Of a stretch of DNA of 64,000 bases, positions 1 to 64,000 are shown one piece after another. The position numbers and the translations under genes were made by a program. The stretch covers positions 3,038,001 to 3,102,000 of the forward strand of contig NC_087381.1 of assembly GCF_963675165.1 (NCBI RefSeq). The letters are read 5' to 3'. Under the pieces are notes generated by a model, which saw nothing but the letters and a program-made list of their open reading frames with translations, made no database searches and was not told the DNA's origin. Position 1 is the first letter of the stretch. The number at the start of each line of letters is the position of its first letter. This stretch comes from Halichondria panicea (Eukaryota; Porifera; Demospongiae; Suberitida; Halichondriidae).

Positions 1-1058
1 CCTTGAACATTTGGATTGGCCCCTTTTTGAAGAAGGATTTGTACACACTCTAAGTGTCCTTGTTCGGCTACCAGGTGTAGAGCTGTGAGGTTGTCCTGTA
101 TAATTAGTCAGATTTATGGGTTTGGGTTTCGTAAATACGTGCATATACAGTACTTAAATTAATATAATTATAACATGTATATACATGTACCTTAATCAAC
201 GAGTCCACTTGTACGCCAGGTTCCTTCAATAACAGTTTTAGAGCTTCAGTGTGGCCATACATTGCAGCAGTCTGAAAAGGCAGCCTCCCTTTCTGCAAAG
301 AAGTCAGTCTATTATTGGAGACAGTAAACTGATCAACAAAATTAAGTTGACGTTGTACATATAATACTTATATATAATATGTCATGCATAACAAGTATAT
401 TTATGGTATTATAATAATGATGACTGACCTCGTCTTTGCTTTTCAGGTCACACTCAGCTATCACTTGAAAGGAAGGTTTAAGCTCCTTCAGCAGAAATCG
501 TATCAAATTCGGGCTACCACTTGTAGCAGCAAAATGGATAGGTGTAGTTCCATCGATGGCCTTCTCATTTACATCAAGTAGTTCGTGTTGTTGAATCTCA
601 GACATCAAGTACTTTACTACATTGACGTTCCCACTTCTGCAGGCATTGTGTAGTGGAGAGCAATCATTGTTATCCAGACAACTACTTGTAGGATCTACTT
701 GCTGAGAACCGACAAGATATTTAACGATGTGTAGATGTCCGTTAAGAGCAGCAAGATGAAGTGGTGTTTCTTTATTCATGGATTCAGTTGCCGCATTGAG
801 TTTCCTGTCTTCAATGAAGTACCTAACAATATTGAGATCCCCACAAGCTGCTGCAGTGTGAAGTAGATCATGAAACCTAAGGTCGAAGTGTAAAACTTCA
901 ATCAGGAACCGGACTTGGGTTATTTCTCCATTGAACACGGCTGAATGAATCTTGATTGGTGGTACTTTATTCCATTTGGCATGAAACTGTATGTATGCTG
1001 GGAAGGAGTTAATGCCTGACAGCAAACTTGTTATCAAACGTGAAGCTATGTCGTTAAC
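1..1058 (-). CDS. Gene A ankyrin exons (9, 10 and partial 11)
   Basis: Exon 1058-429 (630 nt) carries about five ankyrin repeats (ETPLHLAALNGHLHIVKYLV, CSPLHNACRSGNVNVVKYLM, TTPIHFAATSGSPNLIRFLL). Exon 292-191 (102 nt) and the exon starting at 96 (ALHLVAEQGHLECVQILL) carry one repeat each. All are phase 0. The last is cut by the window edge. Confidence 0.85.
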
Positions 1059-4000
1059 CTGCAAGATAATTATGACAAAGATGGTGGCTGTGGAAAATAT
1101 ACAATGTCATGTATACCTCTATATCTGTGTTAAAATCGCTTTCAAGACTAGTACTGTATCCAGAGTCAGAATGAGAACTCTTTGATTTCACAACTATTGA
1201 CTGATCGTCGAGTTCCACAGATGACTGAGCACTTTGATTGTTATCGTTGTCCGAGTCAGTATCTGAGAGTACGAGAACAGAAACCTTCTAGCATGATTAT
1301 AGCGTGATTATAGTTTATCGTCAACAGCTATTAATGTATCTGTCAATGCACAAAAAAACTTACCGCTATCTGAACTGCTTGAATTGGCATCCTAATAAAT
1401 TAGCAAGAGTAAATTAATGTCGTGTATAATCATCACTAAAGAGCACATTCATTAATGAAAATGTTAGCTGAATACTGATCATCCATGCAGTTTTGTAGTT
1501 TCGCATATCAATGGTCAGTTTAAGTGGCCGCTATACATAATGAAAGCACCGCGGGTGCTGATGCCTCGGTTGAGGTGCCAAACCTATACATAACATAAAG
1601 CTACTAATAGCGTTTTATACACACACATTATAATTATCATGAATTTGATGAAAAATCTTGCATTGATTAATTTTAATTTGCTGCATGCAGGCAGAATCCA
1701 GAATCACAGGGAAACACAAAGAGTGGGTAATGATCGACCATGATTATTGTTAAAAACGATCGATGCCAAAAGTTCAAGCCAAGATTAATGGCTGCATCAG
1801 TAGAGCCTTGCAGCTCTCTTCTCACTGTTGCAGCTACCAATAGCTAGCGTTCTAGTGCAGAGCTAACTACTATAAGTAGAGTAGCAACACTCCATGGACA
1901 ACTTTCGCTACGCACTCTTCTGAAAAGGCTGCAATGGCATTCCAAGTAAGCAAAACTAGGCATACCTCGAGAACGAAGCATTATTTTGCAAATCCACAAA
2001 TTACAATCCAAGTAAACATGACTAGAAGCCTATAGAAACTCTTACTTGCACTTGATTCATCCTTGAGCAGCTGTAGCAGTCTACACAGACACACACACAC
2101 ACACAAACACACTACCGTATACCTCGCTTACGCATGTGCACCGAGGCATAATTATGCCAATGTCCCCCACTTTCTCTTTCCTCAGATATATATAATATAT
2201 AGAACATTGAAAAACGAAAGCCGAAATGTTACCTCATCTGCTTTTTTGGGCATAATATCATCGCATGATATACCAAGAGATGGGGACAACTTCTTGGGTA
2301 GGGAGGATTGTTGTCGCTCTTCATCCTCCGGTTTGGGTGGTTGCTCAGATGTGGTTGCTAGTTGGGGATCCAGGTTTTCAGTTGTGCGTGGCCCTCTTTC
2401 TTTAGATATGGGATATAGTTGTGGTTCCTTTTCATCGGTTGTAATCTGTTGTTGCTCTTGTGTGTGGGATGACTGGGGCAGGTTCTCAAGAGGAGTTGGG
2501 GTTGGTCGAGGATCCATGTCTTCGTCCTGCCTGAGAAACATATTTTAGGCAGAACAAATTTATATGATACTACCACACATTAAGCTTACTTACGTATACC
2601 TTTTGTTTTCCTTTTCCTTTTCTTCGTCAAATGGGAGAAGCCGCGCTCCAATCTCACTGAGTGCCAACTGTTGAGAAGGGGACAGAGGGAAGATATGCTC
2701 AGCAACAGCTGCAGAAACCAAGAAATGTAACTCAACACAGCCTTTCTTGACGGAACAAAGTTGTAAAGCATTGAATTCCAGGCCTAAGATTTCAGCAACT
2801 TTGTCTTGTAGCACTATAACCCCGTTTAGTGTTAATGTCGACTCCGTGCATTTTAGCGCAAACACTTTGGCCATCTTACGAGACCTGCATGACGAAAAAG
2901 CAGACGGAGGAACTTCGAAAACACTTCTCTGGCAGAAAGTTTTAAAATCATCAAGGTATTGTTCGAGCATTTTGTGATCGACAGCAGAACCAGAGTGTTG
3001 AATAAGCAGCTCAATGATTTGGTAGTTCAAGAATGATATATAATTGTAGGTTCGAAGTGTGGAGAATATTCTGGCAAGGCTGTTAGCAGCAAGGACCATC
3101 ACTTTGTGCTCAGTATCAAGTGCACTCACATCTTGATCTTTTGGAAGAACAGCACTCAGTACACAATCCCGTAGATTGTCTAAGGTATCTCTTCCTTCAA
3201 TTGACTTCCGAATACACAATGAGAAATCAGAAAACTTGATCATAATCTTTCTTGTATCGAGTATCAATTTTTCTTCCAAATACTTGACATATTCATCATC
3301 AAGACCGGCAACATCAAGATAAGGAAAGAGGGTGGTAGTTTCCACAGATATTGTTTTCTTGGGGCAACCTTCTTTGGAGAAGAATTGTTGTGGAGAACAC
3401 TCTTTGCAGTAAGGACACACAAAAATGTCACGATTATCGGTGGCAGAATGAAACGACTCATCTCCAGAAGAAACGTCACCATCGTCTGCTGGCTCAGCTG
3501 GGTGGTCAGGTTGGAGTGTGTCACTCCTTTCTAGTGAGTCTTGCAACCACTTGGCAGAGGAGAGTGTTTCCTGGGCACAGCCTCCTGGTATACTAAATTC
3601 TGAGAATGGAGAATAATTTATAGTGATTGACCAATATCATAGACCAACCACGTGGAATACTCACCTTCAAGGTCATTGTGTGTGTCAGATGATTCTTGAA
3701 TACTAGAAGACTGAGTTGGAAGTGAATTGAATAAATCCTTAGTCCAGTTCTCTGATTTCAAAGATTGGGTCGTGGTGGTGTCATTCGGTATTGTACGTTC
3801 CTGCATGGAGACAATCAGGTAAGAGTATACGTAGGTGTGGTTAATTATTCCAGGATAAAAATCATCACTGAAACATATACATATAATTATAATAGTCTAG
3901 AGATACGAAGTGTACACACAAACTCACTTTTAAGTACTGACAGATTTGATCGGCAATCTCTTCCTTCCTTAACTTTACCAACATCTCCAGAAGCGTCTTG

Positions 4001-5769
4001 AATGTCGCTTGTTCAGGATTCTTTCCTTTCCAGATTTTCAAGCACTTAATCACGGCTAATTGATTAGTTTTTGCACCTTTGACATCGGTTTGTTCACCAG
4101 GGGTTAATTCCATCACATCGACATAAAAATCAACATCATCAAAATAGGCAGCCAAATAGGGTATGTCTACTTGTTGAATTTGACAGTCGACTTGAGAAGG
4201 ACTGAGTTGATATTTGTCCAATAGCCCTTGAAGAACTGTACTCACTGCAGTTCATTGTAAACATAATTATATAATTATAACAGGTTGTTAAACAGAAAAC
4301 AGCATAGGGCATGATTACTTATACATAACATTTTATATGCACTATTATAGCGACAAACATTAAAGTAACTTGCATACCATACTGAGTTAAACCTAAATTA
4401 AGTAACTCCTTCCAGGTTAGAAGAGGCCCTGATTTCAAACGGTGATCAAGCATTTCACGAAGACAGTTGCTGTCATCATTAGCCTACTGCTTTCTGATAA
4501 TATCTAGTGTGACAATATGAGCTTTCCCAATCTCTGTTCTGAGAGTAGCACAGTTTATGATGAGCTTCGTTTACGGTGTGAGCACTATAATGTATATACC
4601 GTAGTTAAACGTTAACGGGCGTCACCGTCCTCATCGTTGCACGGAAAGAGAATGGGAGCCAAGCCTATAGCTACAGTTTTGTTCTGGCCTGTTACAGAAT
4701 AGCATTATGAATCTCATTATTTTAAGTGGGTGTTAGCCAATAGTAAGTGTGCCTCTCAGTCAATAGCATGTACAAAATTCACACTCGGTAAAGTTAAGTG
4801 GGTGTGTCCATTTGAAATACTGTAATCTGATTGGAGCCGGTGGAATTCCACGGACAGAATAAAACTGTATTGGGTTCCGTCCTCTTTTCGTACAACAGTA
4901 GAGGCGGCGCCGGGTCTAGTTAAATTCCAAACCACCCATATCAAATAACCGCCCATCCCATACTTTTGCCTGATCGTAGAAGCGCGCATGCGTATAATTG
5001 GGTCAAATGTCAACATGATGGAAGATTTTTCATTGATAAATAGCTATATATATCAGAAACGTAAGACTTAAAACTTGCTAGAGACTTATACAACTTTGTT
5101 AAATCTATCTTAGAACAAACAACAATCATTCAACTTAAGATGATCGAGACTATACTTCCAGCTCAGGCCCCTTTCTCTCTTGTGCCAGGGTGTCTTCGAT
5201 CTGTGATCTGCATGTAACTGTACAGAAGATGGAACTGGGTCGTTTTCACAGTACCATAGCTAACTCTCTTGGATGGGCGCTTGCACGGTTCAGTAGCCAC
5301 ATAATCAAATACCTGCCCACCCCTTCTTTAGCCTAAATACATATAGCTATCAGAACAGGTGGGCGGTTCGATGGTTAACTATGGTATAGATCTACATATA
5401 AGAGTACCCCCATGCAGTTATTTGGCACCGACATTAAATCTTACCCATTCGAGGTCCAGGATTGCTCTCAATGTCTCCAGCTAGCAGCAAGAGGTGGGAA
5501 AGAGAGTGGAGCAACACAACAATTGATATCACCAGAAGACCAACGTTCCTTGTATGTTTTAGGAATTTGTTTTTATCTTGAGAGCTCAGAAATGTGAGAA
5601 TATATAATAAAAGCAATCCTCCTTGAACCACTTTCGCAGTAGTACCCACTGTATCACTGAAGTGTAGAGGCTGGTGTTTTGTCGAGGGAGCTTTACTGTG
5701 TGGTCGTGATCCCCTCCCACCACTGAACAGCCCAATGCGAGCTCTCCACAACTCCACAGAGATCCCCAT
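1..5769 (-). CDS. Gene A: 2A-leader / death domain / ankyrin protein (partial, leaves the window at left)
   Basis: Coding exons 5'->3' on the minus strand: 5769-5445, [dead DD2 4572-4378], 4244-3928, 3800-3665, 3599-2600, 2530-2233, 1391-1364, 1262-1117, 1058-429, 292-191, 96-<1. All listed junctions have GT/AG and consistent phases if the dead exon is skipped. The 5' UTR exon ends at 5829 (TAG|GTGAGAAC) and its intron runs to CAG at 5774, four bases before the ATG; an in-frame stop just upstream fixes that ATG. Gene A is the most divergent paralogue. It has an extra Pro/Gln-rich exon (2530-2233) and a helical-domain exon about 90 codons longer than the others. More ankyrin exons should lie left of position 1. 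Cellular role is inferred only from domain content. Confidence 0.75.
1117..1391 (-). CDS. Gene A acidic/Ser linker exons with DSGYST motif
   Basis: Exon 1391-1364 (28 nt) and exon 1262-1117 (146 nt), phases 0-1 and 1-0. They encode a D/N/S-rich run (DTDSDNDNNQS) and SSHSDSGYST, just before the ankyrin repeats. The second exon is 48 nt shorter than in B, C, E and F. Confidence 0.7.
1561..2150. mobile_element. Non-autonomous TIR element, ATGCCTCGGT...ACCGAGGCAT family (long form)
   Basis: Inverted ends ATGCCTCGGT and ACCGAGGCATA enclose about 590 bp in the gene A intron before the linker exons. A close copy is at 45300-45839 in gene E. Both end in a (CA)n-rich stretch followed by CTACCGTATACCTCGCTT. 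No coding capacity; the open frames across it are incidental. Confidence 0.65.
2233..2530 (-). CDS. Gene A Pro/Gln-rich linker exon (unique to A)
   Basis: 298 nt, acceptor TTCTCAG|GC, donor GATGAG|GTAACA. Low-complexity Pro, Gln and Glu residues with no domain. B-F lack it; their exon 5 leaves in phase 0 and joins the next exon directly. Confidence 0.65.
2600..3599 (-). CDS. Gene A helical-domain exon with N-terminal CPYC cysteine motif
   Basis: 1000 nt. After a Ser/Asp-rich start it encodes VCPYCKEC and later GCPKK, a Cys cluster that could bind zinc, then FPYLDVAGLDDEYVKYLEEK and a long helical region. The C-terminal two-thirds (YISFLNYQIIELLIQHSG, YLDDFKTFCQRSVFEVP, HIFPLSPSQQLALSEIGARL) is clearly the distant counterpart of exon 5 in genes B-F. 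I know of no named family for it. The donor AAAAG|GTATAC joins the next exon in phase 2, giving ...ENKR-QDED. Confidence 0.75.
3665..3800 (-). CDS. Gene A linker exon 4
   Basis: 136 nt, phase 0 to 1, acceptor CATGCAG|GAACG, donor GAAG|GTGAGT. Ser/Thr/Asn-rich and presumably disordered; the core SLPTQSS(S)IQE is shared with B-D. Confidence 0.7.
3928..4244 (-). CDS. Gene A death-domain exon (DD3)
   Basis: 317 nt, entered in phase 1 and left in phase 0 (TTAAAA|GTGAGT). It encodes a death-fold: LDKYQLSPSQVD, an acidic FDDVDFYVDVMELTPGEQTDVKG core, then CLKIWKGKNPEQATF and LLEMLVKLRKEEIADQICQYL. The Trp near the middle and the C-terminal amphipathic helix are typical of DDs in animal apoptosis and NF-kB adaptors. 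Partners are unknown. Confidence 0.8.
4378..4572 (-). pseudogene. Gene A dead DD2 exon
   Basis: Aligns with the DD2 exons of B-F (CLREMLDH and LTWKELLN regions are readable). It has lost bases around the WFEIGQAL helix, has an in-frame TAG where the others encode Tyr in the KRYAND region, and has no recognisable acceptor. The old donor CAGTATG|GTATGC survives. Functional DD2 exons are phase 1-1, so exon 1 can be spliced straight to the next exon in frame. Confidence 0.8.
4573..5444 (-). other. Gene A intron 1, no feature recognised
   Basis: The intron is enlarged because the DD2 exon is dead. It holds no second DD exon. Open frames at 4756-5016 have no family signature or paralogue support. 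Confidence 0.5.
5445..5769 (-). CDS. Gene A exon 1: two hydrophobic segments plus 2A skipping motif
   Basis: 108 codons plus one base. A basic N-terminus (LWRARIGLFSGGRGSRPHSK) is followed by a first hydrophobic stretch around residues 47-62 and a second around 76-97, then D-I-E-S-N-P-G-P at residues 99-106. The exon ends two codons after the final Pro (R-M), at G|GTAAGA, phase 1. Peptide release between Gly105 and Pro106 is the known behaviour of D[VI]ExNPGP sequences; here it is predicted. Confidence 0.85.
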
Positions 5770-6293
5770 GTAGCTGAATAATTATTAGATTGTACATAGA
5801 TCAAGGAAAAATTATTATGAGTTCTCACCTATATTTAATATTTTATGGCCATCTCTTTGCACTCTGATCTCACTGTACTGTGTGTTAGTTTGGTAAAGAT
5901 GGTTAATTCTCCTAATAGTAAATTTTTTGGCTTCTGTGGTTTGGAAGAAGTTCTGCCATATCAGTGTGTAATTTTATGGCACATGTATACCCTAAAAGCC
6001 ATACACCTAGAGATTTCCAAAAGCTAGCTATAGCCTCCATAAGGCACCATAATTAATTATATGACTATTTCTTGTTTTGCATATAGATCTATATAGTAGC
6101 CTCGAAAACGTAATTACTAAAATGTGAGTAAAAAGCATGCGCAGCGCCTTATTTAGAAGAAGTACAGTAATACACTGTAGACAAAAAAGTATCGACAAAC
6201 TAGTTATAATTATAGAGTCTATACATGTCATGCACATAATTGTAAAGCCGGCCGAGTGTGCATAATTCATAGTTAGCAATAATAATCCATACA
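5770..6293. promoter_or_regulatory. Intergenic spacer B/A: gene A 5' UTR exon and probable promoter
   Basis: About 524 bp separate the gene B stop from the gene A ATG. The same length and sequence recur between C and B (23131-23653) and, with a transposon inserted, between D and C. Conserved blocks include TTGGTAAAGATGGTTAATTC, AAGGCACCAT and TAGCCTCGAAAACGTAA. Conservation suggests promoter, 5' UTR and preceding 3' UTR; no clear TATA box is assigned. Confidence 0.5.
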
Positions 6294-6398
6294 CTACTTC
6301 CTGTTGAACAGCACACTAGCTACTTGGTATACCAATAGCATCTGGTATATAAGAAAGTGACCACACAATTTTGCTGTGTCCATTGCTGTTATTCCCAT
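6294..6398 (-). CDS. Gene B C-terminal tail exon
   Basis: 105 nt including the stop. Encodes 34 residues: MGITAMDTAKLCGHF, then LIYQMLLVYQVASVLFNRK. It starts like a final half ankyrin repeat (T-A-x-D-x-A) and ends in a hydrophobic helix with a basic end. The same exon closes C and D. Confidence 0.8.
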   Translation of the reverse strand: MGITAMDTAKLCGHFLIYQMLLVYQVASVLFNRK

Positions 6399-9300
6399 CT
6401 GCATAAAAATAATAATTATGATAAAAGAGATGCTGATAATTGTTGAAGTGCAGCATTTACCTTATCCATAACTTTTGGATTGGCTCTATTCTTGAGGAGA
6501 ATACTGACAATCTCTATTTGTCCCTTGATAACTGCTAGCTGTAGAGCTGTCGTTCCTCTGGCATTCTGGACATTGACGTGAGCTTTCGCACCAACCAATA
6601 GTTCCACTATAGCGAGATTACCTCTTTGAGAGGCAAGCATTAAAGGGCTCCATCTCTCCTGCATGTATACATATACAAATAAGTCGGGTTACAAAATATT
6701 TATTCAGCATACAGCATACCGCTTTTGTACTACGTAAGTCTTGGACAAAAACTTGACAGAAGCAATGATTTTGATATAGTATGCAAAAACGGTGTATTAC
6801 ATGTGCTATTATATAAGGGTTCTTTATTTGATGATGTACATGGCAAAGACAATGCACCTTGAGGTCATACGTAATATTAGCATCAGCTCCATTGTTAAGG
6901 AGTACACGGACACACTCTGTTTGTTCATTGTCAGTGGCTTGAAATAGAGCTGTAGATCCATTGATGGAGGAAGCATAATTTACTGGAGCCTTCGCAGCAA
7001 GAAGAAGTTTAACCACAGACGAATGACCCTTTTGTGCCGCTTTCATGAGGGGACTCCACCCACTCTATACAGACAATAATGCACCATAAAATTTATATAT
7101 TATAGGGGATCAAAATTAATTATGATAGCATAAGCATGCATTAATTCACATGCACTAAAAATTAACCTGCATATAGAATGTATCACGTACAACTTTAATA
7201 CACAACAATTAAAGAAAATGTTGGCACGTAATTAGTGCCACAAGCTGTTTATTGGCCAGGTATAGTAGATCGTGGTCAAGGGCCTTTACATAGCCATGTA
7301 ATAACTATTACATACAGTATGCACTCTTACTTTGTCCACAGCTTTTAGATCGGCTCCATTTTTAAGGAAAACTCGGGCACACTCTGTTCGTCCATGAAAA
7401 GCAGCTATTAATAGAGCAGTTGCTCCATGTGGTCCTTGAGCATTAACGCGAGCTTTGGCAGCAACCAATAGTTTCACTATCGCAAGATGACCATTTTGTG
7501 ATGCTATCAATAGAGGGCTCCATCTTTCCTGTATATGTATTATAATTATATACACCACATAATTAGCACACATTTATTAAAACTGAGTCACTCTAATAAT
7601 TAATAGTATGGCTAAGCACGAGTAGCCATACTATTGATTGTTAATTGTTTGTGATGCAGTTTTAAGAACATTTTTAACTGCAGTTTCAGTAAAAACATTA
7701 GCCGCGGCCGTTATTCGAACGTGCGGTCGTCAAGGCAGTAATTGCACGTCGTTAATGACGACGTGCAATTACTAATACGCGATTAATCACTGTACGAATC
7801 ACAGTGAATAATAGGACAACATGCGATTATTATGAATATAGCATTGTAACGACAAAAATTCTGTGTTAATATACTGCACGTATAGCACACATTGTACTCT
7901 CTCTTGAGTGAAAAGCCCTGTTGTATATTATATATATATATATATAGCTGTTGATACCTTGTCGGCAATATTGGCGTCAGCTCCACTCTTAAGGAGTACA
8001 TGGACACACTCTGTATGACCTGCACCAGTGGCTTGAAATAGAGCCGTAGATCCATCCAATAATTGAGCATTAAGTGGAGCCTTTGCATTAATGAGTAAAT
8101 CAACCACAGTGGGGTGACCAAAGTGAGCCGCTGCCATGAGAGCAGTGCCTCCATTCTGCATAACACAAGCAGACAATAAGTATACGTAATTATAATAAGG
8201 TGTCTTACTTCGTCTTTTAGTTTGGCATTGGCAGCATTCTTTAGGAGAACTCTGACACACTCTGTCTGACCGCCAATGGCAGCCAAATGGAGAGCTGTTC
8301 CATTCTTGACACCTCGTGCATTGACAAGAACATTTGCAGCAATCAAAAGTTTCACAATCTTGAGATGACCATCTCGAGCAGACATCATAAGAGTAGTGAA
8401 CCCCATCTATATAATAGTTAGATACTGTTTGGAGGTGTCTATGGGATTTAGAAGCCCAAAGGCACTGATTTAGTATCACGAGCGTAGCGATAAAACAGTG
8501 TCCTAACTCATTTATATACTATTGTAGTTTTTTTGTACAAAGATCAAAGGAAAAACTATGCTAACTAGTGTTCAAGCTGGCGCTGTGCTAATGCCTCTCG
8601 CCATGTTTTTGCTTTCGCTGAAAAGTATTAGAGTGTTATATTAGTTTCTATAATGAATTTTATATTAAAGTTAGCTTATCTATATAAAGTCACTGAGAAG
8701 AAAAGACTTATTTACATGCATCTATTGTTGTATTATGTGGCTTACTAGGACCTCAAGAAAGAAGAAAATTATTTCTTCCAAGATCTGTAGTTCAGTGTAT
8801 ATAATATCTAAGAAGAAAAGACCTGTGTACATGCATATTGTTATCTATATTGTTATATGGTAGTGTTTTGTGGCTTACCAGGCCTTCAAGACAAAGATGA
8901 TTCTGCCAGGAGGATCTGGATCTGGATCTTGGATATTATTATTTTCTCACACGTGGGGAATGAGCGCGCATGCGCATTACATACACAGGAATAATTAAAG
9001 GGTGTGTCCAAAGAGATCAATTTCACAAATGGCTACTGCTAGCTAGCTGTTTTAACAGATATTTTCTGAGTATTGTAGCTAACAAAAAGCTAGCGCTTTA
9101 GTGCAAGGCTAACTCATATGTTGAATAGAAAGTTTGTGAGAACAGATGATGCTATGAAAGATTCTGAAGAGACTGCAACAGCCTTCAATGTGAGTCAAAC
9201 TAGCCATAACTCGAGAAAGAAGCTTTAGTTTGCAAATCCACGAATCAAAATCCAAGAGAACGTGGCTAGAACCCTATAGAAGCTGTTAGTTTTCGTCGCA

Positions 9301-12300
9301 TTGCAACCGTTGAGCAGTTACAGCTGGAACAGACACACAGACACACACACGTATCCCTCGTGCGGCTACGCCTCGAGGCATAACAAATGCTATAATTATA
9401 GACTAGGATCTACAACTGTAACCACAGACCGTGCTCTATTATTCTGTGGTTGGCATTTTTGGAACAGTTTGGTAGTTAGAGCACTGCGGGGTAGTTAGAG
9501 CACGGTTGGTGGTCAAAATAATTGATTTTTAAGCCATAGAATTGTATAATTGCTCCATGGTTGCAATGCGAGTACAGCTAAGTGATTCTATAAGCTTCTA
9601 GCAATGCCATCTTGCTAACAAAGGCTTTATTCTCGTGTGAAGGCTAGTTTTGCAGTACGTTGGAGGCCATTGCAGTCTCTCCAGAATCAGGAATAGCAAA
9701 ATCTTTTCGTAAAAGGTTGATAATTCTACTTAGTAGTTAGCTCTATACTAGAGCCGATAGCTATTGGTATATAGCTGCAAGAAGCTAAAAACTACAAACC
9801 AGTTAATGCACTGTTTTTAACTCATTTATATACTAGTGCGAATGCGCACACTTTGCCCTCGAGGCGCCTTACTACAATACAATTACTTGAAAACTGGAAA
9901 CTAGGTATATACTAAGTAAATTGCAGGTCTCTGCCATGTACATTACTTCCCATGTATTCTAAATATACAGTGCCAGAACAGTTAAACGATGTTACTTGTA
10001 ACATGTTCACAGTCTTACAACCTTGTCTATTGAATTTGGGGATGCTCCATTCTTGAGAAGAACACTAACACACTCCGATTGTCCTTTGAAAGCAGCCATG
10101 TGGAGAGCTGTATGACCATACTGATTGCGAGCTTTGATCTGAGCCTTGGCAGAGATAAGTTGCATTATAACTTCAGGATGACCTTCTTGAGCAGCAGATA
10201 TTAGAGCTGTGAATCCATGCTGTACAAAAATGATATAAATTAATACAACTTACAAGTGTAACAGGAGAGTTTTAATATGTAAAAAAGACTTACTTTGGTC
10301 TTAGCATTGACCCGAGCCCCATTCCTTATGAGAACATCGACACACTTTGATCGTCCTCGACCAGCAGCCAGCATAAGAGGCGTTGAATCTTTTAGAGAAC
10401 GGCCTTCAATTTGAGCATTGGCAGCGATCAGTAGCTCCACAACTCTAGCATGGCCCTCAAGACAAGCAACCATAAGAGGAGTGAACCCGGCATACTGTAC
10501 ACAAAAAATGTTGATAGATTATTATTATTTTAGTTTTACCCTATTTGGATCTTTGTATCATGCATGGTACACTCTCTAGCGAAGTGAGGCCCATTGTTTA
10601 TCAGCTGTTTATACTTTATACTCAATGTGCATGAGGGAAAGTATGGGACACGTATTATTATAGGCTGCTCAATTATATGCACATGCATGGTAAAGAAGAT
10701 GGGCACCCCCTATAGTTAATTTTGATGTTGAATCTTTATTTGGCGATCATTATTGCTAAGCTCACCGTATTTGACAGATGAACACTTGCTCCAGCAGAGA
10801 TCAACAGATTAACAATATCTTTGGCCCCGTTTCTACTAGCCAACCAGAGAGGAGTGAATTTCTTCTACATAATTAGACAAATACGTGACGACAAATCTTA
10901 AGACTTACAGAATCTACAAAACAGTATTTATAGATTCTAAATATAATCAAAAAGGCATGCAACTGACTATCAACCCTACGTGTGAGCAAAAACCAAGGCC
11001 ACAGACCAGATATACTATATGTACTATACACAAAAAAAATCTATTAATAGAATATAGATATTACTGTACGTTTCCACTACCCCCTTCGGTTTTTGCTCGC
11101 AAGCTATTGCACATCCTCTCTCATTTTATACGCTCTTGATATAAAATACTCACAGAGCTTTGAAAATTTGGGTTAGCCCCTTTTTGAAGAAGAATTTGAA
11201 CACACTCCAAGTATCCTTGTCCGGCTGCAATGTGTAGGGCTGTGAAATCGTCCTGGTGTGGTATAAAATGTGACTGTTATAAACGCATCAGTTCTGCAAT
11301 AACTAAATTACTACACATGCATGTACATGTATAACTATACATGTACCTTCATCAACGAGTTAACTTGTACGCCAGGTTCCTTCAATAATATCTTTAGAGC
11401 TTCAGTGTGGCCATACATTGCAGCAGTCTGAAAAGGCAACCTCCCTTTCTGCACAAAGTAGGAAATTGGAGACAGCAAACTGATCAACAAAATTAAGTTA
11501 ACGTGGTACATGTATAATTATTGTTGCATGTCATGTATTATATACCAGTATTAACTAGAGCACTAAAGTGCAAACCCTCGGCTGGTGACGTGACATGATT
11601 ATAAAGAAACCAGAAGAGTTATTTATAATTATAGAGTAAACAATGGAACTTCGAACAACACGGATTTTCGAACGATTTAGCACCACGGTAAGCAAAAACA
11701 AACAGCGATATGCAGAATCTGGCCCTACACAAGCCGACTTACATGCCTTAAGAACAAGCTGGGTTGAATAGCAACGTTGTAGCTCTTGCAATGATGACGT
11801 AATAATCCAGAAAACAAAAGTGTGCGATAGTTGGAATTTCAAAAAGTAATGTATCCCCGAACCGAGGTACTTGCCGCTTTAATTAGCTAATATTGAGCTT
11901 CCCATCAGCTTTAGTATGTCCTATTTAGTATGTAGTGAACATAAGCAACACTAAAATTACTTCACTGCTACTCAAAACAACAATAAACTTTCGAACATGC
12001 AGTAAGTGCTGAATCAGTACTTTTAACACCCACGTGGATGGTTGTATAATGTATACATAGATTGAATAGAGAGAGGGATTGGAAACGGAAGTTACCTCGA
12101 ATTATATCCGCGTTACGCCAGGGTTTAATCGAGGCTGTGTATCTAACGTTGGTAAAATCTTGTCTGCTAGATTATACTACATTTGTACTAAAACTTGCAC
12201 TTCCAACTGACACTTGAGACCATATGGGACACAGTACACCGATGAGTTGCACAGTCTTAGCTATTATTAGAAGCATTCTAGGTACATAAAGATCTCATAG

Positions 12301-15300
12301 CATGTTTTGTACCTCTAGCTCTCTTCACAAAAGTCAAAAATGTATTTTTTCTTTTCCAACTGATGCTCACCATTAGGGGGCATGAGAATGACGTTTTAGG
12401 GGGGCTCAGAATATCTTGTAGTGATCATAATTCATGAAACATTGTTTCCCGCGTGTTGAGCAACCGTAACACGGATTGACATCAAAGGCTCTCTGGTGCC
12501 ATGCTGCAAATTCAATGTAAAATGTCACGTGACGCTACTTCCGTTTCCAATCCCTCTCCCTATTCAATCTATGATGTATACAACCATCCACGTGGGTGTT
12601 AAAAGTGCTGATTCAGCACTTACTATTCCAAAGTTTATTGTTTGTTTTGAGTAGCAGTGAAGTAATTTTAGTGTTGCTTATGTTCACTATACTAAATAGG
12701 ACATACTAAAGCTGATGGGAAGCTCGATCTTAGCTAATTAAAGCGGCAAGTACCTTGGTTCGGGGATACATTACTTTTTCCGAAATTCCAACTATCGCAC
12801 ACTTTTGTTTTCTGGATTATTACGTCATCATTGCAAGAGCTACGACGTTGCTATTCAACCCAGCTTGTTCCTAAGGCATGTAAGTCGGCTTGTGTAGGGC
12901 CAGATTCTGCATATCGCTGTTTGTTTTTGCTTACCGTGGTGCTAAATCGTTCGAAAATTCGTATTGTTCGAAGTTTCATTGTTTACTCTAATGCAGTGCA
13001 TGTAGTAATGAATATCATGTACGACTTATTAAACTGTCTAGCACAGCAACTCAGGAGCTAAACCAGACTGGAGGCATGCTGAAACATTTGAGAACAGGGT
13101 TTTATATGCACTGTGGACTAGGATCACAGCAAAGAAGCCTGGAGTCTCATGCAGAGAAGTACGGCTCCTGGAGTAGGATCCCAGAGTCAGCTAACAGAGA
13201 CAAGCCAGACACAATTCTAGATTTCTATTGTATCGACCCTTTTCCACAAACATCAGTAATTATTGGCTTATGTTTTGAATAATAGCCGCATATAGCTGGG
13301 CTAATTATATTGTGGTTTATGTTTCAAATAATAGTCGTGTTTAATAGTACGCAAAAAGCTTCTTAGATTTAGCTCGCCTTTTCTGCGAAACAAAGACTTC
13401 TTTGCAAAATCTGCCAAATTTTAAGCCTTAGTTTTAATGCTACAAGTTTCCTTACAGAGACAGTAGAATCCTGACGTTACATACAAATTGTGATGCCTAA
13501 ATCACCAGGTAAGCCAAACTGAGCGACAGACACACGGACACACAGACAGACTGACAGACTACTGTAACCGAGGCCGCTTACGCGCCTCGGGTTAATTATG
13601 CATTGAAGTGCTACCCTCGGCTGTTTACACAAATAATTATATATAGCAACCAAAAGGGTGTTATACAATAAATACTGGGCAAAGCAGCAAAAAACAGGAG
13701 CAATGCTGAAACTTTTGAAAACAGTAGTGTATGATATATGCATTGTACTAGGGTCACAGCAAAGTTAGCAAAGAAGCCTGGAGTTTTATAAATAAGGCTC
13801 CTGGTATGTTTTTGGGGCTAGGATAAGTAAAGAAGCAAAGAAGCAACAACCACAATTATAATTCTAGCTTTTAGTGACCCTGTTCCATTGTTCCTGGTAT
13901 GGGGTCACTTCAGCTGTAAATACGTAGTCTACCTCGAATAAAGGCCGCGCGTAGCTAGCTGCTAACGTGCAAGCAAGTTTTTTATTTTGCTCGACTTTTA
14001 ATCTACCACTATTAAAGTTGTGTGGAGGCTATCCATGCCGTAAACGCTGAGTATAGCCTCAGATGTCACATACAAACAAACAAACAAACCAACGGATACC
14101 CGTGGCCGCTCGCCCATGCACCTCGGGTAATGATGACTAACCTCGTCTTTGCTTTGTAAGTCACACTCAGCCACTTGAAAAGAAAGTTTAAGCTCCTTCA
14201 GCAAAAATCGTATTAAATTTGGGCTACCAGTTGCAGCAGCAAAATGGATAGGTGTAATTCCATCGATGGCCTTCTCATCCACATTCAGTAGTTGGTGCTG
14301 TTGAATCTCAGACATCAAGTACTTTACTACATCGACGTTCCCACTTCTGCAGGCATTGTGTAGTGGAGAGCAATTATTGTTGTCCAGACTCGCGGGATCG
14401 ACCAGCTGAGTGCTAACAAGGTACTTAACGATATGCAGATGTCCATTGAGCGCAGCAAAATGAAGTGGTGTTTCTTTGTTTGTGGATTCAGTTGCCGCAT
14501 TGAGTTTCCTGTCTTCAATGAAGTACCTAACAATATTGAGATGTCCATAAGCTGCAGCAACGTGAAGTAGAAATTGACCTTGCTCAACAGAATTGTTGCA
14601 GTATAGAACTTCAATCAGGAACCGAACTTGGGTTATTTTTCCATTGAATACGGCTGAATGAAGCTTGATTGGTGGTATTTCATTCCATTTGGCATAAAAG
14701 TGTATGTATGCTGGGAAGGAGTTAATGCCTGACAGCAAACTTGTCAAACGCAAAGCTATGTCGTTCAACTGCAGGAGAAAAACATGATCATGATCGACAA
14801 ACATGGTGGCTGGCTGTATATAGGGTAAAATATACCTCTGGATCTGCGTCGAGGTCAATTTCCAATTTGGTATGTACTGTTGATGAGGTTTGGCTAGGTA
14901 GACGTTTTGATGACACAGTATTATATCCAGAATCAGAATGAGAACTCTTTGATTTCACAGCTATTGACTGATCGTCGAGTTCCACAGATGGCTGAGCACT
15001 TTGATTATCATCGTTGTCCGAGTCAGCATCTGAAAGTACGAGAAAAAAACCGTGCAGCTAGATTATAGTGCTATAGATTAGCATGTATATATATATATAT
15101 ATACTCCATCAAGCAGCTATAGTGCATAAAATTAATGATCTGTCCATGCTTCAAGAAAATGTATGTAAAACTTACCACTATCTGAACTGTGAGAGGTGAC
15201 ATCCTAATTAAAAAAGAAAGACACTAAGTTCACAGTGATTGCACACACATGCATCAATGATAACATTACTGCACTGATCATATCCAGCTTTACATCTTAA

Positions 15301-18300
15301 TGAGTAATTATTTACCTGTACTTCGAAATGATAGTCCTCGCAGTCCAATTGGATTACCCCAAGATCCTTTAGTTCTGCTTCTTGATTGGGTGTGAGTGGG
15401 AAGATGTCGGGAGGAATGAAAGAGGGTACCTCAAACACAAGTTGAACGCAGCCTTCATTAATTCCACAAAGTATTAACGTTTTTACATCAACTGCAAGTA
15501 TTTTTGCTAGATTTTCTTCAAATTGTTTCAAGTAGAGAAGCTCACATTTGTCATAAGTAGAGTCAAGCTTCACGATCATCGTAGTACTATCATCTCTGGA
15601 ACCACAATCAAACTTCGTCGGGTACTGAACCCTTCGTTCCGCATACTCTTTAAACTCTTTAACATAGACTAAAAAGTTGTCCTTGTCTTCATCACTTCCA
15701 AGATGGTCAGTGAGATGCTCAATCAATCCATACGAAAAATATGAAAAATAGCCACGGATAACATCCCATACATCATAGATATCGCTCGCCTTTTGTAGAT
15801 CCTCTTGTTTCTCCCAAAACAAACACTGGTTGGGGCTTTTGAACACTTGCTTGTAGCAGCTCACATCCATTAAACAAGTGGTCAACTGCTTTAAAACAAT
15901 TCGACTTTCCAAAGACTTCCGAAGTTTCATTACCAAATTTGAGAACTTTTTATCCATTTCTAGTGAGTCCAGCTCCCACTTGGCCCATTTGGCAGAGGTG
16001 AGTTTTTCCTGCATACATTTTCCTGATACCACATTAGATTCTGAGAATAGAGAAATGATTGACGGTGAATAAAAGCACAACAGGTACTGATGCCTCGGTG
16101 GAGGTGTCAAAGCTACGTAACATAAAGCTACCAAGAGTTCATAAAGAGCACTGTATAGTATGGCAGCTGTAGTACAAACCACGGTACGTTACATACTATG
16201 TCACTCTCAAACCACATTTTAAGTGGGTGTATAGGTGTAGTGGTTAATTATGACATATCAGCATACACATGCATACGTGGCAGCTGCATGTAGCAGTCTA
16301 CACACACACAAACACACTACTGTATACCTCGCTTACGCGGACGTACCGAGGCATAATGAAGACGTGTCAAAGCTACGTAACATAAAGCTACTAGCTAATA
16401 ACGAGCTGCACTGTGCTAATGCCTCTGCCTTTCGCTCAAAAGTATTGGAGTGTTATAGCATATAGATAAACGAATAGAAAGGGATTGGAAACACCTCACG
16501 TGATCGATTGCAATCTCAACATGTAACGTCACACCCTCAAAATATAGGCTAGTTACACTCCAGAATCTATGCACTGGTGAGCTCTGCCGCTTTTCTCTTC
16601 AGCCGATTTCTACAGGGGAAATCCAGATATGCACTGGGTTTCTAGCATCCACATGGTTTCCCAGATAGCTCCAGCTGATGTTCTAATGTTCACTGGCTGG
16701 GTTTGTGCTCAAAACAGCTACATTCAGTTTAAGGTTTTGTTCCTATATCTCACTTTCGCAAGTCTATTACTTACTGAATGCTGCATTATATGAAAGCCTA
16801 TATTCAGGGAATAACCATCAATGCTGCATTCTATTATAATTGGTAACTACTTGTAGTAAATTTTCTCTATCATGTTTCCGTTCCTTTACAGTGACTTCTA
16901 AGTTAGGGTGAGTATAGCGTTTAACGTGTGTTTATAGTAGAACAGGAATATGACATTTATTTTTTGTATTGCTTTAACACCTGGATATGAGCCATGAATA
17001 CGTTTCGTTACATACATTTTTGACGCTGTGTGTGTATATATCCTCCGTAATAATTGTAAGTATGTCATGTTTGTACGTACGTATTGTGTTAATTTTGTGA
17101 TTCATAATTAATAATTATTACAGAGGAGTTATCAATGACAAGCCTCTCCCAGAGACCCAGGAAAAAATGTTTATACAATCTTACAACAATGTATTAGACA
17201 ATAATAATCGATCTAATTAATTTTTCAAAACAATTAAAAATTATGTCCAATGTTGTAGTGTCTCTCTACCTTTAATACACTTTGCTTCTTGCTTCGAGCA
17301 AAATTGTACTAGTGTAACTACATCTATTATTTTAACAAGTTGGACACAACAACATATCCTCCTCTCATTATCAGTTACACACAATTATCATTATCAATTA
17401 TAAGTTCAGCAGATGCATCTTCTTCTTCAGGGATGTAAACAGTAGCATGCTCCACTAGAGTTGAACCTCCATTACAGTCTATTGACATTCTAGTCCCACA
17501 TAATTTTACAGATTCTATAGGGTCGTTGTCAGAGGAGGTTGGACACGCATCATCATGGCGCCTTCAGTCATGTGATAATTATAAACCTTTATAGAATTCT
17601 TTTGAGGTCAAAGGTGAGAATGTAAAAGCTTGTCAGTGCAAGTAAGAGCTAGAGAACGCTAAAGAGAAATAGATTAATGGTGCTCTGACCTCCTCTGCTC
17701 ATATAGATCATAATCCTGTTAGATAAAAATTGGAAAAGTGCCAAAAAAATCTAAATACTAGTCTAGATCCATCTTGGACTATTTTCAGCAGGGTGAGAGG
17801 GCGGTGGGAATGCTACTGATATCACTACACTAACAAATGACGTGTACGGAATTTTTGGACTAGACCACTTCTGGCTACTTGCAGTGTCTCTGTACAGCCT
17901 GCAGAACAGTGGAGAATCGAGGTGCCTAATGGTGCCTAATCAGTCATTTTAATTAGATTCTTATGAGCGCACGTGATAAAACCTGACGATGGATGACGCG
18001 CGTCCAACCTCCTCTGGGTCGTTGTTATGGGCTTGCAGCGGAAAAAGAGTTAATTTCTCAACATTTAACCCTTTCCCCATTGAAGCCGTCATATGACGGC
18101 CACTCTAGTGGTCATTTTCAAAAATTCTTTGTGCACGCTGTGTTCGAGCTATGTGCACGCTGTAGGTACCAGCACATGCGCATTGAGCTGCTCTTTCACA
18201 TGGTATCTTTAATATGCTCCCTTGCGGTACGCTTTGTACAGTAATGTCAAAAGAAAAGTGACCGTTTGATAATGTTTCAAGATCTTCGTAAGTACAACCT

Positions 18301-21300
18301 CAGTGGGGTTCTAGAGTAGCTAGACAGTGAGAATATCGATGCTTACGGCCTTGTTGAGTGAGAGGACAGTGACTGGGATCATAGCTAGATAAGAAGCTAC
18401 CTTAAGCTAGAGCCTGAAGGCCTGAGGAAGAAGCTCTTGTGATGTACCAACTTCTTGGATCTGGTATAAGTCTAGAGTATAGCATCTGTAGTCTTGATAG
18501 CTTCAGTATAACTGTATTTAGGCTAGTTAGTACAGCATTGGACATCATGAGCCACCATTGAACTTGTAAACTGTGTGTAGGTGCATGGAGAAAACATTTC
18601 CCGGGAAAAGGGCGTCTGCTGATACGACCTCGCAGAGAACGTTTTGCAGATCCTGATTGAACCATGTCACCGTGAGAACATTGAGAACACTTATTTAGCA
18701 TAATTATTTAGCCACTCTGTGCCCTCATACAATATTACATAATTGTGAATGTTTGTAAACAATTGCTAATTAGTGGGGGTGGTCAGTTGCTAGGTAACGA
18801 AGATGGTGTCAAGATACCTCTGGGGTCTGCGCTACCTGTAGGAAATAGTTACAAGTCATTTCAATGTATGGTTCATGATATATGAATTTTAAAAGAAATT
18901 GTGATTTATTCTGTATTTTCTTGTTTTAAAAAACAGGGAAAGGGTTAACCTCCCCCGCACGGAATTTCACACATCTAATAGAGCTTCCTGTCATGTGACT
19001 GTAATAATACATTGGCCAGATAGGTGTTTCCAATCCATTCCTATTCGTTTTTCTATGGTTATAGTAGGGGGAATAAATTTTTCTATAATGATTAAAATAT
19101 TTGCATTTTAAAAGAAAGTGATTATCTATTACGAGTGATGCAAGCTGCGCTGTGCTAATGCCTCTCTCCTTTGTTTTGCTTTTGCTCAAAAACTATTAGA
19201 AGAGGTGAAGAGGTATAATGTTACGTTATTATTGTTGATTGCAATTGTTGACAGAATTGAATTCCCCACAAGAGAGGGAAACAGAAGCCTATCTGATGGC
19301 TTGATAAATAATCTTCAACAATACTGATCGAAGCAACGAGTGTTGCAAGCGTGCGCTTGCTAATGCCTCTCGCCATGTTATGCTTTCGCTCAAAGAGTAT
19401 TAGTGTTATAGTAGTTTCTATAATATTAAAAGTTAGCTTATCTATATAAAGTCACTGAGAAGAAAAGACTTACCTATTTACATGCATCTATTGTTGTATT
19501 ATGTGGCTTACCAGGACCTCAAGAAAGAAGAAAATTGATTCTTCCAGGATCTGTAGTTCAGTGTATAAAATATCTAAGAAGAAAATACTTGTGTACGTGC
19601 ATATTGTTATCTATATAATAGTTAGACACTGTTTTGGAGGTGTCTATGGGATTTAGAAGCCCGAAGGCACTGATTTAGTATCCCGAGCGTAGCGAGGGTA
19701 CTAAAGTGGCTGAGGGCTTCTAAATCACATGGACACCGACAAAACAGTGTCTAACTCATTTAGATACTAGTGCGCATGCGCAAACGCTTGACTACAATAC
19801 AATTACTTGACAACGGAATACTAGGTATACTAAGTAAATTTGCAGGTATACTAAGTCCCATAGTATACCTGCTCTGAGGCACTTTTCCCATGTACTTCCC
19901 ATGTACTTCCCATGTAGATCTTATCAACTAGTGTCTAAATTGTTATATGGTAGTGTTTTGTGGCTTACCAGGCCTTCAAGAAAAAGATAATTCTGCCAGG
20001 ATGATGGATCTGGATATCACACATGAGGAATGAGCGCGCATGCGCATTACATCCACAGGAATAATTAAAGGGTGTGTCCAAAGAGATCAATTTCACAAAT
20101 GGCTACTGCTAGCTAGCTGTTTTAACAGATACTTTCTGAGTCTTGTAGCTAACAAAAAGCTAGCGCTTTAGTGCAAGGCTAACTCATATGTTGAATAGAA
20201 AGTTTGTGCGGACAGATGATGCTGTGAAAGATTCTGAAGAGACTGCAACAGCCTTCAATGTGAGTCAAACTAGCCATAACTCGAGAAAGAAGCTTTAGTT
20301 TGCTAATCCACGAATCAAAATCCAAGAGAGCGTGGCTAGAAGCGTATAGAAGCTGTTAGTTTTCATCGCATTGCAACCGTTGAGCAGTTACAGCTGGAAC
20401 AGACACACACACAGTCCGCTTTATCGTATCCCTCGTGCGGCTACGCCTCGAGGCATAATTATATAAGTATAATTATAACTGAGAAGAAAAGACTTATGTA
20501 CTAATTGTATATGTCACCGTTTATGGAATGTTATCAGTGACAATAATACCAAGGGCGTATGAAGAGAAGAGGGCATGCAACTACAATCTATCAAATTACA
20601 AATGGGAGGGGTGTGTGCACTAAAAATAGATTGCACGTGCACTTACTCCATAATAGTGACCAAGCAAGCTAGCTAGCTAGCACTGTACTGTTAGGTAGAG
20701 TTAGCCACAAAAGTGAAGAGAAGGACCAATGCTATAGACTAGAAGTAGCCATTGATCAATTCTAAGCTCTTCTAAATTAATTTTGCGGTACATTTCTAGT
20801 ATAACAGTGTTCACGCCCACTATCACGCCTATTTACGTGTGGGCGGTTGGCTAAATATAGTATATCCTGCTGACTCATCAGTTTTTTGACGACTATGCAG
20901 TATACATTGCGAGTTGCATGCCGTCTTCTCTTCATACGCCCTTGATAATACCCACCAGAAAATGCTAACCCTGACACTGCAAAAAGGACACTGAAGTTGC
21001 AGAATCAGACCCCCCACAAAAACTTACCCTCCAGAAAATCATACCCAAAAGTTAAACAGGTAAAATACACCCGTGCACAAAAATTATTACCCTCGAGGAA
21101 ATCATATCGTGTTGGTGCGTGGATATAGCAGGGCCGTAGACAGCGGGGAGCCAGGGGGGGCCAACTGCCCCCCCTGGCATTCTAGACGTGTCAAATTTAT
21201 TGATTTGCACATCCAATGCTTTAGTGATTAGAATCATGAAATGTATATGTGGGCAGGGCTATCTGATGCGCATTTGACTGCGGAAAATAAGTTACGACCT

Positions 21301-23130
21301 TTTTTTAAGGAAAAACTCTGAGCTCCACAGGAAGCAGGAGCACCTTCCTAGTTCAAGCTACCTTGTTTTAGCTGCTCTAAGTTGGTGCCATACTCAGAGA
21401 ACATGAAATAACAGTTGACGTGCTTTAATTTTGGAAAAAATATACTAGAGAGGTATAGTGCTATTACTATAAATAAATGCAGACAGAATAGCTGAAGCAC
21501 TCCTGTTTTAATCAGCTGTCTCATATAATTGGTTCCGTCTCATAATACCTTCTTATACAATAATGATATATATACAATAATGATAGCTAGTGTATAATTA
21601 TGTGTAACTCTATATTAAAAGAACTTTAACTCAGCGGCATGTGAGAAACAAAATCTCGTTCTTAATACTAAACTGACCTTCAGGTGAGTTAGATGCTCCT
21701 TGAATACTAGACTGTGTTGGAAGTGAGGTGATGATATCCTCCCGTGTCAAAGAAGGAGTGGTGGTGTCATTAGGCAACGTAAACCATGAGTTATGGTTAA
21801 GCATTACTGAAGCACCGGTATATAATTATAATTATTGTTATAGAGTGTACACACAAACTCACTTTTAAGTACTGACAGATTTGATCGGCAATCTCTTCCT
21901 TCCTTAACTTTACCAACATCTCCAGAAGGGTCAAGAATGTCGCTCGTGCAGGATTCTTTCCTTTCCAGAGTTTCAAGCACTGGATCACGGCTAATTGATT
22001 AGCTTCTGCACCTTTGACATCGGTTTGTTCCCCAGGGGTTAATTCCATCACATCGACATAGAAACCAACATTATCAAAAAAGGCAGCCAAATATGGTATG
22101 TGCGTTTGTTGAATTTGACAGTCGACTTGAGAAGGACTGAGTTGATATTTGTCCAATAGCACTTGAAGAACTGTACTCACTGGTTGAGCAGATGATCCTA
22201 ATGACAGATATGCTATAACAATTGAACAGTAATTAATATCAAATAGCACCATGCAATAATGTACAAAACGTCGATATAGAGATCCTCCTGTCTAATAATT
22301 GCTTTCCCAAAATTGTGTGATATTGAAGCAGTTTTTGGATAATTATAACAGCATGAGTGTAGGGCAATACATAAAATTGTACGCACTGACAACAAACGCA
22401 AATGCAAGGAATCGTACGTTAAATTAATAAGTATCTTGCATACCATACTGAGTATTAAGTAACTCCTTCCAGGTTAGAGGAGGCACTGATTTCAAACGGT
22501 GATCAAGCATTTCACGAAGACAGGTGCTGCCATCATTAGCATACCGCTTTCTGATGCTATCTAGTATGACATCCTCAACATGTAGAGCTTGTCCAATCTC
22601 GAACCATTTGTTCCGAGAGTCGTACAGTTTAGTGTGAGCTTCGTTTAAATCATCCATTTTTAGTGCGTCATCTGTATATATAATACAAAAAACTGACCGG
22701 CACTATAATTATATGTACATACCGCGGTACATGTAGCTATACTGTATAAGAGTACCCCCATGCATGCATGTAGTTAATTGGCGCCAACATTAAAGCTATA
22801 ATTACCCATTTGAGGCCCAGGATTGCTCTCAACGTCTCCAGCTAACAGCAAGAGGTGGGCAAGAGAGTGGAGCAACACAGCAATCAGTATCACCAGAAGA
22901 CCAACGTTCCTTGTACGTTTTAGGAATTTGCTTTTATCCTGAGAGCTCAGAAATGTGAGAATATACAATAAAAGCAATCCTCCTTGAACCACTTTCGCAG
23001 TAGTACCCACTGTATCACTAAAGTGTAGAGGCTGGTGTTTTATCGAGGGAGCTTTACTGTGTGGTCGCGATCCCCTCCCACCACTGAACAGCCCAATGCG
23101 AGCTCTCCACAACTCCACAGAGATCCCCAT
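6294..23130 (-). CDS. Gene B: 2A-leader / death domain / ankyrin protein, longest copy
   Basis: Coding exons: 23130-22806, 22671-22444, 22197-21863, [exon 4 ends 21678, acceptor damaged], 16040-15316, 15203-15176, 15029-14836, 14768-14142, 11448-11347, 11252-11154, 10864-10766, 10494-10294, 10219-10022, 8406-8209, 8155-7958, 7528-7331, 7064-6858, 6658-6461, 6398-6294. Apart from exon 4, every junction is GT-AG and phases agree. The size (16.8 kb) comes from transposon load in introns 4, 9 and 14 and from two extra two-repeat ankyrin exons (7528-7331, 7064-6858) that C-E lack. An in-frame ATG lies 12 codons upstream at 23166, but MGISVE is conserved in all copies. Confidence 0.75.
6461..8406 (-). 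CDS. Gene B ankyrin exons 15-19
   Basis: Exons 8406-8209, 8155-7958, 7528-7331 (198 nt each), 7064-6858 (207) and 6658-6461 (198), two repeats each, all phase 0. Repeat cores include TTLMMSARDGHLKIVKLLI, TALMAAAHFGHPTVVDLLI and WSPLLIASQNGHLAIVKLLV. Compared with C, D and E, exons 7528-7331 and 7064-6858 are additional; the first resembles the last exon (GERWSPL start), suggesting internal exon duplication. Confidence 0.85.
7738..7772. repeat. Perfect 15-bp-arm hairpin in gene B intron
   Basis: GTAATTGCACGTCGT, five-base loop, ACGACGTGCAATTAC. A second hairpin (ATAGTATGGCTA...TAGCCATACTAT) lies nearby at about 7602-7634. Likely the core of a small palindromic element. Confidence 0.6.
8407..10021. 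other. Gene B intron 14 with ATGCCTC element (8589-9380)
   Basis: In C the same intron is about 225 bp. The insertion includes a degraded copy of the GTGTCTATGGGATTTAGAAG repeat (8420-8520) and the element 8589-9380 with ends ATGCCTCTCGCC / CGAGGCAT. 9381-9990 has no recognisable gene. The 8577-8850 part recurs inverted at 42835-43110. Confidence 0.6.
10022..11448 (-). CDS. Gene B ankyrin exons 10-14
   Basis: Exons 11448-11347 (102 nt), 11252-11154 (99), 10864-10766 (99), 10494-10294 (201) and 10219-10022 (198), all phase 0. Each 99-nt exon is one 33-residue repeat and each ~200-nt exon is two. Readable cores: ALHIAAGQGYLECVQILLQK, FTPLMVACLEGHARVVELLI, STPLMLAAGRGRSKCVDVLI. The 10940-11141 MITE lies between the second and third exons. 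Confidence 0.85.
11632..12992. mobile_element. Large foldback element in gene B intron 9
   Basis: Left arm 11632-12094 (from GAGTAAACAATGGAACTTCG to GATTGGAAACGGAAGT) is the inverse of right arm 12536-12990, with scattered mismatches and short indels; the unique loop is about 440 bp. Open frames on opposite strands at 11555-11842 and 12831-13061 are mirror images of each other, so they are not genes. Confidence 0.8.
13440..14125. repeat. Duplicated intronic block next to exon 9 (B, E, F)
   Basis: The stretch from CTACAAGTTTCC through the CTCGGGTAATGATGAC just before the exon-9 donor is almost identical to 51878-52560 beside gene F exon 9, and partly to 47440-47950 in E. It contains CCGAGGCCGCTTACGCGCCTCGG-type hairpin ends and GTGCTAACCCTCGGCTG. 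It marks recent duplication or gene conversion among these copies. Confidence 0.65.
14142..14768 (-). CDS. Gene B ankyrin exon 9
   Basis: 627 nt in phase 0 with acceptor CTGCAG and donor GACGAG|GTTAGT. About five ankyrin repeats: GQFLLHVAAAYGHLNIVRYF, ETPLHFAALNGHLHIVKYLV, CSPLHNACRSGNVDVVKYLM, ITPIHFAAATGSPNLIRFLL. Confidence 0.85.
14836..15203 (-). CDS. Gene B acidic/Ser linker exons with DSGYNT motif
   Basis: Exons 15203-15176 (28 nt) and 15029-14836 (194 nt). DADSDNDDNQSAQPSVELDD is followed by KSSHSDSGYNTVSSK. Likely unstructured; possible phosphorylation region upstream of the ankyrin block. Confidence 0.75.
15316..16040 (-). CDS. Gene B exon 5: unclassified helical domain
   Basis: 725 nt, phase 1 to 0, acceptor TTCTCAG, donor GTACAG|GTAAAT. 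The product has an N-terminal helix (WELDSLEMDKKFSNLVMKLR), a conserved CLMDVSCY, then GYFSYFSYGLIEHLTDHLG, YVKEFKEYAERR and a C-terminal FEVPSFIPPDIFPLTPNQEA. No named family is recognised; high conservation across all six units and against divergent A indicates a real domain. Confidence 0.8.
16090..16355. mobile_element. ATGCCTCGGT...ACCGAGGCAT element, short form, 50 bp upstream of exon 5
   Basis: About 266 bp between inverted ends ATGCCTCGGTG and GTACCGAGGCATA. The copy at 39561-39826 sits at the same 50-bp distance upstream of gene D exon 5, with nearly identical flanks: one insertion copied by duplication. Confidence 0.7.
17530..18016. mobile_element. CAGAGGAGG-TIR element with 9-bp target duplication (MULE-like)
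   Basis: Begins CAGAGGAGGTTGGAC and ends GTCCAACCTCCTCTG. Flanking direct repeats GGTCGTTGT occur at 17521-17529 and 18017-18025. The TIR matches more loosely further in (ACACGCATCATC / GATGACGCGCGT). A 9-bp TSD is typical of Mutator-like elements. No transposase frame is visible. Same termini and TSD length as the element at 30712. Confidence 0.8.
18065..18948. mobile_element. piggyBac-like non-autonomous element in TTAA
   Basis: TTAA at 18065-18068 is followed by CCCTTTCCCCATTG; the far end reads ACAGGGAAAGGG followed by TTAA at 18945-18948. A subterminal palindrome GCCGTCATATGACGGC lies just inside the left end. TTAA duplication with CCCTTT-type ends is the piggyBac signature. The ~880 bp interior shows no transposase. 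Confidence 0.75.
19363..20455. mobile_element. ATGCCTC...GAGGCAT element with nested insertion
   Basis: Nearly collinear with 8589-9380. Ends are ATGCCTCTCGCCATG and CTACGCCTCGAGGCATAA. Compared with the other copy it carries an extra block of about 320 bp from 19617 to 19940, inserted after ATTGTTATCTATAT and bounded by TTAGACACTG...AGTGTCTAA inverted ends. Confidence 0.6.
20549..20946. mobile_element. MITE with AAGGGCGTATGAAGAGAAG inverted ends
   Basis: Left end CAAGGGCGTATGAAGAGAAG and right end CTTCTCTTCATACGCCCTTG are inverted over about 30 bp. Related ends occur at 10940-11141, 25819-26036, 45840-46032 and, one end only, near 36611. Confidence 0.65.
21678..21780 (-). pseudogene. Gene B exon 4 with mutated acceptor
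   Basis: In C and D exon 4 begins after a good acceptor (CTTTGACAG|GAGGATATC and CTTTGACACAG|GAGGATATC). In B the same place reads GACACGG|GAGG, so AG has become GG. The reading frame (EDIITSLPTQSSIQGASNSPEG) and donor GAAG|GTCAGT are kept. Either another acceptor further upstream is used or the exon is skipped, which would break frame between exon 3 (phase 0) and exon 5 (phase 1). Confidence 0.6.
21863..22671 (-). CDS. Gene B death-domain exons DD2 and DD3
   Basis: Exon 22671-22444 (228 nt, phase 1-1) encodes a short death fold: DLNEAHTKLYDSRNKWFEIG, CLREMLDHRLKS, LTWKELLN. Exon 22197-21863 (335 nt, phase 1-0) encodes the complete DD3 with MELTPGEQTDVKG, CLKLWKGKNPARATF and LLEMLVKLRKEEIADQICQYL. 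DD2 lacks the last helices of a full DD and may be a half-domain. Confidence 0.85.
22806..23130 (-). CDS. Gene B exon 1: hydrophobic leader plus 2A motif
   Basis: 325 nt, same length as in A, C, E and F. Ends with LLLLAGDVESNPGP-Q-M and donor G|GTAATT, a weaker donor than the GTAAG of the others. Two hydrophobic segments precede the 2A, as in the other copies. Confidence 0.85.
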
Positions 23131-23653
23131 GTAGTCTAGCTGAATATTAGATTGTATATAGATCAAGCTAGCTCAATGAAAAATTATTGTGAGTACTCAC
23201 ATACCTATATTTATGTGTCCTAGTGCACTACTCTGGATCTCACTGTACTTGTGTGTGTTAATTTGGTAAAGATGGTTAATTCTCCTTATGCTTTAATAGG
23301 AAATTTTATGGCTTCTGTAGTTTGGTAAAGAAGTTCTACTATGTAATTAATGGCACATTATACTGTTAAGGCGCCCCCAGCCTTCTAATAATAAGGTGCC
23401 ATACACCTACAGATTTCTCCCGTAAGGCACCGTATATAAGGCTATTCCTTGTTTTGCATAGTAGCCTCGAAAACGTAATTACAGCAGCGCCTTATTTAGA
23501 GGAAGTATATACAGTAATACACTGTAGACAAAATAATAATAATAAGTATCGACAAACTAGCTAGCTATTATAGAGTGTATAATTATAGAGTCTATACATG
23601 TCACAACTAAAGCCGGCCGAGTGTGCATATAGTTAGCAATAATAATCCATACA
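23131..23653. promoter_or_regulatory. Intergenic spacer C/B: gene B 5' UTR exon and probable promoter
   Basis: 523 bp, collinear with 5770-6293. The 5' UTR exon ends near 23205 (TATAG|GTATGT). Contains ACTCTGGATCTCACTGTACT, which is the empty target site for the 30712 insertion. Confidence 0.55.
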
Positions 23654-23758
23654 CTAGTTCCTGTTGAACAGCACACTAGCTACTTGGTATACCAATAGCA
23701 TCTGGTATATAAGAAAGTGACCACACCTTTTTGCTGTGTCCATTGCTGTTATTCCCAT
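23654..23758 (-). CDS. Gene C C-terminal tail exon
   Basis: 105 nt with stop. MGITAMDTAKRCGHF, then LIYQMLLVYQVASVLFNRN. Differs from gene B at two residues (R for L, N for K). Confidence 0.8.
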   Translation of the reverse strand: MGITAMDTAKRCGHFLIYQMLLVYQVASVLFNRN

Positions 23759-26700
23759 CTGCATAAAATTATGATAAAAGAGATGGTCTATAATTGTTGA
23801 AGTGAAGCATTTACCTTATCCGTAACTTTTGGATCCGCTCCATTTTTGAGGAGAACACTGACAATCTCTGTTTGCCCTGTGGCAACTGCTAAGTGTAAAG
23901 CTGTTACTCCTTGTGGTCTATTTTGGGCATTGACGTCAGCTTGGGCAGCAACCAGTAGTTTCACTATAGCGAGATGACCAAGTTGTGACGCTATCATTAG
24001 AGGGCTCGCTCTCTCCTGTACATGCACATGACATTGCACCATTGAACCATCAATCGATTGAATAATTATACGTGCATGTATGTATACACCAATGACCAAA
24101 CTTTCTACCAGTTTTTGTGTCAACATTAAAAATCTACACGTACACATTGCACGTTGTATATAAATTCAGTGAAAGCTAACTTTGATGTAAAAATTTAAAC
24201 CGTTACTTTTATACCTTGTCAGCTATATTGGCGTCAGCTCCACTCTTGAGGAGTACACGGACACACTCCGTACGACCTCCAGTTGTGGCATGATATAGAG
24301 CCGTAGATCCATTCAGTGTTTGAGCATCAAGTGGAGCTTTTGCATCAATGAATAAAGCAACCACAGTGGGGTGACCAAAGTGAGCCGCTGCCATGAGAGC
24401 AGTGCCTCCAGTCTGCACAACACAAGCACAAGCAGACAATCAGTATATGTAATTATAATTAAGTGTCTTACTTCATCCTTTAGTTTGGGATTGGCTCCAT
24501 TGTTTAGGAGAACACTGACGCACTCCGTCTGACCACCAATGGCAGCCAAATGGAGAGCTGTTCCATTTTTGACACCTCGTGCATTGACATGAACCTTTGC
24601 AGCAATTAACAGTTCCATAATCTTGACATGACCATCTCGAGCAGACATCATAAGAGTAGTGAACCCAATCTATATAATTACACAGCAAAAACACTTGTTA
24701 TAGGAGATGCATCATCGTATTTTAGTGTTAAAATACAGAAATGTATGTCATTAAATTTCAAAAGATGCGTTTTATTTAACATGTTTTATGTTACTATAAC
24801 GAATATGTTTTACTGTGTATAATTATACAGTGCCAGAATAGTTAAACAATCATGATTCATCACTTAATTGTAACATGTTCACAGTCTTACAACCTTGTCT
24901 GTTGAATTTGGGGATGCTCCATTCTTGAGGAGAACACTAACACACTCTGATTGTCCTTTGAAAGCAGCCGTGTGGAGAGCTGTATGGCCAGACTGAGTGC
25001 GAGCTTCGATCTGAGCCTTGGCAGAGATAAGTTGTATCATAACTTCAGGATGACCTTCTTGAGCAGCGATTATTAGAGCTGTGAATCCACGCTGTACAAA
25101 AATGATAAATTAATACAACTTACAAATGTAACAGGAGAGTTTTAATATGTAAAAAAGACTTACAATAGTATTTGCATTGACCCGAGCCCCATTCCTTATG
25201 AGAACATCGACACATTTTGATCGTCCTTTACTAGCAGCCAGCATAAGAGGCGTTGAATCTTCTTTTAGAGAATGGCCTTCAATGTCAGCTTTAGCAGCAA
25301 TCAGTAGCTCTACAACTCCAGCATGGCCCATAAGACAAGCAACCATAAGAGGAGTTAACTGCACACAAACAATTATGTTGATAGATAATTATTGTACTCT
25401 ACTTGGACCTTTGCATCATGCATGGCACACTCTCTATGCAGAGTGAGGCCCATGGTTTTTCAGCTGTTTATACTCAATGTGAAGGGAAGTACAGGACACG
25501 TATTATGATAGGCTTTCAATTATATGCACATGGTAAAAAAGATGGGTCAAGTCGACACCCCTTATAGTTAATTTTAAGAGATGTTGAACTTTTATTTGGC
25601 GATCATTATTGCTAAGCTCACCGTATTTGACAGATGAACACTTGCTCCAGCAGAGATCAACAGATTAACAATGTCTTCGGCCCCGTTTCTACTAGCCAAC
25701 CAGAGAGGAGTCAATTTCTCCTACATAATTAGACAACTATATATACATTTTGACTTGCTTTCAAGTGATGACAAATCCTAAGACTTACAGAATCTACAAA
25801 GCAGTAGACACTAAAATATAATCAAGGGCGTATAAAAAGAGAGAGGGCAAGCAACTGACTATCAACCCTATACGTGCGAGCAAAAACCAAAGCCACAGAC
25901 TGGATATATTATACTATGACATTGTGCTGTACACAAAAATCTAGATATTACTGTTACAGTAGCTTTACACTGCCCCCTTCGGTTTTTGCTCGCAAGCTGT
26001 TGCATGCACGCCCTCTCTGATTTTATACGCTCTTTATATAATTACTCACAAAGCTTTGAACATCTGGATTGGCCCCTTTTTGAAGAAGAATTTGCACACA
26101 CTCCAAGTTTCCTAGTCCGGCTGCAACGTGTAGTGCTGTGAAATCGTCCTGGTGTGGTATAAAATGTGATTGTTATGATCTACAAAAACTGCTCATGCAT
26201 GTACATGTATGATGTACCTTCATCAACGAGTCAACTTGTATGCCAGGTTCTTTCAATAACAGCTTTAGCGCTTCAGTGTGGCCATATATTGCAGCATTCT
26301 GAAAAGGCAACCTCCCTTTCTGCACAAAGTAGCAGACAACGTTGTACATGTACATAACAATTATTATAGCAAAAAGGCCGCATGTAGCTAGCTGTAAGTT
26401 CAAGCTTCTTAGCACTTTTATTTGACAATTAACCCGCATAATTTTTAAGGTACTAAATTTTCGCGAATTTCTCAAACAAATTTTACAATACCCCTGAAGT
26501 AAACCAATTTTCGAGGTCAATCCTCGAAAACCTCGAAAATAACTTGTGCTGTAAACGCAGCGCTATGGCATCCAGGTGACAAACAAACAAACCAACGAAT
26601 ACTCGTGCCAGGCCACGTGCCTTGGGTAATGATGACTAACCTTGTCTTTGCTTTGCAGGTCACATTCAGCTATCATTTGAAAGGAAAGTTTAAGCTCCTT

Positions 26701-29700
26701 CAGCAGAAATTGAATCAAATCCAGGTTACCAGATTCAGCAGCAAAATGGATAGGTGCATTTCCATCGATGGCCTTCTCATTCACATCGAGTAGTTCGTGT
26801 TGTTGAATCTCAGACATCAAGTACTTTACTACATCGATGTTCCCACTTCTGCAGGCATTGTGTAGTGGAGAGCAATGATTGTTGTCCACACTCGTGGGAT
26901 CGACCAGTTGACTGCCGACAAGGTACGTAACAATATGTAGATGTCCATTGAGCGCGGCAAAATGAAGTGGCGTTTCTTTGTTCGTGGATTCAGTTGCCGG
27001 ATTGAATTTTCTGTCTTCAATAAAGTACCTAACAATATTGAGATGTCCATAAGCTGCTGCAGTGTGAAGTAGAAATTGACCTTGCTCAACAGAATTGTTG
27101 CAGTATAGAACTTCAATCAGGAACCGAACTTGGGTTATTTCTCCATTAAATACGGCTGAATGAAGCTTGATTGGTGGTGGTACTTCATTCCATTTGGCAT
27201 GAAGGTGTATGTATGCTGGGAAGGAGTTAATGCCTGACAGCAAACTTGTCGCACGTAAAGCTATGTCGTTCAACTGCAGGAGAAAAATAATTATGATCGA
27301 CAAACATGGTGGCTGGCTGTAGGGTAAAATACCTGTGGATCTGCGTCGAGGTCAATTTCAAATTCGGTATGTACTGTCGATGAGGTTTGGCTAGGTAGAC
27401 AATTGGATAACACAGTATTATATCCAGAATCAGAATGAGAACTCTTTGATTTCACAGCTATTGACTCATTGTCAAGTTCCACAGATGGCTGAGCACTTTG
27501 ATTGTCATCGTTGTCCGAGTCAGCATCTGAGAGTACGAGAACAGAACCCGTGCAGCTAGATTATAGTGCATGCATGTACACTCCATCAAGCACCTAGTAT
27601 ATATGTATATCTGTCAATGCTTCAAAAAAGTGTACGTAAAACTTACCACTATCTGTACTGTGAGAATTGTCATCCTAATTAAAAAAGAAAGACAGTAAGT
27701 ACACCATACGATTGCACACACATGCATGCATCAATGATAACATTACATCACTGATCATATCCAGCTTTACATCTTAATGGTAAAATAGAGAAACTTATAA
27801 TTATATACCTGTAGTTGGAAATGATAGTCCCCGCAGTCCAATTGGATTACCCCAAGATCTCTTATTTCTGCTTCTTGATTGGGTGTGAGTGGGAAGATGT
27901 CGGGAGGAATAAAAGAGGGTACCTCAAACACAAGTTGAACGCAGCCTTCATTAATTCCACGAAGTAATAACGCATTTGCTTCGACTTTGAGTATTTTTGC
28001 TAGATTTTCTTCAAATTGTTTCAAGTAGAGAAGCTCACATTTGTCGTAAGTAGAGTCGAGCTTCACGATCATCTTAGTGCTATCTTCTCTGTAGCCCGAA
28101 CCAAACTTTTTCGGGTACTGAATCCTTCGTTTAGCATATTTTTCAAATTCTTTCACATAAGCTATTAAGTTATCCTGGTCCTCCTTACTTCCAAGATGGT
28201 CAGTGAGATATTTAATCAAGCCATACGAAAAATATGAAACGTAGTCTCGGATAATATCCCATACATCGTAGAAATCGCTAGCTGCACGTAATTCTTCTCG
28301 CTTGTCTCGAAACAAACACTGGTTAGGGCCTTTAAATACTTTCTGGTAGCAGCTCACATCCATTAAACAAGACGTCAGCTTCTTCAAAACAATTTGAGTT
28401 TCCAAAGACTGCTGAAGTTGGAGCACAAACTTTGAGAAAGCTTTATCCATTTCTAGCGAGTCTAGTTCCCACTTGGCAGAGGAGGGTGTTTCTTGGGTAT
28501 AACGTCTTGAAACACTGGAATCTGAGAATAGGGTACAAGAGTGAGACATCTAAATGTTTCTGACCCCCCAGTCTTGCAGTAATCTTGAGGGAGCTACGTA
28601 AATGCCTGTTCACTAACTACTATGGTCAATAGGTTTTGCATGCAAGCAAAAAAAAGTTGTGACAGCGCTTTGTTTGCAGCTAATGCTAGCATTTAGTGTT
28701 CAAGAGACAGGGGGTATTATGAGACAGGGGGGGGACAGGGGGATATTATGAGACAGGGGGGTATTATGAGACAGGGGGATATTATGAGACAGGGGGGTAT
28801 TATGAGACAGGGGGGGCATTATGAGACAGGGGGATATTATGAGACAGGGGGGCATTATGAGACGGGGGTATTATGAGACACCATTGCAATTAACGCTAAT
28901 TGGCTACTCTAACATATCTGATACTAAAATAATTATAGTGATTATTCTGTCCTATAAAAACTGTTACTCCTGTTTTAACAGGTAGTTAATTTTACTACAA
29001 AACATAATTGATTCCGTCTTATAATACCTTCTTATACCCTACATGTATATATACAATAATTACGGTGATTGATAGTGTATAATGTGTAACTCTATATTAA
29101 AAGAACTTCAACTCAGCGGCATGTGAGAAACAAAATCTCGATCTCAATACTAGACTGACCTTCAGGTGAGTTAGATGCTCCTTGAATACTAGACTGTGTT
29201 GGAAGTGAGGTGATGATATCCTCCTGTCAAAGAAGGAGTGGTGGTGTCATTAGGCAACGTAAACCATGAGGTAAGGCTAAGCATCACTGAAGCACCGGTA
29301 TAATTGTTATAGAGTGTACACACAAGGTCACCTTCAAGTACTGACAGATTTGATCGGCAATCTCTTCCTTCCTTAACTTTACCAACATCTCCAGAAGGGT
29401 CATGAATGTCACTTGTTCAGGATTCTTTCCTTTCCAGAGTTTCAAGCACTTAATCATGGATAATTGATTAGCTTCTGCACCTTTGACATCGGTTTGTTCA
29501 CCAGGGGTTAATTCCATCACATCGACATAGAAACCAACATTATCAAAAAAGGCAGCCAAATATGGTATGTGCGTTTGTTGAATTTGACAGTCGACTTGAG
29601 AAGGACTGAGTTGATATTTGTCCAATAGCACTTGAAGAACTGTACTCACTGGTTGAGCAGATGATCCTAATGACAGATATGCTATAACAATTGAATAGAA

Positions 29701-30605
29701 ATTAATATCATTACACCAAATAGCACCATGCAATAAATAATGTACAAAACGTCGATAGAGATCCTCCTGTCTAATAATTATTTTCCCAAAATTGTGTGAT
29801 ATTGAAGCAGTTTTTGGATAATTATAACAGCATGAGTGTAGGGCAATACATAAAATTGTACGCACTGACAACAAACGCAAATGCAAGGAATTGTACGCAT
29901 TAAATTAACAAGTATCTTGCATACCATACTGAGTATTAAGTAACTCCTTCCAGGTTAGAGGAGGCCCTGATTTCAAACAGTGATCAAGCATTTCACGAAG
30001 ACAGGTGCTGTCATCATTAGCATATCGCTTTCTGATGCTATCTAGTATGACATCATCAACATGTAGAGCTTGTCCAATCTCAAACCATCTGTTCCGAGAG
30101 TCGTACAGTTTAGTGTGAGCTTCGTTTAAATCATCCACTGTTAGTGTGTCATCTGTATATATAATACAAACAACTGGCCGGCACTATAATTATATGTACA
30201 TACCGGTACATGTATACTTTTTTTAGCTACTGTATAAGAGCACCCCTGTGCAGTTAATTGGCACCAACATTAAAGCTTACCCATTCGAGGCCCAGGATTG
30301 CTCTCAACGTCTCCAGCTAACAGCAAGAGGTGGGAAAGAGAGTGGAGTAACACAGCAATCAGTATCACCAGAAGACCAACGTTCCTTGTACGTTTTAGGA
30401 ATTTGCTTTTATCCTGAGAGCTCAGAAATGTGAGAATATACAATAAAAGCAATCCTCCTTGAACCACTTTTGCAGTAGTACCCACTGTATCACTAAAGTG
30501 TAGAGGCTGGTGTTTTGTCAAGGGAGCTTTACTGTGTGGTCGCGATCCCCTCCCACCACTGAACAGTCCAATGCGAGCTCTCCACAACTCCACAGTGATC
30601 CCCAT
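23654..30605 (-). CDS. Gene C: intact 2A-leader / DD2-DD3 / helical domain / ankyrin protein
   Basis: The cleanest copy. Exons: 30605-30281, 30152-29925, 29666-29332, 29223-29160, 28521-27809, 27674-27647, 27526-27333, 27273-26641, 26319-26218, 26148-26050, 25720-25622, 25358-25164, 25091-24894, 24669-24472, 24412-24215, 24015-23815, 23758-23654. Lengths sum to 3915 nt, i.e. 1304 codons plus stop, with all splice sites GT-AG and no internal stop seen. A 5' UTR exon ends at 30671 (TATAG|GTGAGT) and its intron ends at CAG 30610. With 2A skipping, a 105-residue membrane leader and a ~1199-residue DD/ankyrin protein starting with Pro are predicted. Function in cell-death or immune signalling is inferred from the domains. 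Confidence 0.85.
23815..26319 (-). CDS. Gene C ankyrin exons 10-17
   Basis: Eight phase-0 exons: 26319-26218, 26148-26050, 25720-25622, 25358-25164, 25091-24894, 24669-24472, 24412-24215, 24015-23815. Lengths 102, 99, 99, 195, 198, 198, 198, 201 nt give one or two 33-residue ankyrin repeats per exon, about 13 in total. The MITE 25819-26036 lies between the second and third. Confidence 0.85.
25819..26036. mobile_element. MITE, AAGGGCGTATAAAAAGAG family, in ankyrin intron
   Basis: TCAAGGGCGTATAAAAAGAG at the left and CTCTGATTTTATACGCTCTT at the right. Counterparts in the same intron of B (10940-11141) and E (45840-46032) show that it predates those duplications; D has lost it or been replaced there. 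Confidence 0.65.
26641..27273 (-). CDS. Gene C ankyrin exon 9
   Basis: 633 nt, phase 0. Repeat cores FLLHTAAAYGHLNIVRYFIE, ETPLHFAALNGHLHIVTYLV, CSPLHNACRSGNIDVVKYLM, NAPIHFAAESGNLDLIQFLL. Donor GACAAG|GTTAGT. Confidence 0.85.
27333..27674 (-). CDS. Gene C acidic/Ser linker exons with DSGYNT motif
   Basis: Exons 27674-27647 and 27526-27333. DDNSHSTDS is followed by DADSDNDDNQSAQPSVELDN and SSHSDSGYNTVLSN. Confidence 0.75.
27809..28521 (-). CDS. Gene C exon 5: unclassified helical domain
   Basis: 713 nt (238 codons with the phase base). Same motifs as gene B: CLMDVSCYQKVF, YVSYFSYGLIKYLTDHLG, YVKEFEKYAKRRIQYP, then FEVPSFIPPDIFPLTPNQEA. No CPYC cluster. Donor CTACAG|GTATAT. Confidence 0.8.
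28685..28885. repeat. Minisatellite, unit about 17-19 bp (GAGACAGGGGGNATTAT)
   Basis: About ten tandem, slightly varied copies of ATTATGAGACAGGGGG in gene C intron 4. The same place in gene D (about 40008-40050) has two copies, and E keeps a trace near 49868. Strongly G-rich on the plus strand, so quadruplex-prone. Confidence 0.85.
29160..29223 (-). CDS. Gene C linker exon 4
   Basis: 64 nt, phase 0-1, acceptor CTTCTTTGACAG, donor GAAG|GTCAGT. Encodes EDIITSLPTQSSIQGASNSP: a short Ser/Thr linker. Confidence 0.7.
29332..30152 (-). CDS. Gene C death-domain exons DD2 and DD3
   Basis: DD2 30152-29925 (228 nt, phase 1-1): TLTVDDLNEAHTKLYDSRNR, WFEIGQALHVDDVILDSI, CLREMLDHCLKS, LTWKELLN. DD3 29666-29332 (335 nt, phase 1-0): STVLQVLLDKYQLSPSQVD, MELTPGEQTDVKGAE, CLKLWKGKNPEQVTF, LLEMLVKLRKEEIADQICQY. 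The first residue of DD2 (D) is built from the last base of the 2A exon. Confidence 0.85.
30281..30605 (-). CDS. Gene C exon 1: hydrophobic leader plus 2A motif
   Basis: Residues about 47-62 (VVQGGLLLLYILTFLSS) and 76-97 (VGLLVILIAVLLHSLSHLLL) are hydrophobic, separated by a short basic linker (SKFLKRTRN). The 2A motif D99-V-E-S-N-P-G-P106 follows immediately, then R-M and donor G|GTAAGC. The second helix supplies the hydrophobic/helical stretch that 2A peptides need in the ribosome exit tunnel. Confidence 0.9.
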
Positions 30606-31842
30606 GTAGCTGAATATTAGATTGTACATAGATCAAGCTAGCTCAATGAAAAATGATTATGAGTACTCACCTATATTTATGTGTCACCTATCTCACTGCA
30701 CTACTCTGGATCAGAGGAGGGAGGACACGATTAACCTTAGCAATTAGCTAATTATCGCGACCTTTTATCTTTGAACGATTCATCTTTTCTTTCTTTATAA
30801 CCTCTACATATTGGGACACACAGAACAGTACTGTAGTATGAGTGACAGGCAATTCTTGCAGGCACAGAGCAAACCATACAAATAAAGGGGTGCTAGAAGC
30901 TGAGACTGTTAGTGTCATTGATGTTCTTCATGTTGGAGACACTCTGAACTAAACAATTCCATGTTGCAGCTTTATCACAGAGACAGGAGTGCCTGGGGTG
31001 CTTCTCACAGGGATCTTGGAGAGTGCCTGGGGTGCTCCTCATAGGGATCCTGTCTCCAGGATCAAGAGTGCTTCTCACAGAGACAAGATCAGAGTGCCTG
31101 GGATGCTTCTCACAGGGATCTTAGAGATAGGAGTACTTGAGGTGCTTCTTATAGGGGTCCTATTACCTTCAGGTCCTGACAACTTGGCCATAGGGGTACC
31201 AGTAGGAGAAAAGGCTTACTTTGCTCTAGCATAGATTGAAGAGTTAGACTCTTCAATCTATGGCTCTAGCTAGCTCTTGTGTCCAATATGTAGAGGTTAC
31301 AAAGAAAGAAAAGATGAATCGTTCAAAGAATGTAATTAAAAGGTCGCGATAATTAGCTAATTAGAGCTAAGGTTAATCGTGTCCTCCCTCCTCTGACTCT
31401 GGATCTCACTGTGCATGTGTGTTAATTTGGTAAAGATGGTTAATTCTCCTTATGCTTAATAGGAAATTTTATGGCTTCTGTGGTTTAGTAAAGAAGTTCT
31501 GCTATAGACTCTATATGTAATTTTAATGGCACATTATACCATTATATTGGCCTTCCAATAATAAGGTGCCATACACCTACAGATTTCCCCCATAAGGCAC
31601 CATAATTGTATATAAGGCTATTCCTTGTTTTGCATAGTAGCCTCGAAAACGTAACTACAGCAGCGCCTTATTTAGAAGAAGTATATAATAATACGGTAAT
31701 ACACTGTAGACAAAATAATAATAATAAATATCGACAAACTAGTAGCTATTATAGAGTGTATAATTATAGAGTCTATACATGTCATGCACATAATTGTAAA
31801 GCCGGCCGAGTGTGCATAAAGTTAGCAATAATAATCCATACA
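30606..31842. promoter_or_regulatory. Intergenic spacer D/C with transposon inserted
   Basis: Same conserved spacer as C/B, expanded from about 524 bp to 1237 bp by the 684-bp element at 30712-31395 and its target duplication. The gene C 5' UTR donor (30670) lies only 42 bp from the insertion, so promoter and UTR may be affected. Confidence 0.55.
30712..31395. mobile_element. CAGAGGAGGG-TIR element, 9-bp TSD (MULE-like), with empty site in a paralogue
   Basis: Begins CAGAGGAGGGAGGACACG and ends CGTGTCCTCCCTCCTCTG. The arms match for about 110 bp (30712-30822 and 31279-31395). Flanking duplication ACTCTGGAT at 30703-30711 and 31396-31404. The unoccupied site is in the C/B spacer near 23231 (TACTCTGGATCTCACTG). 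The interior carries tandem GAGTGCCTGGGGTGCTTCTC repeats (about 30985-31150) and no transposase. Confidence 0.9.
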
Positions 31843-31947
31843 CTAGTTCCTGTTGAACAGCACACTAGCTACTTGGTATACCAATAGCATCTGGTATATA
31901 AGAAAGTGACCACACCTTTTTGCTGTGTCCATTGCTGTTATTCCCAT
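31843..31947 (-). CDS. Gene D C-terminal tail exon
   Basis: 105 nt with TAG, essentially the same tail as gene C. Retention of the exact tail in a frameshifted gene points to recent damage or gene conversion. Confidence 0.75.
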   Translation of the reverse strand: MGITAMDTAKRCGHFLIYQMLLVYQVASVLFNRN

Positions 31948-32002
31948 CTGCATAAAATTATGATAAAAGAGATGGTCTATAATTGTTGAGTGAAACATTT
32001 AC

Positions 32003-33423
32003 CTTATCTGTAACTTTTGGATCCGCTCCATTTTTGAGGAGAACACTGACAATCTCTGTTTGCCCTGTGGCAACTGCTATGTGTAAAGCTGTTGCTCCAT
32101 GTGGTCCATTCTGGGCATTGACGTGAGCTTTGGCAGCAACCAATAGTTTCACTATAGCGAGATGACCATTTTGTGACGCTATCATTAGAGGGCTCCATCT
32201 CTCCTGTACATACACATGACATTGCACCATTGAACCATCAATAATTATACGTGCATGTATGTATACACGTTAAATGATTACAATGACCAAACTTTCTACC
32301 AGTTCTTATGTCAACATTAAAATTCTGCACGTATACATTGCACGTTGTATAAATTCAGTGAAAGCTAACTTCGATGTACAAATTTAAAACCGTTACTTTT
32401 TATACCTTGTCAGCAATATTGGCGTCAGCTCCACTCTTGAGGAGTACACGGACACACTCCGTATGACCTTCATCAGTGGCTTGATATAGAGCCGTAGATC
32501 CAAACAGTGCTTGAGCATTAAGTGGAGCTTTTGCATCAATGAATAAAGCAACAATAGTGGGGTGACCAAAGTGAGCCGCTGCCATGAGAGCAGTCCTTCC
32601 ATTCTGCACAACACAAGCAGACAATCAGTATATGTAATTATAATGAAGTGTCTTACTTTGTCTTTCAGTTTGGGATTGGCTCCATTGTTTAGGAGAACAC
32701 TGACGCACTCCGTCTGACCACCAATGGCAGCCAAATGGAGAGCTGTTCCATTCTTGACACCTCGTGCGTTGACATGAACCTTTGCAGCAATTAACAGTTC
32801 CACAATCTTGACATGACCATCTCGAGCAGACATCATCAGAGGGTTGAATCCCTCCTAAAACATAGAAAATCAAATCTAACAATACAAAAACTGAACAATG
32901 TATAGTTGTATGCTAATTACTTTGTCTATTGAATTTGGGTCCGCTCCATTATTAAGGAGAACACTAACACACTCCGTTTGTCCTTTTGAAACTGCTATGT
33001 AGAGAGCTGTGTGGCTATACTGATCGCGATCGTTAATCTTAGCATTGGCAGCAATCAGTTGTATCACAACTTCAGGATGACCTTCTTGAGCTGCAGCTAT
33101 TAGAGTTGTGAATCCAAGCTGTAAAAAAAATGATACATATAATTGTATAATTATAAGGTGTGCTTAATAATTATTACTGCAATTGACCTGAAATACGTAT
33201 AACCAATTATTTAACTACTTACGTTCGTCTTTGCATTGACCCGTGCCCCATTCCTTATGAGAACATCGACACATTTTGTGTGTCCTTTACCAGCAGCTAG
33301 CATAAGAGGCGTTGAATCTTTTAGAGAACGACCTTCAATGTCAGCTTTAGCAGCAATCAGTAGTTCTACGACTCTAGCATGGCCCTCAAGACAAGCAACC
33401 ATGAGAGGAGTGAATCCAGCATA
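32003..33423 (-). CDS. Gene D ankyrin exons 13-17
   Basis: 33423-33223 (201 nt), 33118-32921, 32854-32657, 32603-32406 (198 each) and 32203-32003 (201), phase 0, two repeats each. Cores: STPLMLAAGKGHTKCVDVLI, TALYIAVSKGQTECVSVLLN, TALHLAAIGGQTECVSVLLN, WSPLMIASQNGHLAIVKLLV. Confidence 0.85.
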
Positions 33424-33672
33424 CTGCATACACATAATATTAGGGTGTCATACAGGATTTGGGGGAGAATACAGCACGCGCAGTGTGTCGCCGGCTAGGG
33501 GAACCCAGTCCCCTGGAAAATATTTATTAATCCGATGGTCTTAGGTGAATTCGGCGGTGTTTTGGGGTTATAATTATGTTATAGTTATAATACAGGCACG
33601 AGGGATGTATGGCATATATTGCACTAAAGCACGAGGGCTGAGTGCAATATATGCCATGCATCCCGAGTGCAG

Positions 33673-34405
33673 TGTTATAACTAGTTTATATCCCGAGGGC
33701 ATAGCAACATAAACTGCACAAAAAGATGACAAAGACAACTCTAGACACAGCTCCATCTCGATCTTCTCTCTTATAGACGCCAGTATCTGCAGCGTATAAG
33801 ATTGGCATGACCAACGAATGGCTTGACACAAAATTGTTGGAGTTTCAATGCCGACATGAAACAAGTACAGCTGCAAAACAGCCCATGCACCCCACTTCTG
33901 GTGCTGCAAAACAGCCCCACCCCACTACTGCTGCAAAGAAACAGCCCCACTCCACTACTCAGTGTAACTGCTGCTCGAACAGTCCTCCACGGTACGATGG
34001 TGAGGTCTATCCTCGGCCTCATAACCAAGCCAAAGAAGCTCGCCTCTACACCGCTGCAAAACAGCTCAAGTCCCCAGCAAAAACAGCCGCTTCTAGTGCT
34101 ATGGTGAAACAGAATTGACATGCATCACGAGGACTAGGTCTAGGAACACAGAATCTTCCACAAAATGAACCTTGGACAATTTTAAAACCTGCATATGGTT
34201 GCAAAAAAACTCCACCAGTGTTGAACATTCCTGCATGGCTGGACTTACTTTGATACTTGTTATTTCTCATGATATTATTTTAATTTAATTGTCTGTCTAA
34301 TGTCAGAGGGGCGTTTTGTGGTCAGTGCATTATGACTTTCAGCAGTGCATTATGCTGCATATTGCATTTGGCAACAACGTAGCAACGGGATATAAACTCA
34401 GTTAG
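33673..34405. mobile_element. TIR element TAACTAGTTTATATCCCG...CGGGATATAAACTCAGTTA
   Basis: Imperfect inverted ends of about 18-20 bp. The interior holds short tandem repeats rich in GCAAAACAGCCCCA-type words (33880-34080), which leave all three plus frames open (AAKQPHPTTAAKK). This is low-complexity sequence rather than a gene. A separate palindrome (GGCATATATTGCACT...AGTGCAATATATGCC) sits at 33611-33656. Confidence 0.5.
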
Positions 34406-35120
34406 TGCTGATCACATGATCTCCAGCCAATCAGCTTATCTGAAAGCAGTCAGGTGACCATGGATTAATCCACACTTAAGTGTGCTTTAAGTTGGTTTGT
34501 TAATGCACACTTTTTATCAAACAACCATAATACAAGCAGATTGAATCTGAATGTCATCATAATTATAATAATAATACAAGCAGATTGAATACGTACACAA
34601 GCAAAGCTGAAAAGTATTAGAAAGTTGAATGTTATTAATTGTTTCGACTTGTTTCATGTGTACCGAATTGCTGACTTGACCATAGCATCACTTTTTCGTC
34701 TGGAGAAATAGGCTCAGCTTGCTTCGAAGATGTACGTACCTGTACCTAGCCAGATCCATATAATTGTTTCATCAAAGGTGCTTCGAATATCATAGCGTTC
34801 CAAAAGAGCAAACCAGATACTCATTGCCATATAGTTTGCGCACAAAGTTTCCCATCCAGTAAGCCAGATCAGCTGGAGGCATATCAGGCCAGTAGTATAG
34901 TGAGATAGGGACTGTTGGTCAGCAGGAGAAATAAGTCGAGAACATGCCCAGTCAGTCCAGATAGCTTTAGATAGTATCTCTTTCTCCTTTGCATCAGTTA
35001 CTGGATCTACAAACCTACTAAAACTTGCTATTACGTCTAGCTAGCTAGATAGCCACCAGCAACTGATTTAAAATGTAGCTAGATCTAGCTGCCACGAGGC
35101 TAGAGCTCACGTGACAGCAC

Positions 35121-35166
35121 TAGAACACACCTAGCCAAATCATTAATCTTGGCTAGGTGTGTTCTA
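35121..35166. repeat. Hairpin TAGAACACACCTAGCCA / TGGCTAGGTGTGTTCTA
   Basis: Perfect 17-bp arms with a 12-base loop; probably a tiny palindromic element. Confidence 0.7.
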
Positions 35167-35274
35167 AATAATACTTATACTATAGCTTATACCTATAGCT
35201 TATACAACTATAGTACCTAAATGCAGATTTTATAGGGAGGGGAAATTGAGCCAGGGGGGATATCCCCCTTTCCC

Positions 35275-35752
35275 TCTCTCTCTCTCCTAGTCTCATGAAT
35301 CAGCCGCACTTGGAAAGTCTGTCTGAGCACTTTAGTCATGACTTTTTTGGCCAGGTTGGAATTCCAACCTGGCCAATCAGATCAAAGATTGACAAAATTA
35401 AAGGAAATAAAGAATGAAAAGAAGCGTATGCGTTCTATACAGTAGGACGCATTTATAGCTAGCCGCTAATCAGCCTAACTGTGGCTACTGCATGTTAGCC
35501 AGTCTATAATAAGTTGAGTTGACTGCACAATAGTGCTGTGCAACCTTTTCTTGTTCTTTTAGCAACGTTCTTGGAGCAATTAAGCCAAACTTAAATCGCG
35601 GTTGACCTTTTGCATGCGTTAAATTCTTTTGGTTTTGACACTGACGTAATGACAATTAACATTCCATTGTGGAATGACCTCTAGACTAAAGTGCTCAGAC
35701 GGACTGGACTTTCCAAGTGCAGCTGATTCATGAGACTATCTCTCTCCCTGTA
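35275..35752. mobile_element. TIR element with CCTAGTCTCATGAATCAGC ends
   Basis: Left 35287-35336 and right 35690-35738 are inverted copies with few mismatches (GCACTTGGAAAGTC, CTGAGCACTTTAGTC). The interior has a hairpin TTGGCCAGGTTGG/CCAACCTGGCCAA at 35349-35378 and no long frame. Confidence 0.65.
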
Positions 35753-35799
35753 TGACAACCCTGTTGTGTGAAAACTTATTTATAGCTATACCCTTAATT

Positions 35800-36349
35800 C
35801 TCAGGTATAAATTATTAAGGACTGGGACCTTCAATTATTGCTGAATCAGCTAAAACGCAGCCACGCCCACGATTTTTAATATGTTTTGTGTGTAAAAATT
35901 TTGTGCAGCTACTGATCTTTTTTAGTTCTAAAAACGGTGTTCTAAACCTTCCTTTTAGCTCTTAATTCTTAGTGTAGTAGGTAGTTCAAAGGCTTAAGCA
36001 GACATATCCGCTGGGAGAGAGCATCATGTTCTATTTAGAGTAAGTTATTAGCCTATAAAAATAAAAATGTCACTTATTGTCAGCTGTAAGACTAAGTTTT
36101 GTGCAAAATCTCACCTTTGGCCAAAGAAGTGGCTCTCTCCCAGCAGATATGTCTGCTTAAGCCTTTGAACTACCTACTACACTAAGAATTAAGAGCTAAA
36201 AGGAAGGTTTAGAACACCGTTTTTAGAACTAAAAAAGATCAGTAGCTGCACAAAATTTTTACACATAAAACATATTAAAAATCGTGGGCGTGGCTGCGTT
36301 TTAGCTGATTCAGCAATAATTGAAGGTCCCAGTCCTTAATATACCTGAG
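35800..36349. mobile_element. Near-perfect palindromic element
   Basis: Left arm 35800-36022 (CTCAGGTATA..., TTAAGGACTGGGACC) is the inverse of 36135-36349 with very few changes; loop about 110 bp. The outer arm ends at CTCAGGTATA / TATACCTGAG. Such long identical arms suggest a young foldback element or an assembled hairpin. Confidence 0.8.
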
Positions 36350-36412
36350 TTGATCTCATTGGTCAACAGCTGTGTATGATACATGAATAACATATACAGC
36401 CCCACAGGCACG

Positions 36413-36416
36413 CACG

Positions 36417-36480
<64 letters not shown>
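36413..36480. repeat. CA dinucleotide microsatellite
   Basis: About 30 uninterrupted CA units preceded by ACGC repeats, followed by CTGCCGTATACCTCGCTTG, the end shared with the ATGCCTC element family. Open frames reading CVCVCV come from this repeat. Confidence 0.95.
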
Positions 36481-36484
<4 letters not shown>

Positions 36485-37107
36485 CGTATACCTCGCTTGC
36501 ACATGCGCACTGAGGCATAAAAATGATATCAGCATTCACATACATGCATGGTGCTGTGGTTTGTACCTCCAGCCCATTTATTCACGGGTAACAGTTTACA
36601 CAACTACAATTAAGCTATTATCAAGAGCGTATAAAAGAAGAGAGGGCATGTAACTCACTATCTAGTACACGTAGCGAGCAGAATTCAAACGTGGGCGGAT
36701 GAATGTGCATGAAGTGCTAAAATAGAAATTGCTGGAGAGCCTGGACGAGGCCTTCTTGCTTCAGCAAGACAATGTATATATATACAGTATAGACTTTAAT
36801 CTGAACTTGCCATAGCTATAGCTAGTAACTAGCTATAGTGCATGGCTATATATATAATAATATAGATCGTAGTAATACACGGAGCTAAATTAGGGCTTAG
36901 ACGGGGAAAAACTACAGGAAATAAAATATGAAGAATCTCTGCTTCTGTTTCCGGTTCCTAACCACGCCCAGATACAAACAATACCAGGCCGTATTTTTAA
37001 CTTCAGAAAAATTGGCCTGAGAACGGGGCTAGTCGGCACCCTAATAATTTGATGTTGGACCATTACAACATGTTAAAACTTGGCAATAATTATTGTGCTA
37101 AGCTCAC

Positions 37108-37615
37108 CGTATTTGACAGATAAACATTTGCTCCAGCAGAGATCAACAGATTAACAATATCTTCGGCCCCATTTCTACTAGCCAACCAGAGAGGAGTGGA
37201 TTTTTCCTATATGTACATATTGAGATAATTATACATGTTGACTTACGTAGCTACCTAAAAATTTACGGAGAACAATTGACACAGAAAGATCCAATTGTAT
37301 TTAAATACTCACAGAGAATTGAACATCTGGATTGGCCCCTTTTTGAAGAAGAATTTGTACACACTCTAAGTGTCCTTGTTCAGCTGCCAGGTGTAGAGCT
37401 GTGAGATTGTCCTGTATAATTATAAAGTTAGTTTAAAGCTTCGTGCACGTGCATTGAATTACCCCATGCATAATTAGGTACATGTATATCGTACGTAATC
37501 TCACGATATATACCTTCATTAAAGAGTCCACTTGTACGCCAGGTTCCTTCAATAACAGCTTTAGAGCTTCAGTGTGGCCATACATTGCAGCATTCTGAAA
37601 AGGCAGTCTTCCTTT
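37108..37615 (-). CDS. Gene D ankyrin exons 10-12
   Basis: 37615-37514 (102 nt), 37411-37313 (99), 37206-37108 (99), phase 0. GRLPFQNAAMYGHTEALKLL and ALHLAAEQGHLECVQILL are readable. They are separated from exon 13 by a 3.7-kb insertion zone. Confidence 0.8.
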
Positions 37616-37744
37616 CTGAAAAGAAGTGATACAGTAAACCAATTAATTAACAAAATTATTCTATATATTTTACAGGACTGTATAATTATGTCTACAACTC
37701 AAGTCAAGGTATAATTATAGTACTATAATAATGATGACTATAAC

Positions 37745-38672
37745 CTCGTCTTTGCTTTGCAGGTCACACTCAGCTATCACTTGAAAAGAAGGTTTAAGCT
37801 CCTTTAGCAGAAATCGTATCAAATTCGGTCTACCAGTTGCAGCAGCAAAATGGATAGGTGTAATTCCATCGATGGCCTTCTCATTCACATCCAGTAGTTG
37901 GTGATTTTGAATCTCAGACATTAAATACTTTACTACATCGACGTTCCCACTTCTGCAGGCATTGTGTAGTGGAGAGCAATTATTGTTGTCCAGACTCGTG
38001 GGATCTACCAGCTGAGTGCTAACAAGGTACTTAACAATATGTAGATGTCCGTTGAGTGCGGCCAGATGAAGTGGTGTTTCTTTGTTCATGGATTCAGTTG
38101 CAGCATTGACCTGCCGGTCTTCAATGAAGTATTTTACAATAATGAGATCTCCACAAGCTGCTGCAGTATGAAGAAGAAAATTGTCGCAGTGTAGAACTTC
38201 AACTAGGAACCGAACTCGTGCTATTTCTCCATTGAACGCGGCTGCATGCAGCTTAAACACTGGTATATCACTCCATTCAGAATGGGGCAGTATGACCATG
38301 TATGCCAGGATGGTGTCATTGCCTATTCTAAGATATATGTCATCATTATGGTATTTAACAGTTGCTCTGGTGTATGTGTTTCTGTCTATATTACTGGTGT
38401 GTATATACATTGTTGATGAGGTTTGGCTAGATGGATGTTTTGATGGCAGAGTGCTGTATCCAGAATCAGAATGAAAACTGCTAGATTTCACGGCTATCGA
38501 CTCATTGACAGATGGTTGAGTGTTTTGATCGTCATCATTGTCATCTGAGTCAGCAACTGAGATAAAGGTACGTGAAGAGGAACTATGGTATTAAACACAG
38601 TACGTCATGTCAATGCATTAAGAATCGGAACTTACAGCTATTATCCTTTGAGGAAGTATAAGAGTTGGCATC
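37745..38672 (-). CDS. Gene D linker exon 7 and fused exon 8-9 (DSGYST plus ankyrin)
   Basis: Exon 38672-38636 (37 nt, 9 longer than elsewhere) and 38556-37745 (812 nt), which is open through the position of the intron separating exons 8 and 9 in the other copies. The joining segment (IHTSNIDRNTYTRATVKYHN) is unlike the others. DSGYSTLPSK is kept. Ankyrin cores: FKLHAAAFNGEIARVRFLVE, ETPLHLAALNGHLHIVKYLV, ITPIHFAAATGRPNLIRFLL. Confidence 0.75.
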
Positions 38673-38787
38673 CTATAATCAGGAATTAAAGAAGACACTA
38701 TACTATAGTAATGTCAAATAAAACAATATTACAGTAATCATCCAGTCATCTCAATAGACATAATATAATATACAAACACTTATATAC

Positions 38788-39511
38788 CTGTACTCTGAAA
38801 TGATAGTCCCGCAGTCCAATTGGATTACCCCAAGATCTCTTAGTTCTGCTTCTTGATTGGGTGTGAGTGGGAAGATGTCGGAAGGAATGAAAGAGGGTAC
38901 CTCGAACACAAGTTGAATGCAGCCTTCATTAATTTCACGAAGTAATAACACATTTGCATTGACTTTAAGTATTTTCGATAGAATTTCTTGGAATTGTTTC
39001 AAGTAGAGAAGCTCACATTTGTCATAAGTAGAGTCGAGCTTCACGATAATCTCAGTACTATCATCTCTGGAATCAGAACCAAACTTTTTCGGGCAATGAA
39101 TCTTCCGTTTAGCATACTCTTCAAACTCTTTCACATAATTTATGAAGTTTTCCTTGTCTTCTTCACTTCCAAGATGGTCAGTAAGATGCTCAATCAATCC
39201 ATATGAAAAATATGAAAAATAGCCACGGATAACATCCCACACATCATAGATATCGGTCGCCTTTTGTAGATCCTCTCGTTTCTCCCGAAATAAACACTGG
39301 TTAGGGCTTTCGAACACTTGCTTGTAGCAGCTCACATCCATTAAACAAGTGGTCAACTTCTTTAAAATAATTCGGCTTTCCAAAGACTTCCGAAGTTTCA
39401 TTACCAAATTTGAGAACTTTTTATCCATTTCTAGTGAGTCCAGCTCCCACTTAGCCCATTTGGCAGAGGTGAGTTTTTCCTTTGTACATTTTCCTGATAC
39501 CACATTAGATT
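38788..39511 (-). pseudogene. Gene D exon 5 with 1-bp deletion
   Basis: 724 nt against 725 in B. The plus strand reads GATAGTCCCGCAG where the others have GATAGTCCCCGCAG (near 38810), so VIQLDCGDYHF becomes VIQLDCGTIIS and the phase into the next exon is wrong. The rest (CLMDVSCYKQVF, GYFSYFSYGLIEHLTDHLG, YVKEFEEYAKRK) is open and closest to gene B. Confidence 0.8.
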
Positions 39512-39560
39512 CTGAGAATAGAGAAATGATTGACGGTGAATAAAAGCACCACAGGTACTG

Positions 39561-39826
39561 ATGCCTCGGTGGAGGTGTCAAAGCTACGTAACATAAAGCT
39601 ACCAAGAGTTCATAAAGAGCACTGTATAGTATGGCAGCTGTAGTACAAACCACGGTACGTTACATACTATGTCACTCTCAAACCACATTTTAAGTGGGTG
39701 TATAGGTGTAGTGGTTAATTATGACATATCAGCATACACATGCATACGTGGCAGCTGCATGTAGCAGTCTACACACACACAAACACACTACTGTATACCT
39801 CGCTTACGCGGACGTACCGAGGCATA
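39561..39826. mobile_element. ATGCCTCGGT...ACCGAGGCAT element, short form (gene D copy)
   Basis: Same insertion as 16090-16355, at the same distance from exon 5. The region 39511-39895 matches 16040-16425 almost base for base. Confidence 0.7.
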
Positions 39827-40164
39827 ATGAAGACGTGTCAAAGCTACGTAACATAAAGCTACTAGCTAATAACGAGCTGCGCTGTGCTAATGCCTCTGCT
39901 GCGAATGGCATTGTCACAACTTTTTTTAGTCAATAGGTTTTGCATGCAAGCAAAAAAAAGTTGTGACAATGCTATTAGCAGCTAATGCTAGCATTTAGTG
40001 TTCAAGAGACAGGGGGTATTATGAGACAGGGGGGGTATTATGAGACACCATTGCAATTAACGCTAATTGGCTACTCTAACATATCTGATACTAAAATAAT
40101 TATAGTGATTATTCTGCCTATAAAAACTGCTACTCCTGTCAGATACCTATACTGGTAGTTAATT

Positions 40165-40890
40165 GGGGCGAGCGTAGCGAGCCCTATCTTAGTGACCTCG
40201 GTAGACAATTTCTCTGTATGTATGTATGTTATGGTAATGGTACGTCCGTACGGCCTGATAGCCGGTTTTTACGCACGCGGTCCTTACCAATTTCGTGTAT
40301 TCCTCGTGTATTTTACAACTGGAGGCATAAGAAAAAGTTGCATAAAATGAATACTGACAACGAACGCAAACAAGAAAGGCTTCGAATAAGGAGGGATCGA
40401 GAGAGACAAGCAAGAGCCCAAGAAACAGCTGAAGAGAAAGAAGTCAGGCTAGCCAAACGCAGAGAAAAGCACAGGGCACTCAAGATTCAAGGTAACCATT
40501 GCACTGGATGCCAATAGAGCATCCCAGCAACTGAGACGGGACACAGAGACTCCTGAGGCCAGGCAGGCACGCCTACAGCAAATGGCTGCTTCCACCCAAA
40601 CCAGCAGAGCTTCAGGTAAGTACAGGCGGCGTACAGGTGATATAAGCCAGTGTAATTTTCATACAGATACTCCTGAGGCCAGACAGGCACGCCTACAGCA
40701 AATGGCTGCTTCAACTCAAACCAGCAGAGCCTCGGGTAAGTGCCACTGACAAGTGGCGTTCATGATGATAAGCCAGTGTTTTTTTTCTACAGAGACTCCT
40801 GAGGCCAGACAGGCACGCTTGGAACAAGACAGGCATAGGTATTCACAACACATAGATGTGAACCACCTGTACTGCTAACACGCTCGCCCC
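40165..40890. mobile_element. GGGGCGAGCG...CGCTCGCCCC insertion carrying the STPR-like mini-gene
   Basis: Inverted ends GGGGCGAGCG (40165-40174) and CGCTCGCCCC (40881-40890). In gene C the same place reads GGTAGTTAATTTTACTAC without insertion (near 28981); in D the insert follows GGTAGTTAATT and the flank resumes at AGTTTTACTAC about 20 bp after the right TIR. The exact TSD is ambiguous, possibly TAGTT. Confidence 0.65.
40347..40878 (+). CDS. Four-exon mini-gene with STPR-like repeats, nested in gene D intron 4
   Basis: Exons 40347-40491, 40547-40615, 40667-40735, 40793-40878; 369 nt, 122 residues plus TAA. Introns are 51-57 bp with GT-AG and all are phase 1. Exon 1 encodes a Lys/Arg/Glu-rich helix (MNTDNERKQERLRIRRDRER). 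Exons 2 and 3 are near-identical 23-residue units, (E/D)TPEARQARLQQMAASTQTS, and exon 4 starts with another, ETPEARQARLEQD. The T-P-E-x-R-x-x-R-L spacing resembles STPR repeats known from FMBP-1-type DNA-binding proteins and from some transposon-encoded proteins. It runs opposite to gene D and lies between GGGGCGAGCG/CGCTCGCCCC inverted ends. Confidence 0.65.
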
Positions 40891-41073
40891 ATGACACCTT
40901 GTGTCACCCTAGTTTTACTACAAAACTTAATTGGTTCCGTCTCATAATACCTTCTTATACCCTATATACAATAATCACGGTGATTGATAGTGTATAATGT
41001 GTAAGTCTATATTAAAAAACTTCAACTCAGCGGCATGTGAGAAACAAAATCTTGATCTCAATACTAAACTGAC

Positions 41074-41137
41074 CTTCAGGTGAGTTAGATGCTTCTTGAA
41101 TACTAGACTGTGTTGGAAGTGAGGTGATGATATCCTC
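41074..41137 (-). CDS. Gene D linker exon 4
   Basis: 64 nt, acceptor CTTTGACACAG, donor GAAG|GTCAGT; EDIITSLPTQSSIQEASNSP. Confidence 0.65.
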
Positions 41138-41265
41138 CTGTGTCAAAGAGGTGTCATTAGGCAACGTAAACCGTGAGTTATGGCTAAGCATCACTGAAGC
41201 ACAGGTGTAATTGTTATAGAATGTACACACAAGTTCACCTTCAAGTACTGACACATTTTACTCAC

Positions 41266-42084
41266 TTTTAAGTATTGGCAGATTTGATCAACAATCTCTT
41301 CCTTCCTTAACTTTACCAACATCTCCAGAAGGGTCCTGAATGTCGCTCGTGCAGGATTCTTTCCTTTCCAGAGTTTCAAGCACTTGATCACGGCTAATTG
41401 ATTAGCTTCTGCACTTTTGGCATCGGTTTGTTCACCAGGGGTTAATTCCATCACATCGACATAGAAACCAACATTATCAAAAAAGGCAGCCAAATGTGGT
41501 ATGTGCGTTTGTTGAATTTGACAGTCGACTTGAGAAGGACTGAGTTGATATTTGTCCAATAGCACTTGAAGAACTGTACTCACTGGTTGAGCAGATGATC
41601 CTAATGACAGATATGCTATAACAATTGAATAGTAATTAATATCATTACACCAAATAGCACCATGCAATAAATAATGTACAAAACGTCGATAGAGATCCTC
41701 CTGTCTAATAATTGCTTTCCCAAAATTGTGATATTGAAGCAGTTTTTGGATAATTATAACAGCATGAGTGTAGGGCAATACATAAAATTGTACGCACTGA
41801 CAACAGACGTAAATGCAAGGAATCGTACGTATTAAATTAACAAGTATCTTGCATACCATACTGAGTATTAAGTAACTCCTTCCAGGTTAGAGGAAACACT
41901 GATTTCAAACGGTGATCAAGCATTTCACGAAGACAGGTGCTGCCATCATTAGCATACCGCTTTCTGATGCTATCTAATGTGACATCATCAACATGTAGAG
42001 CTTGCCCAATCTCAAACCATTTGTTCCGAGAGTCGTACAGTTTAGTGTGAGCTTCGTTTAAATCATCCATTGTTAGTGTGTTAT
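41266..42084 (-). CDS. Gene D death-domain exons DD2 and DD3
   Basis: DD2 42084-41857 (228 nt) and DD3 41600-41266 (335 nt), both open with the same phases as C. Past the usual donor TTAAAA|GTGAGT there is a partial tandem copy of the exon end with a second donor (CTTGAAG|GTGAAC near 41238). Confidence 0.8.
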
Positions 42085-42202
42085 CTGTATATATAATACA
42101 AAAAACTGGCCGGCACTATAATTATATGTACATACCGGTACATGTATAGCTACTGTATAAGAGCACCCCATGCAGTTAATTGACGCCAACATTAAAACTT
42201 AC

Positions 42203-42522
42203 CCATTCGAGGCCCAGGATTGCTCTCAATGTCTCCAGCTAACAGCAAGAGGTGGGAAAGAGAGTGGAGCAACACAGCAATTGATACCACAAGAAGACCA
42301 ACGTTCACGTTTTAGGAATTCAGTTTTATCTTGAGAGCTCAGAAATGTGAGAATATACAATAAAAGCAATCCTCCTTGAACCACTTTCACAGTAGTACCC
42401 ACTGTATCACTGAAGTGTAGAGGCTGGTGTTTTGTCGAGGGAGCTTTACTGTGTGGTCGCGATCCCCTCCCACCACTGAACAGCCCAATGCGAGCTCTCC
42501 ACAACTCCACAGAGATCCCCAT
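42203..42522 (-). pseudogene. Gene D exon 1 with 5-bp deletion upstream of the 2A
   Basis: Length 320 instead of 325 nt. Where the others read ACGTTCCTTGTACGTTTTAG on the plus strand, D reads ACGTTCACGTTTTAG (about 42301-42315). The frame changes around residue 72 and stops soon after. The codons for D-I-E-S-N-P-G-P are still present but in a frame without an upstream ATG. Confidence 0.85.
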
Positions 42523-43260
42523 GTATAAACTGCAAATTATAACTGACAGAATAATTATAGAGATCGACAAATTTTTTCAATGAAGATGCTAAATCTAGAA
42601 ATGTACAAGTCTAGATCTACATCTATTATATTCTCACCTATTCAATATTCTTATGCAGAGATTCTTATGTGCTGTTTATAGATGTAATAATTATTATTAA
42701 GCACATGCAGACCATAGATCTAGATAGTGTAGCTACGAGTTAAGTTACTGAGTACAGCTATAGCAGATCTAGAGGAGGTTCCACATTTCTTACATCCAGT
42801 ATCAACCATAGATGGGCGTGGCCCGCCTCCAAAAGGTCTTTTCTTCTTAGATAATTATTATATACACTGAACTACAGATCCTAGAAGAATCAATTTTCTT
42901 CTTTCTTGAGGTCCTGGTAAGCCACATAATACAATAAATAACAACAATAGATGCATGTAAATAAGTCTTTTCTTCTCAGTGACTTTATATAGATAAGCCA
43001 ACTTTAATATAAAATTCATTATAGAAACTAATATAACACTCTAATACTTTTGAGCGAAAGCAAAAACATGGCGAGAGGCATTAGCACAGCGCCAGCTTGA
43101 ACACTAGTTATAATTGAATCAACATAATATCCATACAGTACTGTAGTGCACACAATAAAGATTGTCGATAATTATATAAAATTATTTAATGATCATGATG
43201 TGTAGTTGGCCCGGCACGTACAACATCACACTAGCCACTAGGTACATACACCAATAACAT
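42523..43260. other. Intergenic spacer E/D
   Basis: 738 bp, not collinear with the B/A, C/B and D/C spacers. The gene D 5' UTR donor is near 42640 (GAATAG|GTGAGAAT). 42835-43110 is an inverted partial copy of the repeat at 8577-8850. Confidence 0.55.
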
Positions 43261-43317
43261 CTAGAATGTATAAGCGTTACTTAAACTTTTTGCTGTGTGC
43301 AGTGCTGTCATTCTCAT
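43261..43317 (-). pseudogene. Gene E degenerate tail exon
   Basis: Begins MRMTALHTAKSLSNAYTF and stops; the hydrophobic half seen in B-D is lost, and the preceding deletion puts it out of frame. Confidence 0.65.
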
Positions 43318-43367
43318 CTGCAAAAATTCTGTACTGGTTTTTAAGTTTGAAAAGCAACATCATTTAC

Positions 43368-46355
43368 CTTATCCTTGGATTGGCTCCATTTTTGAGAAGA
43401 ACACTGATAATCTCTGTTTGCCCTGTGGCAACTGCTATGTGTAAAGCTGTTACTCCATGTGGTCCATTCTGGGCATTGACGTGAGCTTTTGCAGCAACCA
43501 GTAGTTTCACTATAGCGAGATGACCAAGTTGTGATGCTATCAGTAGAGGGCTCCATCTCTCCTGCATGCACATGACATTGCAAATCGAACCATCAATCGA
43601 TCTACATGTATACATGTTACACGAACAAATTACAATGACCCAAAAAGTTCTTGTGTCAATATTAAAATTCTGCATGTATACATAATTATACTCTTAAGTG
43701 AAAGCTAACTTCGATGTATAATACATTGAATTTTTATACCTTGTCAGCAATATTGGGGTCAGCTCCACTCTTGAGGAGTGCACGGACACACTCTGTATGA
43801 CCTCCAGTTGTGGCTTGATATAGAGCCGTTGATCCACGCAGTGTTTGAGCATTAAGTGAAACTTTCGCAGCAATGAGTAAATCAACAATAGTGGGGTAAC
43901 CATAGCGAGCCGCTACCACGAGAGCAGTGTCTCCATTCTGCACAACACAAATTAACAATGATGGAATACATGTATATAAGTTGCTAAAAGATTAAGTGTC
44001 TTACTTCGTCTTTTAGTTTGGGATTGGCTCCATTCTTTAGGAGAACACTGACACACTCCGTTTGACCGCTAAAGGCAGCCAAATGGAGAGCTGTTCCATT
44101 CTTGACACCTCGTGCATTGACAAGAACATTTGCAGCAATCAAAATCTCCACAATCTTGACATGACCATATCGAGCAGACATCATAAGAGTAGTGAACCCC
44201 ATCTATATAAATACACAGCTATATGTTATAGGAGATGCATCATCGTATTTTAGTTTTAAAATGACAGAAATGTACATATGTCATTTCGATACAATGTACT
44301 ATTATGATTCATCACTTAATTGTAACATGTTCACAGTCTTACAACCTTGTCCGTTGAATTTGGGGATGCTCCATTCTTGAGGAGAACACTAACACACTCT
44401 GATTGTCCTTTGAAAGCAGCCATGTAGAGAGCTGTATGGCCAAGCAGATTGCGAGCTTTGATCTGAGCCTTGGCAGAGATAAGTTGTATCACAACTTCAG
44501 GATGACCTTCTTGAGCAGCGGATATTAGAGCTGTGAATCCATGCTGTACAAAAGTAATACATACCGTAACTTACAAGTGTAACAGGAGAGTTTAAAAAAG
44601 ACTTACTGCAATGGTCTTGGCATTGACCCGAGCCCCATTCCTTATGAGAACATCGACACACTTTGATCGTCCTCGACCAGCAGCCAGCATAAGAGGCGTT
44701 GAATCTTTTAGAGAACGGCCTTCAATGTCAGCTTTGGCAGCGATCAGTAGCTCCACAACTCCAGCATGGCCTTCAAGACAAGCAACCATAAGAGGAGTGA
44801 ATCCGGCATACTGCACACAAACAATTGTGTTGATAGATAATTATTGTACCGTACTTGGACCTTTGCATCATGCATGGCACACTCTCTATGCGGAGTGAGG
44901 CCCATGGTTTTTCAGCTGTTTATACTCAATGTGAAGGGAAATACGGGACACGTATTATGATAGGCTTTCAATTATATGCACATGGTAAAAAAGATGGGTC
45001 AGGTCGACACCCCATATAGTTAATTTTGATGTTCAACCTTTATTTGGCGATCATTATTGCTAAGCTTACCGTATTTGACAGATGAACATTTGCTCCAGCA
45101 GAGATCAACAGATTAACAATATCTTTGGCCCCGTTTTTACTAGCCAACCAGAGAGGAGTGAATTTCTCCTACATAATTAGACAAGTATATACATTTTGAC
45201 CTGCTTTCAAGTGACGACAAATCCTAAGACTTACAGAATCTACAAAACAGTATATTTATAGACACTAAAATATATAAAATGAAAGCACCGCAGGTGCTGA
45301 TGCCTCGGTGGAGATGCCAAAGCTACATAACATAAAGCTACTATTAAATACACATGATAAACAATTTAATTTTGCTGCAAAAACTCAGGGAGTGGGTAAT
45401 GATCGACCATGATTGTTGTTAAAAACGATCGATGCCAAAAGTTCAAGTCTAAAATGAATGGCTGCATTAGCAGAGCCGCCTTGCAGCTCTCTTCTCACTC
45501 TTGCAGCCACCAATAGCTAGCGTTCTAGTGCAGAGCTAACTACTAAGTAGAGTAGCAACACTCGGTAAACAAGTTTGGCTACGTGCTCTTCTGAAAAGGC
45601 TGCAATGGCATTCCAAGTAAACAAAACTAGGCATAACTCGAGAACGAAGCATTATTTTGCAAATCCACGAATTAAAATCCAAGTAAACATGACTAGAAGC
45701 CTATAGAAACTCTTACTTGCACTTGATTCATCCTTGAGCAGCTGTAGCAGTCTACACACACACACACACAGACACACAGACACACAGACACACAAACACA
45801 CTACCGTATACCTCGCTTGTGCATGCGCACCGAGGCATAATCAAGGGCGTATAAAAAGAGAGAGGGCATGCAACTGCATGACTCTCAACCCTACGTGCGA
45901 GCAAAAACCAAAGCCACAGACCGGATATACTATGTACTACTATATATACACAAAAATCTTAAATATTACTGTAGCTTTACACTGCCCCCCACAAGCTGTT
46001 GCTGCACGCCCTCTTTCTTTTTATACGCTCTTTATATAATTACTCACAGAGCTTTGAACATCTGGATTGGCCCCTTTTTGGAGAAGAATTTGAACACACT
46101 CCAAGTATCCTTGTCCGGCTGCAATGTGTAGTGCTGTGAAATCGTCCTGGTGTGGTATAAAATGTGATTGTTACGCATCTACAGTAACTGAATTGCTGCA
46201 TGCATGCACATGCATGACTGTACATGCATGTTCATGTATAACTATACATGTACCTTCATCAACGAGTCCACTTGTACGCCAGGTTCCTTCAATAACAGCT
46301 TTAGAGCTTCAGTGTGACCATACATTGCAGCAGTCTGAAAAGGCAACCTCCCTTT
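43368..46355 (-). CDS. Gene E ankyrin exons 10-17
   Basis: 46355-46254 (102 nt), 46146-46048 (99), 45168-45070 (99), 44810-44607 (204), 44543-44346, 44202-44005, 43937-43740 (198 each), 43561-43368 (194). All but the last are phase 0 and open. The last lacks 7 bp near 43376 (VTDKV region), so reading ends NPRIR then stop just inside the tail exon. Confidence 0.8.
45300..45839. mobile_element. ATGCCTCGGT...ACCGAGGCAT element, long form (gene E copy)
   Basis: 540 bp, close to 1561-2150. The AAGGGCGTATAAAAAGAG MITE (45840-46032) abuts its right end. Confidence 0.65.
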
Positions 46356-46553
46356 CTGCACAAAGTAGTAGTAATTGGAAATTGGAGACAATAAACTGAT
46401 CAACAAAAATTAGGTTAACATGGTACATATAATAGTTAGTATCACAACCTCATGCACGTAATATTGGACAAAGCAAACCATGGGTGTATTGGATTTGTAC
46501 TACCGAGGGCGCAGCCCGAGGGAATACATACAACTGCACAAGGTAGTACAATA

Positions 46554-46948
46554 CCGTATATCTTCTAATTTATCGGACACTTCTAATTACCCCGGACACT
46601 CTTTTGGGCAATTTTCGTTGTTCTAATACAACGGACACTCCAGTACTTTAATATTACATTTGTTCTAAATATCCGGACAATACCTTGAAAAGTTGAGTTA
46701 CCATTCATAGACGGCAAGTAAGACTTGGAGTGCTGCAGTTAGATAGCTTTGAGTAGCTAGTTTTAGAAGTTAGTGCAACTATTCAGTCGTACCTTGTTCT
46801 ATTAAACCTAGCTAGCTCGCATGCAGCTGCTTGCTTGTTCTAATTATTCCGGACACTTCGCATGCTCTATAAAAATCTGTTCCAATTATACCTGGACAAT
46901 TTCCAAAATAATTATTTTTTTCTGTCCGATAAATTAGAAGATATACGG
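46554..46948. mobile_element. TA-flanked MITE, CCGTATATCTTCTAATTT termini
   Basis: 395 bp, ends CCGTATATCTTCTAATTTAT and ATAAATTAGAAGATATACGG, TA at 46552-46553 and 46949-46950. Subterminal CGGACACT words recur. Shares the CCGTATA tip with 50089-50296. Confidence 0.8.
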
Positions 46949-47440
46949 TAACAATACACACGCAGATATCCGCATTGATATCGCAGATAGGTATAGTTTG
47001 TACTATGAACACGTATTGATTAGAAGCTGTTATCCAACCCATTTACATGCCGTGCCATGCACTGTGCACATTTTGCACTGTCCACATTTTGTGTGCGTGT
47101 GCTTGCACTTGACAAACCACATTTACAACTTCACACAATCCAGTTCCAATGCACTGATTGGATACTGAAGAATTGATCTTCACAATGTGATCCTAGTGTG
47201 TCACAGTAGTGTTCTATAAAAGATTGAGTGGCTCCCTTAAGGGTGGAGGGTGGGCTTTAGCTAGGGTATATGAATGTACACCCTAGCTAGGGTACATGGG
47301 ATTTGTACCCTGGAGTATCCTGAGAGTTTCACTGGATATTCCTTAGTGTCAGAGCACATCATGGTACAAGTATATAATTACGTCATTTTATGCATGTGAT
47401 TGTCATGTACTATAAGTCAAGTATAATTATGGTAAGAGCG
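46949..47440. other. Gene E intron 9 segment, no feature recognised
   Basis: Between the MITE and the duplicated block at 47440-47950. Contains short repeats of CTAGCTAGGGTA and no supported gene. Confidence 0.4.
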
Positions 47441-47963
47441 TGCACTGAAGTGCTAACCCTCGGCTTTTACAATATATACATGTAGCAACCAAAAGGGTGC
47501 ATGTTATACAATAAATGCTGCAAAGCAACAAGTAACAGGAGCGATGCTGAAACTTTGATGTGTGTTTTAGTAGTGTATGAGAGACATGTATTGTACTATA
47601 GGGTCACAGCAAAGTCAGCAAAGAAGCCTGGAGTTTTAGAAATAAGGCTCCTGGTATGTTCTTGCATGAGACTAGAATAAGCAAAAAAGCAATAACCACA
47701 ATCATAATTCTAGCTTTTAGTGACCCTGTTCCATTGTTCCTGGTACGGGGTCACTTCAGCTGTAAATACGTAGTCCACCTTGCCGTGTAGCTATAGCTAG
47801 CAACCAACGTGCGAGCAAGCTTCCTATTTGCTCGACAAAAAAGCTCAAAATCTAGGATATCCATGCTGTAAACGCTGAGTAGACTCGGATGTCACACACA
47901 AACAAACAAACAAACCAACGGATACCCGTGGCCGCCCACGCGCCTCGGGTAATGACGACTAAC

Positions 47964-49017
47964 CTTGTCTTTGTTTTGCAGGTCACACTCGGCTATCACA
48001 TGAAAAGAAGGTTTAAGCTCTTTCAGCAAAAATTGGATCAAATTCGGGCTACCAGTTGCAGCAGCAAAATGGATAGGTGTAATTCCATCGATAGCTTTCT
48101 CATTCAAATCGAGTGGTTGTTGTTGCTGAATCTCAGACATCAAGTACTTTACTACATCAATGTTTCCACTTCTGCAGGCATTGTGTAGTGGAGAGCAATC
48201 ATTGTTGTCCACACTCGTGGGATCGACCAGCTGACTGCCGACAAGGTATGTAACAATATGTAGATGTCCATAGAGTGCGGCAAAATGAAGTGGCGTTTCT
48301 TTGTTCGTGGATTCAGTTGCCGGATTGAGTTTCCTGTCTTCAATGAAGTACCTAACAATATTGAGATGTCCATAAGCTGCTGCAGTGTGAAGTAGAAAAT
48401 GCCCTTGCTCAACAGAGTTGTTGCAGTATAGAACTTCAATCAGGAACCGAACTTGGGTTATTTCTCCATTGAATACGGCTGAATGAAGCTTGATTGGTGC
48501 AGGTACTTCATTCCATTTGGTTTGAAGGTGTATGTATGCTGGGAAGGAGTTAATGCCTGACAGCAAACTTGTCAAACGCAAAGCTATGTCGTTCAACTGC
48601 AGGAGAAAAAACACGATAATGATAGACAAACATGGTGGCTGGCATGTATATAGGGTAAAATATACCTCTGGATCTGCGTCGAGGTCAATTTCAAATTCGG
48701 TATCTACTGTTGATGAGGTTTGGCTAGGTAGACGTTTTGATGACACAGTATTATATCCAGAGTCAGAATGAGAACTCTTTGATTTCACTGCTATTGACTG
48801 ATCGTCAAGTTCCACGGATGGCTGAGTGCTTTGATTGTCATCGTTATCTGAGTCAGCATCTGAGAGTACGAGAACATGCAGAAACCATGCAGCTAGATTA
48901 TATAGTTATGCGTATACTCCATCAAGCAGCTAGTATATAAAATTAATGTATCTGTCAATGCTTCAAGAAAATGTATACGTAAAACTTACCACTATCTGAA
49001 CTGTGAGAATCAGCATC
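47964..49017 (-). CDS. Gene E linker exons 7-8 (DSGYNT) and ankyrin exon 9
   Basis: Exons 49017-48990 (28 nt), 48859-48666 (194), 48596-47964 (633). SSHSDSGYNTVSSK lies about 40 residues before the ankyrin block; ankyrin cores FLLHTAAAYGHLNIVRYFIE, ETPLHFAALYGHLHIVTYLV, ITPIHFAAATGSPNLIQFLL. Confidence 0.8.
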
Positions 49018-49131
49018 CTAATTAAAAAATAAGTACATGTACATCATAAATGTCGATGATTACACACGCATCAATGATAACATAATTATTACATCACTGA
49101 GCTTTACTTGTAAAATAGATAATAATTATAC

Positions 49132-49852
49132 CTGTACTCGGAAATGATAGTCTCTGCAGTCCAATTGGATTACCCTAAGATCTCTTATTTCTGCTTCTTG
49201 ATTGGGTGTGAGTGGGAAGATGTTGGGAGGAATGAAAGAGGGTACCTCGAACACAAGTTGAACGCAGCCTTCATTAATTTCACGAAGTATTAACATTTTT
49301 ACATCAACTTCAAGTATTTTTGCTAGATTTTCTTCAAATTGTTTCAAGTAGAGAAGCTCACATTTGTCGTAAGTAGAGTCGAGCTTCACGATCATCTTAG
49401 TGCTATCTTCTCTGTAGCCCGAACCAAACTTTGTCGGGTACTGAATCCTTCGTTTAGCATATTTTTCAAATTCTTTCACATAAGCTATTAAGTTATCCTG
49501 GTCCTCTTTACTTCCAAGATGGTCAGTGAGATATTTAATCAAGCCATACGAAAAATATGAAACGTAGTCTCGCATAATATCCCATACATCGTAGAAATCG
49601 CTAGCTGCACGTAATTCATCTCGCTTGTCTCGAAATAAACACTGGTTAGGGCCTTTAAATACTTTCTGGTAGCAGCTCACATCCATTAAACAAGACGTCA
49701 ACTTCAGAATTTCTTCAAAACAATTCGAGTTTCCAAAGACTGCTGAAGTTGGAGCACCAACTTTGAGAAAGCTTTATCCATTTCTAGTGAGTCTAGCTCC
49801 CACTTGGCAGAGGAGGGTGTTTCTTGGGTATAACGTCTTGAAACACTGGATT
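49132..49852 (-). pseudogene. Gene E exon 5 with 8-bp insertion
   Basis: 721 nt against 713 in C. The plus strand reads CAACTTCAGAATTTCTTCAAAAC where C has CAGCTTCTTCAAAAC. The frame before it (WELDSLEMDKAFSKLVLQLQ) and after it (CLMDVSCYQKVF to FPLTPNQEA) are separately open. Confidence 0.8.
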
Positions 49853-50088
49853 CTGAGAATAGGGTACAAGGGGGGGTATTACGAGACATCTAAATGTTTC
49901 TGACCCCCCAGTCTTGCAGTAATCTTGAGGGAGCTAAATAGCCTGTTCACTAACTACTATGGTTAATAGGCTTTGTATGTAAGCAAAAACAAATGTGTGA
50001 CAGTGCTAATTTGTTTGCAGAGCTAATGCTAGCATTTAGTGTTCATGAGACACCATTGCTTTTAACGCTAATTGGCTACTCTAACATA

Positions 50089-50296
50089 CCGTATAGCGCG
50101 AGGGACTTACATTTCGTGGATTGGCCTCTAAAAGCTATTTCGTTGCACAATGTTCGCGGAATGACTGCTTACCGGAAGCCACGCCTTTAAATCTTTGCAT
50201 GCTATAGCAGGTAACTCTGTGAACATAATTTTCGTGTAGGATTCTATCCACAAAATCTGCGAAAATTAAGCCCATCGAAAATTTCGCGCTATACGG
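50089..50296. mobile_element. TA-flanked MITE, CCGTATAGCGCG termini
   Basis: 208 bp, ends CCGTATAGCGCGA and TTCGCGCTATACGG, flanked by TA on both sides. The empty site is seen in C and D (CTCTAACATATCTGATAC near 28915 and 40077). TA duplication suggests a Tc1/mariner-type source. Confidence 0.8.
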
Positions 50297-50565
50297 TATC
50301 TAGCTGATACTAAAATAATGAAAGCACCGCGGGTGCTGATGCATCGTGCCAAATAACACCATGCAATAATGTACAAAACGTCGATAGAGATCCTCCTGTC
50401 TAATAATTGCTTTCCCAGATATTGAAGCAGTTTTTGGATAATTATAACAGCAAATATGCATGAGTGTAGGGCAATACATAAAATTGTACGCACTGATGAC
50501 AAACGCAAATGCATCAAAGTGGTAAAAGGAATCGTACGCATTAAATTAACAAGTATCTTGCATAC

Positions 50566-51133
50566 CCGTATTAAGTAACTCCTTCCAGGTTAGAGGAGGC
50601 CCTGATTTCAAACGGTGAGCAAGCATTTCACGAAGACAGGTGCTGTCATCATTAGCACACTGCTTTCTGATGCTATCTAGTGTGACATCATCAACATGTA
50701 GAGCTTGTCCAATCTCAAACCATCTATTCCGAGAGTCGTACAGTTTAGTGTGAGCTTGGTTTAAATCGTTAAGTGTCAGTGTCTCATCTGTATAATACAA
50801 AACAGGGCTGTTATTCGAGCACTGCGAGTAAGTAATTTAAGTAAATACCTGACACGACAAATCCCTCAATTTCATCGGCCACGTCGCTGCGTCCTATTGT
50901 GACATGTCTAAGACTCCTACACAGATCTCCCCAAGTCAGTGAATTATCTGTTGCCTTGATACAATGAGCCAACATTTCTCGGAGACAGTCACCATGGTCA
51001 CTTGACTGCTTCTGAATAGCAGTAAGAGTGTCGTGATCGACTTTGAGAGTTAGCCCAATATTGAACCATTTTGTACGAGCCTTGAACAGCTTGCTGCAAG
51101 CGTCCTTTAGATGGCCAAGAGTCAGAACTTCAT
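50566..51133 (-). CDS. Gene E death-domain exons DD1 and DD2
   Basis: DD1 51133-50849 (285 nt, phase 1-1): HLKDACSKLFKARTKWFNIG, LKVDHDTLTAIQKQSSDHGD, CLREMLAHCIKA, LTWGDLCRSLRHVTIGRSDV, ADEIEGFVV, a complete DD. DD2 50787-50566 (222 nt, phase 1-1), six bases shorter than in C. DD1 occurs only in E and F. Confidence 0.85.
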
Positions 51134-51215
51134 CTGTAAGTAAGATAGGAAATTCAGTTTCCAGGTCCAAACCCACCTTAAAATCTTCACGATTATAATT
51201 CATACTAAATCTTAC

Positions 51216-51540
51216 CCATTTGAGGCCCAGGATTGCTCTCAATGTCTCCAGCTAACGCCAAGAGGTGGGCAAGAGAGTGGAGCAACACAACAATCGATAT
51301 CACCAGGAGACCAACATTCCTTGTATTTTTTAGGAATTTATTTTTATCTTGAGAGCTCAGAAATGTGAGAATATATAATAAAAGCAATCCTCCTTGAACC
51401 ACTTTCGCAGTAGTACCCACTGTATCACTGAAGTGTAGAGGCTGCTGTTTTGTCGAGGGAGCTTTACTGTGTGGTCGCGATCCCTTCCCACCACTGAATA
51501 GCCCAATGCGAGCTCTCCACAACTCCACAGAGATCCCCAT
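51216..51540 (-). CDS. Gene E exon 1: hydrophobic leader plus 2A motif
   Basis: 325 nt, intact. Ends HLLALAGDIESNPGP-Q-M, donor G|GTAAGA. An in-frame extension of 23 codons upstream to 51609 exists, but the conserved start is MGISVE. Confidence 0.85.
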
Positions 51541-51677
51541 GTATAGAGCTGCTGATAGAAAAATTATAGATACCAGATCTACGTACGTACATATACATAG
51601 GCTAGACAAATTTTTTCAATGAATGGTAGATCTAGTCTATATAAACTTATAGACAATTCTAATTAAACTAATATATA

Positions 51678-51877
51678 NNNNNNNNNNNNNNNNNNNNNNN
51701 NNNNNNNNNNNNNNNNNNNNNNNNNNNNNNNNNNNNNNNNNNNNNNNNNNNNNNNNNNNNNNNNNNNNNNNNNNNNNNNNNNNNNNNNNNNNNNNNNNNN
51801 NNNNNNNNNNNNNNNNNNNNNNNNNNNNNNNNNNNNNNNNNNNNNNNNNNNNNNNNNNNNNNNNNNNNNNNNNNNNN
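51678..51877. other. Assembly gap of 200 N
   Basis: Exactly 200 undetermined bases between the 5' side of gene E and the truncated 3' side of gene F. The fixed length suggests a placeholder. Confidence 0.98.
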
Positions 51878-52575
51878 TACAAGTTTCCCTACAGAGACAG
51901 TGGAATCCTGATGTTACGTACAAATTGTAATGCCTAAATCACCAGGTAAGCCAAACTGAGCGACAGACACACGGACACACAGACAGACTGACAGACTACT
52001 GTAACCGAGGCCGCTTACGCGCCTCGGGTTAATTATGCATTGAAGTGCTAACCCTTGGCTGTTTACACAAAATAATATATATAGCAACCAAAAGGGTGTT
52101 ATACAATAAATACTGGGCAAAGCAGCAAGAAACAGGAGCAATGCTGAAACTTTTGTGTATGATATATGCATTGTACTATAGGGTCACAGCAAAGTCAGCA
52201 AAGAAGCCTGGAGTTTTATAAATAAGGCTCCTGGTATGTTTTGGGGGCTAGGATAAGTAAAGAAGCAAGCAAAGAAGCAACAACCACAATCATAATTCTA
52301 GCTTTTAGTGACCCTGTTCCATTGTTCCTGGTATGGGGTCACTTCAACTGTAAATACGTAGTCTACCTCGAATAAAGGCCGCGCGTAGCTAGCTGCTAGC
52401 GTGCAAGCAAGTTTTTTATTTTGCTCGACTTTTAATCTACCACTATTAAAGTTGTGTGGAGGCTATCCATGCCGTAAACGCTGAGTATAGAGTCAGATGT
52501 CACACACAAACAAACAAACAAACCAACGGATACCCGTGGCCGCTCGCCCATGCACCTCGGGTAATGATGACTAAC
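51878..52575. repeat. Duplicated block after gene F exon 9
   Basis: Copy of 13440-14141 beside gene B exon 9, cut by the gap at its far side. Confidence 0.65.
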
Positions 52576-55500
52576 CTCGTCTTTGCTTTGTAAGTCACAC
52601 TCAGCCACTTGAAAAGAAAGTTTAAGCTCCTTCAGCAAAAATCGTATTAAATTTGGGCTACCAGTTGCAGCAGCAAAATGGATAGGTGTAATTCCATCGA
52701 TGGCCTTCTCATTTACATCGAGTAGTTGGTGCTGTTGAATCTCAGACATCAAGTACTTTACTACATCGACGTTCCCACTTCTGCAGGCATTGTGTAGTGG
52801 AGAGCAATTATTGTTGTCCAGACTTGTGGGATCTACCAGCTGAATGCCGACAAGGTACTTAACGATATGCAGATGTCCATTGAGCGCAGCAAAATGAAGT
52901 GGTGTTTCTTTGTTTGTGGATTCAGTTGCCGCATTGAGTTTCCAGTCTTCAATGAAGTACCTAACAATATTGAGATGTCCATAAGCTGCAGCAACGTGAA
53001 GTAGAAAATGACCTTGCTCAACAGAGTTGCAGTGTAGAACTTCAATCAGGAACCGAACTTGGATTATTTCTCCATTGAATACGGCTGAATGAAGCTTGAT
53101 TGGTGGTACTTCATTCCATTTGGCATGAAGCTGTATGTATGCTGGGAAGGTAATGCCTGATAGCAAACTTCTCAAACGCGTAGCTATATAGTTCAACTGC
53201 AGAAGAAAAACATAATTATGATCGACAAACATGGGTAGGTAAATATACCTCTGGGTCTGCGTCGAGGTCAATTTCAAATTCGGCATGTACTGTTGATGAG
53301 GTTTTGCTAGGTGGATGTTTTGATGACACAGTGCTATATCCAGAATCAGAATGAGAACTCTTTGATTTCGCAGCTATTGACTCATCATCGAGTTCCAGAG
53401 ATGGCTGAGTGCTTTGATTGTCATCGTTGTCCGAGTCAGCATCTGAGAGTACAAGAACAGAAACCGTACAGCTGATTATATTCATGCCCAACAAGCAGCT
53501 ATAGTATTAGCCTCGATCCCAGGCCGAGTTTTCGCTTTTATAACGGTTAGGTGAACAACTAGTTGTTCGCCTAACCGTTATAAAAGCGAAAACTCGGCAA
53601 CCGTTATAAAAGCGAAAACTCGGCCTGGGATCGAGGCTACTATAGTATATAAAATTAAGGTATATCTGTCAATGTGACAAGAAATGTATGTAAAACTTAC
53701 CACTATCTGAACTGTGAGAATTGGCATCCTAATTAAAAAAGAAAGACAGTAAGTACATGACTGATGTACATCATAAATATCGGTGATTGCACACAGTCAC
53801 ATGCATCAATGATAACATTACAGCACTGACAATATCCAGCTTTACATCTGAATGGTACATACCTGTACTTGGAAATGATAGTCCCCGCAGTCCAATTGGA
53901 TCACCCCAAGATCCTTTAGTTCTGCTTCTTGATTGGGTGTGAGTGGGAAGATGTCAAGAGGAATGAAAGAGGGTACCTCGAACATAAGTTGAACACAACC
54001 CTTGTTAATTTCGCGAAGAAACAAAACTTTCATATCAACTTTGAGAGTTTTAGAGATTTTTTTTTGAAATTTTCTCAAGTGTTCAATCTCACATTTGTCA
54101 TAAGTAGAGTCGAGCTTCACAATCATCTCAGTACTATCATTCCCGGAACCAGAACTAAACTTAGTCGGAAACTGAATCCTTCGTTTCGCATATTCTTTGA
54201 AATCTTTCACATACGCTATGAAGTTGTCCTTGTCTTCTTTGTTTCCAAGATTATCAGTGAGATACTTGATCAAATCATACGAAAAATAGGAAACATAGTC
54301 TCGAATAATACGCCATACAGCATGGATATTGCTTGCTGCTTCTAAATCTTGTCGTTTGTCCTTGAAAAAACACTGTTTTTCACCTTTGAACACTGGAGTG
54401 TAGCAACTCAGGTTCATTAAGCAAGACTTTAAATCCTCTAAATCAATTCTCTTGAAAGATTTTTGAAGGTTTGTCTGCAAACTTCCAAACTTGTCATCCA
54501 TTTCTTGTGAGTCTATCAGCCACTCAGAAGAGAGTGTTTCCTGGGTACAGCCTCCTGGTACACTAAATTCTGTAAATAATAAAGAAATGAGTGACCGTGT
54601 GAAGCTTAATGATCTAAGAAGTGTGTAGAAAGATAATTATAGGTGCCACGTGCGACGTACGTTAATTATGATCTATGAGGAAAATTGGAAAGGAGCTTTC
54701 CGCTAAATTCAGTTGGGTCAGATGTTCTTGCATACACACATGTACAATTATTGAACCTAAATTAAGTAATTCCTTCCAGGATAGAGGAGGCCCTGATTTT
54801 AAACGGTGAGCAAGCATTTCACGAAGACAGGTGCTGTCATCATTAGCACACTGCTTTCTGGTGCTATCTAGTGTGACATCATCAACATGTAGAGCTTGTC
54901 CAATCTCAAACCATCTGTTCCGAGAGTCGTATAGTTTAGTGTGAGCTTCTTTTAAATCACCAAGTGTCAGCGTCTCGTCTGTATAATACAGCTGTTAGTG
55001 AGCACGTTATTATAAGTATTTACCTGACACGACAAATCCCTCAATTTCATCAGCCACGTCGCTGCGTCCTATTGTGACATGTCTAAGACTGTTGCACAAA
55101 TCTCCCCAAGTCAGTGAATCTGTTGCCTTGATACAATGAGCCAACATTTCTCGGAGACAGTCACCATGGTCACCAGACTGCTTCTGACTAATAGCAGTAA
55201 GAGTGTCGTGATCGACTTTGAGAGTTAGCCCAATATTGAACCATTCTGTACGAGCCTTGAACAGCTTGCTGCAAGCGTTCTTCAAATGGCCATGGAGAGT
55301 CAGAACTTCATCTGTAAACAAGATAGGAAATTCAGTTTCCAGGAACGAAATCCACCTCTTCACAATTATACTAAATCTTACCCATTCGAGGCCCAGGATT
55401 GCTCTCAACATCTCCAGCTAGCAGCAATAGGTGGGTAAGAGAGTGGAGCAACACAGCAATGGCAATCCCCAGGACACCAGCATTCCTTGTATGTTTTAGT

Positions 55501-55706
55501 AAACGTGATTTATCTTGAGAGCTCAAAAACTTAAGAATATACAATAAAAGCAATCCTCCTTGAATCACTTTCGCAGTAGTACCCACTGTATCACTAAAGT
55601 GTAGAGGCTGGAGTTTTGTCGAGGGAGCTTTACTGTGTGGTCGTGATCCCCTCCCACCACTGAACAGCCCAATGCGAGCTCTCCACAACTCCACGGTGAT
55701 CCCCAT
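52432..55706 (-). CDS. Gene F: 2A / DD1-DD2 / helical domain / short ankyrin protein, 3'-truncated
   Basis: Exons: 55706-55382, 55311-55024, 54978-54757, 54569-53863, 53728-53701, 53442-53249, 53196-52576. All phases agree. No exon 10 or later is found before the gap, so reading continues past the exon-9 donor into intron sequence to a stop at 52432, giving about 842 residues. DD3 and exon 4 are missing as in E. The gene may be truly short, or its 3' exons may lie in the unassembled gap. Confidence 0.7.
52576..53728 (-). CDS. Gene F linker exons 7-8 (DSGYST) and ankyrin exon 9
   Basis: 53728-53701, 53442-53249, 53196-52576 (621 nt). SSHSDSGYSTVSSK; ankyrin cores FLLHVAAAYGHLNIVRYFIE, ETPLHFAALNGHLHIVKYLV, ITPIHFAAATGSPNLIRFLL. 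The intron between the first two contains the palindromic element 53508-53639. Confidence 0.8.
53508..53639. mobile_element. Palindromic TAGCCTCGATCCC element with 9-bp TSD
   Basis: Begins TAGCCTCGATCCCAGGCCGA and ends TCGGCCTGGGATCGAGGCTA. Flanked by CTATAGTAT at 53499-53507 and 53640-53648. The central GAGTTTTCGCTTTTATAACG arm is present twice on the right side. Smaller TAGCCTCGAT hairpins occur at 58252-58304 and 61320-61415, and half of one at 60369. Confidence 0.85.
53863..54569 (-). CDS. Gene F exon 5: unclassified helical domain
   Basis: 707 nt, phase 1-0. More diverged than B-E (CLMNLSCYTPVFKGEKQCFF, YVSYFSYDLIKYLTDNLG, YVKDFKEYAKRRIQFP). Its start EFSVPGGCTQETLSS is closer to gene A than to B-E. 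Confidence 0.8.
54757..55311 (-). CDS. Gene F death-domain exons DD1 and DD2
   Basis: DD1 55311-55024 (288 nt) and DD2 54978-54757 (222 nt), both phase 1-1. DD1 ends ADEIEGFVVSG|GTAAAT. The DD2 donor TTTAG|GTTCAA is weak; in gene A the same place continues to a better donor. Confidence 0.8.
55382..55706 (-). CDS. Gene F exon 1: hydrophobic leader plus 2A motif
   Basis: 325 nt, intact. LTHLLLLAGDVESNPGP-R-M, donor G|GTAAGA. Somewhat diverged in the middle (SSQDKSRLLKHTRNAGVLGI), but hydrophobicity and the 2A core are unchanged. The 5' UTR donor is near 55888 (GAG|GTGAGAAC). Confidence 0.85.
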
Positions 55707-56617
55707 ATACGTAGCTGCATAATGGAGTTTAATATAAAGAATTCAATGACAGTCTGTAGACCTATAAATCAGGTAACTAATGTGAGTGAGTGTGTTCACA
55801 GATACAGACACTAAATACATGGCATAGATCTATTATAATCAACCTGTTGTATATCTATCAAGGTATTATGATTAAACGTAAGTTCTCACCTCTTTGGTTG
55901 GATGTTTAACTAACCACGCACATGCACACACTTCCGCAACATTTCAGACAAGTACACAACGCATGGTTCTTTGTCCTTTGTCACAGAAAATTAGAGGAAC
56001 AAAGAAAGAAAGAAAGAAGCGACGTCTCTTCCTTCTTTCTTTCTTTGTTCCTCCAATTTGTCCACTGCTGTGACAAAGAACAGAAAAAGGAGAGGCTGCG
56101 AAGGAGGCTAGTGCAATGTGTGGGTAGACAAAATTAATGTGTGTGGGGGGGGTACGGGTAGACTAGACTATGTGGACCTGGTCTTATGACGTTTTTTGCT
56201 ACAACAATAATAATTATAGATCTACTCAGTGCCAGTATTGCTCTAGAGTCCAGTGGCGTAGCCAGGATTTTGGGAAGGGCAGAGCTGAAATCGGTTGAGC
56301 AGGGCCAGAGCAGGCGCTGAATAGCATGAAATTTTACCTAGGTCATTACTATCACGGTACGGTGATTCAAGCTGATCGATGAGTTGGAGTTGATGCAGCA
56401 CAAAAGGGGGGGGGGCTCTAGCCCCGTCGCCCCCCTCTGGAGTCTAGATTTCCAGACTGAGCTATAAATCGTTGCATGCGTTGACCTTCACTGATAATAA
56501 ACAGTAAACAGATAAAAATACTTTGTTGACACGGAAAAAAAAAGGAAACAGTCACAATAGTCTGTGTCGCAGTGGCATTACAAAATTATAGTCTCTGACA
56601 AACAGTCAATTAGTAGA
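55707..56617. other. Intergenic region right of the array
   Basis: Holds the gene F 5' UTR region, an inverted repeat at 55966-56081 (GTTCTTTGTC... and GACAAAGAAC, with AAAGAAAGAAAGAAG/CTTCTTTCTTTCTTT arms), and an AGTGGCGTAGCCAGGATTTT-type repeat at about 56255-56440, another copy of which starts near 57083. Confidence 0.55.
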
Positions 56618-58170
56618 CTAGGAGTGTTCTGAACTTGACTGTGACCTCACTGAGAGTTTCCGATCATTGATTGTATCCTCCTGAGCACCTGCATACAACA
56701 AACATGGGAAGTTCAATATAAATATATTCTTCATGTAAATTAAAAAATGACTGTAATCTAGAGCGATAATTGTATAATAATTATTATATCTACAGTTAAA
56801 AAAATCATTATATATAGTACTAGTACTAGAAAAGTTTCTTATACCTAGTGCTTTCCTCTGAGATGATGAGCGTGTGGGGGAGGGTGGTGGATAGTAGGGG
56901 TCTTGATACCGGTGGGTGTGTCTGTGTTCACTGGCTTGACGAAATTCCTTCAACTATAATTATAAGAGAAAAATGAGTGGAACAAAAATTTAAATGGTGA
57001 CAGACCAACTAGAGAACATTCTTTTGAAGCACGTAACAATAAAATACAATCTTGCGGTGTTGAGCTATTTAGCTGTACACAGGGGCGTAGCCAGGATTTT
57101 GGGTCGGAAAAGGTTAGGGAGTGCTATTTATAAATGAAAGAGGGCGTGAAGAGCCCGTTTTTTGAGCCGTGCAGTGTCTAAATTTTGTTGACCAGAAGCC
57201 CCTGGCTCTAGATCTAACATTGATCTGTACATGCATGCATGCGCAGTTACAGTGAGTGCAACTAGGTTGGTACCATGGCTAGTTAGAAGTTGCCATGAAC
57301 ATCAGAGGATATGAAATAACAATTGACATTTTTTAGTAAAAATGTACAGCTATAATTTTGCGACCCCTATAAACCTAATAAGTTATCCACGGCTCTGATC
57401 TGCCTAGTTGGGCATGGCCCAATCTTGTATCATTAGAGAAACCTATTAAGCTTTATAGTACGAAAGAGAACTAGTCTATAGATTTAGGCCAGAATAGCTC
57501 ACAGTTTAGACTGAATAGTTTTACTTGCCTACTATAGCTAGCTAACTGCAGCAAGATATGGAAGAGAAGGGGGTGCTCAGCTAGATAATCAGATACACTA
57601 ATTTCTTTGTGTTTTGTACTAAATCAGGTTGGCTCAAGCACCCCAAGCACCCCAAGCACCCCCTGGCACACAATAAAATCACTGTAGTTGGCCAAGCTCC
57701 ACAAAGTGAAACTTATACAGTATAATAATCATTAAATTCCATACCATTATTTGCTGTTTAGACTTGAGTAGGGAGTTGTCTGAGAACTTGGGAACACCCC
57801 ACCCTATCTCTCCCACCCTGGCCGTCTTTGGAGGTGGATAGGGACAATTCTGTATCGGGAAATGAGCCGTGAATAGAAAATTTCCAAGCCAGATAATGGA
57901 GGTTCTACAATAAAATACTGATGTTCACTAACAGTTGCAGCTCTGCAGAGGTACTTAGTATCACTAGAGGCCTCAGGGGACATGGAGCCGTGACCCACAC
58001 AGAATTGTTCCTCAACATGTGTCTTGAAGTCACTGATTCCATCTGGACCTGTGGTATAAAAAATTATTTTAAAGAGGACATCATTAAGAAGGCTTTTCCT
58101 TGGATGATCAATTCTCACCAGTAAATAATACTGCTCCATTTGGTTTCCTCTCTGCACTAACTGTGCTCAT
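56618..58170 (-). CDS. SPMIP2: SPMIP2 (C4orf45)-like sperm/ciliary microtubule inner protein
   Basis: Five exons: 58170-58119, 58048-57933, 57849-57745, 56953-56845, 56688-56618; 453 nt, 150 residues plus stop, phases consistent, all GT-AG (exon 2 donor GCAACT|GTTAGT). The product has FTGPDGISDFKTHV, SPEASSDTKYLCRAA, PPPKTARVGEIGWGVPKFS, then EFRQASEHRHTHRYQDPYYP and PPSPTR. From memory, the order TGPDGI, YLCRAA-like, GEIGWG, HRYQ(N/D)P..PPP matches the vertebrate SPMIP2 family, proteins inside sperm axonemal doublets. The exon-2/3 junction is my choice from competing open frames; a read-through of exon 2 would stop at 57804. Confidence 0.55.
56954..57744 (-). other. Large intron of the SPMIP2-like gene
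   Basis: Contains a GGGGCGTAGCCAGGATTTTG repeat start at 57083 and a short AAGCACCCC triplet repeat at 57637-57661. No gene seen. Confidence 0.45.
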
Positions 58171-60814
58171 TTTTGCTGTATGGATCTCATGAAGGTAACA
58201 TAGCAACCGAAAAACGTTGCCTCTTCCTTTATTCCTCCGTACATTGTGCTCTAGCCTCGATTCCACGCCGCCCATAGCTTTACTGGCGGCCTAAAATCGA
58301 GGCATAATCGTGGTGACAGCTTGCACATGCGCATGAATTCAGTCCACTATAATTATTACCACTGCAGGCTGTCCTTAGTCCAGTCAAAGCACCTCTCCAC
58401 AGTACCACTAGATGATAAGTCAGCCAGCATATCTGTGGGTCGGGTCAAAGGTCCCAGAGATTATTTAACACTCTCCGGAACCTCCGGCTCCGACACACCG
58501 ACATGCTAGGCAGTTGCAGTGGATTTAGCGGCCATGTTAACATCTTCCCTGCTGATGGCTAGTAAAGTCTTGAGTCTCTGAATAATCTTTTTAATGAATT
58601 TCTTGTTATAGCTGTAGTCACGCCATTGACAAGCTGTTGACGAATGAAAGCGTATCGATTAATGATTCCACTGATATTGCAGTACATATATACTGTAGAA
58701 CTATAAGCTGTACTTAATCAACAATCAATTCATGTTGGCTATGAACTCACCCGGTTACAGTGATTTAAATTATAGCGGCTCAGCTGAATTAAACTAGGAT
58801 AAACAAGCTGACTATTTCCCTGCAAGGGTAAACCATAATAATATAGGTTTATAGGGAGTTAGGGTGTGTGTGGGCAAGGCACTCTATATGCCACTGTGAC
58901 AAAGGATTCCTATAGCCACTGCATGCCTTTGTGTCAATTGTTGGATGATAATAGGAGTAGTTAGATGAGCCAAACTATATCAATGCAAGTAAATACAAAT
59001 AACTCACCTTTTGTTGTTAACTTGGCTGTGTGAGATATTCGAAAAATCAATGACTTTTCATTACTGGTCGAAGACTTATATGCACAGCTTATATTGAAAC
59101 TATACAGTCAGAAAGTTTGATCTAACTAATATATAGGCTATACAATAATAGTCATGCAAACTGCTCGTTTCATGTGGGTTGAGTTACTTTCATTTCCAAC
59201 AACAACAATGAGAGAGCTTGGTGGGCGTTCAACACAAACAACTTTATCATTATAGGAACATATAAATGAGCTATAGACCTTTACATTTCCAAAACTCCTA
59301 TGTTGCTACTATACTTAGCTTTCTAACTGACTATCAATACACTGTCAGATGCTCTGTTGGATTATCTTTCATTTTTGATTGCATATATACCCATCCAATG
59401 TCCATATGCTTACTGTTAGGCTTTCAATTATGTACAGAAACATTCAACAACTGGCACCAACTACACCATATGCAATGATAATACTTGAGTAGTGCTTACA
59501 CAGTTATCTCAATACAAGCATGTATAGCAACAAGCTGAAGGCATTTGTTGTATATAGGGACAAGGGAAAGTACAAGTTTACCTTGCAACTGAACGCATCT
59601 TATACATGCAGCGCACATGCAACATTGAGTACATGCACAATTGCTTTCACCAACATAATTCTACACGTGCAATGTCATGTATAGCTCACCTTAATTAAAA
59701 TATAGATTCTTCAATTTCGATCAATCTTTGTTCAGGCATAAAATCCATGTTACACTAGTCTACATATACAGTAGTACACTGATGAATATTGTGATTTGTC
59801 ACAAAGCCTATAGCTGTGTGTATACAAACGACATTCCTGACAAAGAGGTATTTGGACTACATTAGGTTGGGCTTGGCGACCACATGAAGGCAAAACATGT
59901 CGACCCTAATTCCATAACAGCAACTCCCATGTTTTTTTTCTAATTCTACTGTACAGCTCCCCTCCGCAACATCATACCATACATTGCATGCCTATATATA
60001 TGCATGGACCTTTCTAATCATCGTATAATATTATTAGCCAATTATTAATTGCCTAACTTGGCTACGAAATGTTTTGAGTTGGAGGGTTTACAGAAATACT
60101 ACCGCCATATAGAACAAACCCACTCATTATTTTCCAGTTAAGAGCAGTATAATTGCACATTCATGTATACAAGAGAACCTGATTACGAAGACTTGCATGC
60201 ACGATTGAATTCTGCACTGAGTCTGCTCAACTGGGCTACAGTATACTCATCCTCATAACTTTAGTGCAAAATATGCCATGTAATTTGTGATTTCCATGTA
60301 AGGCAATATTTATATCTACCTTAGCTTTCTAAACCCTCTGTGCTCAAAGCCACAAAACTGCCAGTATAGCCTCGATTCTACGCCGCTTGAATTCGCTTTC
60401 AATAAAACCGCGGTGTTTATCAAGACCGATAGGTCAAGGTTCACTAACACTGTCAATCACATGACAGTCATGAGTTCGAGTGTAAACAAAACTTGTGCTT
60501 AGTTCCAATGACTCACCAAATACAGTGACTGCAGTACTTTATAGGGTAGGTTATGATCTTAGCTCGATCTGAATAAGAAGACTTGTATTTCAGAGACAGG
60601 AGAAGAAATCATTGTGAGTGCCTGGTTGTATAATAATTATAATTATCTGTCTCTGTACAATTTAATTATAATAATATAGTCCTTGTCCTGGGTCTGTAAG
60701 ACAGAACATGATTTACCATGGCGGGTTACAGTAGGTTTACTGTACTTAATATATTCCCATACTGTCCTGTAGATATCAGTACAGTACAATTTTCAAGTGT
60801 GATTACAAGCAAGG
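58171..60814. other. Divergent intergenic region between SPMIP2-like gene and CHMP2A
   Basis: No supported coding region. Includes the TAGCCTCGATTCC hairpin at 58252-58304 and a TAGCCTCGATTCTACGCCGC start at 60369. Promoters of both flanking genes should be here; no element is assigned. Confidence 0.45.
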
Positions 60815-62966
60815 ATGGCTCTAGCAGCACTGTTTGGTAAGAGGAAGACTCCTGAGGAGATGCTCAGACAAAACCAGAGGGCTCTCAACAAGGTAAGTAC
60901 GTGTGGTGGGGAGGAAAGTGTGTGTACAAGTGCAGACGACAATCACTGAGAAGAGGTGCAAAGTATTTGATCATTGGTAACTTCTAGTGTCTATATTATA
61001 AGCTTTAAAGCGTTATTTTTCGGGGGGCAGGGTTTCATCTAGTGGGGGGGCACGGGTGAACCTTCCCCCCCAAAAAATGCTCAGCTTCCCCCCAAAATGT
61101 TGTAGAAAACGACATCATCCCGTTAGTACTGTCTATGATGTGTAACTACATCTACTGTGATGCACTAGCATGTAATAGGGGTAAGGGGTGTGTGATCAAA
61201 CATTTTGCAGCGTGTTTACGCGTGCCCAAACCTTCTCCCCCAAACATTTAATCCTAGATGAAAGATTTATTTTCACCAATGTTGCTCAGAAGCAGAGATA
61301 CAAGTCAGTTTTCTTGTGCTAGCCTCGATACCATGAGTGGCTTATTGAGATACAAGGCTCGCTTTGTGTTGACCTCGAGAACAAGCCGCTCACGGTATAT
61401 TGAATATTGAGGCTAGGAAACAAAAATATTACCCCCTGAAACTACAGTACACTAATAATTATCTCGGCTAGAAGTAGTCTGAAAGAGAAGTTAGGAGACC
61501 AATTAGTTACCTTAATTAGCTAAGATCAAGTACTTCGCTCTGGATTAAGATTAGATTGTCGATTAATTTATAGTTTCCTCTTGGGACGTACATGGCACAT
61601 GTACCTCAAATTCAATACCTCTGACTTGCAAAAATTAATCATTTTTTAATAGACCCTAGTCAAAAAAGGGTATCCTTGTAGTGCTAATCTTTATACAAAG
61701 GAATTGTTGGTCTACAGGCAGAAATTTTCCCTTGACGTTATTGATCTGCCCTGTTTCCATCACACACTCACTCTCTGAAATAACTGTTACGTTTGCCCGT
61801 GTGTACATTAGGTGATTCGTGAATTGGACAAAGAGAGGACGCAGTTGGAGAGACAAGAGAAGAAGTTAGTCACAGACATCAAGAAAATGGCAAAGAGTGG
61901 ACAAATGGAGGCAGTGAAGATTATGGCAAAAGACCTAGTGAGGACGAGGAATTTTGTCAAGAAGTTCATCCTGATGAGGGCGAATATACAAGCAATATCT
62001 CTCAAAGTGCAAACTCTCAAGTCTCAAGCAGCAATGGCTAATGCTATGAAAGGTGAGTGTGTGTACAAGTATCTGGTACGGCCACCATTTATAATCATGG
62101 TAAAGTTCTTTCCAGTACTTTGTTGATTGTAACCATAATTATTAACCATCTTGCTTGCGTCCTTTTGGGGCTGGAGCCGAACCCCATTCTTTCATAGAAT
62201 GTTTTTTGCACTTATATTTGGGAAATTTTCACGGGTGCAAATTTTCGCTATTTGGCTACAGAGCCTTCAGCAGAAATTTTCGTTGGTTCTAATATTCGCA
62301 CTTCAATATCAGGAAACCACACCCACCAATAGCTTTGCATGTGAAATACCGGTGCGTAGGAGTTTCTCCCAGTTTTAATTTTCGCGTTAATTGCTCTGCC
62401 CTTTAAAAAACTCAAATTTGCACCCCACAAAAATTTCCCGCCATTTGGTAAGAAGTTGGGCTTTCTATGATGCCTGTACTGTGTCCCCTGCATTAGCTAG
62501 ACTAGAGAAGTGGCACCCTAAGTATGGACGGCCTAAAGTACATGTAAGGACATCTCAATAACACTCGATCTGTACACATACGTACTCTGATTTGTAGTTC
62601 CCAAAGGTGGCTGCATATTTTACCACAGTAGAGCAATACACGATAGATATAGGATGCAGTGGTACTTAATTGTAATTTGCTGTACCTCGATATAATTATA
62701 GCTACACCTATATCCGGCTACATACATGTATATATCTAAGCACACACACGCACTGTGCAATGTTATGAGTGGCTGTTGATGTTACTCCTCTCTAATGCCA
62801 TGCAGGTGTGACCAAAGCTATCAAGAACATGAACAAGCGTCTCAACCTGCCCTCTCTGCAGAAGATCATGATGGAGTTTGAGAGGGAGTCTGAGATCATG
62901 GACCTCAAAGAGGAGACCATCTCTGACACTATCGATGATGTCATAGGAGAGGGTGATGATGAGGAG
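60815..62966 (+). CDS. CHMP2A: CHMP2A, ESCRT-III subunit (first three coding exons; C-terminus outside window)
   Basis: Exons 60815-60892, 61812-62052, 62806-62966: 480 nt, 160 codons, phases 0, 1, 0. Starts MALAALFGKRKTPEEMLRQN, then VIRELDKERTQLERQEKKLV, RTRNFVKKFILMRANIQAIS, KNMNKRLNLPSLQKIMMEFE and EESIS-type acidic linker (DTIDDVIGEGDDEE). This is the Snf7-type helical hairpin of CHMP2A/Vps2, which polymerises with CHMP3/4 on membranes in multivesicular-body sorting, cytokinesis and membrane repair and recruits VPS4. The C-terminal ~60 residues with the MIM helix are not found up to 64000 and should lie beyond, after donor GAG|GTGGGT. Confidence 0.93.
60893..61811 (+). other. CHMP2A intron 1
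   Basis: 919 bp, GTAAGT...TTAG. Contains the TAGCCTCGATACC hairpin element 61320-61415 and a C-rich repeat with CTTCCCCCCAAAA words near 61060-61100. Confidence 0.6.
62053..62805 (+). other. CHMP2A intron 2
   Basis: 753 bp, GTGAGT...GCAG. Holds an imperfect inverted repeat (AAATTTTCACGGGTGCAAATTTT near 62222 versus AAATTTGCACCCCACAAAAATTT near 62413), likely a small foldback MITE. Confidence 0.55.
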
Positions 62967-64000
62967 GTGGGTGGGCGCTGTTTGTAGTGTCTAGATTGTA
63001 TCCATCTTATGTACAGTATGTTGCAAGTTGCAAAGAGCAAAGCACATAATTATGTGGATGCTGTAGGCTTAATTTAAAAGTTTGCCCGCTTCGGGTAGCT
63101 TCGTGTAGCTTCGTGTAACCCTAACCAAGGAAGGCCTTCCTGAAGATAATGAAACTACGAAGCTTTATAACTTCATGAACCTTTGCAAGTTCACATAAGA
63201 TATTCGTTAAACTTTGCAAACTTTTTTTCTTTGCAACGTACACTGTACAAACTAAACCTCTCATGTTGTTGAGGGACAAACTTCCCCAGCTTAAGTGCAC
63301 TATGTACAACGTCATGTGCTTTACTATACTGATCACCCGTCTTAATATATTGGGTTTCCAATGCGTACTTAATCTTAATAAATTGCAAATGACATAATTG
63401 TTTGTAAAAGCCTTACTGCTTTTCCTCTCATGCTAATTGTATGCACATGGCATTGCTTTGTTCATTGCGAGTCTTTCATTTAACTACCTACATGTATGTG
63501 AACACTCGCAATTAGCAATAGAAAGAGTTTCGCATTCGGTATAATGATAGTATCGAATCTACTGCACGCATGAGGAATTTGAGTGCAAACTGAGTAAATT
63601 CTTCCATACTGCTGCTATGTCACACATGTACATGAACAACTGTACAATCATGTATGTACTATGTAATCGTGTGTGCTTTCCTCTTCACTGTAACTGTGCT
63701 ATCCTCAGTATGCATGCTTTACTCTAACCGTACATGTAGCCGTACATCACAGTACAGAGTTGTTACATGTATCAGGAATTGAGTCCTTAGCTTTTGAAAG
63801 GAATTAATAATTATCCCTTGTACATGTATGTATTGTATAGCGCAAGAAATTGGGTCTTAGACATCATCACAGGTGCCTTTTCATCATTTATACGTGTAGC
63901 TATATCCGAAATACTATTACATAATGAGACATGCTTTACAAAACTGGTAGGTTACTTTATTGATTCACAACACCACTCCCCTAGCACTGTGTATACCACT
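62967..64000 (+). other. CHMP2A intron 3 (incomplete)
   Basis: No exon encoding the expected acidic C-terminal MIM helix is seen. A short GCTTCGGGTAGCTTCGTGTA triplication lies at 63089-63116. Confidence 0.5.

Follow-up and report, generated by a model that had tools for sequence, protein, structure and literature searches.

Leader exons ending in a 2A motif precede death-fold genes in several gene families of the sponge Halichondria panicea

The window, by which we mean the whole 64-kb stretch of DNA analysed, contains six tandem Halichondria panicea genes on the minus strand, each with a leader exon at its 5' end. In five of the six leaders (5445, 22806, 30281, 51216 and 55382), a single open frame was found to run from M1 to the 2A core, D[VI]ESNPGP, at residues 99-106. 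The preliminary description had placed this core in frame in six exons; all six stretches exist, but the one at 42203-42522 is frameshifted. NPGP was absent from the six-frame translation of the window outside the six leader exons. The features located were as follows.

30281..30605, minus strand: gene 3 leader exon, from ATG to NPGP-R-M with a phase 1 end; the same variant occurs in NCBI model P0001
29926..30153, minus strand: gene 3 first death-type domain (DD2 type), from tblastn with P0001 domains and the splice junction
29344..29664, minus strand: gene 3 second death-type domain (DD3 type), from tblastn with P0001 domains and Pfam Death
27809..28498, minus strand: gene 3 helical and TRADD-N-like domain, from tblastn with P0001 domains; PF20694 match sub-threshold
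23657..27267, minus strand: gene 3 ankyrin-repeat exons, outer bounds of matches, from tblastn; Pfam Ank in P0001
5445..5769, minus strand: gene 1 leader exon, open frame; partial first death domain at 4379-4534
22806..23130, minus strand: gene 2 leader exon, open frame, spliced to death domain 22445-22672
42203..42522, minus strand: gene 4 leader exon, frameshift between ATG and 2A
51216..51540, minus strand: gene 5 leader exon, open frame, spliced to death domain 50862-51134
55382..55706, minus strand: gene 6 leader exon, open frame, spliced to death domain 55037-55312

In genes 2-6, the leader exon and its intron meet at ATG-G/GTAA, the next exon is preceded by AG, the phase is 1, and the intervening introns are 70-134 nt long. 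The spliced junction reads NPGP-[RQ]-M-D-[DNE] in frame, in gene 4 with respect to the 2A frame only. The splice phase was consistent in all five genes with a complete first death-domain exon (genes 2-6); in gene 1 the first death domain is represented by its C-terminal part only. The gene 4 leader is 5 nt shorter than the others (320 nt compared to 325 nt), so that its ATG frame, which encodes residues 1-74, differs from the frame of the 2A, and no Met was found upstream of the 2A within the latter frame. In gene 5, the reading frame shifts within the helical/TRADD-N-like exon. The frame and domain checks thus indicate that the gene 4 leader is broken and that genes 1 and 5 are damaged farther downstream. 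Genes 2, 3 and 6 were fault-free in the parts examined, namely the leader, the death domains and the TRADD-N-like exon.

The gene 5 exon matches two frames at 49704-49710, a probable frameshift. In gene 3, a G-rich 18-bp tandem repeat (28734-28880) separates the death-domain from the TRADD-N-like exons, and gene 4 has a similar 19-bp repeat at 40006-40047. A plus-strand ORF at 61812-62126 looks by eye like an ESCRT-III CHMP2-type protein and is presumably an ordinary neighbour gene. An Rfam scan of the window gave no matches.

The NCBI H. panicea protein P0001 (1302 aa), annotated 'tankyrase-1-like isoform X5', contains the leader, death-type domains, a TRADD-N-like domain and ankyrins, in that order. 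It was 98% identical over the 200 residues searched, and its leader variant was unique to the copy at 30281 among 18 compared. The isoform names hint at RNA-seq backing of P0001. A second protein, P0002 (C10, 627 aa), has the order leader, death-type domains, ankyrins. The 2A core was present in 12 of the 15 NCBI proteins examined, at residues 99-201, and absent from P0013-P0015; ten of the 15, from eight gene names, belong to the C14 cluster. The earlier proposal, in which splicing links the 2A in frame with death domains and ankyrins, is supported by P0001 and by the splice phase of genes 2-6, with the exceptions of the partial first death domain of gene 1, the frameshifted leader of gene 4 and the frame change in gene 5.

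Pfam and tblastn placed death-like domains at the N-terminal and ankyrins at the C-terminal part of the window bodies. The DD3-type domain scored 23.8 bits against Pfam Death (cut-off 22.6, joined query). The bodies probably carry a TRADD-N domain after the death domains, as judged from sequence: PF20694 matched four of eight paralogues, all sub-threshold (best E 0.0052). Matches in the PDB were to designed repeat proteins only and were judged spurious, and a further PDB search gave no match. No relatives beyond H. panicea were found at E<=0.001 in protein searches.

The genome-wide search for D[VI]ExNPGP that the preliminary description had proposed was run on the H. panicea genome (131,455,214 bases, 39 contigs) and returned 97 matches, and 19 more with a GTG valine, compared to 0 in reversed-pattern controls; the 116 motifs are thus above chance. 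Leaders accounted for 85 of the 97, distributed over types A (the window type, 19), B (6), C (2), D (4), E (45) and F (9), where types A, B, E and F were assigned by protein searches and types C and D and the retrotransposon class by hand. The remaining 12 were non-LTR-like (8) or other (4); two of the eight retrotransposon-like motifs were tested (PHD and endonuclease), four were read only, and two were assigned by an identical motif string. The 19 GTG-valine motifs comprised 11 in an array on C2, of which 2 were read, five upstream of type B-like death domains, and three that were unread. At C7:4954444, the 2A stands before a stretch named CARD-like by eye, for which Pfam gave no match. Altogether, about 102 of the 116 motifs were leader-like, eight retrotransposon-like and six in neither class. 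The earlier description, which dealt with the six-gene array, was too narrow for the whole: the array is one among several gene families with 2A leaders in the H. panicea genome.

The region C14:0.50-1.63 Mb (L069, L074, L075) holds a large type E array of 2A leaders preceding death domains, and the NCBI models derived from this array terminate in NACHT, Roc-like, dynamin-like or ZU5-like domains. The C2 motifs form a second array at 7.74-7.84 Mb (L083, L084); in the two copies read, a type E-like leader is followed by a stretch that resembles a CARD by eye, and L084 has ankyrin ORFs farther on. In L062, L079 and L080 the 2A core lies within long unclassified ORFs; L079 had no Pfam match, and L080 had matches of coiled-coil type, all sub-threshold.

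Since Pfam profiles are weak on such divergent domains, a specific death-domain query was used against the genome, with the best 150 matches listed and the 1.5 kb of same-strand sequence upstream of each inspected. A 2A was found there in 44 of the 50 best matches, 12 of the next 25, one of the next 25 and one of the last 50, and in none of the 150 was it downstream or on the opposite strand. The concentration at the top-ranked matches ties the leader to one death-domain branch, and its occurrence in just two of the 75 lowest-ranked matches listed shows that the device is not general. Conversely, at least 57 of the 116 motifs have a death-domain match, among the best 150 listed, within 1.5 kb downstream on the same strand. 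At the 60 loci examined, a death-fold match lay downstream of 32 of 39 distinct 2A sites, a test that is partly circular because the queries were drawn from the same genes; the other seven sites were mostly retrotransposon-like. With Pfam, Death was found near the 97 motifs nine times downstream and six times upstream within 6 kb, and six times and once, respectively, within 3 kb; the corresponding numbers for NACHT were 13 and 0. The maxima in 2000 rounds of shifted controls were 6 and 7.

What follows the death domains differs among leader types. Single NCBI models of type E contain the leader, death domains and then varied back ends: NACHT in P0003, a Roc-like GTPase below the Pfam cut-off in P0004 and P0012, a dynamin-like GTPase over the Pfam cut-off in P0011, and a ZU5-like domain, recognised by eye with no Pfam match, in P0008. 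Further associations on the same strand are by proximity, a single gene being not proven in any of them: NACHT downstream of types C and D, a Roc GTPase about 3.5 kb downstream of a type F leader, and, in the C2 array, a domain that looks CARD-like by eye and has ankyrins after it. All CARD-like domains (types C, C2 and C7) were named by eye, with no Pfam match.

The leaders themselves are conserved. Among 17 unbroken type A leaders (136 pairs), mean dN was 0.072 and mean dS 0.200, a ratio of 0.36; gene conversion may have occurred among type A copies. The core residues D, E, S, N, P, G and P were invariant across the 17 copies, with synonymous codon changes at the core D, G and P (one misaligned row of 17 left out). 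The exact motif was absent from three of 22 type A leader matches, all three of them decayed with stops, and was retained in two broken leaders, the fourth copy of the window and C13:4030740, which has one stop. We take the type A 2A tail to be closely similar to well-used viral 2A tails. A second motif, W[RS][AV][RS]IGL, had 29 of its 31 genome matches within type A, B and D leaders, compared to two matches for the reversed control, and the type C leader has a variant of it. Hydropathy analysis bore out the hydrophobic stretch that had been described directly before the 2A, at residues 79-97 in type A, and types A, B and D all have a strong hydrophobic stretch immediately upstream of the 2A. 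Type C has three such stretches and most type E models at least three (P0011 has one); in type F leaders none was above threshold.

We consider it likely that the intact genes make a hydrophobic leader of ~106 residues by 2A skipping, together with a soluble body of immune type and a minor fusion. One ORF per gene would encode a hydrophobic leader ending in 2A and then a cytosolic adaptor or sensor with death domains, a TRADD-N-like domain and ankyrins. Most ribosomes would omit the Gly-Pro bond and continue translating, so that the leader would be set free with NPG at its end and the soluble protein would begin with Pro-[Arg/Gln]-Met-Asp, and a minority read-through fusion would retain the leader, which would direct it to secretory membranes. 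Sequence, splice phase, a model joining leader and body, leader conservation and the genome-wide placement before death-fold domains are the observations behind this reading, from which we infer skipping and its efficiency, the location of the products and an immune function.

It is rather unlikely that the leader is instead a plain signal anchor with a weak or inactive 2A, the receptors being mostly membrane-bound. The hydrophobic stretches of types A-E would suit such an anchor, as would the membrane-bound NLRs proposed in Dysidea and Amphimedon in the accessible part of PMC12909245; however, an inactive 2A needs no invariant D, E, S, N, P, G and P across 17 copies, and the same core recurs in several leader types preceding different genes. 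Initiation of the body at the Met directly after NPGP-[RQ], with the 2A incidental, is very improbable. It would give a nearly identical body protein, and Met108 is invariant in the 17 type A leaders, but a Met is lacking at this place from most of type B and from every type C, D, E or F leader that was read, and Met initiation therefore fails as a general explanation. An origin of the leaders as relics of non-LTR retrotransposons with a 2A, landed by chance upstream of death-domain genes, as the ORFs in this genome in which a 2A core is followed by PHD and endonuclease domains might suggest, is hardly credible and was set aside as the entire explanation, since death domains follow the window leaders spliced in phase and W[RS][AV][RS]IGL is confined to leaders in nearly all its matches, and the frame and core of the leaders are conserved. 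The 2A itself may be of distant retrotransposon origin.

Beyond the preferred reading of skipped leaders and soluble bodies, we tentatively suggest that the skip-off 2A membrane leader could be a portable domesticated cassette, in which at least two seemingly unrelated lineages (WRARIG; PSWQ/SWTG) were joined to death-fold domains whose back ends are of ankyrin, NACHT-LRR, Roc-type or dynamin-like kind. The efficiency of skipping, which translational stress may set, might then partition the sensor between cytosol and membrane, and the 'membrane-bound NLRs' of sponges might largely be skipped-off leaders.

No paper on 2A leaders of sponge immune genes was found among the matches listed, in a search outside which most subscription papers and all preprints lay. 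As far as the accessible parts of the sources go, just two papers among the matches listed mention 2A on host immune genes, namely PMC4981915 and PMC11512398, the latter through a citation for NLRs; '2A-like' was absent from the accessible text of the Dysidea NLR paper (PMC12909245) and the H. panicea immunity paper (PMC8242945), and what was available of PMC5009743 combines StopGo with a secretion signal, not in sponges. The architecture had been called undescribed. Its parts are known from the portions available of PMC4981915 (2A with DEATH) and PMC8195603 (death-like domains, TRADD-N and ankyrins), and the combination is new with respect to these. The finding is real, with parts anticipated and the combination and extent new, and what is new is the genome-wide use of 2A leaders before death-fold genes in H. 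panicea. If true, it extends a host-gene recoding device of sea urchin NLRs to a sponge, to several immune-type architectures and to ~100 places in a single genome. The proposal of membrane-bound NLRs in sponges becomes directly testable and warrants a recheck, and automatic annotation ('tankyrase-1-like') can mask a gene making two proteins.

Three known systems resemble the window genes in part. Non-LTR retrotransposons, which occur in the H. panicea genome too, have the same core near the ORF N-terminus; in their ORFs PHD and endonuclease domains follow the 2A (L041, L045), whereas in the window the 2A leads into host-type death domains of spliced genes, not into PHD, endonuclease or reverse transcriptase. 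In the part of PMC8195603 available, 357 Amphimedon TRADD-N proteins are described, mostly with TRADD-N preceded by one to three death-like domains and with ankyrins among the commonest C-termini. Those of the NCOA6 clade share with the window genes the death-like domains, a variable C-terminus that is often ankyrins and, probably, the TRADD-N; in contrast, that part of the paper has no mention of a 2A leader, and the window TRADD-N match is sub-threshold. The window leaders also resemble the N-termini of the NLRs of Strongylocentrotus purpuratus, which, in the portions available of Roulston 2016 (PMC4981915), have an N-terminal 2A and then DEATH; their 26-aa 2A gave about 80% skipping in vitro, and with skipping blocked the protein entered the secretory path. 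Both systems have an N-terminal 2A core in innate immune proteins, a hydrophobic 2A region and DEATH next. The sea urchin element is 26 aa on DEATH-NACHT-LRR genes, as far as that source was accessible, whereas the window leader is 106 aa long, has an N-terminal motif of its own and belongs to death-domain/ankyrin genes that had ankyrins and no NACHT and LRR downstream by tblastn and Pfam; the H. panicea leaders on other architectures are longer or shorter than those of the window. By analogy with the behaviour of the sea urchin 2A-NLRs, the window genes would be expected to yield the leader as a peptide and the body as a protein of the cytosol.
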